Source: Streptomyces sp. NRRL B-3428
GTDB lineage: Bacteria > Actinomycetota > Actinomycetes > Streptomycetales > Streptomycetaceae
NCBI GenBank assembly: GCA_000721375.1
Contig: JOGW01000018.1
Location: 124,001-188,000 of the forward strand
Direction: 5' to 3'
Length of the DNA: 64,000 bases
A program made the translations under genes and the position numbers. The notes beneath the pieces were generated by a model that was given only the letters and a program-made list of their open reading frames with translations, had not been told where the DNA came from and searched no databases. This document shows, piece by piece, positions 1 to 64,000 of the stretch (position 1 is the stretch's first letter; every line of letters begins with the position of its first letter).

Positions 1-191
1 TCGAGACCCCGACCGGCAAGAAGGTCGAGAAGGGCGACGGCGAGTACAAGGTCAAGGCCGGCGACACCCTCTCGAAGATCGCCGAGGCGCACGACGTCAA
101 GGGCGGCTGGGAGAAGCTCTTCAAGCTGAACGACGACATCGTCGACGACGCCGACTTCATCTTCCCGGGCCAGCAGCTCCACCTGAGCTAG
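1..191 (+). CDS. C-terminal part of a LysM-domain cell-wall protein (Rpf-like)
   Basis: The gene runs in from outside the window; only its last 62 codons are visible, with TAG at 189-191. The reading ends in one LysM domain (YKVKAGDTLSKIAEAHDV ... FIFPGQQLHLS), which binds peptidoglycan sugar chains. A final LysM just upstream of eno is typical of Streptomyces resuscitation-promoting-factor lytic enzymes, so this is probably the tail of such a secreted muralytic protein. The catalytic part is not visible, so any LysM-anchored cell-wall protein remains possible. Confidence 0.75.
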   Translation, partial: ETPTGKKVEKGDGEYKVKAGDTLSKIAEAHDVKGGWEKLFKLNDDIVDDADFIFPGQQLHLS

Positions 192-213
192 CCCTCGCGG
201 TTCCCCCCATGCC

Positions 214-260
214 CCCGCCCCGGCGCGCTCTCCCCCGTGCGCGCCGGGGCGGGTCGTTTT
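214..260 (+). terminator. Rho-independent terminator after the LysM gene
   Basis: Perfect 15-bp stem (CCCGCCCCGGCGCGC at 214-228 against 239-253) followed by TCGTTTT. It separates the LysM gene from the eno leader. Confidence 0.85.
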
Positions 261-348
261 GGGGGAGTGGTTTGTGCGCAGGGCAAACAAACGCCCGTAC
301 GATATGCCCGCCTTGTTCCGTACCTGCCAGTAATAAAGACGTCCGACG

Positions 349-391
349 AGAGGCCCTTCTGCCCCGTAATACGGGCCTTCGGGCCTCTTTT
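349..391 (+). promoter_or_regulatory. Nested hairpin with T-tract in the eno leader
   Basis: GAGGCCC (350-356) can pair with GGGCCTC (381-387), which is followed by TTTT. Inside it CCCGTA/TACGGG forms a second stem, and GGCCC (352-356) can alternatively pair with GGGCC (373-377). It is either a terminator of a short leader transcript or an attenuator-like element before eno. The rest of 261-503 shows no gene. Confidence 0.35.
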
Positions 392-440
392 CGTCCCAGG
401 GTCCGGGCGGTCGGCTGGCCGATGCCTCAGAGCCGGTTAG

Positions 441-1784
<1,344 letters not shown>

Positions 1785-1820
1785 TCACTCTCCCTGAAGA
1801 GGCGCGACTAGCCAGTCGTC

Positions 1821-1865
1821 CGTACGTCCCCGCACCCGGTCCCGTACCGTGTGCGGGGACGTACG
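1821..1865 (+). terminator. Strong hairpin between eno and divIC
   Basis: Perfect 15-bp inverted repeat CGTACGTCCCCGCAC (1821-1835) / 1851-1865 with a 15-nt loop. It has no T-tract, so it is either a GC-rich actinobacterial terminator or an RNA-stabilising hairpin. It ends just before the divIC ribosome binding site. Confidence 0.55.
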
Positions 1866-1887
1866 CGCGTATAGGGGAGACGAGGGC

Positions 1888-2379
1888 ATGGGAGCCAAGA
1901 GAGGCCAGGACCGGTTCTCCACCACCACGCGGATCCGGCTGCTCGGCGAGCAGACCGCCGCCCGCGTCTACCGCTCCCAGACCCGCCGCCAGGCCCGCCG
2001 CTCCCGGCTCACCGGCCGCGCCGCGCTGCTCGCGCTCGTCGTCTGCTCGCTGATCGTGGCGCTCGCGTATCCCATAAGGCAGTACGTCGCCCAGCGCGCG
2101 GACATCGCCGAGCAGCAGCAGAAGCTGAAGGAGGAGCGCGCCGAAACCGAGCGGCTTCGCGACGAGAAGGCCCGCTGGCAGGACCCCGCCTATGTGGAGC
2201 GCCAGGCCCGCGAGCGGCTGCACATGGTGCAGCCCGGCGAGACCGGCTACACCGTGGTCGACCCGTCCGCGGCCCGCGAGCGGCGCCCGGACTCCAAGCC
2301 GGCCGCGGACCGCGCCTGGTACGTGAACCTCTTCGACGGCGTGGACACCATGGATCGGGCAGGCCGGTCCGAGGACTGA
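1888..2379 (+). CDS. divIC: Septum formation initiator protein DivIC/FtsB
   Basis: A bitopic divisome protein of 163 aa that joins the FtsL/FtsQ complex at the septum. It has a basic cytoplasmic N terminus (residues 1-45), one membrane segment (GRAALLALVVCSLIVALAYP), an extracytoplasmic coiled coil (QRADIAEQQQKLKEERAETER) and the conserved end of the family (RQARERLHMVQPGETGY). ATG 1888 is chosen because AGGGGAG (1873-1879) lies eight bases upstream; an in-frame GTG at 1849 lies inside the hairpin. Position after eno matches other actinobacteria. Confidence 0.9.
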   Translation: MGAKRGQDRFSTTTRIRLLGEQTAARVYRSQTRRQARRSRLTGRAALLALVVCSLIVALAYPIRQYVAQRADIAEQQQKLKEERAETERLRDEKARWQDPAYVERQARERLHMVQPGETGYTVVDPSAARERRPDSKPAADRAWYVNLFDGVDTMDRAGRSED

Positions 2380-2499
2380 CCGCCCGGCGACGTTCCTGAC
2401 CCGCGGATTGGCCCCCGGGCCGGATCTCCCGTACTTCTTGTACGTACGCACGCACGTCCCGACACGTCCCGACCCCGGAAAGAGCCAGGCAGACCAGGC

Positions 2500-3045
2500 A
2501 TGGAAACCCCGCCGCCCTCCACCCCGCGCACCGAGCCCACCGACGCCGACGTCGAGGCCTTCAAGCAGCAGCTCGGCCGGCCGCCGCGCGGTCTGCGGGC
2601 CATCGCGCACCGCTGCCCCTGTGGTCAGCCGGACGTCGTCGAGACCGCGCCGCGCCTTCCCGACGGCACGCCCTTCCCGACGCTGTACTACTTGACCTGC
2701 CCCAAGGCCGCCTCGGCCATCGGCACGCTCGAGGCGAACGGCGTGATGAAGGAGATGACCGAGCGCCTGGGAGCCGACCCGGAGCTCGCCGCCGCCTACC
2801 GCGCCGCGCACGAGGACTACATCAAGCGCCGCGACGAGATCGAGGTCCTGGCGGGCTTCCCGTCGGCGGGCGGAATGCCGGACCGCGTGAAGTGCCTGCA
2901 CGTCCTGGTCGGCCACTCGCTGGCGGCCGGTCCGGGTGTGAACCCGCTGGGCGACGAGGCTCTGGCCATGCTGCCGGAGTGGTGGCGCAAGGGTGCGTGT
3001 GTGACGACCGAGGGCTCGCCGGCTGCCGCGGAGGAGTCCGAGTGA
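2500..3045 (+). CDS. DUF501 family protein
   Basis: A 181-aa soluble protein with the conserved core RPPRGLRAIAHRCPCGQPDVVETAPRLPDGTPFPTLYYLTCP, a probable Cys-based site (CPCG ... CP), and a second block PDRVKCLHVLVGHSLAAGPGVNPLGDE. This matches the DUF501 family found between divIC and ppx in actinobacteria. Its function is unknown. The stop overlaps the ppx start by 4 bp (GTGA), implying translational coupling with the phosphatase. Confidence 0.9.
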   Translation: METPPPSTPRTEPTDADVEAFKQQLGRPPRGLRAIAHRCPCGQPDVVETAPRLPDGTPFPTLYYLTCPKAASAIGTLEANGVMKEMTERLGADPELAAAYRAAHEDYIKRRDEIEVLAGFPSAGGMPDRVKCLHVLVGHSLAAGPGVNPLGDEALAMLPEWWRKGACVTTEGSPAAAEESE

Positions 3046-3983
3046 CCCGCGTCGCCGCCATCGACTGCGGTACGAACTCGATCCGCCTTCTCGTCGCCGA
3101 CGCGAACCCTGAGACCGGTGAACTCGTCGACCTGGACCGGCGGATGACGGTCGTCCGCCTCGGCCAGGGCGTGGACCGTACGGGCATGCTCGCGCCCGAG
3201 GCGCTCGAGCGCACCTTCGCGGCCTGCCGTGAATACGCCGCCGCCATCAAGGAGTTGGGTGCGGAGAAGGTCCGCTTCGTGGCCACCTCGGCCTCGCGCG
3301 ACGCGTCCAACCGGGACGATTTCGTACGCGGCGTGCTGGACATCCTGGGCGTGGAGCCCGAGGTGATCAGCGGGGACGAGGAGGCTCAGCTCTCCTTCAC
3401 CGGCGCCACCAAGGAGTTGACCGGAGACAGCGGCCTCGCGAAGCCGTATCTCGTCGTCGACATCGGCGGCGGCTCGACGGAGTTCGTGGTCGGGGACTCG
3501 CGGGTGCAGGCCGCCCGCAGCGTCGACGTCGGCTGTGTCCGGATGACCGAGCGGCATCTCGTCGAGGACGGCAAGGTCGTCGACCCGCCGACCCCGGACC
3601 GTATCGCCGCGATCCGTGCCGACATCACCGCCGCACTCGACCTCGCCGAGCAGTCCGTGCCGCTGCGCGAGGCGCGCACGCTGGTCGGGCTCGCGGGCTC
3701 CGTCACCACCGTCGCCGCGGTCGCGCTGGGACTTCCCGCGTACGACTCGGCCGCGATCCACCACTCCCGTATCCCTTACGAGCAGGTCACGGCCGTCGTC
3801 GAGCGCCTGACGAGCGCCACGCACGACGAGCGCGCGGCGATCCCGGTCATGCACCCGGGCCGGGTGGACGTCATCGCGGCGGGCGCTCTCGTACTGCTCA
3901 TGATCATGGAGCGGATCGGCGCCTCCGAGGTCGTGGTCAGCGAACACGACATCCTCGACGGCATCGCATGGTCGATCGCGTAA
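3042..3983 (+). CDS. ppx: Ppx/GppA family exopolyphosphatase
   Basis: A 313-aa member of the ASKHA fold that hydrolyses terminal phosphates of polyphosphate or pppGpp. Visible motifs are the N-terminal phosphate loop (AAIDCGTNSIRLLVAD), the second loop (VVDIGGGSTEFVVGD) and the conserved segment GLAGSVTTVAAVALGL. It is a short Ppx lacking the C-terminal HD-like domain. GTG 3042 overlaps the DUF501 stop by 4 bp and has GAGGAG at 3031-3036; the longer open frame back to 2892 overlaps DUF501 and is rejected. The preferred substrate cannot be told from sequence. Confidence 0.9.
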   Translation: MTRVAAIDCGTNSIRLLVADANPETGELVDLDRRMTVVRLGQGVDRTGMLAPEALERTFAACREYAAAIKELGAEKVRFVATSASRDASNRDDFVRGVLDILGVEPEVISGDEEAQLSFTGATKELTGDSGLAKPYLVVDIGGGSTEFVVGDSRVQAARSVDVGCVRMTERHLVEDGKVVDPPTPDRIAAIRADITAALDLAEQSVPLREARTLVGLAGSVTTVAAVALGLPAYDSAAIHHSRIPYEQVTAVVERLTSATHDERAAIPVMHPGRVDVIAAGALVLLMIMERIGASEVVVSEHDILDGIAWSIA

Positions 3984-4038
3984 GGCGCCCGGAAGGCCGC
4001 CGGATCGATCGCCTCGGGCGCCTTTGAATCCATGGCTT

Positions 4039-4065
4039 CGGGCCGGAAGGGGGACTTCCGGCCCG
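4039..4065 (+). terminator. Terminator hairpin after ppx
   Basis: CGGGCCGGAAG pairs with CTTCCGGCCCG around a short GGGGA loop. It lies 56 bp after the ppx stop. Confidence 0.7.
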
Positions 4066-4080
4066 TCGTCCACAGGAACT

Positions 4081-4098
4081 TCGTGAAGTTCTTCACAA
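4081..4098. promoter_or_regulatory. Candidate Rex operator (ROP) upstream of ndh
   Basis: TCGTGAAGTTCTTCACAA matches the established Streptomyces Rex consensus TTGTGAANNNNTTCACAA at all but one position and contains a perfect 14-bp palindrome. Rex is the NADH/NAD+ sensing repressor of respiratory genes, and ndh is an expected target. The site lies about 310 bp before the ndh start. No other gene is seen in 4066-4405, which may be a long leader. A lone TTGTGAAG half-site occurs near 4350. Confidence 0.75.
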
Positions 4099-4405
4099 GG
4101 AAATGGCGCCCCTTGGGTGAAGCGGGCGGCTCCGGAACCCGAATCGGGGACGCAAGCACCGTGTACACGTTGATTCCGTGGGGTTCCCGGCTTGTGACGG
4201 TGAGATGAACTCGGGCGGTGGTCCAGTGCCTCTACGCCCCGGAAACCCAGCTCAACAGGGGTGAACAACGTTCCCCCGTACACCATGGTTCCCTTGTGTG
4301 GCCATGACCTGCGTCACGCGAGCCGCGCAGTGTAGCAGAGGGGGTGAGGAACCTTGTGAAGGGGCGCACGAGCGACCCCCGCCGACCGGGTGGATACTCG
4401 ATGGC

Positions 4406-5797
4406 ATGAGCACCACGGAGCGTCCCAGGATCCTCGTAGTAGGTGGCGGGTACGTAGGCCTGTACGCAGCGCGACGCATTCTCAAGAAGATGCGTTACGC
4501 GGAAGCGACCGTCACGGTCGTCGACCCGCGCTCGTACATGACGTACCAGCCCTTCCTCCCCGAAGCTGCCGCCGGCAGCATCTCGCCGAGGCACGTCGTC
4601 GTACCGCTGCGACGCGTTCTGCCCAAGGCCGAGGTGCTCACCGGTCGCGTCACGAACATCGACCAGGACCGCAAGGTCGCAGCCATCTCGCCGCTGGTCG
4701 GCGAGGCGTACGAGCTGCCCTTCGACTACCTGGTGATCGCGCTCGGCGCCATCTCCCGCACCTTCCCGATCCCCGGCCTCGCCGAGCAGGGCATCGGCAT
4801 GAAGGGCATCGAGGAGGCCATCGGCCTGCGCAACCACGTCCTCGAGCAGCTGGACAAGGCCGACTCGACGACCGACGAGGAGATCCGCCGCAAGGCGCTC
4901 ACCTTCGTCTTCGTCGGTGGCGGCTTCGCCGGCGCCGAGACGATCGGCGAGGTCGAGGACATGGCCCGCGACGCGGCCAAGTACTACAACAACGTCAAGC
5001 GCGAGGACATGCGGTTCGTCCTCGTCGACGCCGCGGACAAGATCCTTCCCGAGGTCGGCCCGAAGCTCGGCCAGTACGGCAAGGAGCACCTGGAGAGCCG
5101 CGGCATCGAGATCTACCTCTCGACGTCGATGGACTCCTGCGTGGACGGTCACGTGGTCCTGAAGAACGGCCTCGAGGTCGACTCCAACACCATCGTGTGG
5201 ACCGCGGGCGTCAAGCCCAACCCGGCGCTGCAGCGCTTCGGTCTCCCGCTCGGCCCGCGCGGCCACGTCGACACCCAGACGACCCTCCAGGTCCAGGGCA
5301 CCGACTACATCTGGGCCGCGGGCGACAACGCCCAGGTCCCGGACCTCGCCGTCGGCGAGGGCGCCTGGTGCCCGCCGAACGCCCAGCACGCGCTGCGTCA
5401 GGCGAAGGTCCTCGGCGACAACGTGATCTCCGGTATGCGGGGCTTCCCGCAGAAGGAGTACAAGCACGCCAACAAGGGCGCGGTGGCCGGTCTCGGCCTC
5501 CACAAGGGCGTCGCGATGATCGTCATGGGCAAGATGAAGATCAAGCTCAAGGGCCGTCTCGCCTGGTACATGCACCGCGGGTACCACGGCATGGCGATGC
5601 CGACCTGGAACCGCAAGATCCGCGTCTTCGCCGACTGGACCCTTGCGATGTTCCTGAAGCGCGAGGTCGTCTCGCTCGGTGCCCTGGAGGCCCCGCGCGA
5701 GGAGTTCTTCGAGGCGGCCCGGCCCGCCCCGGTGGCTCCGCCGGTCGCGGAGAAGGCCCCCGCGGCCGCCGCCCCGGAGAAGGCCAAGGCCTCCTGA
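4406..5797 (+). CDS. ndh: Type II NADH dehydrogenase (NDH-2)
   Basis: A 463-aa flavoprotein oxidising NADH and reducing menaquinone at the inner face of the membrane without proton pumping. It has an N-terminal FAD dinucleotide fold (ILVVGGGYVGLYAARRI), a second NADH-binding fold (FVFVGGGFAGAETIGE) and the FAD-closing motif WAAGDNAQVPD. The C-terminal basic, amphipathic stretch and Ala/Pro-rich tail would serve membrane association. ATG 4406 gives the family start MSTTERPRILVVGG; the open frame extends to 4298 but that part is not family-like. Transcription is probably controlled by Rex from 4081-4098. Confidence 0.93.
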   Translation: MSTTERPRILVVGGGYVGLYAARRILKKMRYAEATVTVVDPRSYMTYQPFLPEAAAGSISPRHVVVPLRRVLPKAEVLTGRVTNIDQDRKVAAISPLVGEAYELPFDYLVIALGAISRTFPIPGLAEQGIGMKGIEEAIGLRNHVLEQLDKADSTTDEEIRRKALTFVFVGGGFAGAETIGEVEDMARDAAKYYNNVKREDMRFVLVDAADKILPEVGPKLGQYGKEHLESRGIEIYLSTSMDSCVDGHVVLKNGLEVDSNTIVWTAGVKPNPALQRFGLPLGPRGHVDTQTTLQVQGTDYIWAAGDNAQVPDLAVGEGAWCPPNAQHALRQAKVLGDNVISGMRGFPQKEYKHANKGAVAGLGLHKGVAMIVMGKMKIKLKGRLAWYMHRGYHGMAMPTWNRKIRVFADWTLAMFLKREVVSLGALEAPREEFFEAARPAPVAPPVAEKAPAAAAPEKAKAS

Positions 5798-5820
5798 CGT
5801 AACGCAGCTCCAGCTCACGC

Positions 5821-5864
5821 CCGAAGGGGCCGCCCGCCATCCGTGGTGCGGGCGGCCCCTTCGG
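5821..5864. terminator. Bidirectional terminator between ndh and the VOC gene
   Basis: Perfect 17-bp stem (CCGAAGGGGCCGCCCGC / 5848-5864) located between convergent genes. Confidence 0.85.
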
Positions 5865-5884
5865 CGTTCGGGGGTTGCTGCTTC

Positions 5885-6238
5885 TCAGCCCTTGCGCCCG
5901 CTCAGGACGCAGAACTCGTTGCCCTCCGGGTCGAGGAGGGTCACCCAGTGCTGCCCGTCCTGCGCGTCGTCCACGCGCCGCGCACCGAGGGCGACAAGCC
6001 GGGCGACCTCGGCCCCCTGGTCATCGGGGCGGAAGTCGGGGTGCAGCCGGTTCTTCGACGTCTTGCCCTCGGGGACAGGCACGAAGAGCAGGCCCGGCAG
6101 CCGGTCCGGCTCGGGCCGGATCTCGATGATCTCCTCGGTCTCGTCGACCACGACCCAGTCGAGAGCCTCGGCCCACCAGCGTCCGAGAGCGACGGGGTCG
6201 GCCGAGTCGACGATGATCTGTTCCCATTCAAGTGCCAT
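5885..6238 (-). CDS. VOC family (glyoxalase/bleomycin resistance-like) protein
   Basis: A 117-aa protein with the single vicinal-oxygen-chelate domain: MALEWEQIIVDSADPVALGRWWAEALDW at the start, metal-ligand type segments (LHPDFRPDD and LLDPEGNEFCVL) and the characteristic ending. Start 6238 is the family-like Met; the frame continues to 6277 without support. Members act as dioxygenases, glyoxalases or drug-binding proteins, and nothing here tells which. It is convergent with ndh and monocistronic. Confidence 0.85.
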   Translation of the reverse strand: MALEWEQIIVDSADPVALGRWWAEALDWVVVDETEEIIEIRPEPDRLPGLLFVPVPEGKTSKNRLHPDFRPDDQGAEVARLVALGARRVDDAQDGQHWVTLLDPEGNEFCVLSGRKG

Positions 6239-6484
6239 GGCCCGGAGCATAAGCAGGCCGGCGGTCGCCTCAGGCACTGGCCTCGTCAGGCACCGGCTTC
6301 GTCAGGCACCGGCCCTCGCGGTCGCCTTCGTCCAGGGACCGTCGCCATTGCAGGCCGCGGTCACCCCAGGAGGGCCCGCCCGGCCGCGGCGCAGGGACCC
6401 CAATAGGCCCTCCGGGCTTGAAATCGACGTCCGTGGTGTTTACGTGAGTGAGGAACCGTTCCGACACAGGGAAGGTGATCCACC

Positions 6485-7765
6485 ATGCCGGACGCCGCGC
6501 AGCGGCTGAGCACGCTTGCCGAGCAGTTGCTCGGAGGAAGACTCCCGCTCCGACTGCGGGCCTGGGACGGCAGCGAGTACGGGCCCCCTGACACCCCCAC
6601 CCTCGTCATCCGCAGCCGCCGCGCCCTGCGCCGCATCCTGTGGAAGCCCGGTGAGCTGGGTCTCGCAAGGGCCTGGGTCGCCGGGGAGATCGACGTCGAG
6701 GGAGATCTGTACGAGGCGCTCGGGGCCATCTCCGGGCTCGTATGGGAGCGCGACGGACTGCCCGGGCCGTCGCTGCGCGACCCCGCCACCCGCGCCTCCG
6801 TACGCGAACTCATCACGCTCGCGGGCCCGTTCCCACCCCCGCCGCCGCCCCGCGAAGAAGTACGCCGCCGCACCGGCGCCCTGCACACCAAGGTCCGCGA
6901 CCGTCAGGCCGTCGGCCACCACTACGACGTGGGCAATGAGTTCTACGAAGTGGTCCTGGGACCGTCGATGGTCTATTCGTGCGCGTACTGGAGCGAGCAG
7001 GGCGCACTCGAGGACGCCCAGCGCGACAAGCTCGAACTCGTCTGCCGCAAGCTCGGCCTGAGGCCGGGTATGCGGCTGCTCGACGTCGGCTGCGGGTGGG
7101 GCTCGATGGCGATCCACGCCGCCCGGGAGCACGGAGCCGAGGTCGTCGGCATCACGCTCTCGCGCGAGCAGGCCGCGTACGCGCGGAAGCGGATCGCCGA
7201 CGAGGGACTGACCGATCAGATCGAGATCCGCGTGCAGGACTACCGCGACGTACGCGACGGTCCGTACGACGCGATCTCGTCGATCGGGATGGCCGAGCAT
7301 GTCGGCTCGGAGAAGTATCTGGAGTACGCCCGCGAGCTCTACGCGCTGCTCAAGCCCGGCGGCCGGCTGCTCAACCACCAGATCGCGCGGCGGCCGCAGG
7401 CCGATGAATCGGCTTACAGCATCGACGAGTTCATCGACGCGTACGTCTTCCCGGACGGGGAGCTGTCCCCGGTCGGCAGCACGGTCGCGCAGCTGGAGAC
7501 CGCGGGCTTCGAGGTCCGCGACGTGGAGTCGATCCGGGAGCACTACACGCGCACGCTCTGCCGCTGGGTGGCGAACCTGGAGGCGAACTGGCCCGCCGCG
7601 GTCCGGCTCGTGTCTCCCGGCCGCGCCCGCGTCTGGCGCCTCTACATGGCCGCCTCCGCGCTCGCGTTCCAGCGCAACCGCATCGGTGTGAACCAGGTGC
7701 TCGCGGTGCGCACTCCGGAATCGGGTGCGGCGGGTCTGCCGCTCAGGGCCCGCACCTGGAACTGA
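6485..7765 (+). CDS. Cyclopropane-fatty-acyl-phospholipid synthase family methyltransferase
   Basis: A 426-aa SAM-dependent methyltransferase that, by family, transfers a methylene group to unsaturated acyl chains of membrane phospholipids. The N-terminal domain carries the family-type RAWVAGEIDVEGDLYEALG segment. The phospholipid-site motif HHYDVGNEFYEVVLGPSMVYSCAYW (about residues 140-165) and SAM motif I (LLDVGCGWGSMAIHAA, near 198) are both present, as is the closing region RIGVNQVLAVR. Length is slightly above the E. coli enzyme. No partner gene is adjacent. The 246 bp before it show no other gene. Confidence 0.9.
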   Translation: MPDAAQRLSTLAEQLLGGRLPLRLRAWDGSEYGPPDTPTLVIRSRRALRRILWKPGELGLARAWVAGEIDVEGDLYEALGAISGLVWERDGLPGPSLRDPATRASVRELITLAGPFPPPPPPREEVRRRTGALHTKVRDRQAVGHHYDVGNEFYEVVLGPSMVYSCAYWSEQGALEDAQRDKLELVCRKLGLRPGMRLLDVGCGWGSMAIHAAREHGAEVVGITLSREQAAYARKRIADEGLTDQIEIRVQDYRDVRDGPYDAISSIGMAEHVGSEKYLEYARELYALLKPGGRLLNHQIARRPQADESAYSIDEFIDAYVFPDGELSPVGSTVAQLETAGFEVRDVESIREHYTRTLCRWVANLEANWPAAVRLVSPGRARVWRLYMAASALAFQRNRIGVNQVLAVRTPESGAAGLPLRARTWN

Positions 7766-7878
7766 GCCATTGCGGGGCGCTCTTCGGTAACTACGCGAGT
7801 GTCAGGGCCAATTCGGGTAATGGAGTGTGGCTAAGCTCTGCCCGCCCCATTACCCGGATCCTTGAACATGAGGCGTGG

Positions 7879-8631
7879 ATGAGCGCGGAAGCGAAATCGG
7901 AAGAGCCCGCGAGCGTACGGAAGGTTCGTTCGCTCGGAAAGGGAATCGCCGCCGCAGCGGTCTGCGCCGCCCTCGCCTGGGCGGCGGTTGCCCTGACCGG
8001 AGGGAGCGGCGGCGGGACGGGGACGAAGGCGGGGGCGGGGACGAGGGCGGGGGCGGGCGACGCCAAACCGGCCGCCCCCGCCTCCTGCCGCTACACGCCG
8101 ACGGGGGTGAAGCCCGCGGTGGGAATCCCCGCGTACGACAAGCGCGCCGCCGCACGCCCGTACCTCGCGACCCTCGTCACCGACCGGGGAGACATCGTCT
8201 TTCGCGCGAACGGCCCCCAAGCCCCGTGCGCCGCCTATTCCTTCGCCTATCTGGCCGCGCGCGGCTATTTCGCGGGCGGCGCCTGCCACCGTCTCGTCAC
8301 CGCCGGAATTCACGTACTGGAATGCGGCGACCCCGAAGGCACCGGATACTCCGACCCCGGTTATGCCTATCCGGACGAGAATACGTACGGCGCGCGCTAC
8401 CGGGCCGGGACGGTGGCCGTATCGAAGGCGTTCCCCGGGCAGAACGGCAGCCAGTTCTTCATCAGTTATGCCGATCCCGAGACCGCCATGGACCCGCTGT
8501 GGACCCCGTTCGGGCAGGTGGTCAGCGGGCTCGACGTGCTGCGCGCGATCGCCGCGGCCGGTACGGCCGACGGCAGCACCGACGGGCGGCCGCGGCGGCC
8601 GGTGGTCATCGAGGACGTCAGGATCCAGTAG
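7879..8631 (+). CDS. Membrane-anchored cyclophilin-type peptidyl-prolyl isomerase
   Basis: A 250-aa protein. Residues 20-42 form an uncleaved signal anchor (GIAAAAVCAALAWAAVALTG), followed by a Gly/Lys-rich linker that is low-complexity at the DNA level. The cyclophilin domain (about 95-248) has FAGGACHRLV, GSQFFISYADP and the closing FGQVVSGLDVLRAIA. The catalytic Arg of FxRv-type cyclophilins is present as HR. It should speed prolyl isomerisation of exported proteins outside the membrane. ATG 7879 has GAGG five bases upstream; the frame opens at 7825 without support. Its end overlaps the convergent DUF2079 gene by 14 bp. Confidence 0.88.
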   Translation: MSAEAKSEEPASVRKVRSLGKGIAAAAVCAALAWAAVALTGGSGGGTGTKAGAGTRAGAGDAKPAAPASCRYTPTGVKPAVGIPAYDKRAAARPYLATLVTDRGDIVFRANGPQAPCAAYSFAYLAARGYFAGGACHRLVTAGIHVLECGDPEGTGYSDPGYAYPDENTYGARYRAGTVAVSKAFPGQNGSQFFISYADPETAMDPLWTPFGQVVSGLDVLRAIAAAGTADGSTDGRPRRPVVIEDVRIQ

Positions 8632-10084
8632 GTGCTGCGGCCGTACGGGTCAGGAGCACATAGCCGCCGTCCCGCTCCACCACCCGGTAGCCGTGGGCCA
8701 GTTCGAACTCGAGCCGGGCGGCGAGCTGTTCGGCGCTGAGCGGCCAGTAGGGCTCGACCGGTTCGGTGTCGGCGAGGATCCACTCGGGACGCGGGCGGCT
8801 CGCGGCCCAGCCGAGCAGTGCGGTGCTGGTGCGCGAGGTCAGATGCGGTACGAGGGCGTTGGTGGCCTGGACGCTCGCGCCGTCCGGGATCCGGTCCATC
8901 AGGCGGTGCGCCACCGCGTACGAGGGATCCTCGCGCCAGGTCGCGGGCTGCACCAGCTTGAACAGCGGGAACTGCGGGAGCAGCAGCACCGTGACCGCCG
9001 CACACCCGCACAGCACCCGGCGCAGGGCGTCGGCGCCGCGCCGGCGCCGTACGAGCGCGTCGATCAGTGCCGCGAAGACGACCGGCATCACGATCAGGCT
9101 GTAGTGGAAGGCCGTGCCCCAGTGCACTGGGTTGTTGGACACCAGCCGGATCGCCGTCGTCGGCAGCGCGACCCACAGGAGCGGGGAGCGGGCCGCCAGG
9201 AACAGGGTCGGGGCGAGGGTGAGGATCAGGGTGGTCGCCTTGGGCTCGGGCGTGATGAGCCCGAGCGTGCCGCGGTGCAGCAGACCGCCGAAGGTCGCCG
9301 GCTCCCGGGGCGAGGCGTCGAGGTAGTGCCAGTACTCGAAGCTGCCCTGCGCACTGGCCGCGGGCAGCAGCACGAGCAGGGTGAGCAGCGCACCGCCGAG
9401 CCCTGCCGCAGCCGTACCGAGACCGAGCTTCCTCCTGCCGCGGTACGCGATCAGCAGACCGATCACCATGACGGTGAACCCCATGTCCTCCTTGACCAGG
9501 AGCAGCGGCAACGACCAGCCCGCGGCGGCCTTCAGGCGGCCCGTGCCGAGCGCCGTGAGGCTGAGCGCGAGCAGCGGTACGGCGAAGGCCCACTCGTGGA
9601 AGTCGAACCCGACGGCGCTGGCGATGCCCCAGGAGAGCCCGTAGCAACTCCCGATGACCGCGGCGGCGAGGGTGCCGAGCCTGCGCCGGGCCCACAGTGT
9701 CAGCGGCACCACGCTCGCCGCGACGAGCAGCGCCTGGGCGGTGAGCAGGCACGCGGGGCCGGGCCACATGCGGTAGAGGGGCGCGAGCAGCGCGAGGACG
9801 GGCGAGAAGTGGTCGCCGAGCACCGGGTAGTCGGGGCCCTTGATCTCGGAGACGGGCAACTGGCCGTGCGCGTACGACCGTACGACCTGCTCGAAGATTC
9901 CGAGGTCGTACGCGTTGGACTCGAAGATCTCGTGGAGGCGCAGGGACAGCGTCGTATAGGCGAAGAACAGGACCCCGGCGAGGGCCCAGATCCAGCCGGG
10001 GACGCCGGACTCGCGGCCTGTGGGGGCGGACCGGGAGCCGGTCTGTGCGGGGACCTTGGTGTCCGGGGCGAGGACGGACTGCAT
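8618..10084 (-). CDS. DUF2079 polytopic membrane protein
   Basis: A 488-aa protein with about ten hydrophobic helices. The conserved segment LHEIFESNAYDLGIFEQVVRSYAHGQLPVSEIKGPDYPVLGDHFSPVLALLAPLYR is the signature of DUF2079, a family related to GT-C polyprenol-dependent glycosyltransferases; the acidic pairs in its first loop fit a GT-C catalytic site. Start 10084 has AAGGAA upstream. It lies 53 bp downstream of the GT2 gene in the same direction, suggesting joint glycan or lipid-sugar work. The substrate is unknown. Confidence 0.85.
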   Translation of the reverse strand: MQSVLAPDTKVPAQTGSRSAPTGRESGVPGWIWALAGVLFFAYTTLSLRLHEIFESNAYDLGIFEQVVRSYAHGQLPVSEIKGPDYPVLGDHFSPVLALLAPLYRMWPGPACLLTAQALLVAASVVPLTLWARRRLGTLAAAVIGSCYGLSWGIASAVGFDFHEWAFAVPLLALSLTALGTGRLKAAAGWSLPLLLVKEDMGFTVMVIGLLIAYRGRRKLGLGTAAAGLGGALLTLLVLLPAASAQGSFEYWHYLDASPREPATFGGLLHRGTLGLITPEPKATTLILTLAPTLFLAARSPLLWVALPTTAIRLVSNNPVHWGTAFHYSLIVMPVVFAALIDALVRRRRGADALRRVLCGCAAVTVLLLPQFPLFKLVQPATWREDPSYAVAHRLMDRIPDGASVQATNALVPHLTSRTSTALLGWAASRPRPEWILADTEPVEPYWPLSAEQLAARLEFELAHGYRVVERDGGYVLLTRTAAAPTGS

Positions 10085-10137
10085 GGGCGTTCCTTCGGGG
10101 CGTGCGGGTGTCACCGGGCGGGGTCGACGGCTCGCTG

Positions 10138-11307
10138 TCACCAGATGGGGTCGATGGCCCGGACGGTGCGGGTCTGACGTACGAAAGTGGTGGCGAACTG
10201 CCGGTTCCGCAGGGTCTGTTCGCGGTAGACCGCCGGCAGATCGGCCATGGCGAGCAGCCGCTCGCAGGCGCGGGCGCAGGCGGCGAGGTCCCCGGTCCAG
10301 TACGCGGTGATGGAGTACTCGAAGAGCAGGCCCCAGCGGTAGACCCACGGCTGCACGAACAGCAGGTCGTCGGCCGGGCGCGGCTGGTCGAGCGCGGCGG
10401 CGGCGAAGGCGTGCGCGGCGCGGTACTGCTCGCGCAGCCGCAGCCTGGAGATCAGTTCGTACGCGGCCTCCATCCGCGTCGGCCGCGCCTCCCAGGCCCG
10501 GACGAGCGCGTCCATGCCGCCCGGCCAGTCACCGGACTCGGCCTTCAGGACGCCGACTTGGAGGAGCGCGTAGTAGATCTCCTCCTCCCAGCCGCCCATG
10601 GCCGCGCGCCGCTCGTACAACTCGACCGCCTCGGCCCGCTCTCCCCTGTCCCGCAGGGTCTGCGCGAGATAGAAGACCGCCCGCGCGTTGTCCGGATCGC
10701 GCTCGATGTCCGTCCGCAGCAGCCGGGCGTCCCGCTCGAACTTGTCCGCGCGCGAGCCGCCGTCGGCGAAGTGCTCGATGACGAGGGCGTCGAGATTCTC
10801 CTGGCTGTGCGCCTGGTCGGCGTGCAGATACTCGTGCGTGGCGCCCACGTACCGCCACGCGATGTCCCCCCTGACCAGGCGTTTGATGCGGTACTCGAGA
10901 TCGCCGGCATGCCGCAGCAGGTAGGAGTCCGCGCTCAGCGGCGGCAGTTCGGCGTCCTGTCGTACGACCATGTCGGCGTCGACGAGCAGCAGATAGTCGG
11001 CCTTGCCGCGGGCGTGCGCGATGTTGAGGCTCCGGTTGTGCCCGAAGTCCTGCCATGCCTCCTCGTGCAGCTCGCCCGGGATGCCTCGGAGGCTGCCGCG
11101 GATCAACTCCTGTGTCCCGTCGGTGGATCCGGTGTCGGAGATCACCCAGGTGTCGATCAGATCGCGTACGGAGGCGAGACAGCGTTCGATGACGGCGGAC
11201 TCGTTCCTGACGATCATGCAGAGGCAGAGGGTGGGGCGTTCGGGGTCGGGGGCGAGGTCGGGGGCGAGGTCGGCGGTGGGGGCCGGGCCGGGGGCGGGGC
11301 GCTTCAT
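10138..11307 (-). CDS. Family 2 glycosyltransferase with TPR-like C-terminal half
   Basis: A 389-aa protein. The GT-A domain (about residues 25-190) shows TLCLCMIVRNESAVIERCL, SDTGSTDGTQELI, the donor/metal motif LLVDADMVV (DxD) and WRYVGATHEYL. Residues 200-380 are helical repeats (ARAVFYLAQTLRDRGERAEAVELYERR) like TPRs. No signal peptide is seen, so it is cytosolic. It probably forms an operon with the DUF2079 membrane protein. Start 11307 is inferred from domain position; there is no strong ribosome binding site. The acceptor is unknown. Confidence 0.85.
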   Translation of the reverse strand: MKRPAPGPAPTADLAPDLAPDPERPTLCLCMIVRNESAVIERCLASVRDLIDTWVISDTGSTDGTQELIRGSLRGIPGELHEEAWQDFGHNRSLNIAHARGKADYLLLVDADMVVRQDAELPPLSADSYLLRHAGDLEYRIKRLVRGDIAWRYVGATHEYLHADQAHSQENLDALVIEHFADGGSRADKFERDARLLRTDIERDPDNARAVFYLAQTLRDRGERAEAVELYERRAAMGGWEEEIYYALLQVGVLKAESGDWPGGMDALVRAWEARPTRMEAAYELISRLRLREQYRAAHAFAAAALDQPRPADDLLFVQPWVYRWGLLFEYSITAYWTGDLAACARACERLLAMADLPAVYREQTLRNRQFATTFVRQTRTVRAIDPIW

Positions 11308-11548
11308 GCGCCCAGAGATACGGGCACGTGTGGTGGTGGAGGTGCACCTTCGGCGGGTGTCGTGGTTAGTGATACGAGCCGATGGGTTGCGGCCTCGATC
11401 GAGGACCGGGCTCACCCCGACCGGTGACCCTAGGCGTCCCCTTGGCCCGCACGCCGGGCGATTCCCGGTCGCTCACCCGTCGTAAGGCCGCACGCTCTTA
11501 TCCGATGACCGACTCGGACTCCGTACTCGAAGAGGGCGTGACCACCGC

Positions 11549-14500
11549 ATGCTGACGCACCGTCAACGGGACACTCTGACCCGCGCCGCCTTGGGCACGC
11601 TCACGTTGGGCCTGACGCTCTCGGCGTGCCCGGTACACGCGCTTGCCCTCACCCCTTCCGCCCGGCAGCCGATGGCCCAGGACGAAGCGGCACAGGTGCT
11701 GCGCCGCGCGGCGGTGCCGGGAACGGTGACTTCGCGCAGCGGCCAGTACGTACGGGAACGGCCGACGGCGGCGTCGAAGGCGATCGGCTCGTACGAGTCC
11801 GGCGACCGTGTCGCGATCAAGTGCAAGGTCAAGGGCGGCTGGGTCAAGGAGCACAACCACTGGTACCGGCTGGCGAACCGTTCCGGCTGGATGAGCGCGC
11901 GCTATGTGCGCAACCACGGGCGGGTGCCCTTCTGTTCGCCGGCCGGGGGGCCGCGCCTGACGGGGCTGACCGGGCCTGCGGGGCCTGCGGGGCCTGCTGG
12001 GCCGGCCGGTCAGGTTGGGCCGACCGGTCCGGCAGGGGTGTGCCGGGTGTGTGGGACGAATGGTGTGGGGGCGACGGGGGCGACCGGTGCAACGGGAGCG
12101 ACGGGTGGGGTGGGTGCGACGGGGCCGACCGGGCCGGTGGGGGCTGCGGGGACCGCGGGGACTGCGGGGGAGGCTGGTGCGACGGGTCCCACCGGGCCCG
12201 CGGGGGAGTCGGCGTACGAGGAGTGGCGGGACAGTCATCCGGGCGGCACGGTCCAGGCGTTCGTGCAGGACATCGAGGGGGATCCTGGCGAGGATGGCAA
12301 GGATGGCGTGGACGGGCAGCCCGGGGCGGTCGGGGCTACGGGGCCGACCGGCGCCGCGGGCGTGGATGGTGTGACGGGGCCGACGGGTTCTGCGGGGCCG
12401 AAGGGCGAGACCGGTGGGCTGGGCCCCACTGGCCCGGGCGGCTCGGATGGCACGACCGGAGCGACTGGACCGGTGGGCGCCGATGGTCCTGAGGGCGCTG
12501 TGGGGCCCGTCGGACCGAAGGGGGGAATCGGCCCGACGGGCCCAACTGGCGCTGCTGGACTGGATGGTTCGACAGGAGCGGTGGGCGCCGCGGGGGCGGA
12601 TGGTGTAACGGGTCCGGCGGGTCCGGCGGGTGCAGATGGTGTGACGGGTCCGGTGGGTGCCGTGGGCGCGGATGGTGCGACTGGTGCTGTGGGGCCTGTT
12701 GGGGCGAAGGGGGATACGGGTGAGCCTGGGCCGACTGGCGCCACCGGCTCCGCCGGGCGGGATGGTCTGGACGGTGCGACGGGCGCTGCTGGCGCCACGG
12801 GCGCTACTGGAGCCGCCGGTTCAGCGGGAGCCACGGGTGCGACCGGCGCTGCAGGTGCTGCGGGGGAGGCGGGTCCGACGGGCGCGGAGGGGATGGCGGG
12901 TCCGACTGGCGCTGCGGGCGTGGTCGGTCCGACGGGTGCTGCGGGTGAGGTCGGTCCGACGGGTGCGGCCGGTGACGTGGGGCTCACCGGACCGGCCGGT
13001 CCGACGGGCAGCGCCGGTCCGACGGGCAGCGCCGGGGCGAACGGCCTCTCGGGGCCGACGGGTGCGACGGGCGCGACAGGTGCGACAGGTGCGGCAGGAC
13101 AGGCCGGCGCCACCGGTTCAACGGGGCCTGCGGGTAAGGAGGGTGGCACCGGAGCGCCCGGCGCTGTCGGCTCCGTCGGCGCCACGGGTCCGGTCGGGCC
13201 TACGGGGACCGATGGGCCCACTGGGGCTACTGGGGTCCCGGGCCTGAAGGGCGCGCAGGGCGAGGTGGGAGCAACAGGGCCGACCGGTCCGGCCGGCTCC
13301 ACCGGTCCGGCCGGTGAAGCGGGCGCGACCGGCGAGGCGGGTACGACGGGAGACTCGGGCGCCACGGGTGCCGTCGGCCCGACGGGTGCCGCCGGTGTCA
13401 TGGGTGTGCCTGGGCCAACTGGCGCTGCGGGCATGGCGGGTTCGATGGGCCCGACGGGTGCGGACGGAGCACCTGGAGTACCCGGAGCAACTGGAGCCAC
13501 GGGTGCTTCAGGTCTGGCAGGAGTGCAGGGCCCTGCGGGGGCCACCGGACCAACTGGCGCCGTGGGTACGGTGGGTTCGATGGGGCCGACGGGGCCGACG
13601 GGCGCGGACGGCGCGACTGGAGCAACCGGCGCCCCGGGTGCCACGGGTGCCACGGGTGCGTCGGGTCTGGCGGGATCGCCGGGGCCGGTAGGCGCGACCG
13701 GAGCGGCTGGTGCTGTGGGTCCGACGGGTGCGGACGGCGCGACCGGAGCAACCGGGGCCCCGGGCAGCGCGGGAGCGGTGGGCCCCACGGGTGCTGCGGG
13801 AGCCGTGGGCCCCACGGGTGCATCCGGTGCGGTGGGCGTCACTGGCGCGGCGGGCCCGACGGGAGCCGCAGGCCTGAATGGTCAGGACGGTGCGCAGGGG
13901 GCGCCAGGCGCTGTCGGTGGCACCGGCCCGACCGGCGCCAAGGGCGAGACCGGATCGAAGGGCGAGACCGGATCGAAGGGCGACACCGGAGCGAAGGGCG
14001 AGACAGGTCCCGCCGGCACTGCGGGTGCGCTCGGAGCGACGGGCCCCATGGGGGCCACTGGCTCTGCCGGAGAGAAGGGGGCAACAGGTTCCACCGGAGC
14101 CGCCGGCCCGGCAGGTGCGGCCGGACAGACCGGGGCGTCCGGTCCCACGGGGGCGCTCGGATCCATCGGTCCGACCGGCCCGACGGGAGCCGTCGGAACA
14201 GTCGGTCCCACAGGGGCACTTGGAATGACGGGACCCGCCGGACCCACAGGACCCACAGGACCCGCGGGAACTACGGGAGCGACGGGTGTCGCGGGGGCCA
14301 GCGGAGCGACGGGCGCTGCGGGACCGACCGGAGCCATCGGAGCCGCTGGAGCTACCGGAGCCGCAGGAACAGCCGGAGCGACAGGACCCACCGGAGCTAC
14401 CGGAGCCGCAGGAACAGCCGGAGCGACAGGACCCACCGGAGCTACGAGCGACGGGCACGGCGGGAGCCACTGGAGCTACTGGAGCCGCAGGAACTCCCGG

Positions 14501-14819
14501 CACCACTGGCGCCACCGGACCCACCGGACCCACCGGCTCCACAGGCCCCACCGGCCCAACAAAGATCCCTCAGATCGTGACGAACCAGGTCAGCATCCCC
14601 ACGTTCAACATCGGCCAGGAGTACACGCTCGTCGCCACCTGTCCCGCGGGGACGCGCGTGGTCGGCGGTGGGGCCGAAGTCAGTGACAACAACGGGCCCG
14701 AGGACCGCGGGGACATCGTCAGCAGTCTGCCCACCGCCGACGGCACGGGGTACACCGCGACGCTCGAGGCCAACGTCGTCGGCAGCGGATTCTTCAAGGT
14801 TCGCGCCGTGTGTCTTTGA
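11549..14819 (+). CDS. Secreted SH3-like/collagen-like protein, frameshifted near the 3' end
   Basis: The protein starts with a signal peptide ([21 protein letters not shown]..., residues 1-33), then an SH3-like wall-binding domain (about 55-130). About 830 residues of Gly-X-Y collagen repeats follow ([13 protein letters not shown] and variants), broken by a CRVC segment and a [23 protein letters not shown] interruption. The first frame runs to a stop at 14686, but its last 80 residues are nonsense. From 14448 the collagen repeat continues in another frame (ATGTAGATGATG), followed by a globular C-terminal domain ([31 protein letters not shown]) ending at 14819. The break is at 14446-14447, where ACGGGAGCG would be expected and ACGAGCG is read. 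Either the gene is disrupted or the base call is wrong. Confidence 0.85.
14351..14440 (+). repeat. Perfect 45-bp tandem repeat inside the collagen gene
   Basis: The units at 14351-14395 and 14396-14440 are identical, 15 codons each, and end 6 bp before the frameshift. A diverged third copy follows. This is a likely site of slipped-strand change. Confidence 0.95.
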
Positions 14820-14893
14820 ACCCGCCCGACGCTGACAGGTAACTCCGCCAAGGCCGACACCAGTTGCGGCTGACGCCGCCGCAGCACGGCGAA

Positions 14894-14926
14894 GGGCCCG
14901 GCTCCCCGTAACGGGAAACCGGGCCC
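14894..14926. terminator. Terminator between collagen gene and ABC permease
   Basis: GGGCCCGG/CCGGGCCC stem with an inner CCCGT/ACGGG stem, between convergent genes. Confidence 0.75.
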
Positions 14927-14980
14927 TCAGCTCGTACGACCGCAAGAACTCACTCAGCTCGTACGGCCGAAAGAACTCAC
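14927..14980. repeat. 27-bp direct repeat (2 copies)
   Basis: TCAGCTCGTACGACCGCAAGAACTCAC and a copy with two changes lie head to tail (14927-14953, 14954-14980). The second copy carries the ABC permease stop codon, so the downstream copy is a duplication of the gene's tail. Confidence 0.85.
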
Positions 14981-17529
14981 TCCGCCTTGATGGCGTCCAG
15001 CATGTTCAGCTTCGCCGCCCGCCGCGCCGGCCACAGCGCCGCCAGGATGCCCACCACACCGGCCAGCGCCAGGAAGATGCCCATCCGGCCCCACGGAATG
15101 ACCAGGGTGTACGTGGTCATCAGGGACTTGAGCAGCTCACCGGTCGCCCAGCCGAAGAACAGGCCGAGCCCGATGCCGAGCACACCGCCGAAGAGGGAGA
15201 TGACCACCGACTCCAGGCGGACCATGCGCTTGATCCCGGAGCGGTCCAGGCCGATGGCACGGAGCATGCCGATCTCCTGGCGGCGTTCGAACACCGACAT
15301 CGCGAGCGTGTTGATCACGCCGATCACCGCGACGAGGACGGCCATCGCGAGCAGCCCGTACAGCATGTTCAGGATCATGTTGAACACGCCGCCGATGGCC
15401 TTGGAGATATCCGACTTGTCGTCGACGGAGATCGCCGGGTTCTCGCCGAGCGCCTTGACCAGCTTGTCCTTCGTCGCCTCCGAGACGCCGTCCGAGGTCT
15501 TGAGCATCACCTGGAAGTCGGACGGGGTCTTCATGTGCGGAGTGACCACGGACGTGTCGACCATCAGGCCCTTGATCATCTCGTTGCCCTGGTAGACACC
15601 GACGATGTTCAGCTTGCCGCGCTTGCCGTCCTCGTACATGACGTCGACGGCCTGGCCGTTCTTCCAGCCGTACTCCTTGGCCGTGTCGGTGTCGACGACC
15701 GCGTTGTCCCCGGTCAGGTTCCAGCCGCCGGCCTTGAAGTCCAGCTTGACCAGGTCCTCGATGGTCTTGCCGTTGACGCCGACGAGCTGGTCGGCGCGGG
15801 AGCCGCCGTCGGTCGTGAAGACCTTGGCGGGCGACATCCGCAGCGGAGTCGTCTGCGTGACGCCGTCCGTCTTCGCGAGGGTCTTCTCGACCTCGGGGGA
15901 CAGCGGCGACTGGTTGGTCATGGAGACCACGTAGTCACTGCGCAGCGCCTCGGTGGCCATCTTGTCGATGGACTTGTGCAGCGTGCCGGCGATGACCGTG
16001 ATGCCGGTGAGGAGGGTGAGGCCGATCATCAGCGCGGAAGCGGTGGCGGCCGTGCGGCGCGGATTGCGGACCGCGTTCTGGCGCGACAGCTTGCCGGAGA
16101 CGCCGAAGGCCTTCAGGACCGGCGCGGCCAGGCCGATGACCGGGCGGGACAGCAGCGGGGTGAGGACGAAGACGCCGATGACCAGGAGCGCCGCGCCGAG
16201 GCCCATCGGCAGCTTCGCGTCCGTGGCGGCCATCGTGCGGCCGTAGAGGACGGCGGCGATACCGAGACCGCTGAAGACGGCACCGATGGTGTTGCGGACG
16301 ACCAGACCGCGGGCCGTGGGTGTGGCGTGCAGGGCGTTCATCGCGGCTACCGGGGGGATCTTCGCGGCGCGGCGGCCCGGCAGATACGCGGAGAGCATCG
16401 TGACGATGATGCCGACGGCGAAGGCCGAGACCACGGTCGCGGGGGCGATCACGGTCGGGCCGTCCGGCAGGCCGACGTTCGTCCCGAGGATGGAGCGCAT
16501 ACCGACGCCGATGCCGATACCGGCGGCGAGACCGATGACGGCCGCCACGAGGCCCACGAAGAAGGCCTCGGCCAGTACGGAACGGGTGATCTGCTTACGG
16601 CTCGCGCCCACCGCGCGCATCAGCGCGATCTCCTTGGAGCGCTGGGCGACCAGCATGGTGAAGGTGTTGGCGATGATGAAGATGCCGACGAACAGCGCGA
16701 TCCCGGCGAAGACCAGCATGAAGGTCTTGATGCCCGAGGTCTCCGCGTCGATGGTCTTCTCCTGGTCGGCGATCAGCCGGTCCGCGGTGTCCATCTCGGC
16801 GGTCTTCGGTACGGACGTGGCGAGCGCGTCGCGCAGCTGCGTCTGGCTCGTGCCCGGGTCGGCGGTGACCTGGATCTGGTCGTACTCGCCCGGCGCGGCG
16901 AACTGCTTCTGCGCCGTCGCGTTGTCGAACGCGACCAGGGTGCCGCCGGCGGAGACCGAGCCGTTGTCGTCGGCGTCGAAGATGCCCACGATCTTGGGCG
17001 TGATCACCGGGCCGTCGACGGAGAGCCGTACGGTGTCGCCGACCTTGTAGCCCGCGCGGTCCGCGGTCTTCGCGTCGAGGGCGATCTCGTCCGCGTTCTT
17101 GGGACCCCGTCCCGACTCCATCGGGTAGCGGCTGTCCTTGCCGTCGGCACCGGGCAGGTAGTTGGTGCCGGTGGAGGCCCAGCCGTCACCGACGAGCTTG
17201 CCCTTCTTGTCGGCGACGGCGGTGTAGCCGGAGATCGAGGCGGTCGCCGACTTGACCCCGTTCGTGCCCTCGACCTTGTCGAGCAGGTCCTGGGTGAGCT
17301 TGGGAGCCTGGCCGGGCTTGTTCTCGGCGGTGTTGCGGCCCGACTTGGGCGTGATGACGACGTCGACGTCCTTGTAGTTCGTCGACGCGTTGTTCTTGAT
17401 GGCCTGGGAGACGGAGTCGGTGAAGACCAGGGTGCCGGAGACGAAGGACACGCCGAGCATGACGGCGAGCACGGTCATCAGCAGCCGGGCCTTGTGCGCG
17501 AGCACATTGCGCAAGGCAGTACGGAACAT
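14977..17529 (-). CDS. ABC transporter permease of MacB/FtsX type
   Basis: An 850-aa membrane protein. TM1 (LLMTVLAVMLGVSFVSGTLVF) is followed by a periplasmic-type MacB core (about 50-250), an FtsX domain (about 265-390, with MLVAQRSKEIALMRAVGASRKQI), a second half with a further extracytoplasmic domain, and a final FtsX domain (about 725-845, RRQEIGMLRAIGLDRSGIKRMVRLES). This two-FtsX layout is usual for actinobacterial exporters of lipids, peptides or lipoproteins. It lies 81 bp downstream of its ATPase in the same direction. The substrate is unknown. Confidence 0.92.
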   Translation of the reverse strand: MFRTALRNVLAHKARLLMTVLAVMLGVSFVSGTLVFTDSVSQAIKNNASTNYKDVDVVITPKSGRNTAENKPGQAPKLTQDLLDKVEGTNGVKSATASISGYTAVADKKGKLVGDGWASTGTNYLPGADGKDSRYPMESGRGPKNADEIALDAKTADRAGYKVGDTVRLSVDGPVITPKIVGIFDADDNGSVSAGGTLVAFDNATAQKQFAAPGEYDQIQVTADPGTSQTQLRDALATSVPKTAEMDTADRLIADQEKTIDAETSGIKTFMLVFAGIALFVGIFIIANTFTMLVAQRSKEIALMRAVGASRKQITRSVLAEAFFVGLVAAVIGLAAGIGIGVGMRSILGTNVGLPDGPTVIAPATVVSAFAVGIIVTMLSAYLPGRRAAKIPPVAAMNALHATPTARGLVVRNTIGAVFSGLGIAAVLYGRTMAATDAKLPMGLGAALLVIGVFVLTPLLSRPVIGLAAPVLKAFGVSGKLSRQNAVRNPRRTAATASALMIGLTLLTGITVIAGTLHKSIDKMATEALRSDYVVSMTNQSPLSPEVEKTLAKTDGVTQTTPLRMSPAKVFTTDGGSRADQLVGVNGKTIEDLVKLDFKAGGWNLTGDNAVVDTDTAKEYGWKNGQAVDVMYEDGKRGKLNIVGVYQGNEMIKGLMVDTSVVTPHMKTPSDFQVMLKTSDGVSEATKDKLVKALGENPAISVDDKSDISKAIGGVFNMILNMLYGLLAMAVLVAVIGVINTLAMSVFERRQEIGMLRAIGLDRSGIKRMVRLESVVISLFGGVLGIGLGLFFGWATGELLKSLMTTYTLVIPWGRMGIFLALAGVVGILAALWPARRAAKLNMLDAIKAE

Positions 17530-17610
17530 GGTGTGAAGTCCTGTGTGGGAAGGGCCGGTTCAGTGGCTGGAGGGCGCCGCGCACAGACGGCTGGGGGCGC
17601 GCCCGGGGGC

Positions 17611-18381
17611 TCAGCTGGTGCGGCCCTTGGCGTCGAACCGCTTCATGCGGTCGAGCACGGAGTCGGCGGTGGGCTCGTACAGCTCGTCGACGATGCGGCC
17701 GTCGGCGAGGAAGACGACGCGGTCGGCGTACGCGGCGGCCACCGGGTCGTGCGTCACCATCACCACGGTCTGGCCGAGCTCGCGCACGGAGTTGCGCAGG
17801 AACCCGAGGACCTCCGCGCCGGAGCGGGAGTCGAGGTTTCCGGTCGGCTCGTCGCCGAAGATGATGTCCGGCTTGGAGGCGAGCGCGCGGGCCACGGCCA
17901 CACGCTGCTGCTGACCGCCGGAGAGCTGCGAGGGCCGGTGGCTGAGCCGCCCGCTCAGGCCCACCATGTCGATGACCTGCTCCACCCACTGCTTGTCGGG
18001 CTTACGGCCCGCGATGTCCATGGGCAGCGTGATGTTCTCGTACGCGGTGAGCGTGGGCAGCAGGTTGAAGGCCTGGAAGATGAACCCGATCTTGTCCCGG
18101 CGCAGCTTGGTGAGCTGCTTGTCCTTGAGCGACCCGAGCTCGGTCTCGCCGATGCGCACGGAGCCGCCGCTGAAGCTGTCGAGCCCGGCCACGCAGTGCA
18201 TCAGCGTGGACTTGCCCGAACCCGACGGGCCCATGATCGCGGTGAGCTGCGCCTGCCGGAAGTCGACGGTCACGTTGTCCAGGGCGACCACCTGGGTCTC
18301 ACCCTGGCCGTAGACCTTGGACAGCTCGGTGGCCCGGGCGGCAATGGCGGTGGCCTGGCTGGCGAGGGGGGTGGTGGTCAC
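17611..18381 (-). CDS. ABC transporter ATP-binding protein (MacB/LolD type)
   Basis: A 256-aa ATPase with Walker A (GPSGSGKST), Q-loop (FIFQAFNLLPTLTAYENI), signature (LSGGQQQRVAVARALA), Walker B (IIFGDEPTGNLDS) and H-loop (VVMVTHDPVAAAYADR). GTG 18381 is chosen because AGGAG lies nine bases upstream; ATG 18426 lacks one. It pairs with the FtsX-type permease downstream to form the exporter. Confidence 0.92.
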   Translation of the reverse strand: MTTTPLASQATAIAARATELSKVYGQGETQVVALDNVTVDFRQAQLTAIMGPSGSGKSTLMHCVAGLDSFSGGSVRIGETELGSLKDKQLTKLRRDKIGFIFQAFNLLPTLTAYENITLPMDIAGRKPDKQWVEQVIDMVGLSGRLSHRPSQLSGGQQQRVAVARALASKPDIIFGDEPTGNLDSRSGAEVLGFLRNSVRELGQTVVMVTHDPVAAAYADRVVFLADGRIVDELYEPTADSVLDRMKRFDAKGRTS

Positions 18382-18803
18382 GGGGGAGGGCTCCTGTCGG
18401 GACGGGGTCAAGCGGCTGACTTCCATCGTCACCGCGTAAGTCCCGCGTGAAGTCACCCCCAGCTCCGGTTCTGCCCGCCCTCTTCAGGCTGACTGCGGGG
18501 GCCCCGGCTCATCCCCAGGTATGACGGCCGACCCTGAGACGGTCGTCCTTCGGGCCATCGGCCGCGGTGCCGGGCGGAGGGGCGCAGTCCGCCTCGGCGA
18601 GGGGCGTGTTTTCGTCAATCTGTACGCGCCGGTGCACCCCTGTGGAGTGAGTGCGAACCGCACGCACCATGCACACTCGACCAACCGTCACATCTGACGC
18701 ATCGTCAGTCGTCAATAAAATAAGACAACATCGGTCTGTCGTTGCGCTGTTCGGGGGATGTGTCCGGATAGGCTCGGACTCCGCCTCAGCGGTCCCGCGG
18801 CCT

Positions 18804-18886
18804 GCCCGGATGGTGGAATGCAGACACGGCGAGCTTAAACCTCGCTGCCCCTCGGGGGCGTACCGGTTCGAGTCCGGTTCCGGGCA
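18804..18886 (+). tRNA. bldA: tRNA-Leu (UAA), bldA
   Basis: The acceptor GCCCGGA (18804-18810) pairs with TCCGGGC (18879-18885), with A at 18886 and no encoded CCA. The anticodon stem GCGAG/CTCGC encloses loop CTTAAAC, giving anticodon TAA. A long variable arm and a T arm (CCGGTTCGAGTCCGG) are present. This is the tRNA reading UUA, known as bldA in Streptomyces, required to translate rare TTA codons during development and antibiotic production. A -10-like TAGGCT lies at 18769-18774. The 420 bp upstream back to 18382 show no convincing gene. Confidence 0.96.
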
Positions 18887-19143
18887 CACTCGCTCGCCTG
18901 TGCCATTGGGGCAAGGGCCGCGACTGGGATCCCGATCGCGGCCCTCCTTGCACCTCACTGATCTGCGCGGCTCAGTCCCACCACAGCGACCAAACCGTCG
19001 ATCGGACCATGCCATCGCCGTCGGTCTCCGGGACCTGCACGGTGTCGTCGCAGTAGCCCATCAACTCCGTGGTCGCCTGTGCCGCTGCCGCGATGAGTAC
19101 CGGGCCGAGGCGCTACTGCTCACGCGAGCGCGGGAGCCGCTTC

Positions 19144-19614
19144 TCAAACCGTTCCCCTGCGCACGGGGACGAGCGCGTCACTTCGCCATTCGGCAGCGGT
19201 GTCGGGCGGTGGCATCTCGACGCCTGCGATGCCGGCCGATGCGCCGAACTCACCCATCAACTCGCTGATGAGTTCCGCCCCGGCCTGGAGGGTCTCGGGG
19301 GAATCGTCGGGATCGTCGAGGCTGAGACCCAGGACGAGAGCGCCCTCATCTGTAATCGCCAGCATGGCGGATTCGTGAGTCTTCGCCCGCAAGTACAGGG
19401 TGAGCGGACCCGTTGCGGCGCCATCGAAGCGTAGTTCCGCGAGACTCGCAGCATCATCTGGAGCGGGGTTCTGAGTGACGTACGTCCTCACGAACGCGTC
19501 GAGACGGAAGGCGTCACTTCGCTCCCGGTCGACGTAGTGGTCGATGAAGCGAGTGAGGGTTGTAGCCCTGTCCTCGGTTGTCACCCAGACGTATACATCC
19601 AGACATGGTGGCAC
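19144..19614 (-). CDS. Hypothetical protein
   Basis: A 156-aa soluble, acidic protein beginning MPPCLDVYVWVTTEDRATTLTRFIDHYVD. It has alternating strand/helix character and a middle segment LRAKTHESAMLAITDEGALVLGLSLDDPDDSPETLQ. I do not recognise a family with certainty. GTG 19614 is the first possible start and has no clear ribosome binding site. Codon bias supports coding. It stands alone between bldA and the tRNA fragment. Confidence 0.7.
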   Translation of the reverse strand: MPPCLDVYVWVTTEDRATTLTRFIDHYVDRERSDAFRLDAFVRTYVTQNPAPDDAASLAELRFDGAATGPLTLYLRAKTHESAMLAITDEGALVLGLSLDDPDDSPETLQAGAELISELMGEFGASAGIAGVEMPPPDTAAEWRSDALVPVRRGTV

Positions 19615-19769
19615 GCCCGGATGCTAGCGCCGGCCGGCTTCCCCGCCGAAAGCAGTTCCGGTGCCGGGTCGTGCCCCCTGCCACACCACGCGACGGAACG
19701 GCATCTTCGCGCCTCACCATCGAGGCGCCTCATCGTCGTAGTAGTCCATCGGCCTGAGCCGGCAGAAAA

Positions 19770-19816
19770 GGTGCCCGGAACCGGACTTGAACCGGTACGC
19801 CCCGAGGGGCAGCGAG
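19770..19816 (-). repeat. 3' fragment of a bldA-like tRNA-Leu, inverted
   Basis: On the minus strand 47 nt match bldA from the anticodon stem 3' side (CCTCGCTGCCCC) through the variable arm and T arm to CCGGGCAC. There are two differences: one G fewer in the variable arm, and A for G in the T loop. No 5' half exists upstream. A tRNA 3' end without its 5' half is what a tRNA-targeting integrative element leaves as an attachment site. Its inverted orientation relative to bldA means the two are not a simple attL/attR pair. Confidence 0.85.
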
Positions 19817-19925
19817 GGGCGTCCCCCGTCCGTAGTGGCGCGGCGCGTCGAATCCCCCTCCGTAGCGGCGTACGGCGTTGACATCGTCAAGTTCACGTAT
19901 ATGTACGTCATTCATGCACGGATCC

Positions 19926-19954
19926 TTGACGTGTCCCTGGCGACCCCCTAGCTT
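19926..19954 (+). promoter_or_regulatory. HrdB-type promoter of the pectate lyase gene
   Basis: TTGACG (19926-19931), a 17-bp spacer, then TAGCTT (19949-19954), followed by an operator at the expected start point. Confidence 0.7.
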
Positions 19955-19960
19955 CCCGGA

Positions 19961-19976
19961 TGGCAAGCGCTTTCCC
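19961..19976. promoter_or_regulatory. LacI/GalR-type operator
   Basis: TGGCAAGCGCTTTCCC is an imperfect palindrome centred on CG with the AAGCGCTT core typical of LacI-family sites. It lies just after the -10 box, so a bound repressor would block transcription, presumably until pectin breakdown products appear. Confidence 0.6.
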
Positions 19977-20042
19977 CTGCTGCGCGGATCCCGCAGTCAG
20001 GACCCGCAACACCCGGTATTCAACGGCGACTTGGGGAGCGAC

Positions 20043-21605
20043 ATGAGGCGAGCACGATCGCGCGGCACCAGGGTTGTATGGGGAGCGGCGGTGGCCGCGG
20101 CCGTCGCCGCGGGGACGCTGGTGGTGATGCCGCAGGCATCCGCCGCCACCGGCGGGGTCACCGGCTATGCGACCCAGAACGGAGGCACCACCGGCGGTGC
20201 GGGCGGCGCGACGGTGCGCGCCACCACCGGGACCCAGATCCATGAGGCGCTGTGCAACCGCGCCGACAGCAGCACACCGATCACCATCCAGGTCGAGGGC
20301 ACGATCAACCATGCCAACACCGCCAAGGTGTCGGGCGAGAGCTGCAACACCGCCGCCGGCGTCATCGAGCTCAAGCAGATCAGCAATGTCACGCTCGTCG
20401 GGGTCGGCAGCGGCGCCGTCTTCGACCAACTGGGCATTCACATCCGTGAGTCCAGCAACATCATCGTCCAGAACGTGACGGTGAAGAACGTGAAGAAGTC
20501 CGGGTCACCCGTCTCGAACGGCGGCGACGCCATCGGCATGGAGACCGACGTGCGCAACGTCTGGGTCGACCACGTCACGCTGGAGGCCTCGGGCGGTGAA
20601 TCCGAGGGCTACGACGGGCTGTTCGACATGAAGGACAACACCCAGTACGTGACCTTGTCGTACAGCATCCTGCGCAACTCGGGCCGCGGCGGCCTCGTCG
20701 GTTCCAGTGAGACCGAGCTCTCCAACAACTTCATCACGTACCACCACAACCGGTACGAGAACCTCGACTCCCGCGTCCCGCTGCTCCGCGGCGCCACCGC
20801 CCACATCTACAACAACCACTACGTGAGCGTGAACGAGTCCGGCATCAACTCCCGGGCCGGCGGCAAGGCGAAGGTGGACAACAACTACTTCGAGGACTCC
20901 AAGGACGTACTCGGCACCTTCTACACGACCGCGGCCGGGTACTGGCAGGTCGGCGGGAACGTCTTCGACAACGTGACCTGGTCGGCGGCGAGTTCCGACT
21001 ACAAGCCGGCCGGTCCGAACCCGACGTCCAACACGAGCATCAGCGTTCCGTACGCCTACAGCCTCGACTCCGGGGACTGCGTTCCGGACGTCGTCGGCCG
21101 CACCGCGGGCGCCGGCAAGGGGCTGCAGGTCTCGGACGGAAACTGCACCCCGACGACCCCGGCGCCGTCCCCGGACCCGACCACACCCGCTCCGACCACG
21201 CCCGCGCCGACCACCCCGGCTCCGACCACGCCGCCGAGCGGCACCAACCTCAGCATCGGCGCCGGTTCGGACGGGTCGAGCAAGGCCGACGGGACCAGCT
21301 ACGGCAACGTGCGCGACGGGAACATGAGCACCTACTGGTCGCCCTCGGGCGCCACGGGATCCATCTCGATCAAGTGGGGCTCGCCGACGACCGTCTCGAA
21401 GCTCGACATCCGTGAGGAGGCGTCGGCCGTCGGCCGTATCGGCTCCTGGCGTGTCCTGAACGCCGACACCGGTGCCGTCCTGGCCTCGGGCAGCGGCGCG
21501 GGCGTCATCTCCGTCCCGGCGACGACTCTGAGCAAGGTCACCTTCGAGATCACCGGCTCGACGGCGACTCCCCGGGTCGCGGAGTTCGGGACGTACGCCG
21601 GCTAG
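20043..21605 (+). CDS. Secreted pectate lyase (PL1) with C-terminal carbohydrate-binding-like domain
   Basis: A 520-aa protein. Signal peptide to about residue 38 (VVMPQASA/ATGG), then a parallel beta-helix PL1 domain (about 40-370) with NVWVDHVTLE, YDGLFDMKDNTQYVTLSYS, and the catalytic-arginine region (NLDSRVPLLRGATAHIYNNHY). A Pro/Thr linker of PTTPA repeats (about 380-400) leads to a 120-residue F5/8 discoidin-like domain (KADGTSYGNVRDGNMSTYWSP). It cleaves polygalacturonate by Ca-dependent beta-elimination outside the cell. ATG 20043 follows GGGGAGCGAC. Confidence 0.92.
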   Translation: MRRARSRGTRVVWGAAVAAAVAAGTLVVMPQASAATGGVTGYATQNGGTTGGAGGATVRATTGTQIHEALCNRADSSTPITIQVEGTINHANTAKVSGESCNTAAGVIELKQISNVTLVGVGSGAVFDQLGIHIRESSNIIVQNVTVKNVKKSGSPVSNGGDAIGMETDVRNVWVDHVTLEASGGESEGYDGLFDMKDNTQYVTLSYSILRNSGRGGLVGSSETELSNNFITYHHNRYENLDSRVPLLRGATAHIYNNHYVSVNESGINSRAGGKAKVDNNYFEDSKDVLGTFYTTAAGYWQVGGNVFDNVTWSAASSDYKPAGPNPTSNTSISVPYAYSLDSGDCVPDVVGRTAGAGKGLQVSDGNCTPTTPAPSPDPTTPAPTTPAPTTPAPTTPPSGTNLSIGAGSDGSSKADGTSYGNVRDGNMSTYWSPSGATGSISIKWGSPTTVSKLDIREEASAVGRIGSWRVLNADTGAVLASGSGAGVISVPATTLSKVTFEITGSTATPRVAEFGTYAG

Positions 21606-21642
21606 CGGATCGAGGCGTACGTCGGCCGGTAGGTCTGTGGAA

Positions 21643-21684
21643 CATGCAGGGCCGCGCCCCAGAAGGGAGGCGCGGCCCTGCATG
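21643..21684 (+). terminator. Terminator after the pectate lyase
   Basis: Perfect 16-bp stem CATGCAGGGCCGCGCC / 21669-21684. Confidence 0.85.
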
Positions 21685-21749
21685 TACGTGCCGTACGTCG
21701 CTGAGGTAGACCCTGTCCGGGACCGCACCACCGAAACGGGGAGTCACCG

Positions 21750-22418
21750 ATGGCGATCACGCTGGCCGAAGAGATCATGCTGCTGTCCCTGGACGACGAG
21801 TCCGGGGCGGCCAAGCAGCGGCAGGCCGCCGCATGGGCGGTCGCGGGCGGGCTGCTGCTCGACCTCGTGCTCGCCGGGCGGGTGGCGGTGGCGGGCAAGC
21901 GGGTCGCGGTGGCCGACGCGACGCCCACCGGTGAGCCGCTGCTCGATGAACGCCTTGCGCTGCTCAAGGCCTGGATCGGCGACCGGGACGGGCGCCGCGT
22001 GACCGACTGGCTCACCAAGGACCAGTCCAAGGCCGTCGCCCCGACCGTCGAGCGGCTGTGCGCGCGGGGCGTGGTCGTGGAGGAGAAGCGCAAGGCGATG
22101 GGGCTTTTCCCCGTACGCCGCTATCCCGAGGCCGACGGCACCGTGGAGCGGGAGCTGCGGGACCGGCTGAGCACCGTCGTGCTGCACGCCGGCGAACCGG
22201 ACGCCCGTACCGCCGGTCTGATCGCCCTGATCCACGGGGCGGGTCTGCACGAGGCGGCCTTCCCCGGCAGGCGCCGCAAGGACCTGGCCGCGCGGATGGA
22301 GCAGGTGACGGACGGCCAGTGGGCCGGCGAGAGCGTACGCGCCGCCATCCGCGACATGCAGGCGCTGATGGCGGCGGTCACGGCTGCCACGGTGGCGACG
22401 GTGGTCGCGGCCGGCTGA
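21750..22418 (+). CDS. GOLPH3/VPS74 family (GPP34) protein
   Basis: A 222-aa protein beginning MAITLAEEIMLLSLDDESG, the strand-helix start of the GPP34 fold, with a basic patch (KGRRKD-like, FPGRRRKDLAARMEQVTDGQ) and a hydrophobic C terminus (AAVTAATVATVVAAG). Eukaryotic relatives bind PI4P and recruit Golgi glycosyltransferases. Streptomyces has several paralogues of unsettled role at the membrane. GGGGAG lies eight bases before ATG 21750. Confidence 0.85.
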   Translation: MAITLAEEIMLLSLDDESGAAKQRQAAAWAVAGGLLLDLVLAGRVAVAGKRVAVADATPTGEPLLDERLALLKAWIGDRDGRRVTDWLTKDQSKAVAPTVERLCARGVVVEEKRKAMGLFPVRRYPEADGTVERELRDRLSTVVLHAGEPDARTAGLIALIHGAGLHEAAFPGRRRKDLAARMEQVTDGQWAGESVRAAIRDMQALMAAVTAATVATVVAAG

Positions 22419-22588
22419 GGTCTGCCATCCGTCCATGGTCAACCGCCCAGGTATGACCAGCATGTTCCCGTGACAGCCCGTATCTCCCCGTGATGACCCG
22501 CATGTCCCCGCCCGTGCGCCACCCCGCCCCGATGACCTACCCTCAGCCGGCTCGCCCGGAGGCCGGGCGGGACCGAGGGAGGCGTGGG

Positions 22589-23287
22589 ATGCAGGGGCGG
22601 GGAGCGGGCAAGGGACTGCGGGTGGCCGGCTGGGTGCTGGGGCTGCTCGGGGTCGTGCTGATCGCCGGGCTCGTCTACGGGATGGGACAGTTCCGTGGCG
22701 TCACGGTCCGGGGTGATTCGATGGGACCCACGTACGTTCCGGGCGACCGGCTGGTCGTCGAGCAGGTCGAGAGCGATGAGATCCGCCGGGGCGATCTGGT
22801 GCTCGTCACGATGCCCGAGCTCAGAGACGGCGCGACGGCTCTGCGGCGGGTGATCGGGACCGGCGGGGACGAGGTCGCTTGCTGCGACGGCGGGCGAGGA
22901 CCCCTCACCGTGAACGGGCGACCCCTCGACGAGCCGTACCTGAAGGACGGCGAGGCGGGTGCCTTCGGCGACTCGTACGAGGTGAAGGTGCCCGAAGGGC
23001 GGTTGTTCCTGCTCGGGGACGACCGGGCCAACTCGAACGACTCCCGCTACTCGGAAGACGGCGGGCCGGGCACGGCCGCCGTCGCGGATGTGCGGGGGCG
23101 GGTGCGCGAAGGCGACTCCGCGGCGCCCCTGTTCCTGGCGGCGGCCGGGCTCGGCGGCGGCGTCAGCCTGCTGCTCGGCATCGGTCTCGGCATCGGCGGA
23201 TACGTGACGGGGCGCCGGGCACGCAGGCAGCTCCAGCAGTGGCCGCCCGCCGCCGCGCCGTGGCAGGCATGGCCTGGCAACGGCTGA
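22589..23287 (+). CDS. S26 family signal peptidase-like membrane protein (catalytic Lys replaced)
   Basis: A 232-aa protein with an N-terminal membrane helix (residues 13-32), a C-terminal helix (about 187-213) and the S26 domain between. Box B (VRGDSMGPTYVPGDRLVVE) keeps the nucleophile Ser44, and box E (LFLLGDDRANSNDSRY) is intact. Box D reads ALRRVIGTGGDEVACCDG, with Arg86 where the general-base Lys normally sits. The CC pair is usual in Streptomyces type I peptidases. ATG 22589 is chosen because GGGAGG lies six bases upstream; the frame opens at 22490 without such support. It may be inactive or use another base. Confidence 0.82.
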   Translation: MQGRGAGKGLRVAGWVLGLLGVVLIAGLVYGMGQFRGVTVRGDSMGPTYVPGDRLVVEQVESDEIRRGDLVLVTMPELRDGATALRRVIGTGGDEVACCDGGRGPLTVNGRPLDEPYLKDGEAGAFGDSYEVKVPEGRLFLLGDDRANSNDSRYSEDGGPGTAAVADVRGRVREGDSAAPLFLAAAGLGGGVSLLLGIGLGIGGYVTGRRARRQLQQWPPAAAPWQAWPGNG

Positions 23288-23312
23288 TCCCGGGGCCTGT
23301 TCGGCCAGTGAC

Positions 23313-24179
23313 TCAGCCGCGGTCCAGGAACTCCTCGATCAGCGGGGCGATCGCGTGGAGGTGGTCCTCCAGCGCGAAGTGCCCCGTGTCGAAGACGTGC
23401 AGTTCCGCGTCCGGTACGTCACGGAGGTAGGCGTGCGCGCCCGGTTCGGGGAAGAAGAGGTCGTTCGAACCCCAGGTGATCAGGGTCGGCGGACGGTGCG
23501 TGCGCAGCCAGGCCTGCCAGTCGGGGTACGCGGCCACATTGGACTTGTAGTCGTACGCCAGGGCGAGTTGGGCTTCCTTGCGGCCGGGCAGGTCGAGGAA
23601 GTGCTGGTCGAGAGTCCAGCTCTCGGGGGCGATCAGTTCGGGGGCGGCCGTGCCGCCCTCGTACTGCGCGCGGGTGCCCTCCAGGGTGAGCAGGTCGCGG
23701 ATCGTCTTCTCCGCCCCCGGTGTCTCGGGGGTCAGCGCGGCGAAGGCGCGGGCGCCGTCGGAGAGCCCCTCCTCGTACGCGTTGCCGTTCTGGACGATCA
23801 GGCCAGTGATCTGCCCGGGCCGGCGCTGCGCGAGGCGGAAGCCGACCGGTGCGCCGAAGTCGAAGAGGTAGAGCGCGAAGCGGTCGAGTCCCATGCGCTC
23901 GACGAAGCCGTCGACGGTGTCGGCGAGCCGGTCGAAGGAGTACGGGTAGTCCGCCGGAGCCGACGTGTGCCCGAAGCCCGGGTAGTCGGGGGCTATCAGC
24001 CGGAAACGCGAGCCGAGCACGTCGAACAGCCGGCGGAACTGGTGCGAGGCCGAGGGGAACCCGTGCAGCAGAAGCAGCACGGGAGCGTCCGCGCGCTCGG
24101 GCAGGGACTCCCGGTAGAAGACGTCGACCCCGTCGACGTCGATACGGCGGTGGACGGTACGGCCCAGGTCAAAGCTCAT
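23313..24179 (-). CDS. Alpha/beta-hydrolase with Asp nucleophile (epoxide hydrolase/dehalogenase type)
   Basis: A 288-aa protein with oxyanion motif LLLLHGFPSASHQFRRL, nucleophile elbow LYLFDFGAPVGFRLA (Asp rather than Ser), cap region with Tyr residues, a second acid segment (ITWGSNDLFFPEPGA) and catalytic His (FDTGHFALEDH). This combination is that of epoxide hydrolases and haloalkane/haloacid dehalogenases. GAGGAG precedes ATG 24179. It is divergent from the CGNR regulator with repeated half-sites between them. The substrate is unknown. Confidence 0.85.
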   Translation of the reverse strand: MSFDLGRTVHRRIDVDGVDVFYRESLPERADAPVLLLLHGFPSASHQFRRLFDVLGSRFRLIAPDYPGFGHTSAPADYPYSFDRLADTVDGFVERMGLDRFALYLFDFGAPVGFRLAQRRPGQITGLIVQNGNAYEEGLSDGARAFAALTPETPGAEKTIRDLLTLEGTRAQYEGGTAAPELIAPESWTLDQHFLDLPGRKEAQLALAYDYKSNVAAYPDWQAWLRTHRPPTLITWGSNDLFFPEPGAHAYLRDVPDAELHVFDTGHFALEDHLHAIAPLIEEFLDRG

Positions 24180-24223
24180 GGTGCGCGTCTCCTCGGATTC
24201 ACATGCATCCTCGTCGCTGATAC

Positions 24224-24280
24224 CCATTAGTCTGGTCGCTGGACTTCTAATGTGTCAAGAGGTCGAGGTAGCATTAGTCT
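24224..24280. promoter_or_regulatory. Three CATTAG half-sites between divergent genes
   Basis: CCATTAGTCT (24224-24233), CTAATG (24247-24252, inverted) and GCATTAGTCT (24271-24280) sit in the 102-bp gap between the hydrolase and the CGNR gene, a plausible binding array for the CGNR protein. The CGNR mRNA may be nearly leaderless, with TAGCAT at 24269-24274 eight bases before ATG. Confidence 0.45.
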
Positions 24281-24281
24281 C

Positions 24282-24899
24282 ATGAGTGACGCCGATGTCG
24301 ATGTCCTGATCGGGGAGCCGCTGGCCCTGGATCTCGTCAACACCCGGCCCGAGGCGCAAGGCGGCGGGCGCGCCGACCTGATCGCCACGCCGGAGCACCT
24401 CGCCGCCTGGCTCGACAGCCAGTCCGAGCGCCTGTCCGACGACCTGCGCGACGACCTGCGCGACGGTGCGGCGGCCACCCCCGCCGATCTGGCGGCACTT
24501 CATTCGGTACGAGCGCACATCGAGGCGGTCGTCGGCGCACTCCTCGGCGGTGCCGTGCCCGCGCCCGCCGACCTGCGTGCCCTGACCGACGCGCAGCGCA
24601 AGGCGCCGGCCGTGCGCGAACTCGGCTGGGACGGCGCGTCCGTCACCGCCGTGGCGCGCCGCGCAGGACCGCTCGGCGCCCGCCTCGCCGCCCACTTCGC
24701 CGAGTCCGCGGCCGAACTCCTCACCGGCCCCGGCGTCGCCCGCCTCAAGGAATGCGAGGCGCACGACTGCGTGCTGGTGTTCCTGCCGGCCCACCCCCGC
24801 CGCCGCTGGTGCTCCGCGGCCCGCTGCGGCAACCGCGTCCGCGTGGCCCGCTACTACCAGCGCCACTCGGGCGGGGCGGGATCCGGACAGAAGCCGTGA
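24282..24899 (+). CDS. CGNR zinc-finger regulator with ABATE domain
   Basis: A 205-aa protein. The N-terminal stress-response ABATE region (IGEPLALDLVNTRPEAQG) is followed by a C-terminal CGNR treble-clef finger (CEAHDC ... RRRWCSAARCGNRVRVARYYQRH). Members are transcription regulators often next to the gene they control, here the divergent hydrolase. Start 24282 gives the family-like beginning MSDADVDVLIGEP. Confidence 0.88.
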   Translation: MSDADVDVLIGEPLALDLVNTRPEAQGGGRADLIATPEHLAAWLDSQSERLSDDLRDDLRDGAAATPADLAALHSVRAHIEAVVGALLGGAVPAPADLRALTDAQRKAPAVRELGWDGASVTAVARRAGPLGARLAAHFAESAAELLTGPGVARLKECEAHDCVLVFLPAHPRRRWCSAARCGNRVRVARYYQRHSGGAGSGQKP

Positions 24900-24910
24900 C
24901 CCCGTGAACG

Positions 24911-24947
24911 CGAAGGACCGCACCCGTCGGTCACGTGCGGTCCTTCG
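24911..24947. terminator. Bidirectional terminator
   Basis: Perfect 13-bp stem CGAAGGACCGCAC / 24935-24947 between the CGNR gene and bL37. Confidence 0.85.
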
Positions 24948-24964
24948 GTCGGCGGATGCGCGGC

Positions 24965-25039
24965 TCAGGTGTTGGGGCGCTTGCCGTGGTTGGCCTTCTT
25001 CTTCTTGCGGGCTCGGCGCTTGTTGCCGCGAGCGGACAT
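24965..25039 (-). CDS. Ribosomal protein bL37 (24 residues)
   Basis: A very short gene reading MSARGNKRRARKKKKANHGK followed by RPNT. The basic run and the NHGKRPN ending match the actinobacterial large-subunit protein bL37 described in mycobacterial ribosomes. GGGAGG lies five bases before ATG 25039. It was found by hand because it is far below usual length cut-offs. The 208 bp to the next gene hold no other gene. Confidence 0.85.
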   Translation of the reverse strand: MSARGNKRRARKKKKANHGKRPNT

Positions 25040-25247
25040 GGGGCCTCCCTACAATCGTGGTGATTTTGGGCGGTTTGCCCAACCCTTGTGAGTCTAGATT
25101 CGGGTGCGGCGGGCGGCGCGAGGAACAGGTGCGGGGGCCTGTTCGTTCAAGGGGATGGGAAAGATCCTCCCTGAGCACTAGGGTGCATCTTTTGCTAACG
25201 CATTACTCTTGACCTAAGGCCACGCAGGGTGGCCATGGAGGAGTGAG

Positions 25248-26129
25248 ATGAGGAGCAGTAACCCGGTCTTCTCGCGACGGGGGTTCAGCCGCGACAACGG
25301 CCAAGCGGGCTTCAACGCCGGGCCGCAGGCCGGGGGCCCCGCAGTAGGCACGCAGGGCAACCCGTACGCGGGCCAGCCCACCGCGGCGCCTACGAACCCT
25401 TACGCGCAGAACCCTTACGCGCAGCAGGACCTCCAGCACGGCGCCCCGCAGGCACCTGTCACCGCCGGTGGCCGGATGACGATGGACGACGTGGTGGCCC
25501 GCACGGGTATCACGCTCGGCCTGGTCGTCGCCGGCGCCACCGTCGCCTGGATCATGGACCTGGCGCTGCCCCTCGCGATCGGCGCAGGCCTGGTCGCGAT
25601 GGTGCTCGCGCTCGTCCAGTCGTTCAAGCGCAAGCCGATCCCCGCGCTGATCCTGACCTACGCGGCGCTCGAGGGTCTCTTCCTCGGCGCCATCAGCAAC
25701 TACGTCAACACGTTCGTGGCACAGGGCGCGGCCATGCAGGCCGTCCTCGGCACCATGGCCGTGTTCGTCACGATGCTGGTCCTCTACAAGACCCGCATCG
25801 TCCGTGTCACCGCGCGCTTCACCCGCTTCCTGATGATCGCGGCGACGGCGTTCGTGGTGCTCACCGCCGTGAACCTGCTGTTCATGGTCTTCGGTGGCGG
25901 CGACGGCCTCGGCTTCCGCAGCGGCGGCCTCGGCATCGTCTTCGGCATCGTCGGCATCCTGCTCGGCGCCTTCTTCCTCGCCCTGGACTTCAAGCAGGTC
26001 GAGGACGGCATCGCCTACGGCGCGCCGCGCGAGGAGTCCTGGATGGCGGCCTTCGGCCTCACCATGACCCTGGTGTGGATCTACCTCGAGATGCTGCGTC
26101 TGGTCTCGATCCTGCAGGGCAGCGACTAG
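25248..26129 (+). CDS. Bax inhibitor-1/YccA-type membrane protein (DUF4870-like N-terminal tail)
   Basis: A 293-aa protein. The first 75 residues are a soluble Gly/Pro/Asn-rich tail with NPYAQ repeats. Seven membrane helices follow (from GITLGLVVAGATVAWIMDL to MTLVWIYLEMLRLVSIL). The conserved core LTYAALEGLFLGAISNYVN and the acidic residues in the last helices fit the BI-1/TMBIM family, whose studied members are pH-sensitive Ca2+ leak channels. GGAGGAG precedes ATG 25248. Confidence 0.9.
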   Translation: MRSSNPVFSRRGFSRDNGQAGFNAGPQAGGPAVGTQGNPYAGQPTAAPTNPYAQNPYAQQDLQHGAPQAPVTAGGRMTMDDVVARTGITLGLVVAGATVAWIMDLALPLAIGAGLVAMVLALVQSFKRKPIPALILTYAALEGLFLGAISNYVNTFVAQGAAMQAVLGTMAVFVTMLVLYKTRIVRVTARFTRFLMIAATAFVVLTAVNLLFMVFGGGDGLGFRSGGLGIVFGIVGILLGAFFLALDFKQVEDGIAYGAPREESWMAAFGLTMTLVWIYLEMLRLVSILQGSD

Positions 26130-26176
26130 CGGTAACGCTGGAAAGCTGCGGCAGTAGCAGGCAGCAGTAGTACGTG

Positions 26177-26208
26177 AAGGGGCTCCCGGTACCTACCGGG
26201 AGCCCCTT
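26177..26208 (+). terminator. Terminator after the Bax-inhibitor gene
   Basis: 15-bp stem AAGGGGCTCCCGGTA / 26194-26208 with a 2-nt loop. Confidence 0.85.
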
Positions 26209-26235
26209 CCACGTATTGCAGGCGTCTGTGTCGTC

Positions 26236-26466
26236 TCAGCGCAGCCTGCGCGCGGCCCTCCTCATGTCGTGCTCATGGATGATCGCTTTGGCGTGGCCAT
26301 ACGCGAGGTCGTACTCGTGGCGCAGCCAGCTGACCTTCTCGTCGAAGCGGAGGAAGGACGGGCCGTCGTCCACGGCGCGGAGCCAGTCGGACACTTCGCG
26401 GCCGGTGCAGTGGGGGATGCGGGCGAGCAGGTTGCGATGGGTCTCCTCGGAGAAGACTAGGGACAT
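26236..26466 (-). CDS. Small DUF4287-like protein
   Basis: A 76-aa protein MSLVFSEETHRNLLARIPHC... with a helical HRNLLARIP / WLRAVDDGPSFLRFDEKVSWLRHEYDLAYGHAKAIIHEH pattern typical of DUF4287 proteins. Function unknown. GGAGG lies five bases before ATG 26466. It is divergent from the next small gene. Confidence 0.75.
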   Translation of the reverse strand: MSLVFSEETHRNLLARIPHCTGREVSDWLRAVDDGPSFLRFDEKVSWLRHEYDLAYGHAKAIIHEHDMRRAARRLR

Positions 26467-26545
26467 CGGCGCCTCCGGACGCTGGCGTATCGGGCGTGTG
26501 GGGTCGGAAGTCCTCTTCACTGCACCGTGCCTGAGCGTTTGGTTG

Positions 26546-26576
26546 TTGGCAATGCCCCGCGAGGGGCACATAGGCT
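26546..26576 (+). promoter_or_regulatory. Promoter giving a probably leaderless mRNA
   Basis: TTGGCA (26546-26551), a 19-bp spacer containing the hairpin TGCCCCGCGAGGGGCA, then TAGGCT (26571-26576). The GTG start codon lies 7 bp downstream, about where transcription would begin. Confidence 0.4.
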
Positions 26577-26582
26577 CGTTCT

Positions 26583-26894
26583 GTGCTTGATACGACGCCT
26601 CTGAACGCAGCCGTGGACCGTTTCGCCGACCGTCTGCGGGCCGCCCCGCAGAGCCGGCTGCAAAGAGGTGCGGCGGCCGAAGCGCTCGCTCTGGCCAGGG
26701 AGTTGGCGCGCAGGGCCCAGATCGACGAGGGCGTCGAGGGCGAGCCGCGGGAGATGCCCGACGCCGGGATGTTCGCCGTCGCGGACCAAGTCACCGTCGC
26801 GGGAAGGGACTTGGCGCTCGTACTGAAAAATCATGGAGCGCTGGCGGAAGCTGTCGCGCTGGTCGAGGAGGCGCTGCAACGCGCCGGTGTGTGA
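26583..26894 (+). CDS. Small hypothetical helical protein
   Basis: A 103-aa, mostly alpha-helical protein (LNAAVDRFADRLRAAPQSRL, AAAEALALARELARRAQI). No family recognised. GTG 26583 has no ribosome binding site, consistent with a leaderless transcript. Codon bias is good. Confidence 0.65.
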   Translation: MLDTTPLNAAVDRFADRLRAAPQSRLQRGAAAEALALARELARRAQIDEGVEGEPREMPDAGMFAVADQVTVAGRDLALVLKNHGALAEAVALVEEALQRAGV

Positions 26895-26907
26895 CCTGTG
26901 AACAGCA

Positions 26908-26944
26908 GTGCGCCGGGGAGCCCCTGTCGGGCTCCCCGGCGCAC
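26908..26944. terminator. Bidirectional terminator
   Basis: Perfect 16-bp stem GTGCGCCGGGGAGCCC / 26929-26944. Confidence 0.85.
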
Positions 26945-26982
26945 TTGCCGTATGGGGGGTCTTCGAAACCGGCGTTCCTGCG

Positions 26983-27867
26983 TCAGGCCGAGGCGATCAC
27001 ACGGTCCGCCAGGATGTACACGTTCTCGTCGCCGCACGCGAAGGTCAGCGAGTAGGCGCCCGAGACTCCGGAGCCGCCGAGCAGCACCGGGGTGTCACCG
27101 CCCTGCAGGGCGGCGGCCAGACGCTCCGCCGTCTCGCGGTGACCGGGGGTCATGCAGAGCGTGGTGCCGTCGGTGAAGACATAGACGTCGAGCGTGCCGA
27201 GCGGGCCCGGGCGTACGTCGCACAGGGCGGTACGGGCGTCGGCGAGGGCCGCGAGGCGGTTCACCGTGTGCTCGTGGTCGCCGGCGAGCGCGGCGCTCTC
27301 CTTGGCGGGGCCGACGGACTGCACCGGCACGAAGTCCGGGTGCGAGGGGTGGCGGCGACGGGCGGCGGCGAGCTCGGGGGAGTCGCCGGGGTGCTCGTCG
27401 GCGGTCGCCAGCTCCTCGGTCTCGGCGAGCTCGAGATCACGCTCGAGGCTCTCCAGGCTGAGGTCGCCGCCGAGCTCACGCTCGAAACCGACGAAGTCGG
27501 CCTGGCGCGGCAGGAACAGCTCCTCCGCCAGGTGCGGCGGCAGGGTGCCGAGCAGCGACGGGGCGTCGGCGGCGTCACGCGCCTCCTGAGCGGCCCAGAA
27601 CGCACGGGCCTCGGCGAGCTCACGCTCGCGCTCCTCGGCCAGCGCCTCGGCGACGGCGCCGCGGATCGCGGCCGTGTCCGGGTGATCCGCGGCCGAGCGG
27701 GCCGCGGGCACGCGCGCCTGGCCGGCCGCGGCGCGGTCGGCCGCGAGCTCGGTGCGCAGGGCGGATATCTGGCGGCGCAGCCCGCGCACGTTGTGCAGGG
27801 CAGCGGCGCCGACCATGGCCGTGGCAGCGGCGATGGCGAGCAGCAGGACACTCAAGGTGACACTCAC
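26983..27867 (-). CDS. Membrane-anchored hypothetical protein with coiled coil
   Basis: A 294-aa protein. Residues 1-24 form one membrane helix (LSVLLLAIAAATAMVGAA), then a coiled coil (VRGLRRQISALRTELAADRAA and EALAEERERELAEARAF). The C-terminal domain (about 185-294) is rich in strands (GTLDVYVFTDGTTLCMTPGH ... SLTFACGDENVYILADRVI). AGGAG lies seven bases before GTG 27867. No function assigned; topology suggests a scaffold at the membrane. Confidence 0.75.
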   Translation of the reverse strand: MSVTLSVLLLAIAAATAMVGAAALHNVRGLRRQISALRTELAADRAAAGQARVPAARSAADHPDTAAIRGAVAEALAEERERELAEARAFWAAQEARDAADAPSLLGTLPPHLAEELFLPRQADFVGFERELGGDLSLESLERDLELAETEELATADEHPGDSPELAAARRRHPSHPDFVPVQSVGPAKESAALAGDHEHTVNRLAALADARTALCDVRPGPLGTLDVYVFTDGTTLCMTPGHRETAERLAAALQGGDTPVLLGGSGVSGAYSLTFACGDENVYILADRVIASA

Positions 27868-28017
27868 TGACGTACTCCTGGTTTCAAAGTCGACCCCCGA
27901 CTTCCTACATCAGCTTGTCGTGCAGTCTTGAAGCTTGTCAGTGGAGAAGGTCACGAATCGGACGGGTCCTTGGACCTCACCCGTATGGGTGTAAGGCGTT
28001 GACCTGCGGAAATGTGA

Positions 28018-28050
28018 CTCCCCCAGGACATTGGTCACATCCTGGGGGAG
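28018..28050. terminator. Terminator hairpin before the thiolase 3' end
   Basis: CTCCCCCAGGA / TCCTGGGGGAG stem of 11 bp. The 284-bp gap 27868-28151 shows nothing else convincing. Confidence 0.65.
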
Positions 28051-28151
28051 ATTGGGTCACGGCCCGGGCTCGGTCATCGCAGGCCGGAACGCATCGTGAC
28101 CGCCCGAGTGCAGCGGGGGACCGGCGTGACTGATCGAGGTGCTCGGCGCGA

Positions 28152-29372
28152 CTAGCTGAGGCGCTCGATGACCATCGCCATGCCCTGACCGCCGCCCACG
28201 CACATGGTCTCCAGACCGAACTGCTTGTCGTGGAACTGCAGGCTGTTGATGAGCGTGCCGGTGATCCGGGCGCCCGTCATGCCGAAGGGGTGGCCGACGG
28301 CGATGCCGCCGCCGTTGACGTTCAGCCGGTCGATGTCGATGCCCAGGTCGCGGTAGCTCGGGATCACCTGGGCCGCGAAGGCCTCGTTGATCTCGACCAG
28401 GTCGATGTCGCCGATGCCCAGACCCGCGCGCTTCAGCGCCTGCTTGCTCGCCTCGACCGGGCCGAGGCCCATGATCTCGGGGGACAGGCCGGTGACGCCG
28501 GTGGAGACGATGCGGGCGAGCGGGGTCAGACCCAGCTCGCGGGCCTTGGTGTCGCTCATGACGACCACGGCCGCGGCGCCGTCGTTCAGCGGGCAGCAGT
28601 TGGCGGCGGTGATCATGCCGTCGGGGCGGAAGACCGGCTTGAGACCGGAGACGCCTTCAAGGGTGACACCCGCGCGCGGGCCGTCGTCCTTGGAGACGAC
28701 GGTGCCGTCGGGCAGCGTGACCGGGGTGATCTCGCGCTCCCAGAAGCCGTTCTTGATGGCTTCCTCGGCGAGGTTCTGCGAGCGGACACCGAACTCGTCC
28801 ATGTCCTGACGGGTCACGCCCTTGATGCGCGCCAGGTTCTCGGCGGTCTGGCCCATGCCGATGTACGCGTCGGGCAGCAGGCCGTCCTCGCGCGGGTCGT
28901 GCCAGGAGGCGCCGGTGGACTGGGAGACCTCGGCGGTACGGGCCTCGGCGTCGGCGAAGATCGGGTTGTGCGTGCCGGGCATGCCGTCCGACGAGCCGTT
29001 GATGAAGCGCGAGACGGTCTCGACACCGGCCGAGATGAAGACGTCGCCCTCGCCGGCCTTGATCGCGTGCAGTGCCATCCGCGTCGTCTGCAGCGAGCTG
29101 GAGCAGTAGCGCGTGACCGTACAGCCCGGCAGGTGGTCCATGCCCATCTGCACGGCGACGATCCGGCCCAGGTTGTGACCCTGCTCGCCGCCCGGCAGGC
29201 CGCAGCCGAGCATCAGGTCGTCGATGTCCTTCGGGTCCAGCTCGGGGACCTTGGCCAGGGCGGCCTGGATGATCGTGGCGGTCAGGTCGTCCGGGCGCAG
29301 GTCCTTGAGGGAGCCCTTGCCGGCGCGGCCGATGGGGGAGCGGGCGGTGGAGACGATCACGGCTTCGGGCAT
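28152..29372 (-). CDS. Acetyl-CoA C-acyltransferase (thiolase)
   Basis: A 406-aa thiolase. The acylated Cys lies in [21 protein letters not shown] (about residue 90), the catalytic His in [20 protein letters not shown], and the second Cys in [15 protein letters not shown], all family signatures, along with NEAFAAQ. It either cleaves 3-ketoacyl-CoA in beta-oxidation or condenses acetyl-CoA; context does not decide. CGGAG lies six bases before ATG 29372, so this start is preferred to GTG 29375. A 42-bp dyad upstream suggests repression by a TetR-type regulator not encoded nearby. Confidence 0.93.
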
Positions 29373-29412
29373 CACGGGCTCCGGGTGTCGGGGGGCGGCT
29401 TCGGCTGAGGTG

Positions 29413-29454
29413 CTGAGCGTGCGCTTAGTCGTGCGGACCTAAGCGTACGCTCAG
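29413..29454. promoter_or_regulatory. Double palindromic operator upstream of the thiolase
   Basis: CTGAGCGTGCGCTTAG (29413-29428) and CTAAGCGTACGCTCAG (29439-29454) are inverted copies (15 of 16 match), 10 bp apart, and each is nearly self-palindromic. This architecture fits two dimers of a TetR-family repressor. Confidence 0.65.
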
Positions 29455-29529
29455 TAGGTGCTGTGCGGTATGGGTGGCCCTCGCGCAAACCCGCCTGCGG
29501 CCCTGTGGTTCCCGTCACTCCGGCACCCG

Positions 29530-29952
29530 TCACTCCGGCAGCTGGAAGGTGTTCTGGTTGGCCGTGAGCAGCCAGCGGCCGTCCTCCTTGGCCATCACGT
29601 ACAAGGGGGAGGTCGGATTGCCGGTGGGCTCGCCGTCGAGTGTCAGGTACTGGCCGCGCGCCTTGACCGCCGCCACGTCCGGGCGGATGAAGAGCACGTC
29701 CACCAGTTCGTAGCGGACCGAGCCGTCTTTCATGGCGCCCGGCAGTGTGCGGCGGGTGAACTCCGCGATCTCGTCGATCCCTGTGAGCAGCTTGCCGTGG
29801 GCCGTCGTCCAGATCGCGTCGGAGCGGAAGAGGGCGAGGAAGTCCTCGGGGAGCTCGTTGACCTGGGCGTGCTCGATGGCGGCGATGACCTGCTCGATCG
29901 CCTTGAGGTCGGCGGCTCGTACCTGCTCGTCATGTGCTGTCGTCGTGTTCAT
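29530..29952 (-). CDS. SgcJ/EcaC family (SnoaL-like) protein
   Basis: A 140-aa cone-shaped alpha+beta barrel protein (NTF2-like): DLKAIEQVIAAIEHAQVNELPEDFLALFRSDAIWTTAHGKLLTGIDEI and the ending YVMAKEDGRWLLTANQNTF are typical of the SgcJ/EcaC group. Members range from enzymes to unknowns. GGAGG lies eight bases before ATG 29952. Confidence 0.85.
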   Translation of the reverse strand: MNTTTAHDEQVRAADLKAIEQVIAAIEHAQVNELPEDFLALFRSDAIWTTAHGKLLTGIDEIAEFTRRTLPGAMKDGSVRYELVDVLFIRPDVAAVKARGQYLTLDGEPTGNPTSPLYVMAKEDGRWLLTANQNTFQLPE

Positions 29953-29966
29953 GAGAACAGCCTCCG

Positions 29967-29986
29967 ACCTCAACCGATCTTGAGGT
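29967..29986 (-). promoter_or_regulatory. MerR-type dyad promoter of the SnoaL-like gene
   Basis: ACCTCAACCGATCTTGAGGT is a dyad with arms ACCTCAA/TTGAGGT. On the minus strand it starts within TTGACC (a -35 box) and is followed by a weak -10 after a long 19-bp spacer, the layout of MerR-activated promoters. No merR gene is adjacent. Confidence 0.5.
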
Positions 29987-31008
29987 CAAGGGAGTTGAGG
30001 GACTTCTTTCACGGGCGTCGCCTCCGGCTCCTCGATCCGATGGCGCCGGCGGCGCTTCAACATGGCCCACGGACCGCGCGGCCCCGTCGGCATCGCGGCC
30101 GTCACCTCCGTACCGCCCTCCGAAGCCGCCTCCGCCGCGGCCCGCGCGACCGGCAGGAAACCCTCGTTGCGAGCGGCGTCCGGGCGCTCCTCCTCGGCCG
30201 GCCACAGACCCAGCGAGGAACAGACCGTCGGAAGCACCGCCATCGCCGCGGTCGCGTAGCCCTCCGCCGACGGGTGGTAGTTGTCCAGCGAGAACATCTC
30301 CCGCGGATTCGCCGAGAACTCCGGGCCGAGCAGATCCCCCAACGACACGGTACGGCCGCCCTGTTCGACGGCGCCGATCGTCTGGGCGGCCGCGAGCTGA
30401 CGGGAGACCCGGCGGGCCAGCCACCGCAGCGGCTGGTACACCTGCTCCACCGAACCCAGGTCGGGACAGGTGCCGACCACCACCTCGGCGCCCGCGGTGC
30501 GCAGCCGGCGTACGGCCGCCGAGAGATGGCGGACGGACTGGGTCGGGGGCATACGGTGCGTGACGTCGTTCGCACCGATCATGATCACGCAGACGTCGGG
30601 GGCCGGGCCGCTGTTCGCCAGGACCAGCGTCACCTGACGGTCCAGGTCGTCGGACATCGCACCCGGAAGCGCCACGTTCAGCAGATCCACCGGCCGCTCC
30701 GCCACCGCCGCCAGACCCTGCGCGATCAGCGCACCCGGCGTCTGGCGCGCACGGCGCACACCCTGGCCCGCCGCCGTGGAATCACCCAGCATCGTCAGCC
30801 TGAGCGGCGGCGAACCGTCGTCGTAGGCCCACCCGTAGCGGCCGTTCGCACGCGGCGGGATCGGCGCGACCCCATTGCCCACCGAACGCTTCGCCAACTG
30901 CACCTCGGCGAGCACCAGGCCCACCGCGGCCGCACCGACCAGACCGATTCCTCCGCCGCCGAACGCCGCACCCGCGGCGATACGCCTGGCCACCCTCGCC
31001 CTCGACAT
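29986..31008 (-). CDS. Membrane-anchored SGNH/GDSL hydrolase
   Basis: A 340-aa protein with an N-terminal membrane anchor (AAGAAFGGGGIGLVGAAAVGLVLAE). The SGNH blocks follow: block I LTMLGDSTAAGQG (nucleophile Ser), block III VIMIGANDVTHRM, block V DNYHPSAEGYA (Asp and His). The C-terminal 60 residues are basic and low-complexity. It is likely an extracytoplasmic esterase or lipase. Start 31008 is chosen at the first family-like Met (MSRARVARRI); the frame opens to 31203. Confidence 0.85.
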   Translation of the reverse strand: MSRARVARRIAAGAAFGGGGIGLVGAAAVGLVLAEVQLAKRSVGNGVAPIPPRANGRYGWAYDDGSPPLRLTMLGDSTAAGQGVRRARQTPGALIAQGLAAVAERPVDLLNVALPGAMSDDLDRQVTLVLANSGPAPDVCVIMIGANDVTHRMPPTQSVRHLSAAVRRLRTAGAEVVVGTCPDLGSVEQVYQPLRWLARRVSRQLAAAQTIGAVEQGGRTVSLGDLLGPEFSANPREMFSLDNYHPSAEGYATAAMAVLPTVCSSLGLWPAEEERPDAARNEGFLPVARAAAEAASEGGTEVTAAMPTGPRGPWAMLKRRRRHRIEEPEATPVKEVPQLP

Positions 31009-31205
31009 GAACCGCAGCCACCTCTCTTTCCCATGGCTTCCCACGGCAGCGTCACACGGCGCCGTACAAGAACTGCTTGCCCCGTACGCCAGGTCGCCCA
31101 ATCTCCGACCTCGTCCCCGGACTACGAGAGTGTCCTTCCAGGCGCTTGCCGCACCCTTAAGCTGACGCCCGTCCCAGGCAAACACCGGAGAACCCGGAGA
31201 CAACG

Positions 31206-32594
<1,389 letters not shown>

Positions 32595-32666
32595 CGCATG
32601 GGCAGGGTGCGTTCGGGTGGCTGAAGGCGCCATCCGTACTGCGTCGGAAGGGAACGGGGGGGGTGG

Positions 32667-32694
32667 GATCCCGGCCTCAATGGAGGCCGGGATC
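32667..32694 (+). terminator. Terminator after cbs
   Basis: 12-bp stem GATCCCGGCCTC / GAGGCCGGGATC with loop AATG. It marks the boundary of the integrase module. Confidence 0.85.
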
Positions 32695-32758
32695 GCGTGA
32701 GCTGCCCCGTTCCTGCTCTCGCGTTGCCTGCCGACCTATGGCAAGGGGACGGCTCGGA

Positions 32759-34558
32759 TCAAGCATCCGACGAGTTGCGCTTGCCCCAGGGGTAGAGCTC
32801 GGAGGTGTTCACTTTGCCGTCCAGGTCGAGTGCCTTCTGAGGCCACTGCGATCGCCAAGCGGACAGCATCTCTGCCTCGTCCACCCAAGTCGGGACGATC
32901 AAGAAGCGGTCCGCATCCCATCGGTTTCCCTGACGGACCAGCACTTTCGAGACCAACTGCGACAGCAGGGGGCGCAGGTCAATCCGGTTCGGGTGGTCGC
33001 TGCGGTCCCACCGCTCTGCGAGACCTGCGAACAACTCTCGGGACGGGGTCTGTGAACCGTTGACGCTCGCCAGTCGGCCGTTCAACTCGCGAATGACCTC
33101 GTCCAAGATGGCGACGCGGCTGTCGCATCTCGCCTTGCGCAGCAGGTAGTCGGCTTTGCTCAGGCCGCCGTCGGGGTCTTCGTACAGATCGAGAAGCCGG
33201 GCCAGGCGTTGTTCTTCCCGCATGCGTTCGCCTTCGAGGCGTGTCTTGGTCTCCTGTTCTTCCGGGCGTCGAGCCGCTGTGGAGGGCTGGACCGGGATCG
33301 ACTTCCCACCGAGGAAAGTGCCGATCCAGGTGCGGAGGGCGTCTTCCAGCACATGCATGGCGATCGATGTTCCCGGACACACTCCTCGAAAGTTCAGGGC
33401 GCTGCTGCAGCGGAATTGCAGGTACCGCGTTCCATCACGGCTGTAGTCCAGAGCCGCATTGCAGCGTCGGCCGCAGTGGGCGCAGTTCACCAGCCCGCTG
33501 AGGAGATGGGTGCGTCCGCCAGGGGTGCGGGCCTGGTCCCGTCGCTCCTTGCGCCAGCGCACATACCGGTCCCAGAAGAAGCCGGCCGAGACGATCGTCT
33601 TATGCCTTCCGGGCAGCCAGATGTCGTACGCCCAGGGCGCGCTGTCGCTGCTCAGGGAACGCCCCGCACGCTTGGCCTCCAGTAGCTGCTGCTCGGAGTG
33701 ATAGCGATGGAGTCCGGCGGCGAAGCCGCTGTCGAGGATCGAAAGCCATCCGGTGCCGGTGATCATCCGGCCGAACTTGGAGCGGATCCCTCGGTCCTGC
33801 ATCTCCTTGGCCAGACCCGTCAGTGACTCACCTGCGACGACCCGCTCGTACACCTCCCGATATGCTGGAGCGACCTCTGGATCCGGCACGAGGACGCGGT
33901 CTTCACAACGCTCACACCTTTGTTGGGGAGGGCAGTCCGGACAGTGGCGTCCAGGACCCTTGTGTGCGCACCTCTCGCACTGTCCACGTGGCGGGCACAC
34001 AAGGCAGGTCAGGTATCCGAAGAGCACGCGGCCACTGTGTGGCAGCCCTTCGCGCTTCCTCTTGCTCTGCGCCTGCTTCCAGCCGTGGCTGAACTGCTTG
34101 CGCCGCAGCTCTGCCAGAAGCAGTGCCTGGTCGCGGTTGTACTCACCCCAGTCTGTTGACGTATCGAAGTCCTCGGCGGCCGCCCGGGCGATCCCGCCCG
34201 CTGTGACTTCCAACTCCCGTAAGCGCACCTTTGATTCAAGGAAGTCGCGTCCGAACCGATCCCAGGTGTGCACGACGACCCCGTCGGCGTGCCCTTGCCG
34301 GATCTGGTCGATCATCCAGTCGATCTTGCGTCGGGCGAAGTCGCCACCGCTGAGATCGAGATCGGCGAGCACTTGGACGACCGTGCCCCGTTCTTGCTCG
34401 ACAAGTCTTCGGCAGGCGAACTCCTGGATGTCGGGGGACACCATGACTTCACGTGCGGTCGAGACGCGGATGTAGATGAACCAGCGAAGTCCACGGGACA
34501 CTTTGGGGCGGAAGGCGTGGGGGTCTTCGTCGCGTGGTTCGCCCATAGCATTGGCCAT
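32759..34558 (-). CDS. Large serine recombinase (integrase) with Cys-rich insertion
   Basis: A 599-aa site-specific recombinase. The resolvase domain begins RGLRWFIYIRVSTAREV with Ser33 as nucleophile, and VVVHTWDRFGRD carries conserved Arg. Between the catalytic and recombinase domains lies a Cys-rich stretch with four CxxC pairs (CLVC, CERC, CPDC, CERC, about residues 165-200). The recombinase domain (VPDPEVAPAYREVYERVVAGESL) and the usual zinc ribbon (SGLVNCAHCGRRCNAALDY) follow, then a coiled coil and C-terminal domain. ATG 34558 has AGGGGGAA seven bases upstream. Codon 113 is TTA (34220-34222), implying bldA dependence. It ends 164 bp from cbs. Confidence 0.92.
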   Translation of the reverse strand: MANAMGEPRDEDPHAFRPKVSRGLRWFIYIRVSTAREVMVSPDIQEFACRRLVEQERGTVVQVLADLDLSGGDFARRKIDWMIDQIRQGHADGVVVHTWDRFGRDFLESKVRLRELEVTAGGIARAAAEDFDTSTDWGEYNRDQALLLAELRRKQFSHGWKQAQSKRKREGLPHSGRVLFGYLTCLVCPPRGQCERCAHKGPGRHCPDCPPQQRCERCEDRVLVPDPEVAPAYREVYERVVAGESLTGLAKEMQDRGIRSKFGRMITGTGWLSILDSGFAAGLHRYHSEQQLLEAKRAGRSLSSDSAPWAYDIWLPGRHKTIVSAGFFWDRYVRWRKERRDQARTPGGRTHLLSGLVNCAHCGRRCNAALDYSRDGTRYLQFRCSSALNFRGVCPGTSIAMHVLEDALRTWIGTFLGGKSIPVQPSTAARRPEEQETKTRLEGERMREEQRLARLLDLYEDPDGGLSKADYLLRKARCDSRVAILDEVIRELNGRLASVNGSQTPSRELFAGLAERWDRSDHPNRIDLRPLLSQLVSKVLVRQGNRWDADRFLIVPTWVDEAEMLSAWRSQWPQKALDLDGKVNTSELYPWGKRNSSDA

Positions 34559-34609
34559 AGTTGCTTCCCCCTGGTCGTGCGGGTGGGCAGCGTTCCTCGT
34601 TCCGTAGCG

Positions 34610-34680
34610 GTTCCTTGGAACGGAGTGCTGCGGTACGCAAGAACCGTAGCCAGGAAGTTTGCAGACTGCCAACTAGTTGG
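34610..34680. promoter_or_regulatory. Palindromes in the integrase/small-gene divergent region
   Basis: GTTCCTTGGAAC (34610-34621) and CCAACTAGTTGG (34669-34680) are perfect 12-bp palindromes in the 135-bp gap between divergent genes. They could be operators, or one could be part of an attachment site. Confidence 0.45.
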
Positions 34681-34693
34681 AGAAGGTTCACCC

Positions 34694-34999
34694 ATGCAGG
34701 ACGGATCGTCGGGCGGGGCGGGTCAGGACATCGAGATCCCGCCGGTGGTTACGTTCACCAGTGGTGCCGCGCTCCTGGTGCAACTGGGCATCGTGTCTTC
34801 GATGACGCGTGAAGGGGTTCGCAAGATCGCCAAGACGGATCCGGGGTGGCCCTTCGGTGGGGGGAGGGCGCATGGATACAAGAAGATCGCCAATGCGCAG
34901 GCTATGGATACGAAGCCGTTCCTGGAGTTCTTCGAGGCGCGGAGGGTCCGGGGGCGAGGTCCCGATCGGCGGCCCCGGAGGACGCGTGCTGCCCAGTAG
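34694..34999 (+). CDS. Small DNA-binding-like protein, candidate excisionase/directionality factor
   Basis: A 101-aa protein divergent from the integrase. Its centre (ALLVQLGIVSSMTREGVRKIAKTDPGWPFG) reads as a winged helix or helix-turn-helix, with a basic C terminus (RRVRGRGPDRRPRRTRAAQ). Size, charge and position fit a recombination directionality factor, but such factors are too diverse to assign by eye. GGAGAAGG precedes ATG 34694. Confidence 0.6.
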   Translation: MQDGSSGGAGQDIEIPPVVTFTSGAALLVQLGIVSSMTREGVRKIAKTDPGWPFGGGRAHGYKKIANAQAMDTKPFLEFFEARRVRGRGPDRRPRRTRAAQ

Positions 35000-35059
35000 C
35001 GCCATCGGCGGACATCAAATGGCACTACACGAACGGCAGTTCGGGCCGCTCCCGTGCCC

Positions 35060-35081
35060 GTTTCCGTGCTTCGCGGAAACG
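35060..35081. terminator. Hairpin after the small gene
   Basis: CGTTTCCG / CGGAAACG stem. Region 35000-35409 has no convincing gene; it holds this hairpin and the one at 35270-35327. Confidence 0.4.
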
Positions 35082-35269
35082 GTACGCACGCGACATGTGT
35101 GCGCAGCACGCGCTTAACACGGGTCCGGCATCGTTTCTGTTGTCGGCAGGAACGGGGAGCGGCTCCCCCGGACCGGCCGGCACCGAGCGGCGCAGGACCT
35201 CCGGAGCGGCTCCCGGGCTTCCTCGACGCCATGGGCGCGAAACGCCGGCCCTGACCCGGCACGCGTCCG

Positions 35270-35327
35270 CTCGCGGGGACCGCCGTCGTCCCGCCCCCCT
35301 CACCAGGGGGTGCGGCGGCCCCGCGAG
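35270..35327. terminator. Long bulged hairpin
   Basis: CTCGCGGGGACCGCCG (35270-35285) pairs with CGGCGGCCCCGCGAG (35313-35327) with one bulge. It lies downstream of the membrane-protein gene on the minus strand and probably terminates it. Confidence 0.55.
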
Positions 35328-35409
35328 ACGCTCGGGCGCTGTGTGTCCCCGGCGCCCGAGGCCTCAGCCGACCGTGGACGCCGTCCCGGTCCGCCCCCTC
35401 AACGCCCCC

Positions 35410-35829
35410 TCAGTCCTCCCAGTCCGAGTCCTGCCTCCGTGACCTGCGTCCCTGGCCGAAGTGCGGGAGCTTGTGCATGGTGTGGACCGCGTTGACGCCC
35501 ACGATGCCGAGCCACGCCACGATCAGGCCGGGCAGATCCGCGTTGACCGCGGCGATCGCCGAGAGGGGGATGGCGAGGATCAGGGAGACGATCGCGAAGC
35601 CGAAGCGTTCGCCCCAGGCGTCCGTCGTGCCGCGGGCGCCGCGGGCGATCGTCATCTGCTGCTCCGCCATCAGACGGCGCATTCTGCGGTCCACCGTCGC
35701 GTCGAGCCGGCCCTCGACCTTCTCGAGGAACGACTCGACCAACGCCGGTTCGTACTCCTCGCCGAGCTCCCTGCGCGTGTGCAGAGTCGCTTCGAGTTCC
35801 TTCTTGAGCTCAGAGTCGCGGGCTTCCAT
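35410..35829 (-). CDS. Small integral membrane protein
   Basis: A 139-aa protein: a charged helical N-terminal half (residues 1-65), two membrane helices (FAIVSLILAIPLSAIAAV and GLIVAWLGIVGVNAVHTM) and a basic tail. This resembles 2TM-domain proteins that often sit near sensor or stress genes. ATG 35829 has no ribosome binding site; TACCGT about 10 bp upstream may be a -10 box for a leaderless message. Confidence 0.75.
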   Translation of the reverse strand: MEARDSELKKELEATLHTRRELGEEYEPALVESFLEKVEGRLDATVDRRMRRLMAEQQMTIARGARGTTDAWGERFGFAIVSLILAIPLSAIAAVNADLPGLIVAWLGIVGVNAVHTMHKLPHFGQGRRSRRQDSDWED

Positions 35830-35871
35830 ACGAAGGAACGGTACGGAGCGGGGTCGGGGAAGGCAGTGGGG

Positions 35872-38214
35872 CTAGCCCCCCATTTCGTCCTGCGGATGAC
35901 CTGAGTGCAGGGACAGAGCGATCACCGCGATGTCGTCGGAGAGCTGATGCGTCCACGCCCGGATGTCCTGGTGCAGGTGGTGGACCAGGGCGCGCGGGGT
36001 GGTGTCCGGGGCCGCGGCCAGACGTTCGGTGACCGGGTAGAACTCGCCGGTCGCGTTGCGGCCCTCGCTCAGGCCGTCCGTGTAGGCGAGGATCGTCGAC
36101 CCGGCGGTGAGCGGCACGCGAGTCGGCCGTACGGCAGCGGAGTCGCAGTCCGCGGCGTCCGCCGTGCCCAGCGCGCCGAAGCCGAGGGGCAGATGGGCTG
36201 ATACGTCGAGTTCGTGGATGCCGGACGGGCCGAGCTGCAAGGGCGCCAGGTGGCCGCAGTTGACGACCTGCAGGGTCCCGTCGCCCTCGTACTGCAGCAG
36301 CAGCGCCGTCGCGAACAGTTCCTCGTCGTCGCGCGCGGACGCCGCGCGCACCAGTTGCCGGTCCAGACGGGCGGCCAGTTCCGCGAGTCCGGGTGTCTCG
36401 AAGGCCTGGCTGCGGAAGCAGCCGAGCAGATCGGTCACGGTCTGCACGGCCTGCAGGCCCTTGCCCCGTACGTCGCCGATGAGGACCCGTGTGCCGAACG
36501 GGGTCTGGACCGCGTCGAGGAAGTCGCCACCGACCCCCGTGCCGTCGGTGGCCGGCCGGTACAGGCCCGCCAGGTCGAGAGCGCCGAGCCGCTCCGGCAC
36601 CGGCCGCAGTACGGCGTGCTGCAGCGCACCGGCCGCCTGCGCCGTACGGCTGAGCCGGTCCGACTGCTCACGGCGTGACCAGGTGAGCGCGCCCGATCCG
36701 GCGCCCACGGTGAGGGCGAGAGCAATGGCCATGGACCGGTTGCCCGGTGTCATGTCGACCATCAGGAACTGCAGGGTCGAGGCCGCGGCCACGGCGAGTG
36801 CCACCACCGGCCGGCCGAGCACCAGCGCCGCCGCGGCGACCACGCCGGTGCCCACCCACAGCACTTCGTGCGCCTGCGCCGCGGTGAGGACGGTGGGGAG
36901 TTCGGCCGCGTACGGGATGGCGTGGGCGGCGGCGGAGCCGAGCACGATGGAGCTCGGCAGCAGCGCGGCGGCCCGTCCCGAACGGGTCCGCGGGACGGCC
37001 GCGAGGAACTGGGTGAGCTGCGGTGCCACCGCCAGCATCAGACCGAATCCGGTGAGGGTCACTCCGGCGAAGGCGCACGCGAGGACGGCGCCGCCCGACC
37101 CCGTCAGGACGTGCAGGAACGCGAGGCCGAGGCCGGCCAGGGGGAGCCCGAGCGACGAGCCCGTCAGCGGCGTGACGGTGCGGTATCGGGTCAGCAGGCA
37201 GGCGGCGGCGCCGCCGAAGCCGAACGCGGACACGGCCAGCATCCCCTGGTCCGCCGATCCGCCCACCGACCGCAGCAGGGAGGGGACTGCCGTGATGATC
37301 ACGATGTGGGTGAAGCCCAGGGTGAGCCCCACGGTCAGTGCCCTGGACCAGATCCGTCCGGGGACGGGTCCCGGGCCGGGGGCGTCGTGCCCTGGCGTCG
37401 TACGACGGTCGTGGACCAGCAGGGCCACGGCCACCACGACGGCCGCGCCGAGCAGCGCGCAGACCCGCGGATCCGACCAGCCCCACGGGGGCGCGAGTTG
37501 GAGACCCGTCGCGGCGAGTACGCCGATGGCGACCTGCGCCGCGCAGCGCCCCCGGTGCCACGGCGTACGCACATCGTGGGAGGTGGCGGCGGGCAGCCGG
37601 CGTGCCGCGAACAGCAGGAGCGCGGCGCTGAAGGCGGCGAGCACACCCATCACGCCCCGCCAGCCGAGCAGTTCCGCGGCGCGGGGTGCGAGCAGGTAGG
37701 CCGCCGCGAATCCGCCGGACATCGCCGCGAGCCACAAGCCCGTCGCCCGGTTCATCCGCCCCGGCAGATGTGTCGTCGGGAGGTACGCGAGGCAGCTGAC
37801 GAAGGCCGCGGCGAGCGCCGTGGCCAGCCCCGCACGGCCGAGCGCGTACGACCAGGCGTCGAAGGCCCCGGCGAGGAGCACACAGCTGCCGGTGAGGGCG
37901 GCGAGCGAAGGGATCAGTACGGTCCGGCGGCCGAACAGGTCTCCGGCCCGGCCCGCGGCGGGCAGGACGACGAGGATGAGGGCGACGCCGACGACGCGGG
38001 CGAGGGTCTCGTTGCGCGGGGTGAGGTGCAGGTCGGTGTGGATGAGGGGGACGGTGGCCGAGTCGAGTGCCGGGGTGACGATGTACAGCCCGGCGACCAC
38101 GGTGAGCAGCGCGCCGATCAGCTGCCCGTGCGGCTCCACGGCAGGCGGGCGGGTCCGCGGCGCGGCCGGCGCGGTCGGTGGGGGCGGAGGGTGCTCCGTG
38201 CCGTAGATCCTCAC
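35872..38214 (-). CDS. Fusion: MFS transporter (N) and PP2C/SpoIIE-type phosphatase (C)
   Basis: A 780-aa protein. About residues 25-500 hold 14 or so membrane helices of DHA2-like MFS type (LIGALLTVVAGLYIVTPALDSATVPL; GDLFGRRTVLIPSLAAL resembles MFS motif A). Residues 540-775 are a PPM phosphatase of RsbU/SpoIIE type (GGDFLD, LIGDVRGKGLQA, VVNCGHLAPLQL, LAYTDGLSEGRN, SDDIAVIAL) with all metal aspartates. This suggests membrane signals feed a partner-switching pathway controlling a sigma factor. GTG 38214 with GAGG five bases upstream is a tentative start; the frame opens at 38367. Confidence 0.85.
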   Translation of the reverse strand: MRIYGTEHPPPPPTAPAAPRTRPPAVEPHGQLIGALLTVVAGLYIVTPALDSATVPLIHTDLHLTPRNETLARVVGVALILVVLPAAGRAGDLFGRRTVLIPSLAALTGSCVLLAGAFDAWSYALGRAGLATALAAAFVSCLAYLPTTHLPGRMNRATGLWLAAMSGGFAAAYLLAPRAAELLGWRGVMGVLAAFSAALLLFAARRLPAATSHDVRTPWHRGRCAAQVAIGVLAATGLQLAPPWGWSDPRVCALLGAAVVVAVALLVHDRRTTPGHDAPGPGPVPGRIWSRALTVGLTLGFTHIVIITAVPSLLRSVGGSADQGMLAVSAFGFGGAAACLLTRYRTVTPLTGSSLGLPLAGLGLAFLHVLTGSGGAVLACAFAGVTLTGFGLMLAVAPQLTQFLAAVPRTRSGRAAALLPSSIVLGSAAAHAIPYAAELPTVLTAAQAHEVLWVGTGVVAAAALVLGRPVVALAVAAASTLQFLMVDMTPGNRSMAIALALTVGAGSGALTWSRREQSDRLSRTAQAAGALQHAVLRPVPERLGALDLAGLYRPATDGTGVGGDFLDAVQTPFGTRVLIGDVRGKGLQAVQTVTDLLGCFRSQAFETPGLAELAARLDRQLVRAASARDDEELFATALLLQYEGDGTLQVVNCGHLAPLQLGPSGIHELDVSAHLPLGFGALGTADAADCDSAAVRPTRVPLTAGSTILAYTDGLSEGRNATGEFYPVTERLAAAPDTTPRALVHHLHQDIRAWTHQLSDDIAVIALSLHSGHPQDEMGG

Positions 38215-38379
38215 AGCGGCCTCTTCTCGGGTGGGGAGCAAAAGTACGTAACCCGGACCGCTTTTGTCAGTCTTTTTCACTGTGCGATTTCTATGTCGCT
38301 TTATGTCATGAGTTCTCCGGGGGAATTCCGTTGTGCTCGCGGTGCTCGGTGGGCGCTCGCTGAGCAATTGCTCTGGGGA

Positions 38380-38465
38380 TGAGAGTTGACAGGTGACTTG
38401 ACCAGCGTGCTGTCAGATTGGCAGTCGATCAAGCAACTGGATCCGGGCCATCTGAAATGAGAGTG
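38380..38465 (+). repeat. Candidate left-end repeats of the Tn7-like element
   Basis: TGAGAGTT (38380-38387) and TGAGAGTG (38458-38465). The latter lies in AAATGAGAGTG (38455-38465), which recurs on the opposite strand at 58759-58769. The following stretch to 38922 has no convincing gene, only a hairpin (38592-38600/38615-38623). Confidence 0.4.
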
Positions 38466-38922
38466 CCCCGGTGGTTCGGTATGTCCGTGTGCTGCGGCTG
38501 GGCCGGTCGTGGGCACGCAGCGACGTGCGTCGCGCCTCGTTCGGAACGCTTCGCGTTCGCGCACATCTGGCGCAGGGCTGATGAGGCTCACCCGCTGGCG
38601 GTGATCCTCGTGAGCGCCAGCGGTTCGCGCGGGGTCAAATGCTCTTGGGGCGTGAACTGGTGCGACCGCAAGGTGTGTTGATCGGGTCCGAGATGGACAC
38701 CTGGTCCCGCTTGTTTGATCTTCGCAATGAGGCATGCACCGTCAACGCGGCTGCGACTGTCGAGTTTGCGCTGACGTTGCGGAACGGTCCGCTTCGAGTT
38801 AGGCGAGGAAGTCTTCCCAGCTCAGACGCTATGACTGTGTCGCGGGTCACGTTGACCGGAATGGCTGATCGATCGTTAACTCCTGTCACTTGTGAATCTC
38901 TTGTGACGCTGGGGTGGGGACT

Positions 38923-41900
38923 GTGGAGTTGGGGTCGGGGCGCAGCCATGCCCAGATACGTCGACGTAGCCGGCTGCGTCGTAGCGCGCCGAGTGTGATC
39001 GGCGCGGCGGTGGCGGCATTGCTGTCGACGGTGCTCGTGCAGGTGTCGGTCGCATCTGTGGCCGCTCCACAGACCGATGCGCCGGAGCTGTCGGAAAGTC
39101 AGAAAGCCCTCGCAGAAGCGAAGACATCCGGTGAACGGGTTGAGGTGACCGGCCAGCGCTCGGAGCGCACCACGGTCTATGCGAACCCCGATGGCTTCTC
39201 CTTCACGCTGAAGGAGTCGGCGGTTCCGGTGCGGGTGTCCAAGCCGGGTGGTGGGTGGCAGGCGCCGGATCCGACCCTGGAGCGGCGCACAGATGGTTCA
39301 GTCGCGCCGAAGGCCGCGGTTTCGCCGATCGTGTTCTCCGGCGGCGGGGACAATGATCCGCTGGCGCGGATCGCGCATGAGGGCCGTTCGCTGGAGTTGA
39401 GCTGGCCGGGCGCGCTGCCGGAGCCGAAGCTCGAGGGTGCGAGCGCGGTGTACGCGAACGTGCTGCCGGATGTGGACTTGAAGGTCACGGCGACGATCGA
39501 AAGCTTCCAGCATGTCCTGGTGGTCAAGACCCCGGAGGCGGCGGCAAACGAAAAGTTGAAACAGATCGACCTGGGCCTGAAGACCGCGGGCGTGGAAGTC
39601 GTGGAGGAGGCCTCCGGGAGCCTCGCCGCGGTCGATGCCGACGGCAACACGGTGTTCGAGGCGCCGCCAGCGCGGATGTGGAATTCGGCCGGACAGGCGC
39701 TGGCAACACCGGCCCGGCTCACCACGACCGATGAGACCGCCCCGTCGGACCCGGCCGAGACTGCCCCGGCCGACTCGGGTTCGGGAGACAGGCCCGGCCA
39801 GGGCGACGTCGTCGCACAGATGGACGTCAAGGTCGGCAAAGAAACCCTGACCATCGTTCCCGATGCTGAACTGCTGGGAGAACAGGACAGCTCGGTCTTC
39901 CCGCTGTTCATCGACCCGTCGATTGGGTTGAGTGAAGGGGCGAAGCCGGAGTGGACTCTGCTGCGCTCGGACGGCTACAAGGACTACGCCTGGGGCAACG
40001 GCAGTGACGGCCAGGGCGAGGGTGCTGGCGAATGCGGTACCTGGAACGGCTACCTCTGCAGTACGAAGAACTATGTGCAGCGGCTCTACTTCGAGTTCTC
40101 GCCGGCCGCGCTGAAGGGCAAGCACGTTCTGGATGCTACGTTCCGCGTGACCATGCCGTGGGCGTTCCAGTGCGATCCGCGCTGGGTGGATCTGGTCCGC
40201 ACGAAGCAGAACATCTCCTCGTCCACGACGTGGGCCACGCGGCCGCAGGGCGACTGGGACACCATGGGCGACCGGCATGTGTCGGCTGGCCGGGGAGACT
40301 TGTGCGATCCGGGACTGCCGGACGCGGCGCTGGAGTTCAACGACAACCCGGACGAGACGAACGAGAACCTCACACCGACCATCCGGGACTTCGCGGCCGG
40401 CAAGTTCTCCCGCCTCACCTTGATGATCAAGGCGCATGATGAGACGGACACCTCGGCCTGGAAGCGGTTCAAGAACAACGCCGAGATCGAGGTGAAGTAT
40501 GTGGGCGTGCCGGCCACGCCCACGGAGGTCGGCTTCGTGACGGGGACGGGCTACGTCTGCTCCACCAACTCTTCCAGCCCCTCCATCGTTTCGAGTCCGA
40601 CACCTGCCGTGCAGGGCCGACCGCGTACTGCCGCCGGTGGCGAGAAGTCTGCACTCCTGCGAAACCGTTGGCGCACGGACAAGTGGGACGGCACCCAGTG
40701 GGTAACCGCCCATACCGACATCGACCGCCCGACCACCGGCTACGTCGGCAACCTTGCAAAGACGACCGCTAATCTGCCCACCCTTCAGGAAGGCGTGGCG
40801 TATCGGTTGAAGGCGCTGACCTTGTCGTACTACGAGGGTGGAACCAACCGGCTGAACAGCGGGTACAGCACACCCTGCTACTTCAAGATAGATAAGGGTG
40901 CCCCGAAACCTCCCAAGATTACGCTGAGTAGCCCATACACACCCTGCGTGGAGGCGAGTTGCGCTCCAGCGGGCGGGCCAGGGCAGAAGGTGACCTTCAC
41001 ATTCAGCCCGAATGCAGTCGATACCGATGTGATCGGGTACGAGTACAAGCTGCCCGGGCAGACTGCGTGGACCCGTAAGGACGGCAAGAGCGTCAGCGTC
41101 GACTTCACGCCGCCGACCGCCCGGACGTACACGGTAGAGGTACGTGCCTTGGACACTCTCAGGCCCGGAGAAGACAACACCGTGTCGTTCCTGGTCAAGG
41201 CCGGAGATGGCCCGGTGGTCCGCTACCACTTCGCTGAGGCGAGCGGCGTTGCGGTGGATGCGGCCACGGCTGATGGAACGGATGATGCTGTCCTGAGTTC
41301 CGGGGCTAGCCGGGACAATCGGGGTCGGCGTGGTCTGATGACGCACGACGCAGCAGGTCAGCCGTTGAGTGCTCCCGTCGATGACACGGGGCTGGTGCTG
41401 GATGGTGCCACCGGGTATGCCGCGACGAGCGAGCCGGCGCTGGAGACCCGTTCCTCTTACACCATGGCCGCGTGGGTGCGGCTGACCCCTGGGGAAGGCG
41501 TCGGTGTGGAAACGGTGCTCAGCCAGAGCACGAACACCAGCCCCTTCGCCAAGAAGTCCAGCCCGTTCTATCTGTCCTACCACAACGGCACAACCAATGC
41601 CTGGAGTCTGCGTGCGCAGGGCGGCGACGGCACGTGGCATCAGATTCGGTCCAAGCAGAGCTCGCCGCGCGGTGTGTGGACCCATGTCGCCGGTGTTCAT
41701 GACGCTGCGGACAAGAAGATCCGGCTGTATGTGAATGGTGTGTTCCAGGGCGAGACCGATGCTGGCACCCCGTATGCGGCGGACGGGTCCTTGCAGGTGG
41801 GCCGGGTTCTGTACGAGGACGTTTATACGGACTACGTGAACGGCGTCATCGATGAGGCCGCGGTATGGCAGCGGGCGCTGACCGAGACGGAACTCCAGGA

Positions 41901-42633
41901 CGAGGCACGCCTGTTGATCTCCGACAAGTTCGCGGGCACCGAGCTGATCGCGGACTGGAACCCGACGCGTGGCGTAACCGGCACGACGATCAAGGACACC
42001 ACCTCCGCGTACGGTAAGACTCTCACCCTCACGGACGGTGCGAGCATCGCCGACGAGGCGATCGTCCTCGACGGAGTCGACGACGCGGCCACCGCACCGG
42101 GCCCGATCGTCGACGGCAGCGGCTCCTTCACCGCCACCACCCAGGTGGAACTGGATCCGGCGAAGCTGCTGGCCAAGGACGTTGGCTATATCGGCCAGGT
42201 CACCGGACAGCGCACGGCCGACGGCTCTGCGTGGGGCCTGTGGTTCGAACTCACAGGCAAGAAGACCGTGCTGGACGAAGAGACTCTCGAGGAAGTCACG
42301 GTGCCAGAAGGCATGTGGCACTTCGGCCGCCGCGAGACGGATGGCACGTTCTCCTCGGTCACGTCGGAGCAGACCGCGAGCGTCGACAGCGCAGTACGGC
42401 TGACTGGGGTGCATGACTCCGTGGACGGGACGATCAGCCTCTACATCGGCTATGGACTCAACGGCGAGCCCAAGACGTACACGGCGCAGATCGGCAGCGG
42501 CGAGTTTACCGCCGGCAAGGCGTACGCGGCCGGTGCGTGGAAGCACTTCCTGCCCGCCCACATCACCGACATCCGGCTGTGGGCTGGGGCGATGGCCAGC
42601 TCGGAGCAGGTGGAGACCACGGTCGGCGACTGA
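38923..42633 (+). CDS. Large secreted DNRLRE/LamG-domain protein paired with the Rhs gene
   Basis: A 1236-aa protein with an N-terminal export signal (PSVIGAAVAALLSTVLVQVSVASVAA). After an N-terminal domain (about 60-330, including DVDLKVTATIESFQHVLVVK) comes a DNRLRE-type region (about 342-526, RLYFEFSPAALKGKHVLDATFRV). An Fn3-like part and two LamG/concanavalin-like lectin domains follow (about 824-986, AAWVRLTPGEGVGVETVLSQ; and 1046-1236). Genes of this build commonly precede Rhs genes in Streptomyces and may present or bind the Rhs shell. GTG 38923 is chosen because the same GGGACT-GTG context starts the Rhs gene. Confidence 0.85.
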   Translation: MELGSGRSHAQIRRRSRLRRSAPSVIGAAVAALLSTVLVQVSVASVAAPQTDAPELSESQKALAEAKTSGERVEVTGQRSERTTVYANPDGFSFTLKESAVPVRVSKPGGGWQAPDPTLERRTDGSVAPKAAVSPIVFSGGGDNDPLARIAHEGRSLELSWPGALPEPKLEGASAVYANVLPDVDLKVTATIESFQHVLVVKTPEAAANEKLKQIDLGLKTAGVEVVEEASGSLAAVDADGNTVFEAPPARMWNSAGQALATPARLTTTDETAPSDPAETAPADSGSGDRPGQGDVVAQMDVKVGKETLTIVPDAELLGEQDSSVFPLFIDPSIGLSEGAKPEWTLLRSDGYKDYAWGNGSDGQGEGAGECGTWNGYLCSTKNYVQRLYFEFSPAALKGKHVLDATFRVTMPWAFQCDPRWVDLVRTKQNISSSTTWATRPQGDWDTMGDRHVSAGRGDLCDPGLPDAALEFNDNPDETNENLTPTIRDFAAGKFSRLTLMIKAHDETDTSAWKRFKNNAEIEVKYVGVPATPTEVGFVTGTGYVCSTNSSSPSIVSSPTPAVQGRPRTAAGGEKSALLRNRWRTDKWDGTQWVTAHTDIDRPTTGYVGNLAKTTANLPTLQEGVAYRLKALTLSYYEGGTNRLNSGYSTPCYFKIDKGAPKPPKITLSSPYTPCVEASCAPAGGPGQKVTFTFSPNAVDTDVIGYEYKLPGQTAWTRKDGKSVSVDFTPPTARTYTVEVRALDTLRPGEDNTVSFLVKAGDGPVVRYHFAEASGVAVDAATADGTDDAVLSSGASRDNRGRRGLMTHDAAGQPLSAPVDDTGLVLDGATGYAATSEPALETRSSYTMAAWVRLTPGEGVGVETVLSQSTNTSPFAKKSSPFYLSYHNGTTNAWSLRAQGGDGTWHQIRSKQSSPRGVWTHVAGVHDAADKKIRLYVNGVFQGETDAGTPYAADGSLQVGRVLYEDVYTDYVNGVIDEAAVWQRALTETELQDEARLLISDKFAGTELIADWNPTRGVTGTTIKDTTSAYGKTLTLTDGASIADEAIVLDGVDDAATAPGPIVDGSGSFTATTQVELDPAKLLAKDVGYIGQVTGQRTADGSAWGLWFELTGKKTVLDEETLEEVTVPEGMWHFGRRETDGTFSSVTSEQTASVDSAVRLTGVHDSVDGTISLYIGYGLNGEPKTYTAQIGSGEFTAGKAYAAGAWKHFLPAHITDIRLWAGAMASSEQVETTVGD

Positions 42634-42644
42634 TCGAACAGGCG

Positions 42645-42719
42645 TGGTGGGCGGCTCTTACGCCGCCCACCATCGCTTCACCGTTGCGGCTACGGCGTAG
42701 TGACTTTCTTTTTTCCTTG
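42645..42719 (+). terminator. Terminator between the LamG and Rhs genes
   Basis: TGGTGGGCGG (42645-42654) pairs with CCGCCCACCA (42663-42672). A second GCCGTA-type hairpin and CTTTCTTTTTTCC follow. The Rhs gene may thus depend partly on its own promoter. Confidence 0.65.
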
Positions 42720-42743
42720 TGTTGATCTGACTGGGGCGGGACT

Positions 42744-45700
42744 GTGAAGGCGTTTGGCAAGGGCACCTCAAGATGGGGTGTGGGTGGTGTGGGGCGCTGG
42801 GGGCGGCGTGTGATCGTTCCCGCCCTGGCGTTGACGTTGCTGGCACCGGTGGGTCAGTTGCCGCTGGCGGTCGCCGCAGACGGCGGTCTCGGGCGCCCGG
42901 ACCTGCCCAAGCAGCGGGTTAGCAAGGTCAAAGAGGTCACAGGTCTGGGCGCAAAGAAGTCCCGCGAGAGGGTCGCCAAGGGTAAGCAGGCCGGCCAAGA
43001 GCAGGCGCGCCGCGCCGAGGCGGAGCAGAAGGCCGCCTGGCCCAAGAGCGACACCGCGACGATCGAGCTCAGCGCCAACAAGCTCGCAAAAGCAGACCTA
43101 GCCGGCACCCCGGTTGCGGTCGAGCCTGAACCGAGCCGCCGATTGTCTGCCGCCGAGGGCCAGGCCGAGGTGACGGTCCTGGACCAGAACTCGGCCAGCA
43201 AGGCGGGCGTCACCGGTGTCCTGCTCACGGCCGCCGCCGAGCAGGCCGGTGCGGCCGAAGTCGCTGTCAACTACGCAGACTTCGCCTCCATGATCGGCGG
43301 TGGCTGGTCGCAGCGCCTGCAGCTGGTCCAGCTTCCAGCCTGCGCGCTGACCACTCCGGACAAGGCCGAGTGCCGCAAGCAGACCCCTCTGGCCACGGAC
43401 AACAACGTCACCCAGCAGACCGTGTCCGCTCAGATCGCACTCGCCGAGACACAGCCGCAAGCCGAGGCCTCAGGTGTCACGGTGTTCGCGGTGACCGCGA
43501 CCGCTGCCGGAACAGGTCCGTCGTCCAAGGGAACCGGCGACTACTCGGCGACTCCGCTGTCGTCCTCGTCTTCCTGGGAGGCAGGCGGCAGCTCCGGCTC
43601 GTTCTCCTGGAACTATGGCTTCACGACGCCCCCGGCCGCGGCCGGCCCTGCGCCGAGCCTGGCCCTGTCGTACGACTCGGGCAGCGTGGATGGCCGCACT
43701 GCCACCAGCAACAACCAAGGCAGCGCGGTTGGTGAAGGCTTCTCACTGACGGAGTCCTACATCGAGCGGACCTACGGAAGCTGCGAAGACGACGGGCACG
43801 AGGACACCTTCGACCGCTGCTGGAAGTACGACAACGCCAGCCTCATCCTCAACGGCACATCCAGCCGCCTCATCAAGGACAACACCTCCGGAGAATGGCG
43901 CCTGGAGAACGACGACGCCTCCACCGTGAAGCGCTCCACCGGCGCCGACAACGGAGACGACAACGGCGAGTACTGGACCGTCACCACCGGCGACGGCACC
44001 AAGTACATCTTCGGCCTGAACAAACTTGAGGGCGCAACAGATCAGCGCACCAACTCCACCTGGACCACGCCGGTCTTCGGCGACGACTCGGGCGAACCCG
44101 GCTACGACAAGGGCAGCGCCTTCTCCGACCGATCCGTGACACAGGCCTGGCGGTGGAACCTCGACTACGTCGAAGACACCCGCGGCAACGCCTCCACCTA
44201 CTGGTACGCCAAGGAATCCAACTACTACAAGAAGAACAAGGCAGCCACCGCCAACACCTCCTACACTCGCGGCGGCTACCTGAAGGAGATCAAGTACGGC
44301 CTGCGCAAGGGCGCGCTGTTCACCGACGACGCCGACGCCAAGGTGACCTTCTCCCACGCCGAGCGCTGCACCGTCGGCGACTGCGCGGAGCTGACCAAGG
44401 ACACTGCGCAGCACTGGCCGGACGTCCCGTTCGACGCGATCTGCACGGATGGCGACACCGAATGCCTGGGGGCCGGCCCGTCCTTCTTCTCCCGTAAGCG
44501 CCTCACCGGAATCAATACGCACTCCTGGAACGCCACCAGCAAGGCGTACGATCCGGTGGACTCCTGGGCGCTGACCCAGGACTACTACGACGCTGGCGAC
44601 ATCGGCGACACCACCGACCATGTCCTGGTCCTGAAGTCGATCAAGCGCACCGGCAAGGCCGGCACCGACATCGACCTGAACCCGGTCTCATTCACCTACC
44701 AGCTTCGCGAGAACCGAGTTGATGGCACGGACGACATCCTGCCGCTCAAGCGCCACCGCATCGAGACGATCACCTCGGAGACCGGCGCGATCACGACGGT
44801 GACGCTGTCGGGACCGGAATGCAAGCGCAGCGAGGTCCTTGGTGCAGCACAGGACTCCAACACCCGTTCCTGCTATCCGCAGTACTGGAACATCAACGGC
44901 GCCTCCGAGGCAACCGTGGACTGGTTCCACAAGTACCGCGTCTTGGCGGTCGGCGTCGCCGACCCGACAGGGCAGAACCAGACGGTCGAGAACGCTTACG
45001 CCTATGCAGGTGCGGCCTGGCACCACAGCGACGACCCCTTCACACCGAAGGGCGAGCGAACCTGGTCCGAGTGGCGTGGCTACCGCGACGTAACCGTCTA
45101 CAGCGGAGCGCTGGACACCACCCGCTCCAAGACGGTCTCCCGCTACCTGCAGGGCATGAACGGCGATAAGAACAAGGACGGCACCACCAAGACCGTCAAC
45201 AGCGACCCGCTGCTGGACACGGACGTCGACTTCACCGCGGCCGCCGACAATGACCAGTACCAAGGGCAGCTGCGCCAGAAGGTGACCTACAACGGCAGCC
45301 AGCCCGTCACCAGCACCTTCAAGACGTACACCAGCAAGAACACCGCCACACAAACCGTGCCCGACGCGGCCGCACAGACCGCCCGCTGGGTCCGTGAATC
45401 CACCACCTACACCAGCACCTACCTGACGGCCTCCAACACCTGGCGCAGCCACGCCACCACCACCCGCTACGACGATCTGGGCATGGTCCGAGAGGTCGAC
45501 GACTACGGCCAGAAGGGCCTGGGCGGCGACGAGACCTGCACCCGCACCTGGTACGCCCGCAACGCGGACGCCGGCATCAGCAGCCTGGTCTCGCGCACTC
45601 GCACCGTCGGCAAGGAATGTTCGATCGCCGACACCTCCCTCACCCTGCCCGGCGACGACAAGAGCCGCGGTGACGTCCTGTCCGACACCGCGACCGGCTA

Positions 45701-48700
45701 CGACGGCGCGAGCACATGGTCGGAATCGATGAAGCCGACCAAGGGCCTGGTCACCTGGACCGGCCGCGCCAAGGGCTACAACTCCGCCACCCCGAGCTGG
45801 CAGACCATCACCAGCTCCGCCACCACGGACTTCGACACCCTCGGCCGCCCCACCAAGGTGACCGACGCAGACGGGAAGCCGACCAGTACGGCATACACGC
45901 CCACCGATGCCGGACCACTCACCAAGACCATCACCACCAATGCACTGGGCCACAGGTCCGTCAGCTTCTTCGACCCACGCCGCGCGCAGCCGAAGACCAC
46001 CTACGACGCGAACCTGAAGAAGACTGAACTCGCCTACGACGCATTGGGCCGCCTGACTGCCGTGTGGCTGCCCAACCGGTCCAGCGCCAGCCAAAGCCCC
46101 ACCACCAAATTCGCCTACCACCTGGACAACAAGACACAGCCCTGGGTGTCCACCTCGACCCTGAAGCGCGATGGGGAGACCTACGACACCAGCTACGCGA
46201 TCTACGACGCGCTGCTACGGCCGCTGCAGACCCAGATCTCAACGCCCCAGGGCGGGCGGCTGCTGACCGACACCCGCTATGACACCCGCGGCCTCGTGTA
46301 CGAGACGCAGGCGGACATCTTCGACACCACCAGCCTGCCCAACGGCACCTACACTCGCGCCGAATACGGGCAAGCACCCAAGCAGACGCTGACCGAGCAC
46401 GACGGAGCAGGCCGGGCCACCAAGACCAAGTTCGTGGTGTTCGGCGCGGACAAGTGGTCCACGACCGCCAGTTACACCGGTGACTCCACCGCCACCACCG
46501 CCCTCGACGGCGGCACGGCCGCCCGTACCATCACCGACATCCGCGGCCGGACGGTGGAGACCCGGGAGTACGCCGGCAAGGAACCGGCCGACACGCAGTA
46601 TGGCGACGGCCTGGGCGCGACATATGTGTCCATGAAGTTCGGATACACCCTCGACGATCTGCAGACGCAGATCACCGGCCCGGACGACGCCAAGTGGTCC
46701 TACACCTACGACCTGTTCGGCCGCCAAATCACGGCGACCGACCCGGACAAGGGCACGAACCAGGCTCCCACGCAGTACGACGCCCTCGATCGACCGATCC
46801 AGTCCACCGACTCGCGCGGCAATTTGATCCTGTTCGGCTACGACGCCCTGGGACGCACGACGGGCACTTGGACGGGTTCGAAGACGGACGCCAACCAACT
46901 CACCGCCACCTCCTACGACACCTTGCTCAAGGGTCTTCCCGACTCCACCATCCGCTATGTGGGCGGCAAGACCGGCCAGGCCTACACCGACTCGGTCACC
47001 GAGTACGACACCCTGTCCCGCCCGGTGAAGTCCAAGCTTGAACTGCCCGCCACCGACCCGTTCGTGAAGGCCGGAGCCCCGGCGAGCCTGGAGTTCGAGA
47101 CCGCCTACAACCTCGACGGCACCACCAAGTACACGAAGGAGCCCGCCCTCGGCGGCCTGCCTTCCGAAATCGTCGACTACGACTACAACCAGCTCGGCCA
47201 GGTGACCTCAGCGGGTGGTTCCACCGGCTATCTCCTGGATACCGAGTACTCGGCCATCGGCCAGCCCACTCAGCTCACCGTGGGCACCGCCAACACGTCC
47301 GACCACAAGAAGTCCTACCTCAACAACCGCTACGAGCAGGGCACCGACCGGCTGATGCGTAGTTTCGTCACCGACGACACGCACGGCTACCAGCTGCAGG
47401 ACCTCAACTACAGCTACGACCAGGCCGGCAATGTCACCTCCATCGCCGACACCGCCACCCTCGGCGGCACCTCTGCAGCCGAGAAGCAGTGCTTCGCCTA
47501 CGACGGCCACCGGCGCCTGACCGAGGCCTGGACCCCCAGCTCCCAGAACTGCGCGGACGCCCGCAACGCAGGAAACCTGTCTGGCCCGGCCCCGTACTGG
47601 ACCAGCTACACCTACAACAAGGCCGGCCAGCGCAGCACCGAAACCACCCACAAGACCAGCGGCGACGCCAAGACCACCTACTGCTACACCGAACCCAAGC
47701 AGCCCCACACCCTGCGTCACACCACCACAACGGGCAACTGCGACAACGTCGGTGCCTGGTTCAACTACGACTCCGCCGGCAACACCCTGCAGCGTCACGG
47801 CAAGTCGGCCGCGCAGACGCTCACCTGGAATCAGGAGGGCAAGCTCGCAACCGCCACTGAGAACGGCGCGAAGACCGACTACCTTTACGATGCCGCCGGC
47901 GAACTTCTCATCCGCAACACCGAGAACGGCGAGCGGGTCCTCTACACCGGCGGTACCGAACTCCACCTTCGCGCCAACGGCACCACCTGGGCCCAGCGCT
48001 ACTACACCGCTGGCGGACAGACGATCGCCCTGCGCTCCACTGAGTCCGGCGCCAACAAGCTCACGTATCTGGCCGGCGACCACCACGGCACGATGTCCCT
48101 GGCCATCGACGCCGACGCCACCCAGACGTACAGCAAGCGCTACATGAGCCCGTTCGGATCTCAGCGCGGAGAGCAGCAGGGCACCACATGGCCCGATGAC
48201 AAGGGCTTCCTCGGCAAGACCAACGACGAGAACACCGCCCTCACCCACATCGGCGCCCGTGAATACGACCCGTCCATCGGCCAGTTCATCAGTGTCGACC
48301 CCCTGCTAGAGACCGACAAGCCCCAGACGGTTAACGGCTACAGCTATGCAGCCAACAACCCGCTCACCTATTCCGACCCGACTGGCCTGGCGCTCGACCC
48401 CGGAAACGGACGTGCCCACCAGAGCTCAACGAGCGGTTCCGGCAAGGGCGGCGATACACGCGACTCCGCGTTCCCGCTCAACCCTGGCGTCAGTTACAAG
48501 CCGAAGGACCAGGGAACCCCGAGCCAGCAACTCGGACGCATCGTGCGCTCCGAAATGCCCGGAACCCCCACCATTGAATTCATCGACGCCTTTGACATCG
48601 CCCTGGCGAAAGCCGAAAGCCACTGGCGCAAGATGTACAACGAACCGCTCCCCCTGGATCAGATAGGAGCAGTCGGTGTCGGAGTTTGCTCTGACGAAGA

Positions 48701-49565
48701 CGCATGCACCGATGAGCAAATGGGCTACTTCTACGACGTCTACATGCCGCCGGAGAAAATGCTCGAGATCGCCGTATCCGGCGGGCGCGGAGCATTCGCC
48801 ACCAAGGAAATGAGCGAACTCGCAAAGCGGCTGCGCGGAGGCTGCAAGTGCTTCCTCGCCGGCACAGATGTCCTCATGGCCGACGGGACCACGAAGAACA
48901 TCGAAGACGTCGAGCTCGGTGACGAGGTGATGGCCACGGATCCGGAGACGGGCGAGAAGGGACCCCGGAAGGTCACACGCCTGATCCGTACCGAGGACGA
49001 CAAGAAGTTCAACAAGCTCTCCATCGCAACCCCGGACGGAATCGAAGAACTCACAGCCACGCACGAGCACCCCTTCTGGTCGCCATCCCAGAAGAGCTGG
49101 ATAGAGGCAGGCGACTTGTCCGTGGGCATGACACTGCTCACCGACGACAACAAGACCGTAATCGTCACAGCAAACAAGCCCTTCACCAAGCATGCTCGTA
49201 CCTACAACCTCACCGTCGATGACCTCCACACGTACTATGTGCTGGCGGGGGAGACTCCGGTCCTCGTTCACAACAGCAACTGTGAAGGGCCGATTCTAAC
49301 CAGGTCTCAGTCCAACCAGGTGCTTGAGCGCCTCGGTTACAAGGAGACAAAGAATAAGTCGGCAGGCCGAGGGGCGGCGAGGATTTGGGAGAATAAGAAG
49401 GCGCCAGCGTCGGAGAGGTATGTAACTCAAGATATGACTGGGCACGGTGGTGGCCTTTTCAAGGCCGGGCCTACCGTTGAGTCGCTCCAGACAACCAGGA
49501 GTACGCTCCGGAGCGGTTCGTACGAGCTAGATAAGTTCGGTGGGCTGAAATGGCTTCGCAAATGA
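42744..49565 (+). CDS. Rhs-repeat polymorphic toxin with HINT domain and Ntox21-like C terminus
   Basis: A 2273-aa secreted protein with a signal peptide (residues 1-45). After an N-terminal shell region come many YD/Rhs repeats (YDALGRLTAVWLPN, YSYDQAGNVTSIAD; about 1100-1870) and the Rhs core end (IGAREYDPSIGQFISVDPL ... ANNPLTYSDPTGLAL). A linker leads to a pretoxin HINT domain starting at Cys2036 (CFLAGTDVLMADGTTKNIED) and closing with TPVLVHNSN, the autocleavage-type His-Asn. The last 95 residues (LERLGYKETKNKSAGRGAAR ... YVTQDMTGHGGGLFKAGPTV) look like the Ntox21 RNase family. GTG 42744. The toxin-coding end has lower GC than the repeats. The stop overlaps the next gene. Confidence 0.9.
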   Translation: MKAFGKGTSRWGVGGVGRWGRRVIVPALALTLLAPVGQLPLAVAADGGLGRPDLPKQRVSKVKEVTGLGAKKSRERVAKGKQAGQEQARRAEAEQKAAWPKSDTATIELSANKLAKADLAGTPVAVEPEPSRRLSAAEGQAEVTVLDQNSASKAGVTGVLLTAAAEQAGAAEVAVNYADFASMIGGGWSQRLQLVQLPACALTTPDKAECRKQTPLATDNNVTQQTVSAQIALAETQPQAEASGVTVFAVTATAAGTGPSSKGTGDYSATPLSSSSSWEAGGSSGSFSWNYGFTTPPAAAGPAPSLALSYDSGSVDGRTATSNNQGSAVGEGFSLTESYIERTYGSCEDDGHEDTFDRCWKYDNASLILNGTSSRLIKDNTSGEWRLENDDASTVKRSTGADNGDDNGEYWTVTTGDGTKYIFGLNKLEGATDQRTNSTWTTPVFGDDSGEPGYDKGSAFSDRSVTQAWRWNLDYVEDTRGNASTYWYAKESNYYKKNKAATANTSYTRGGYLKEIKYGLRKGALFTDDADAKVTFSHAERCTVGDCAELTKDTAQHWPDVPFDAICTDGDTECLGAGPSFFSRKRLTGINTHSWNATSKAYDPVDSWALTQDYYDAGDIGDTTDHVLVLKSIKRTGKAGTDIDLNPVSFTYQLRENRVDGTDDILPLKRHRIETITSETGAITTVTLSGPECKRSEVLGAAQDSNTRSCYPQYWNINGASEATVDWFHKYRVLAVGVADPTGQNQTVENAYAYAGAAWHHSDDPFTPKGERTWSEWRGYRDVTVYSGALDTTRSKTVSRYLQGMNGDKNKDGTTKTVNSDPLLDTDVDFTAAADNDQYQGQLRQKVTYNGSQPVTSTFKTYTSKNTATQTVPDAAAQTARWVRESTTYTSTYLTASNTWRSHATTTRYDDLGMVREVDDYGQKGLGGDETCTRTWYARNADAGISSLVSRTRTVGKECSIADTSLTLPGDDKSRGDVLSDTATGYDGASTWSESMKPTKGLVTWTGRAKGYNSATPSWQTITSSATTDFDTLGRPTKVTDADGKPTSTAYTPTDAGPLTKTITTNALGHRSVSFFDPRRAQPKTTYDANLKKTELAYDALGRLTAVWLPNRSSASQSPTTKFAYHLDNKTQPWVSTSTLKRDGETYDTSYAIYDALLRPLQTQISTPQGGRLLTDTRYDTRGLVYETQADIFDTTSLPNGTYTRAEYGQAPKQTLTEHDGAGRATKTKFVVFGADKWSTTASYTGDSTATTALDGGTAARTITDIRGRTVETREYAGKEPADTQYGDGLGATYVSMKFGYTLDDLQTQITGPDDAKWSYTYDLFGRQITATDPDKGTNQAPTQYDALDRPIQSTDSRGNLILFGYDALGRTTGTWTGSKTDANQLTATSYDTLLKGLPDSTIRYVGGKTGQAYTDSVTEYDTLSRPVKSKLELPATDPFVKAGAPASLEFETAYNLDGTTKYTKEPALGGLPSEIVDYDYNQLGQVTSAGGSTGYLLDTEYSAIGQPTQLTVGTANTSDHKKSYLNNRYEQGTDRLMRSFVTDDTHGYQLQDLNYSYDQAGNVTSIADTATLGGTSAAEKQCFAYDGHRRLTEAWTPSSQNCADARNAGNLSGPAPYWTSYTYNKAGQRSTETTHKTSGDAKTTYCYTEPKQPHTLRHTTTTGNCDNVGAWFNYDSAGNTLQRHGKSAAQTLTWNQEGKLATATENGAKTDYLYDAAGELLIRNTENGERVLYTGGTELHLRANGTTWAQRYYTAGGQTIALRSTESGANKLTYLAGDHHGTMSLAIDADATQTYSKRYMSPFGSQRGEQQGTTWPDDKGFLGKTNDENTALTHIGAREYDPSIGQFISVDPLLETDKPQTVNGYSYAANNPLTYSDPTGLALDPGNGRAHQSSTSGSGKGGDTRDSAFPLNPGVSYKPKDQGTPSQQLGRIVRSEMPGTPTIEFIDAFDIALAKAESHWRKMYNEPLPLDQIGAVGVGVCSDEDACTDEQMGYFYDVYMPPEKMLEIAVSGGRGAFATKEMSELAKRLRGGCKCFLAGTDVLMADGTTKNIEDVELGDEVMATDPETGEKGPRKVTRLIRTEDDKKFNKLSIATPDGIEELTATHEHPFWSPSQKSWIEAGDLSVGMTLLTDDNKTVIVTANKPFTKHARTYNLTVDDLHTYYVLAGETPVLVHNSNCEGPILTRSQSNQVLERLGYKETKNKSAGRGAARIWENKKAPASERYVTQDMTGHGGGLFKAGPTVESLQTTRSTLRSGSYELDKFGGLKWLRK

Positions 49566-50509
49566 CCCTTTGTTTCCTCGTCTCCAAGTATGACGAGCGC
49601 CGGCGTAGTGGTTTGATTGCCGACTGGACTTCCTTTGAGGATGTCGGCAAGTCTTTCAATGGCAAAGTGCTGACGGCTGCCGAGTATCAGCGGGTAGAGG
49701 ATTTGTACATCTCAGCCGTGGGTTCCCTGGCCGACGCCATGCAGGCGGACAGATTTGAGTTGAGAAACCTTGTTCTCAACGAGCCCCCGCCCGCCTGGCT
49801 TGGCGCCCCCTATGAGGGGTGCTCTGTTGAGCGGCACACTGCCCTAAGGTTGCTTAGGCGGATGCTCCGGCATGGGCTGATCTCTTGCACATTGGAAAGT
49901 GGAGATGCCCTTCGGGTGGCGGTCGAGACTGACTTTTACGTCTCGGTAGAGATCCAACCGGATGCGGTGGACTGCCTGGAGGAGGTGAGACATCTAGGGT
50001 TGCATTTGACTGCCGTGGATTGCGGCGAAGAGGAACGCGACGCCCCAACAACGGTCTCCCGTACGGCAGATTGCAAATTCTGGGAGGAGTTGGCGCAGAG
50101 CGTCAGGCTATCGCGAGGGGCAACTGCAATCCTCGAGCGTTGGGCGGAAGGATCCTTCGGCTACCGTTGGCTTCCAGTTTTTGACGGGAATCTCTCGGTA
50201 ATCGCCAGATCTGTTCGGCCGCACTCCTTGGTTACGGCGTATCTTGAAACGAGCGTTCAATGGGTATCGCGACGAAATCTGCTGCCTGCGATTGAGTCGG
50301 CCATTATGGTCGAAGATGAGCCGGTAGTGGTCTTCTCGCGGTCGGTTGGCGGAGTCGCGCCTGAAATTCTGGTATACAAGGGGGCCGTTCCGCCAATCGA
50401 GGTGGAGGTGCCTCCAGGCGATGTTTTCGGATTCTTCCTGTGGCCGGCTGATGATTCGCCCTCCATCCAGGCGATAGTGCCGGGTGATGGAGGCCGATCC
50501 ATTCAGTAG
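49562..50509 (+). CDS. Candidate immunity protein for the Rhs toxin
   Basis: A 315-aa acidic, apparently cytosolic protein with no signal peptide. ATG 49562 overlaps the Rhs stop as ATGA, the coupling expected for a toxin-immunity pair; an in-frame ATG at 49550 is possible. The N half (LCFLVSKYDERRRSGLIADW) and C half (GATAILERWAEGSFGYRWLP ... GDVFGFFLWP) look like two domains. It is large for an immunity protein. GC is visibly below the chromosome's, as usual for immunity genes. No family recognised; function is inferred from position. Confidence 0.65.
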   Translation: MTLCFLVSKYDERRRSGLIADWTSFEDVGKSFNGKVLTAAEYQRVEDLYISAVGSLADAMQADRFELRNLVLNEPPPAWLGAPYEGCSVERHTALRLLRRMLRHGLISCTLESGDALRVAVETDFYVSVEIQPDAVDCLEEVRHLGLHLTAVDCGEEERDAPTTVSRTADCKFWEELAQSVRLSRGATAILERWAEGSFGYRWLPVFDGNLSVIARSVRPHSLVTAYLETSVQWVSRRNLLPAIESAIMVEDEPVVVFSRSVGGVAPEILVYKGAVPPIEVEVPPGDVFGFFLWPADDSPSIQAIVPGDGGRSIQ

Positions 50510-50515
50510 TCGCGG

Positions 50516-50553
50516 CAACGGTGGCGGTCCCCACGAGACGACCGCCACCGTTG
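50516..50553 (+). terminator. Terminator after the immunity candidate
   Basis: 13-bp stem CAACGGTGGCGGT / ACCGCCACCGTTG with a 12-nt loop. Confidence 0.8.
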
Positions 50554-50580
50554 TCATGTTCAGCGAGAGGCCCTCGACGG

Positions 50581-51189
50581 GTGAAACGTAGCGAATACTT
50601 GAGCCTTCGCGCCTGCAGTGCGGCAACCTTCGCCCTAGATGCCAGACTCCCAGATCAGGTTTTTCAGGAGCCCGCAGGTGACTGGCTGTTCTGCGAGTTC
50701 GATGTAATCTTTTCTCCGGAGATCTGGCCAGCACTATGCATGATGGCTCGGTGGCACGGAGATGAGACCATCGAGCTGCTCGTTGCCGAGCCGGACTGTG
50801 ACGCCTTCTACCTCCCTGAAGGGCTCGGATACCCGGCAGTCTCCCTTTCTGTCGACGCCACCGAGGACGATTACTGGGCTGCCGTCGGATTTGATCCGAC
50901 CGGCGACGCGCTCGCATCACTTGCAATCTCTGCGAATGTCGTTTCCATGACCGGAGCGTCGGCAAAGTGGGGATGCTGGGGGGAAAGGGATCCTGAAGTC
51001 GCGGTTTTCAGCGGTTTTCCGGATGCTGTCGCGCGCGCAGAATGGTGCGAGCGGTTCGGGCCGTTCCTGAACGTGGCAGGAGCGCTGGAGTCTTACCTTC
51101 CAGCGGCCTTCGCCGGTCAGACGGTGCCGACTGAGTTTGCCGCCACCCTGACTGCCAACTACGCGCCGCAGGGCGATAGCCGGGCTTAG
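50581..51189 (+). CDS. Orphan cytosolic protein, possibly a second immunity gene
   Basis: A 202-aa protein, MKRSEYLSLRACSAATFALD..., acidic and Trp-rich (WLFCEFDVIFSPEIWPALCMMARW, SAKWGCWGERDPEVAVF). It has no signal or membrane segment and a GC content below the chromosome's. It follows the candidate immunity gene after a terminator, as arrays of orphan immunity genes do. Start is GTG 50581. No family recognised. Confidence 0.6.
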   Translation: MKRSEYLSLRACSAATFALDARLPDQVFQEPAGDWLFCEFDVIFSPEIWPALCMMARWHGDETIELLVAEPDCDAFYLPEGLGYPAVSLSVDATEDDYWAAVGFDPTGDALASLAISANVVSMTGASAKWGCWGERDPEVAVFSGFPDAVARAEWCERFGPFLNVAGALESYLPAAFAGQTVPTEFAATLTANYAPQGDSRA

Positions 51190-51194
51190 TTTGC

Positions 51195-51225
51195 GGAGGT
51201 CCCGCCGAAGGCCGGCGGGACCTCC
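51195..51225 (+). terminator. Terminator
   Basis: 12-bp stem GGAGGTCCCGCC / GGCGGGACCTCC. Downstream, 51226-52290 has no intact gene: it holds the fragments listed next. Confidence 0.8.
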
Positions 51226-51669
51226 CGAGGCGCCGCTGATGCACCTGGGCGGCTACGACAACTCGACCGCCAAACCGTTGGCCCCGGTGCACTGGAAGTC
51301 ACGGAGGACATACAAGCGAACCCACCTATTGGGTTGGGGCTCGGACCATGCCACCGCGAGCAATGCCCAAGACCTGTGGATCAGCCTCGGGCGTTGCCTC
51401 GGCCAGTTGAGGAGCTGGGGGAGTCAGGCCGCCGACGTGTGGGCGTGCTTGAGCGCGCTGCGCGCCTTCGGCACATCGTCCGCGCTCACGGAGCTCCAGA
51501 ACGGGGAGGTGACGATTGCCGTGGTGAGTTCCAGTTCGCGTTCCTTGAGCTTGTCCCGCTGGGACTTCTGCTCGGCGGTGTAGCTGGGGGAGGTCTCGCG
51601 TGGGTTTTGCCCCAGTTTATGGACATCTCTTGAAGATCGGATCGTGGGGCCCGAGGTGGAGGTGTCCGG

Positions 51670-51859
51670 GTGGCTGCACGGCGGTATTCAGAGGAGTTCA
51701 AGCGGGACGAGGTCGAGCTGGTGGCATCCGAACAACTCGGTGGCCAGGGAGCTCGGGGTCAACACAGAGTCACTGCGGCAGCGGGTGCGGGCCGCCCGGA
51801 GTCCTGCACCGAGTGCGGGCGGTGAGCAGGTGACGCCAGCCGAGCGGGAAGAGCTGAAA
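51670..51859 (+). pseudogene. IS3-type OrfA transposase fragment
   Basis: Reads VAARRYSEEFKRDEVELVAS in one frame and then NNSVARELGVNTESLRQRVR ... TPAEREELK in another. Together these are the helix-turn-helix N-terminal half of an IS3-family OrfA, with a frameshift near 51720-51735 and abrupt loss after EELK. Confidence 0.75.
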
Positions 51860-51861
51860 CC

Positions 51862-51933
51862 GCAGGCGGCCAGATCATCGCCCAGCGCTTCAACGAATCT
51901 GGCGCCAACAAGCTTACGTACCTGGCCGGCGAC
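51862..51933 (+). pseudogene. 24-codon fragment of an Rhs gene
   Basis: AGGQIIAQRFNESGANKLTY followed by LAGD matches AGGQTIALRSTESGANKLTY in the intact Rhs protein (near 48016-48087); DNA identity is high. It is sandwiched between two transposase remnants, showing that a second, diverged Rhs gene once existed here. Confidence 0.85.
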
Positions 51934-52155
51934 TTTGTCCGGGGCGTGGGGACTTCACTGTGGATCGTGCCGGACGGCCTCTGGGAGCGGCGGTTTCGGT
52001 ACCCCAGGTGTCGGCAGGCCGGTCCCGGACCGCTAGGTGCTGCGCGGAATCCTGTCCTACACGCCGATATCCAGTGGGAACATCTTCCACAGGAGCTCGG
52101 CTTCGGCTCGGGCATGACGTGCTGGCGTCGGCTGCGGGACTGGAACGAGGCTGGT
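51934..52155 (+). pseudogene. IS5-type transposase N-terminal fragment
   Basis: IVPDGLWE ... RRFRYP ... HADIQWEHLPQELGFGSGMT then CWRRLRDWNEAG is the N-terminal region of IS5-family transposases, with an internal deletion and a frameshift, cut off before the catalytic part. Confidence 0.8.
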
Positions 52156-52290
52156 GATGCCGATGCGGGCGTTCCCGAGCCTTCCTTGTTCGCGACCAGT
52201 TCGACGCCGCATCCCCGGGGTGGCACATGGACACTGGGCATCCTCCTGAACCCTCGCGCATCCTGATGTCAGGCGGGGACAATCGCCTCC

Positions 52291-53526
52291 ATGGCGCTGT
52301 CCCGTCCCTCTGTCCCCATTTCGGTGCCAATTTCCTTTCCTGCTGAGGACTTCGCGCTTGTCGAGCGGCGGGCCAGGGCTGGCGGGGTCAGTGTCGAAGA
52401 GTACGTGCGCGAGCTGGTCGTTGAGGAGGCACGTGAGGAGGAGCGGCTGGCGAGCAAGTTGCCGCCGCCTCTGCCGTGGCCGAACAGGATGACGTTGGTT
52501 CCTGAGCCGTTGCCTGGCGAGTCGTTCATGAGCTGGATGGATGCGCTGGCCCGGGAGAACGGCTGCGGGCGCAACGTGCTGCTCATGGAGTTCTGGAGGA
52601 CTCGAAGGTCACCGCATTCGTACACGCACCGGCTGGGTGAAGCTCTGTCGGAGGACGGCATTGCCCGTATCACTGCAGCGACGGGGCTTTCGACGGCTGC
52701 GGTTGAGGCGCTGAGGTTGAACCGCTACCGCAGCGGGATTCCGGCCCTGGAGGCAGAAGGTGCCTGGTCGGAGAGACCACGCGCCTTCATTATGGACACC
52801 TTCTCCACGGAGGAGTACTCGCGCTGGTGCCCGCAGTGCATCGCCGAGACCGGTGGCCGGTGGTTCCTGAGATGGAAGCTCGCTTGGTCGTACGCCTGCG
52901 TGAAGCACGAGGTGTTCCTCAACATCGGCTGTCCCGCGTGCGGGGAGGTACAGGACTACCACAACGGGCCGCCGGATCTGCGGCTTCGCTGTCCGGCCCG
53001 CCCTGGGGCGGGCCGCGACGGCGGGAAGCGCTGTGAGCAGCAGCTTGCCGAGGCCCCCGCGCGACGGGTCACTGACCCCCGGTTGATCGAGCTTCAGCGG
53101 TGGATCGACTACGGATTCGGGGAGGGGGAGCGCCCCAGACTGGGCCGCAGCGCGTCTGCACTCTTCGACTATCCTGCCACACTGCAACTGATCCAACTCC
53201 TGCAGACACCGCCGATGTTCGCGCAGGCCGATCCGGCGATCGCCGAGGCCATGGCCGATGGAGCCCTCCGCAGGCCGACCATGTACGTATACCCCGGCGA
53301 GGTCCACGACCCGGTGGTCATGGCCGGAATCATCGGACTCGCCGATGAGCTGATGACGTCCCGTACGGGCAGAGCCGCGTGGTTCGCCGATCTGGCGCAG
53401 GCGGGAAGGAAGGACGCGCCGGCTCACGACCGTGAACCGCTGTCGCTGCGGTGGATTGCAGGGCTGGTCTTTCCTTGGCTGTTGGACACCCTCAAGGACC
53501 GAGGACTTGTCACGGACTCACACTGA
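52291..53526 (+). CDS. TniQ family target-selection protein with ribbon-helix-helix-like N terminus
   Basis: A 411-aa protein. Residues 10-50 (SVPISFPAEDFALVERRARA, GGVSVEEYVRELVVEEAREE) resemble a ribbon-helix-helix module plus helix. Then comes the TniQ start (LVPEPLPGESFMSWMDALARENGC) and a zinc site (WCPQCIAETGG, YACVKHEVFL, IGCPACGEV). TniQ/TnsD proteins bind the target and recruit TnsC. It is convergent to the tns operon, ending 26 bp from the tnsC stop. It has no strong ribosome binding site and may be leaderless. Confidence 0.85.
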   Translation: MALSRPSVPISVPISFPAEDFALVERRARAGGVSVEEYVRELVVEEAREEERLASKLPPPLPWPNRMTLVPEPLPGESFMSWMDALARENGCGRNVLLMEFWRTRRSPHSYTHRLGEALSEDGIARITAATGLSTAAVEALRLNRYRSGIPALEAEGAWSERPRAFIMDTFSTEEYSRWCPQCIAETGGRWFLRWKLAWSYACVKHEVFLNIGCPACGEVQDYHNGPPDLRLRCPARPGAGRDGGKRCEQQLAEAPARRVTDPRLIELQRWIDYGFGEGERPRLGRSASALFDYPATLQLIQLLQTPPMFAQADPAIAEAMADGALRRPTMYVYPGEVHDPVVMAGIIGLADELMTSRTGRAAWFADLAQAGRKDAPAHDREPLSLRWIAGLVFPWLLDTLKDRGLVTDSH

Positions 53527-53552
53527 TGCCCTCTGGGCATGCCTGAATCTCC

Positions 53553-54701
53553 TCACGCACCGCCTTCAGCGCCAGCCGCCCTGCGGGTGCTCGTTGTCGG
53601 TGTTGTCTTCTTCGCCTCCGAGGACTTCAGAGCACGGACCTTGGCGTAGCTGCGCTCGTGTGCGTAGGACAGAACGATGGAGTCCATCACCTCGCGGGTG
53701 ATTGCTTCGGTGCCCTCGGACACCGCGCGGACCGCGCTGCGACGTAACAGGGTGTGCAGGCCGGCGATGCTGCCGCCGGTGCGCTCATGTAGGTAGCGCC
53801 AATGGCGGCGGGTCAGGCTTTCGGGCTTGTGGAGATACAGGGCCAGGGCGCGTTCCAGGGAGTGAACAGTGCCCGCCCATTCCGTGCGGCCCCGGGCGGT
53901 GTCCAGGACGAACGGGGCGAGCAGTTGCCGGCTGAAACGGCCGGAAGTCTGGGTGTTGCGGCCGGTGGCGCCGCCCTCGCTGAGCAGCGGGCTGTTCTCC
54001 AAGTCGACGCCGGTGCCGATGATGGTGCAGGGCGCATGGTTGGCAAGGTACTTGATGTGATCGTTGGAGGCGCGGCCGTCCTTTTGCGAGCAGTCCAGGA
54101 AATGCAGGTCATCGAAGATCAGAAGCTGGGTATCGCTGGCCTGGAGAGCCCTCAGGACGCGGTCGTCAACGGCTTCCTTGGTGCCGCTGGTGGGGGTGTG
54201 GAGGTAGCGGGCGATGGCCATGGAGATCTGCTTCGGGGTGACCTGGTCGGCCAGCGAAATGTAGACGACAGGGACGCAGCACCCGAGCCGCTCGGAGCTG
54301 AACCACTCGGGAAAGTCCTGGCGTAGGTCTTGCTCGAATTTCCGGGCGATCATCTTGATCAGGGTGGACTTGCCGACTGTGGGCGGGCCATCGATCAGCA
54401 GGCCTGGCCGGGCGCCGGCTGGGGCCTCCTCGTTGGCAGCCAGCAACTCCGTGATCTCCTTCTCGAATCGCTGCACGGCCGGGGTCCAGGCCAGCACCAA
54501 CGCGCTGTGGTATCGGCTGCGTAAACGGTTGAAGCGTCTGCGTTCACCGATGTCCATCGCCAGGTACGTCTCGTACGGCGGCAGTTGCGGGTGCGGCGGA
54601 GGCTCGTACAGGACGTATGCGGCCCAGTCCTCCTTCGTACGCGGCTCGGCCAGCCCCGGGTGCGCACCGCCGTCCTCGCCCGGGGGCGGCGGCCCGGTCA
54701 T
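53553..54701 (-). CDS. tnsC: TnsC/TniB AAA+ ATPase, transposition regulator
   Basis: A 382-aa protein that would link target-bound TniQ with the transposase. Walker A is LLIDGPPTVGKSTLIKMIAR (about residues 102-120), Walker B TQLLIFDDLHFLD, sensor CTIIGTGVDLE. The start ATG 54701 overlaps the tnsB stop (ATGA). The open frame continues to 55661 antisense to tnsB, which is not real. Codon 60 is TTA (54522-54524). Confidence 0.92.
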   Translation of the reverse strand: MTGPPPPGEDGGAHPGLAEPRTKEDWAAYVLYEPPPHPQLPPYETYLAMDIGERRRFNRLRSRYHSALVLAWTPAVQRFEKEITELLAANEEAPAGARPGLLIDGPPTVGKSTLIKMIARKFEQDLRQDFPEWFSSERLGCCVPVVYISLADQVTPKQISMAIARYLHTPTSGTKEAVDDRVLRALQASDTQLLIFDDLHFLDCSQKDGRASNDHIKYLANHAPCTIIGTGVDLENSPLLSEGGATGRNTQTSGRFSRQLLAPFVLDTARGRTEWAGTVHSLERALALYLHKPESLTRRHWRYLHERTGGSIAGLHTLLRRSAVRAVSEGTEAITREVMDSIVLSYAHERSYAKVRALKSSEAKKTTPTTSTRRAAGAEGGA

Positions 54702-56863
54702 GGTGTTTCGTCCGTGTCGGTTCGGCCGCCCCACACCTTGTAGGAGGGCAGGGCATCGAAGTCGATCGTGACGTCTTCCTCCTCGTCCCTGGGAAGCGGT
54801 GGGACCGCGCGCAGCCGGGGCTCCTTGAAGGGAGCGTCGGCTGCGGAATCGGCTACTTCGGTCCGCGCCTTGTCCCGAGCCGCTGCCCGGGCACGCTCGG
54901 CATCCCGGGCCCGCGCGCGGCGGGATCGGGCGGTGGACGCTTCGGCGGCATCCGTGCGGTTCTGTAGATCCAACAGGGCGTCCAGGACGGCCTGTTGGTC
55001 CTGCGGGTCGCGTCCGCGTTCGCGCAGTTCCTGCTTGACCTGGCGCAGGGTGAGGTCGGTGAACGGCTCCAGACCACTCAGCGCGTGAGTCCAGCGCAGT
55101 GTGTGCCAGATGCCGCTGTACGGGTCGTGGAAGTAGACCTGCGTCATGTCCCGCGGGTCGTAGCGGATCGGCCAGGCGCCCTTGGCCTGCGGGTAGGGCG
55201 ACTTGGCGGCGTTGTGGATGCGGGTGATGGGCGCGCTGTAGTGCAGGTAGTCCTTCTGGATCCGGCGGTTGGTTATCGAGCACCAGTGGATCGGCAGCAG
55301 TTCCAGGAACAGGTTGGGATCCCGTGGGGCGGCGATGTAGCCGCAGCGGTGCACGGCCAGTCGGTATGCGTCGTTCGGTGACAGGTTGATCTCCGGGAAA
55401 CCCGGCAGCACCAGGCCCTTGTGTCGCTTGCGTTGGTACACGGCGACGACGTACTCGGCGAAGAACTCCTCCAGCTCCTCGAGCGTCCAGCGGGCCACCG
55501 CGTCCACGTCCCTGCCACGGTGCACCACATGATTGCCCTTGTAGCCGGCGATGTGCTCGGAGAACTGGCTCCTGATGGTTTTGAACGCCGCCTCGACCTG
55601 CGGCTTGTCGGTGGGCTTGTACTTGCGGGCGTCCTGGATGGTGATGCCGTAGCGGCGGCACACGTTCTTCACCGCCTGGGAGGCGAAAGCCTTGCCGTGG
55701 TCGATCACGACCTTCTCGGGGAACACCACCGGGCGCGCTGCGGCGGCCGCGAACCGCTCATCCTGCGCGAGCTTCGGCTCGCACGGTAGGCGCAGCATCC
55801 TGTGGCGCAGCCCTTCGGGCCAGCCCGGACGCATCGGCTCGGGCATCATCGCGTCCGCGATCACCAGACCCGCGTCCACGCCCTTCGTGCCTTTGGGCAC
55901 CAGCCGCCAGCCGAGCAGGCTGCGCGTGCATATGTCGACGGCGATGGTCAGCTCGACGGAGAACACGGCGTCCTCGACCGGATCGTAGGCACGGACATCC
56001 AGCCAGCCGGTGTCGATCATCACCAGCTCGCCGGGTCGGCTCGCGGTGATCGGACGGTAGTGCCCGTCCGGCCGGTTCGCCACCGACTGCCGTGTCGTGG
56101 CCAGCCCCGTGGTGTAGCGGCCGGGCAGGAGAATGGCGACGTACCGGTTGAACGACTTCTGTGACGGCATCTTCACCGCGCCCGAGCCGTGTACGTCGGC
56201 CAGACGGCGCTCCACCCGGCGACGCAGCCGGTTCAGGCTTCCCGTCGAGTCGTCCGCCTCCGTCACGGAATGCTGCGTGAGGATCGCGTCGATCAGACGC
56301 TGGTCCACACCCGCCAATGGGTCCAACGACCGGTGGGAGCGCCGATCCACCAGCCCCCACGGTCCCTGCTCACGCCACCTGCGCAGCCGCCGCCACACCT
56401 GCGGCTCGCTGTAGCCCAACTCCCGTGCCTTGCTGCGCACCCGCTGGGCCAGCGGTAGCTCCGGGGCGTACTTCTCCCTGGGCTCATCGGGCAGCGCCTC
56501 CTCCGGGCTTCCACTGCGAAAGCCCGTGGTCAACTCCAGAAGGTGCTCCTGGGCGTGCTGGAGGTCTTTCAACTGCGTCTCGCTCAGCGTGTCGAACAGT
56601 GCGGCGGCATCCGACCACAACTTGCGCTCTGAAGCGTCGAGTTCCCCGGAATCGTCACCCTCCTCCGACGCGTCTGGTGGGCCGTCGTCGTAGGGGCGGA
56701 AGGTGGGGTCCGCAAGCAGGTGGCCTACGCCGATCACCGTCCACGAGCCGCTCTCCGAACGCAGCCGTACACCGTCATCAGTTACCCCGGTGACGGTGTG
56801 CACCTCGTCGTCCAGCCACACCTTCGCATCGCGTCGCAGCCGCACCGCACCTTCGACCGTCAC
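54698..56863 (-). CDS. tnsB: TnsB-like DDE transposase
   Basis: A 721-aa transposase with an integrase-core RNase H fold. N-terminal HTH domains (about 100-250, AQRVRSKARELGYSEPQVWRRLRRWREQG) bind ends. Catalytic residues fit D284 (LVMIDTGW), D388 (VVIDHGKAF) and E424 (PQVEAAFKTIRSQ), followed by a Mu-type C-terminal beta-barrel (about 500-600) and a basic, coiled tail that would contact TnsC. GTG 56863 has GGAGGTGA just upstream and overlaps the tnsA stop by 4 bp. Confidence 0.93.
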   Translation of the reverse strand: MTVEGAVRLRRDAKVWLDDEVHTVTGVTDDGVRLRSESGSWTVIGVGHLLADPTFRPYDDGPPDASEEGDDSGELDASERKLWSDAAALFDTLSETQLKDLQHAQEHLLELTTGFRSGSPEEALPDEPREKYAPELPLAQRVRSKARELGYSEPQVWRRLRRWREQGPWGLVDRRSHRSLDPLAGVDQRLIDAILTQHSVTEADDSTGSLNRLRRRVERRLADVHGSGAVKMPSQKSFNRYVAILLPGRYTTGLATTRQSVANRPDGHYRPITASRPGELVMIDTGWLDVRAYDPVEDAVFSVELTIAVDICTRSLLGWRLVPKGTKGVDAGLVIADAMMPEPMRPGWPEGLRHRMLRLPCEPKLAQDERFAAAAARPVVFPEKVVIDHGKAFASQAVKNVCRRYGITIQDARKYKPTDKPQVEAAFKTIRSQFSEHIAGYKGNHVVHRGRDVDAVARWTLEELEEFFAEYVVAVYQRKRHKGLVLPGFPEINLSPNDAYRLAVHRCGYIAAPRDPNLFLELLPIHWCSITNRRIQKDYLHYSAPITRIHNAAKSPYPQAKGAWPIRYDPRDMTQVYFHDPYSGIWHTLRWTHALSGLEPFTDLTLRQVKQELRERGRDPQDQQAVLDALLDLQNRTDAAEASTARSRRARARDAERARAAARDKARTEVADSAADAPFKEPRLRAVPPLPRDEEEDVTIDFDALPSYKVWGGRTDTDETP

Positions 56864-57624
56864 GTACTCACCTCCGCCGCAGCCCTTACGAGCGTGGTCT
56901 CCCGCAGCGGGCGGTCGAGGTCCGTGACGATCCGCTGATGCCACATCAGGTGATACAGGACTCCCCGGGCCAGGTCCGGAAACTCCATGAACCGCATCAG
57001 CTCACCGATCTCCACTGGCTCACGAGCCAACTCCAGGAGGCGCGGCACCAGATCCCCGCCGAGATACAGCGGACGCCGGGCGTTGGAAAGCAGATCGACA
57101 TTCGCCCACAGCTGGCCGTCCGGCTCCGACACCATCGCGTACTCCCAGCCCAGCCGTCCGCACGTTCGCTGGGTGCGCTCCTCCTGCAACAGCACCCCTG
57201 GGTCATTGCGCTGCTCGGCATTCTTCACGTCCAACAACAGCACGCTCCGGTCCCGGCGGCGAGCGAAGATGTCCGGCGTATGCCGCCACGCGCCGCGGGC
57301 GTCGACCGCATCGAACTCCAAAGGCTGCGTGGCGAACGCGGTCACCTCCGGATCGAAGTCCAGCAGCGTCAGCCACTTCGACTCCAACACGCTCTCGTAG
57401 TCGACGAAGTCACCCGACTTAGCCGCCCAATAATGCCCCGGCATATGCCCCTGCCCCGGGTAACTGGGAATGGCCCGCGCCATCCGGCCGTCCTCGAACG
57501 GCACGTCGGCCGCATCCTCCAGTCGCGACAGATGCTCGATCCCTTCGGCGTCGACATACCGCACCCGTACCAGATCGATGTCCCGGACCGGCATCTCGTC
57601 CAGCGCGTCCCCACCGTCAGTCAC
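56860..57624 (-). CDS. tnsA: TnsA-like endonuclease subunit
   Basis: A 254-aa restriction-fold nuclease that would cut the 5' ends so the element moves by cut-and-paste. Motifs: YESVLESKWLTLLDF (Glu), HTPDIFARRRDRSVLLLDVKNAEQ (Asp and Lys of PD-DxK). GTG 57624 has GGAGG upstream and overlaps the stop of the upstream tniQ by 4 bp (GTGA); its own stop overlaps tnsB. Confidence 0.9.
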   Translation of the reverse strand: MTDGGDALDEMPVRDIDLVRVRYVDAEGIEHLSRLEDAADVPFEDGRMARAIPSYPGQGHMPGHYWAAKSGDFVDYESVLESKWLTLLDFDPEVTAFATQPLEFDAVDARGAWRHTPDIFARRRDRSVLLLDVKNAEQRNDPGVLLQEERTQRTCGRLGWEYAMVSEPDGQLWANVDLLSNARRPLYLGGDLVPRLLELAREPVEIGELMRFMEFPDLARGVLYHLMWHQRIVTDLDRPLRETTLVRAAAEVST

Positions 57625-58730
57625 CGCGAACCTCCGCCTTCCCACGGGCTCTTGGCCCACCCGCCTGTCGGAACACACGCTCTGATTGCCTGCGCGAAGA
57701 CCTCCGGCACAGCGAGCCGCTTCAGCGGCCCAGCGCTCAAGCACCCCTCATCTGCGGCCGTTCGCACCAAAGGCGCCAGCCTCAGTGACAGCTCCCGCAC
57801 ATCAGTCGCCGCCAGCACGGGTGTCACGAGGGCGAGAAGCGCCGCTGCGGCTTCGGCCGAAGCCGGACCCCATCCGAACCTTCCCCCTCGTGCCCCGCGG
57901 TCGGCGCTCTCCTGCCACAGGGCCCGAGCGCACCAGGCAGAAACGTCTCCCACACGCTGCAACACCCTGGGCAGGCCGAGCCTCAGCAGGATCACGCACG
58001 CCCGAAACGCAGCGAACCATCCGGCAGCCGATACGTTCACGCCGCCCAGCACAGGCTCCACCCGCTCGAACGCGACGTCCAGCCAGTGCCGTTGCGCAGC
58101 CACTGACTCCGCAGAAGCACCGTCAGTACGTGACGCAGGCAACCATCGCGAACACGGCCTTCCCTTAACGGAATTCGCGCACACGGTCGGCAGCCTGGCC
58201 CACTGTGCCGGCACGACCCGAGGTCGGTCCCCTCCCCAGCGCAACACCCACTGACACGTCGGACAGCGATCGAGCAGTACCAGCTGATGCTCGGGGCATA
58301 CCGCCGCGCACGACAACTTCCACCACAACTGCCACACTCCGCCTGACGCCAGCAGACAGCTAGGGCACGCACGACTGCCGTACACCTCGACCCATTCCCG
58401 CCCCGCTGACGCCCGCGCCGCCACCGTGCCCACCGAGAGGACCGCCGGGATACTTAGCGGCCCGCCCTCGAACACCGACAAGTGCATCCCGTCGACCAGG
58501 CGTCCCGGGATGCCCGTCGCCGCGTACACGGTCCGCCGGAGCGGCTCATCGGGCCGCACTCCGAAGACCGGCGGGCGAACGCCCGCGGAAGCGCCGCGCA
58601 AACGCAGCCCCAACATGGCGGCCACCTCTGCCGACGGGCAGCGGTTAAGCCGTGCCAGCCGATCCACCCACGACCCGAAGGCCTCACCTGAGCGCGGGGT
58701 CGTGACCAGCGCTAACCGCCGTGGCGGCAC
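57621..58730 (-). CDS. tniQ: TniQ family protein heading the tns operon
   Basis: A 369-aa TniQ protein: start region LALVTTPRSGEAFGSWVDRLARLN, zinc ligands in CPSCLLASGG, AAVCPEHQLVLL and RCPTCQ, then a helical C-terminal half. It differs strongly from the other TniQ at 52291-53526 and lacks its N-terminal extension. The first gene of the operon tniQ-tnsA-tnsB-tnsC. GTG 58730 follows AGGGGGTGA. Codon 6 is TTA (58713-58715), so the whole coupled operon may be limited by bldA. Confidence 0.88.
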   Translation of the reverse strand: MPPRRLALVTTPRSGEAFGSWVDRLARLNRCPSAEVAAMLGLRLRGASAGVRPPVFGVRPDEPLRRTVYAATGIPGRLVDGMHLSVFEGGPLSIPAVLSVGTVAARASAGREWVEVYGSRACPSCLLASGGVWQLWWKLSCAAVCPEHQLVLLDRCPTCQWVLRWGGDRPRVVPAQWARLPTVCANSVKGRPCSRWLPASRTDGASAESVAAQRHWLDVAFERVEPVLGGVNVSAAGWFAAFRACVILLRLGLPRVLQRVGDVSAWCARALWQESADRGARGGRFGWGPASAEAAAALLALVTPVLAATDVRELSLRLAPLVRTAADEGCLSAGPLKRLAVPEVFAQAIRACVPTGGWAKSPWEGGGSR

Positions 58731-58758
58731 GCGATCACCCCCTGAAAGTGATCTGGAA

Positions 58759-58818
58759 CACTCTCATTTAGGGGTACACGCTATCAATTGCACTATCACA
58801 TTGGAGTTCACACTCTCA
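58759..58818 (-). repeat. Right-end TnsB-type binding repeats
   Basis: Four copies of CRCTMTCA at 58759, 58779, 58791 and 58811 (spacings 20, 12, 20): CACTCTCA, CGCTATCA, CACTATCA, CACTCTCA. Read outward-in on the minus strand the last copy begins TGAGAGTGTGAAC, a TG...CA-type terminus at 58818. They lie between the tniQ promoter region and the chromosome. The flanking 58819-58945 holds no gene; TGCAT/ATGCA (58874-58889) is a small dyad upstream of the lyase gene. Confidence 0.7.
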
Positions 58819-58945
58819 TCTCGACCATCCGCCCTCACTCGCCGGATTCGTGCGGGCCGGGTCTTGCCCCCGTTGCATAAGGTCATGCAGAGTTCCTCGG
58901 GAGTGAATAGATCGTCCGCGCGCTGTTACGGGAGGTGGCGTCACC

Positions 58946-58999
58946 ATGGGCGAGGGCGCCGTCATGGGCGAGGGCGCCGTCATGGGCGAGGGCATCGTC
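58946..58999 (+). repeat. 18-bp repeat with three in-frame ATGs
   Basis: ATGGGCGAGGGCGCCGTC occurs twice in tandem, then ATGGGCGAGGGCATCGTC. Each copy offers a start codon and a GAGGG-type ribosome binding sequence for the next. Confidence 0.9.
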
Positions 59000-60514
59000 G
59001 TTCTCGACGGCCGGAGCCTGCGGGTCGCCGATGTCGTACGGCTCGCGGAGGGCGTGGCCCGACCCGTCCCCGGCGCCGAGGCCGTGCGGCGCGTCGAGGA
59101 CTCCTGGGCCACCGCGCGTGAACTCGCCGAGTCCGGCCGGGTCTACGGCCGCTCCACCGGCGTCGGCGCCAACCGGAACGAGAGTGTGGCCGGCGAGGCC
59201 GCCGCCGAACACGGCCTCAGGCTCCTGCGCTCCCACGCCGGTGCGATCGGTGCGCCGCTGCCCGCACGCGAGGTCCGCGCAATGCTCGCCGTACGGGCGA
59301 ATCAGCTGCTCGCGGGAGGTGCGGGGCTCAGGCCCGCCGTGGTCACCGCGCTGTGCGAGGTCCTCGATTCCGGGGCCCATCCCGTCGTGAACGAGTTCGG
59401 CTCCGTCGGCACCGGTGACATCGCGGCCCTCGCCCAGGCCGGGCTCGCCCTCGCCGGTGAGCACCCCTGGGCCGCGGGACCCGCCCCCGCGCCGCTCCCG
59501 CTCGACAACAACGACGCGCTCGCGCTGATCAGTTCCAACGCGCTCACACTCGGCCAGTCCGCCTTGGCGCTGGGGGAGTTGAGGCGGCTGATCGCGGCCA
59601 CGCAGGTGGTCGGCGCACTGTCGCTGCTCGCGGTGGACGGCTCGTACGAGGCCTACGCCGAGCCCGTGCACGCGGCCCGTCCGCACCCCGGCTCGTACGC
59701 CGTCGCCGCCCGCAGCCGCCGACTGCTCGGTGCGCCCGAACGTCCCGCCCCGCCGGCCGGCCGGATCCAGGACCCGTACGCCTTCCGCTGTCTGCCGCAG
59801 ATCCACGGTCCCGCCGAGGATGCCGCCGACGCCCTCGAAACGACCCTCGCCGTCGAGCTGAACGCCGCCGCCGAGAACCCGCTGATCAGCGTCGAGGACC
59901 GGGCCGCGTACCACCACGGCGGGTTCTACCTGGCCCAACTCGCCCTGGCGCTCGACCACTTCAGGCTGGCCCTGATGCAGGTCGCGCAGCTGTCGGCCTC
60001 GCGCCTTGCCGCGCTGAACGAACCGGCCCTCACCCGGCTCAAGCCCTTCCTCGCCGACCAGGAGCCCGCCTCGTCCGGCGTGATGATCCTGGAGTACGCG
60101 GCCGCGGCGGCCCTCGGTGAACTGCGTTCCTTCGCGCACCCCGCCTCGCTCGGCCACGTGGTGCTTTCGCGGGGCGTCGAGGAACAGGCCAGTTTCGCCT
60201 CCCTCGCCGCCCGCCAGACCCTGCGGGCCGCGGCGCCGCTGCGGCTCGTCGTCGGCTGTGAACTGGTCGCGGCGATACGGGCGTTGCGGATGCGCGGTCC
60301 GCGGCCCGCGTCCGGGCTTCCGGTCGGCGAGGCCTTCGCGCTCGCCGCGGAGATCCTCGACGAGGACCTCGGCGACCGGCCGCTCACCGATGATGTGACG
60401 GCGGCAGCGGCGCTGCTCGACCGGTTCGCCGACCTCCAAGTCATGCGGTCCGAGAGGCAAGAGGGGCGCGAGGGGCGCATGGGGTACGAGGGTTACGAGG
60501 AGAGCAGACGATGA
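58946..60514 (+). CDS. Aromatic amino acid lyase (HAL/PAL family) homologue without the ASG triad
   Basis: A 522-aa protein of the histidine/phenylalanine ammonia-lyase fold: YGRSTGVGANRNESV (catalytic Tyr loop), LDNNDALALISSNALTLG, QDPYAFRCLPQIHGPAEDA and NAAAENPLI are all present. The segment that normally reads GSVGASGDLAPLA is GSVGTGDIAALAQ, so the Ala-Ser-Gly that cyclises to MIO is missing. It may be inactive, use another chemistry, or have changed function. The N terminus repeats MGEGAV three times. GGGAGG precedes ATG 58946. The stop overlaps the RpiR gene (ATGA). Confidence 0.88.
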   Translation: MGEGAVMGEGAVMGEGIVVLDGRSLRVADVVRLAEGVARPVPGAEAVRRVEDSWATARELAESGRVYGRSTGVGANRNESVAGEAAAEHGLRLLRSHAGAIGAPLPAREVRAMLAVRANQLLAGGAGLRPAVVTALCEVLDSGAHPVVNEFGSVGTGDIAALAQAGLALAGEHPWAAGPAPAPLPLDNNDALALISSNALTLGQSALALGELRRLIAATQVVGALSLLAVDGSYEAYAEPVHAARPHPGSYAVAARSRRLLGAPERPAPPAGRIQDPYAFRCLPQIHGPAEDAADALETTLAVELNAAAENPLISVEDRAAYHHGGFYLAQLALALDHFRLALMQVAQLSASRLAALNEPALTRLKPFLADQEPASSGVMILEYAAAAALGELRSFAHPASLGHVVLSRGVEEQASFASLAARQTLRAAAPLRLVVGCELVAAIRALRMRGPRPASGLPVGEAFALAAEILDEDLGDRPLTDDVTAAAALLDRFADLQVMRSERQEGREGRMGYEGYEESRR

Positions 60515-61344
60515 CCGACAGCCCGGCCACCCGCCTTCAGCAGTTGTTCGAGGGCCACCGCCTGACGCCCACTCAGCGCCGTATCGCGCACTGCATGGTG
60601 CGGCGGGCGTCCGATGTGCCGTTCCTGTCCTCGGTGGAGCTCGCCGAACTCGCCGGTGTCAGCCAGCCGTCGGTGACCCGCTTCGCGGTGGCGCTCGGCT
60701 TCGACGGCTATCCGGCGCTGCGCAAGCATCTGCGGGAGGTGGCCCCGGCGGAGGCGGGCGCGGCCGCGGAGCTCAACGAGTACCAGCAGGCCGTGGAGGC
60801 GGAGATCGAGAATCTGCGTCATCTCGCCTCGGTGCTCGCCGATCCCGCGCCGGTGGAGCAGGCGGGCGCGCTGCTCGCCGCGTCCCGTCCGCTGCCGGTG
60901 CTCGGGCTGCGCGCTGCGGCCTCGCAGGCGTACGGCTTCGCCTACTTCGCGGCCAAGGTGCACCCCGACGTGCGGCTCCTGCACGAGGGCGGCACGATGC
61001 TGGCCGACCGTCTGGAGGCGGCCGCGCGCGCGGGCGCCACGGCCCTGATGTGCTTCGCGCTGCCCCGCCATCCGCGGGAGGTCGTCGATGCCCTGACGTA
61101 CGCGAAGTCCCTCGGTCTGACCGTCGTCACGGTCGCCGACTCGGCCTTCGCGCCGGTCGCCAAGGCCTCGGATCTGCTGCTCCCCGCGGCGGTCGGGACG
61201 GGGCTCGCCTTCGACACGGTGTGCGCTCCGATGCTGCTCGGCCGGGTCCTGTTGGAGGCCATGTGCGACGGGCTTCCTGAGGCGCAGGCGCGGTTGGAGG
61301 CCTTTGACGCGCGGGCGGCGGAGCGCGGGTTGTTCGTGGAGTAG
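60511..61344 (+). CDS. MurR/RpiR family transcriptional regulator
   Basis: A 277-aa protein. N-terminal HTH (about 8-80: LTPTQRRIAHCMVRRASDVPFLSSVELAELAGVSQPSVTRFAVALGF) and C-terminal SIS domain (about 120-255: RPLPVLGLRAAASQAYGFAYFAAKV, GTGLAFDTVCAPMLLGRVLLE), which binds phosphorylated sugars or related ligands in this family. Its ATG overlaps the lyase stop, so both are made together and it likely controls the lyase operon. Confidence 0.92.
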   Translation: MTDSPATRLQQLFEGHRLTPTQRRIAHCMVRRASDVPFLSSVELAELAGVSQPSVTRFAVALGFDGYPALRKHLREVAPAEAGAAAELNEYQQAVEAEIENLRHLASVLADPAPVEQAGALLAASRPLPVLGLRAAASQAYGFAYFAAKVHPDVRLLHEGGTMLADRLEAAARAGATALMCFALPRHPREVVDALTYAKSLGLTVVTVADSAFAPVAKASDLLLPAAVGTGLAFDTVCAPMLLGRVLLEAMCDGLPEAQARLEAFDARAAERGLFVE

Positions 61345-61404
61345 GTGAGTAGGTGAGTAGGGAGTAGGGGAAGTTCGGGCTGCCGTGCCGCCGCGCCCCG
61401 CCCT

Positions 61405-63081
61405 TCACACGCCGGCTCCGACCCCCGCCCCCAGCACCTCGGCGACCTGCGTGGGATGCGTCAGTTGCGGATAGTGGCCCGCACCGGCGATCTCGTGCAC
61501 CGGCCGGCCGGCCGTCGTGACCACGGGGTCGTCCGAGCCGGCCACGATCTTGACCGGTACGGTCACCCGCTCCAACAGGGCCTGGAGTTCGGCACGTTCG
61601 GCCTTCGCCGCCCGCAGCGCCCCGACCGTACGGCGGGCCACTTCGGGCCGCCGCAGATCCGCCACGGCACTCTCCACCGCCGGCCCCACCGGGACATCGA
61701 GCAGGCCGGCGAGCCGGGCCGCCGACGCGCGTCGCAATACGGGCGCGGCGAAGGGAGTCACGCGGCGCGCGGGGGCCTGCAGGAACGCGGGGGCGATCAG
61801 GACGAGCCGGCTGATGCGTTCCGGATGCTCGGCCGCGAACCGCAGCGCGGGCCCACAGGCAAGCGAGTGGGCGACGAGTTCGGGACGGGTGCGCACCGGG
61901 CCGAACAGCTCGGCCAGCCAGGTGTGCAGCGGCTCGGCGGTGGCGGACGACCGCCCCAGGCCCGGCAGATCGGGGGCGAGCACCCGGCCGGGCAGGTGGG
62001 CCGCCATCGGGGCCCAGGAGTCCGCGTTCATCGGCAGCCCGTGCAGCAGTACGTGATCGGGCTGCTCCCGCTCGCCCATCACCCAGGTGCGGCTGCCCGC
62101 CACGGTGTGGAAGCCGTACCGGTCGAGCCAGGGCGTGGTCGCCCCGAAGCGGTGGGCGAGCAGGTCCTCGGCCCAGGTGTGCAGGGCTTCGTCGACGGGG
62201 GGCAGCTCCAGGCCGGCGTCCGCGGCGAGGGCGTACGCGGACTGTGTCGGGTAGCGGTCCGGGGACAGGAACGGGAGGGTCTCCGGGTCCGCCCCGGTCA
62301 GCTTGCGCGGCAGTCGCCGCACCAGAGCGACGGGCACGGTACGGCGCGGAGCGGGCACTCCGGTGTGCTCGGCGACGGTACGGATCAGCTCGGGCAGCAG
62401 CGGCGTGCTGTCGTCGAGGATCCAATGGTGCTCGCCCGCGGGGTAGTTGGGGATCTCCGCGAGGAAACGGGCCAGATAGTCGATGGTGACGACCGGCAGA
62501 AAGGTGTCCTTCCCGCCGGGCAGCGCGGGCAGCCTGCCGTTCCAGAGCTGCTCGACGAAGGGCCCGAGCCCGATGTACTGGCCGGGCCCGATCACGGCAC
62601 TGGGGTTGGCCACGGTCAGGGGGACTCCCAACTCCTGTGCGCGGGCGCGCACCAGCTGGTCCGCTTCGGTCTTCGAGGCCTCGTACGCCCCCTGCGCCTG
62701 GTAGTCGGGCGCCCCGCCGTGCGCGCCGACCCGGTAGCCGCTGATGTGCACGAGCCGGCGCAGGCCCGGCTGGGCGGCGGCCCAGTCGAGGACGTGGAGC
62801 GCGCCCGTGACGTTGACCGCGCGGGCCTGCTCCGCTTCGAGGCCGAAGGCGTAGAGGGCGGCCGCGTTGTACACGTCGCGCGCCTCGGGCAGGTCCGTGA
62901 GCGGCCGGGTGATGTCGGCGGTGACGACGTGCAGTCGCGATGTGTCGACGCCTTGCGCCACAAGCCACGGGGTGAGGGTGTCGGTGCGTACGGCGGCGGC
63001 CACCTCCTGCCCGCGGCGGAGCAGTTCGGCGACGAGTGAGCGGCCGATGAAACCGGTGGCGCCGAAGACCATTGCGTCCAT
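61405..63081 (-). CDS. Fusion: NAD(P)-dependent epimerase/reductase (N) and alpha/beta-hydrolase (C)
   Basis: A 558-aa protein. Residues 1-330 are an extended SDR: nucleotide loop MVFGATGFIGRSLVAELLRRG, GALHVLDWAAAQPGL, the YxxxK catalytic pair in GAYEASKTEADQLV, and NPSAVIGPGQYIG. Residues 335-555 are an alpha/beta-hydrolase (DHVLLHGLPMNADSWAPMAAHLPG, elbow LVAHSLACGPALRFA with Ser, VKIVAGSDDPVV, GAGHYPQLTHP). Two steps on one metabolite seem likely. AAGGAG lies five bases before ATG 63081; the open frame further upstream crosses the tetR gene and is rejected. Confidence 0.88.
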   Translation of the reverse strand: MDAMVFGATGFIGRSLVAELLRRGQEVAAAVRTDTLTPWLVAQGVDTSRLHVVTADITRPLTDLPEARDVYNAAALYAFGLEAEQARAVNVTGALHVLDWAAAQPGLRRLVHISGYRVGAHGGAPDYQAQGAYEASKTEADQLVRARAQELGVPLTVANPSAVIGPGQYIGLGPFVEQLWNGRLPALPGGKDTFLPVVTIDYLARFLAEIPNYPAGEHHWILDDSTPLLPELIRTVAEHTGVPAPRRTVPVALVRRLPRKLTGADPETLPFLSPDRYPTQSAYALAADAGLELPPVDEALHTWAEDLLAHRFGATTPWLDRYGFHTVAGSRTWVMGEREQPDHVLLHGLPMNADSWAPMAAHLPGRVLAPDLPGLGRSSATAEPLHTWLAELFGPVRTRPELVAHSLACGPALRFAAEHPERISRLVLIAPAFLQAPARRVTPFAAPVLRRASAARLAGLLDVPVGPAVESAVADLRRPEVARRTVGALRAAKAERAELQALLERVTVPVKIVAGSDDPVVTTAGRPVHEIAGAGHYPQLTHPTQVAEVLGAGVGAGV

Positions 63082-63134
63082 GAGAGCTCCTTGGTGGCGA
63101 AGTGACTCGGAGTGATTGCCGGAGTGATTGATAA

Positions 63135-63156
63135 TGGATCGGTCTACATATTTTTT
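63135..63156. promoter_or_regulatory. TetR operator upstream of the SDR/hydrolase gene
   Basis: TGGATCGGTCTACATATTTT then TT. It matches the tetR promoter site at 63821-63842 in 18 of 22 positions. On the minus strand CATTAT just after it may be the -10 box. Confidence 0.6.
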
Positions 63157-63168
63157 GGGCGGGGAAAG

Positions 63169-63190
63169 GGCCCGCCGATACGGGCGGGCC
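63169..63190 (-). terminator. Terminator after tetR
   Basis: GGCCCGCC / GGCGGGCC stem followed on the minus strand by CTTTCCCC. It lies downstream of the tetR-type gene. Confidence 0.6.
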
Positions 63191-63251
63191 TTCAGTCCGT
63201 GGGTTCCCAGGGGCGCGGGTTCGTCGCCCCCGGCGCCCTGGTCCGGCGGGC

Positions 63252-63809
63252 TCAGCCCACCAGGGTGCGCAGGTGGCGGCCCACGCTCTCCAGTGGCTCC
63301 CTGCTGCGGTGCGTCCGGGCGAGCACGAGCGCCCCCTCGATGAGGGCCAGCACCGTGACCGCGAGGCCGTCTGGGTCGGGGCGGTCCGCGAGCCGGGTGC
63401 GCAAGGCGGCCTGCCAGGAGTCGTACACCTGTGAACAGGCCTCCTGCAGCGGGTCGTTCACGGCGGCCGTTTCCAGTGCCACCGTGGCGACCGGGCAGCC
63501 CTTGCGCCAGTCGGACTCTTCCAGGCGGTCGCCGAGGTGGTTCAGGACGGTGTCCAGGAACTCCGCGGCCGACCCGCCGGCCCCCGCCAGCGCCTCCAGG
63601 GTGTCGCCGATCGCCGCGCCCGCCCGGCGGACGGACTCGCCGACCAGCTGGTCCTTGCCGCCGGGGAAGTGGAAGTACAGCGAGCCGCGAGGTGCGCCGC
63701 TGGCGGCCACGACCTGGTTGAGCCCGGCTGCCGCGTAGCCGCCGGTCTCCATCAACTCCTGTGTGGCGTCCAGGAGTCGGTTGCGCGTCTCGGTGCCCTT
63801 CTGTCCCAT
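63252..63809 (-). CDS. TetR/AcrR family repressor
   Basis: A 185-aa protein with the N-terminal HTH (MGQKGTETRNRLLDATQELM then GLNQVVAASGAPRGSLYFHFPGGKDQL) and a TetR_C ligand domain including GCPVATVALE, typical of the LmrA/YxaF-like group. It lies upstream of the SDR/hydrolase gene on the same strand and shares an operator with it. It probably represses both genes. Start 63809 fits domain limits and the promoter. Confidence 0.92.
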   Translation of the reverse strand: MGQKGTETRNRLLDATQELMETGGYAAAGLNQVVAASGAPRGSLYFHFPGGKDQLVGESVRRAGAAIGDTLEALAGAGGSAAEFLDTVLNHLGDRLEESDWRKGCPVATVALETAAVNDPLQEACSQVYDSWQAALRTRLADRPDPDGLAVTVLALIEGALVLARTHRSREPLESVGRHLRTLVG

Positions 63810-63816
63810 GCCCCAC

Positions 63817-63845
63817 AAGCTAGACCGGTCTGCATATTTTTTCAA
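63817..63845 (-). promoter_or_regulatory. tetR promoter with embedded operator
   Basis: On the minus strand TTGAAA (63840-63845), 17-bp spacer, TAGCTT (63817-63822). The spacer contains the palindrome AGACCGGTCT, and ATG follows 7 bp after the -10, so the transcript is nearly leaderless and self-repressed. Confidence 0.7.
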
Positions 63846-63931
63846 CCTGCTTGACCTGAACCAAACTTGAGCTTCTAGGTTCTTGTCAGCACCGCAGGAA
63901 CTGTCCGGCGGGGCTTTCGAGGAGGTTTGCC

Positions 63932-64000
63932 ATGCCTGAGACCGAGACCGAGACCGGCATTGACACCGTTACCGGCGCCGAGACAAAGGTCGAGACAAAG
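63932..64000 (+). CDS. Start of an unidentified gene (runs off the window)
   Basis: GAGGAGG (63919-63925) six bases before ATG 63932 marks a clear start. The 23 visible codons read MPETETETGIDTVTGAETKV then ETK, a low-complexity acidic N terminus that gives no clue to function. Divergent from tetR and perhaps part of its regulon. Confidence 0.7.
   Translation, partial: MPETETETGIDTVTGAETKVETK

Follow-up and report, generated by a model that had tools for sequence, protein, structure and literature searches.

Tn7 is directed by TnsD to attTn7 (glmS), where the recognised landmark is the 3' end of a gene; it makes a 5-bp target-site duplication, and its termini begin with TGTGGG. Tn7-like transposons with cargo are also present in Actinobacteria, where an Actinobacteria-dominated group (clade 2), whose ends were located by arrays of TnsB sites, was called experimentally uncharacterised (Benler et al. 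2021, PMC8649781). Transposons may also encode two or more TniQ-family proteins, and 1,048 tandem versus 2,905 single TniQ/TnsD loci were reported (Faure et al. 2023, PMC10293859). We analysed a window (the whole stretch of 64,000 nucleotides) of contig JOGW01000018.1 from Streptomyces sp. NRRL B-3428 and identified an element of 20,477 bp at 38361–58837. Like Tn7, it has a TnsABC core, a TniQ-domain protein and a 5-bp duplication, and is inserted a short, constant distance away from a putative host recognition sequence, with the gene spared. In contrast to Tn7, its termini start with TGAG, its TniQ1 is 369 aa long, and a palindrome preceding an operon is the putative landmark. Among the proteins scanned (a subset of ORFs), no TnsE or TnsD family was detected. 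The part of PMC8649781 considered here names no attachment site for clade 2, whereas ends, duplication and a putative fixed landmark are defined for the window element.

The pattern TGAG-N14-ATGAGAGT occurred twice in the 64 kb, inverted, at both element ends, and was not found in any of 100 shuffles. These inverted termini, together with arrays of putative TnsB sites (ATGAGAGTG repeats, presumably bound by TnsB) and the 5-bp duplication, are the features of a Tn7-like element (Table 1). A reading made from the sequence only had given the unit as 52291–58818 and so missed most of it; confinement of the element to the operon is ruled out by the termini found at 38361 and 58837. The cargo includes a polymorphic toxin gene, and the 319-aa protein overlapping it is a candidate immunity protein, as judged solely by position. 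What we take to be IS remnants are located at about 51600–52240.

Table 1. Features of the element and its flanks (window coordinates)
Feature	Position	Strand	Remarks
Left target-site duplication copy, 5 bp, CTCGC	38356-38360	.	identical to 58838-58842
Left terminus TGAG-N14-ATGAGAGT with first likely TnsB site	38361-38386	+	
Second left-end likely TnsB site ATGAGAGTG	38457-38465	+	offset 96 (97 in three relatives)
1239-aa protein with Laminin_G_3 domain	38914-42633	+	cargo
RHS/YD-repeat polymorphic toxin, 2273 aa	42744-49565	+	cargo; pretoxin HINT + Ntox21 C-terminus
319-aa protein overlapping toxin gene	49550-50509	+	cargo; no family over cut-off
222-aa ORF	50521-51189	+	cargo; no family
tniQ2	52291-53526	+	411 aa; TniQ core + predicted N-terminal ribbon-helix-helix (RHH) domain (about residues 7-56)
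tnsC	53553-54701	-	AAA+ ATPase, TniB family
tnsB	54698-56863	-	DDE transposase; D284, D388, E424
tnsA	56860-57624	-	endonuclease; E81, D118, K134
tniQ1	57621-58730	-	369 aa; TniQ PF06527
Right-end likely TnsB site	58759-58767	-	offset 70
Right-end likely TnsB site, degenerate GTGATAGTG	58791-58799	-	offset 38
Right terminus TGAG-N14-ATGAGAGT	58812-58837	-	
Right target-site duplication copy, 5 bp, CTCGC	58838-58842	.	
Palindrome TGCATAAGGTCATGCAG (TGCAT-N6-ATGCA plus G)	58874-58890	.	31 bp from duplication
Aromatic amino acid lyase, hutH-like	58946-60514	+	flanking chromosome
RpiR-family regulator	60511-61344	+	flanking chromosome

The ORF coordinates agreed with the gene arrangement described in the sequence-only reading: tniQ1-tnsA-tnsB-tnsC are consecutive minus-strand genes that overlap by 4 bp at each of the three junctions (GTGA at 57621–57624, GTGA at 56860–56863 and ATGA at 54698–54701), and the second tniQ is convergent to them. 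Its claim of a complete Tn7-like TnsABC and TniQ gene set was likewise borne out by family matches and intact catalytic motifs. In Pfam scans, TniQ1 and TniQ2 scored 74.1 and 44.3 bits for PF06527 (cut-off 27), and TnsC was above the cut-off for TniB (PF05621). TnsA reached 180 bits for the NCBIfam model TnsA_like_Actin (NF033179, cut-off 110). TnsB scored 24.4 for Pfam rve, under the cut-off of 32.6, and matched solved TnsB chains (best 1.5e-08). Misaligned catalytic residues had been raised as a possible objection; in multiple alignments those of all three proteins were in register. D284, D388 and E424 of TnsB were invariant in 7/7 sequences, as were G105, G110, K111 and T113 of the P-loop and Walker B D197 of TnsC in 5/5. 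E81 and D118 of TnsA were invariant in 6/6 sequences, including R721 TnsA, and the K134 position was Lys in five of them and Arg in the sixth. No further TniQ (PF06527) or TnsB match was present in the genome at the thresholds used. No Rfam family reached threshold in 35000–64000, and no cas-type family was found among the proteins scanned, in which small ORFs were partly covered. Within this coverage, nothing pointing to CRISPR guidance was seen.

Phylogenetic analysis supported an actinobacterial Tn7-like lineage, as had been proposed. In a midpoint-rooted tree of 34 TnsB rows, which had long branches and included no CAST TnsB, the window TnsB fell in an actinobacterial group (support 97/99) that does not include the Tn7-type TnsB of R721, which sits on a very long branch. 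R721 and the plasmid rows that we take to be Tn6022-like and Tn402-like clustered together (99/97), separate from the actinobacterial rows. Thus, the window TnsB grouped neither with Tn7 nor with the Tn5053/Tn402 or Tn6022 transposases. The window element shares with the latter two types a TniB-type TnsC, TniQ and a DDE transposase, and its TnsB is about 22–26% identical over half its length to plasmid relatives presumed to be of these types. The TnsB group is in line with the Actinobacteria-dominated clade as presented in the part of PMC8649781 considered here.

The palindrome is located upstream of the hutH-like/rpiR operon and is predicted to be its operator. TGYATN6ATGCAG is present in a single copy in the window, and TGYATN6ATGCA was found in the homologous region of five of six relatives without the element. 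Comparison of insertion sites in related Streptomyces showed that elements in three other species occupy the same spot. In S. achromogenes and S. apricus the distance to the shared palindrome is 30 and 29 bp, respectively; both elements are oriented like that of the window, and each has its own matched duplication. The fourth, of which one end (the right) was seen, is 30 bp away. Offsets in the four species are 29–31 bp, covering three complete insertions with different duplications and one right end. The duplications match within each of the three complete elements yet differ between species, and the elements at this spot are, on sequence grounds, separate insertion events sharing one fixed offset. 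Recurrent insertion of this kind, at a set distance from a single host sequence, characterises TnsD-type homing, and the palindrome region is the likely targeting landmark.

Three of the seven close elements with readable flank (L084, L085 and L086) are elsewhere. L085 and L086 have a common locus, beside what its ORFs suggest to be an oxidoreductase gene; by eye, their right ends are at unequal distances from any common motif. A left-flank search of 392 genomes returned four matches besides the window's own, which were only 66–67% identical and therefore provided no close empty site. Deletion of a neighbouring ABC operon (presumably of the betaine type) by the insertion is disfavoured: three elements have both copies of the duplication intact, and thus this operon was more likely absent beforehand.

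Each of the seven close relatives has a TniQ1 gene, one of which is frameshifted. Because it is the only TniQ common to all four rpiR-site elements, we infer that it likely selects the rpiR-operon site. Whole-genome searches detected it in 3 of 394 family genomes (the window's own, S. achromogenes and one with L083 coordinates), with no new flank. TniQ1 weakly matched solved TniQ chains in a sequence-profile search (best 0.0054), a second comparison with PDB gave just two weak, unrelated rows, and a structure prediction from 19 sequences was too poor in the N-terminal half. TniQ2, in which an Arc/CopG-like domain was predicted, is unrelated to the additional TniQs of the relatives (designated TniQa, TniQb and TniQc), all of which are missing from the window. 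The term 'ribbon-helix-helix' does not occur in the main text of PMC10293859. Identity matrices were used for TniQ1, TnsA-C and TniQc; the tables for TniQa and TniQb combine different genes, as the longest hit was taken. The sequence-only reading described two TniQs; the close relatives carry not two but three (one relative) or four (six relatives) tniQ genes, some in pieces. The dual loci of PMC10293859 likewise have more than one, against up to four here. That two TniQs mean two target pathways is suggestive only: TniQ1 tracks one site in four species, and TniQ2 was absent from all seven close relatives. Searches of the open-licence PMC literature returned no account of how TniQ proteins choose their sites in Streptomyces.

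With a probability of about 0.68, we interpret the locus as a complete 20,477-bp actinobacterial Tn7-like transposon, predicted to move by cut-and-paste, lying ~30 bp from a predicted RpiR operator and likely steered by TniQ1. TnsB would bind the ATGAGAGTG repeats and, with TnsA, excise the element. TniQ1 would recognise the palindrome region, directly or via a partner, and load TnsC, which would then position TnsAB; the resulting insertion would fall upstream of the operon and leave it uncut. TniQ2, with its predicted Arc-like DNA-binding domain, may serve as an additional, exchangeable selector directed at a different target.

The common position might also descend from one ancestral insertion, passed on vertically or via homologous recombination of the flanks, and would then be uninformative on targeting. 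The window, S. achromogenes and S. apricus do have the same chromosomal neighbours, and all hosts are Streptomyces, but drift of a duplication identical at both ends in each of three elements and differing between species would need both copies to change together; the elements also differ in size and in their tniQ sets, and we regard such descent as very unlikely. An intrinsic TnsB/TnsC preference for the palindrome region, which by eye is A+T-richer than its surroundings, would require no TniQ role, and both proteins are also common to all four elements. It is improbable given that L084, L085 and L086 lie elsewhere despite 83–95% (TnsB) and 78–91% (TnsC) identity to the rpiR-site elements, and that L086 resembles L085 in the tniQ1 stretch and not in tnsABC. 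The TniQc proteins of L085 and L086 likewise resemble each other more than that of S. achromogenes, as might be expected if the rpiR site were chosen by a TniQ other than TniQ1 (TniQa, b or c in the relatives and TniQ2 in the window). This idea is improbable, since the window element is at that site without TniQa, b or c, the S. apricus element (L081) is there with no TniQc seen (three TniQ matches genome-wide), and TniQ2 is confined to the window among eight close elements.

Steering by TniQ1 could be carried further, to a Tn7-like lineage equipped with as many as four interchangeable TniQ selectors, of which one locates its target via the operator of a host transcription factor. TniQ1 would then attach to the palindrome-bound RpiR repressor and park the element beside a regulated operon, and TniQ2, as an RHH-TniQ fusion, would represent a novel type of selector that reads DNA directly. 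We consider this extended scheme doubtful, though conceivable.

Exact ends and an attachment site are now available for an actinobacterial Tn7-like lineage, along with a selector gene that is naturally mosaic, and target choice by the TniQ family is therefore directly testable. If TniQ1 indeed reads the operator, or its repressor, this type of address would be new for Tn7, and the RHH-TniQ fusion, if real, would be a compact, potentially portable DNA-reading module. Natural elements of the lineage reach 62 kb, and a protein-guided, Streptomyces-native system with one defined site could serve genome engineering of antibiotic producers.

All five transposition genes that the sequence-only reading had described are present, in the order and with the 4-bp overlaps that it gave. 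Pfam cut-offs were exceeded for TniQ in two proteins and for TniB in TnsC, and TnsA scored above the cut-off of an actinobacterial TnsA model (NCBIfam). TnsB matched solved TnsB chains, and TnsC, in which both a P-loop and a Walker B motif were found, matched ShTnsC (2.7e-05). Residues D284, D388 and E424 of TnsB were invariant across seven sequences, and E81, D118 and K134 of TnsA aligned with the enzyme of R721, which has a Tn7-type TnsABCDE system. Genome-wide, two TniQ matches and one TnsB match were detected, all inside the window. A tree of 34 TnsB rows (midpoint root, CAST TnsBs not among the rows) placed the window TnsB with those of L049 (Streptomyces achromogenes), L081 (S. apricus), L084 and L086 (100/100), and this cluster was nested in a 15-row actinobacterial group (97/99). 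R721, whose branch is very long, and the Tn6022-like and Tn402-like rows formed a separate group.

The ends of the element were first spotted by reading the sequence and tested afterwards. The motif TGAG-N14-ATGAGAGT occurred exactly twice in the 64 kb, at 38361 (+) and 58837 (-), and in none of 100 shuffles. ATGAGAGT itself was present four times, twice per end and always pointing inwards (shuffles, mean 0.67, none with four), and the five bases directly outside each end were CTCGC. The element therefore extends from one terminal motif to the other, over 20,477 bp. The repeat layout was the same in S. achromogenes, S. apricus and L084, the three relatives with both ends, with a left offset of 97 versus 96 in the window; in S. 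apricus the offset-38 repeat was too degenerate to call. The cargo of this Tn7-like element includes, at 42744-50509, an interbacterial-type RHS polymorphic toxin (HINT and Ntox21) with a short overlapping downstream gene. Between the cargo and tniQ2, 51600-52240 resembles, by eye, degraded insertion-sequence remnants, and a G+C dip (0.58 at 49001-51000) adjoins this stretch.

Features of the element, its neighbour and related insertions (window coordinates; 5-mers read from the tniQ1 side)
Feature	Position or size	Detail
Element	38361-58837
Internal repeats, right end		offsets 18, 38, 70
Internal repeats, left end		offsets 18, 96
Cargo		Laminin_G_3 protein
Cargo		RHS protein (domains: pretoxin HINT, Ntox21)
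Cargo		two small ORFs
MFS-SpoIIE gene	35872-38367	left of the element
Window insertion		5-mer GCGAG
S. achromogenes insertion	62,261 bp	5-mer CCCGT
S. apricus insertion	21,091 bp	5-mer GGGGC

To the right of the element lie a lyase gene (hutH-like) and then one for an RpiR regulator. Both flanks of the element have matches in five relatives that lack it (L063-L067), and an ABC-transporter operon occupies the gap between these two matching flanks. The operon was gene-called in L064, its ATPase was also found at the corresponding place in the L063 genome, and the start of the ATPase was recognised by eye in all five. A sixth such relative, L068, has the lyase, and the left-hand neighbours are absent from the stretch compared. 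Elsewhere in the window, about 11500-14800 shows strong GC skew (up to 0.25), a G+C content of 0.77 and proline-rich ORFs on both strands, which suggests a repetitive gene, perhaps a collagen-like one.

Three complete elements were flanked by identical 5-mers, which differ between species; these insertions are thus independent. Together with a fourth element (L082), of which only the right end is visible, all adjoin the rpiR operon, turn their tniQ1 end to it and lie at 31 (window), 30 (S. achromogenes), 29 (S. apricus) and 30 bp (L082) from the palindrome TGYATN6ATGCA. The equal offset and orientation speak for placement of the four by targeting. The extended form TGYATN6ATGCAG is single-copy in the window. 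The palindrome was present in five of the six relatives without the element, on the opposite strand of the locus in L063, and was not found in L068. Since two of the four element loci lack hutH and keep rpiR, the palindrome is more likely to be an operator of the RpiR regulator, as judged from gene content.

Three other close elements with a readable flank are inserted elsewhere. The L084 element adjoins tRNA-Met, with both ends seen and unequal flanking 5-mers; L085 and L086 represent one locus in two species, upstream of a FAD-type oxidoreductase gene, and the left ends of these two were not found. For the eighth close element, L083 (S. pyxinicus), the insertion site is unreadable because the contig starts at the TGAG terminus of the right end, an assembly break possibly caused by more than one copy or site.

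Of 295 genomes of the genus, 161 (counting that of the window) had a TnsB match at E 0.001 or better. The close group, with TnsB 83-87% identical, is rare: it comprises S. achromogenes (G013/L049) and six (L081-L086) of the 53 loci listed by a genome-contig scan. TniQ1 was detected in 3 of 394 family genomes; among scored protein-database candidates, 23 homologues other than TniQ1 itself were found. All seven close relatives carry more tniQ genes after the operon (four tniQ in six of them, three in S. apricus, some in pieces); these further genes are absent from the window, and TniQ2 was 27-35% identical to their products in local alignments. In the wider set L081-L103, we counted at least two TniQ genes at 15 of 23 loci, some of which are cut by contig ends. 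One locus, L095, has two tniQ in tandem, a tnsA-like sequence after each and then one tnsB, so that the front of the operon is partly duplicated.

TniQ1 was the only TniQ found in all four elements at the rpiR site. The L086 element forms a natural mosaic, in which the tniQ1 stretch is 80-91% identical to that of L085 (five windows) versus 76-79% to that of S. apricus, whereas tnsABC is closer to S. apricus, an rpiR-site element, in 16 of 16 windows. In L084, tniQ1 is frameshifted. However, the TniQ1 of S. achromogenes is as near or nearer to the L085 and L086 proteins than to those of its site-mates, another TniQ of the relatives (TniQc) also covaries, and the elements of L082 and L084 have TniQ1 (92%) and TniQc (98%) in common, yet their sites differ. 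Because of these observations, TniQ1 is regarded only as the likely selector of the rpiR site.

More distant TnsAB(C) relatives, ~35% identical, gather at the ends of Streptomyces chromosomes and linear replicons, often with one copy per end; about 17 of 38 among the matches listed in one-contig genomes lay no more than about 100 kb from an end (hand count, sizes partly rounded). No TniQ was detected at seven of eight end loci examined (L157-L164; single-sequence search, E 0.001). Such terminal clustering could reflect transposition directed at the ends, or duplication along with the terminal inverted repeats.

Benler et al. 2021 (PMC8649781) surveyed Tn7-like transposons, and called a clade dominated by Actinobacteria experimentally uncharacterised. 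Both single and tandem tniQ/tnsD loci are described by Faure et al. 2023 (PMC10293859), and therefore this kind of element is already known. As far as the literature searched shows, the new points are the landmark at the attachment site, the exact positions of the ends, the battery of several TniQs and a predicted RHH-TniQ.
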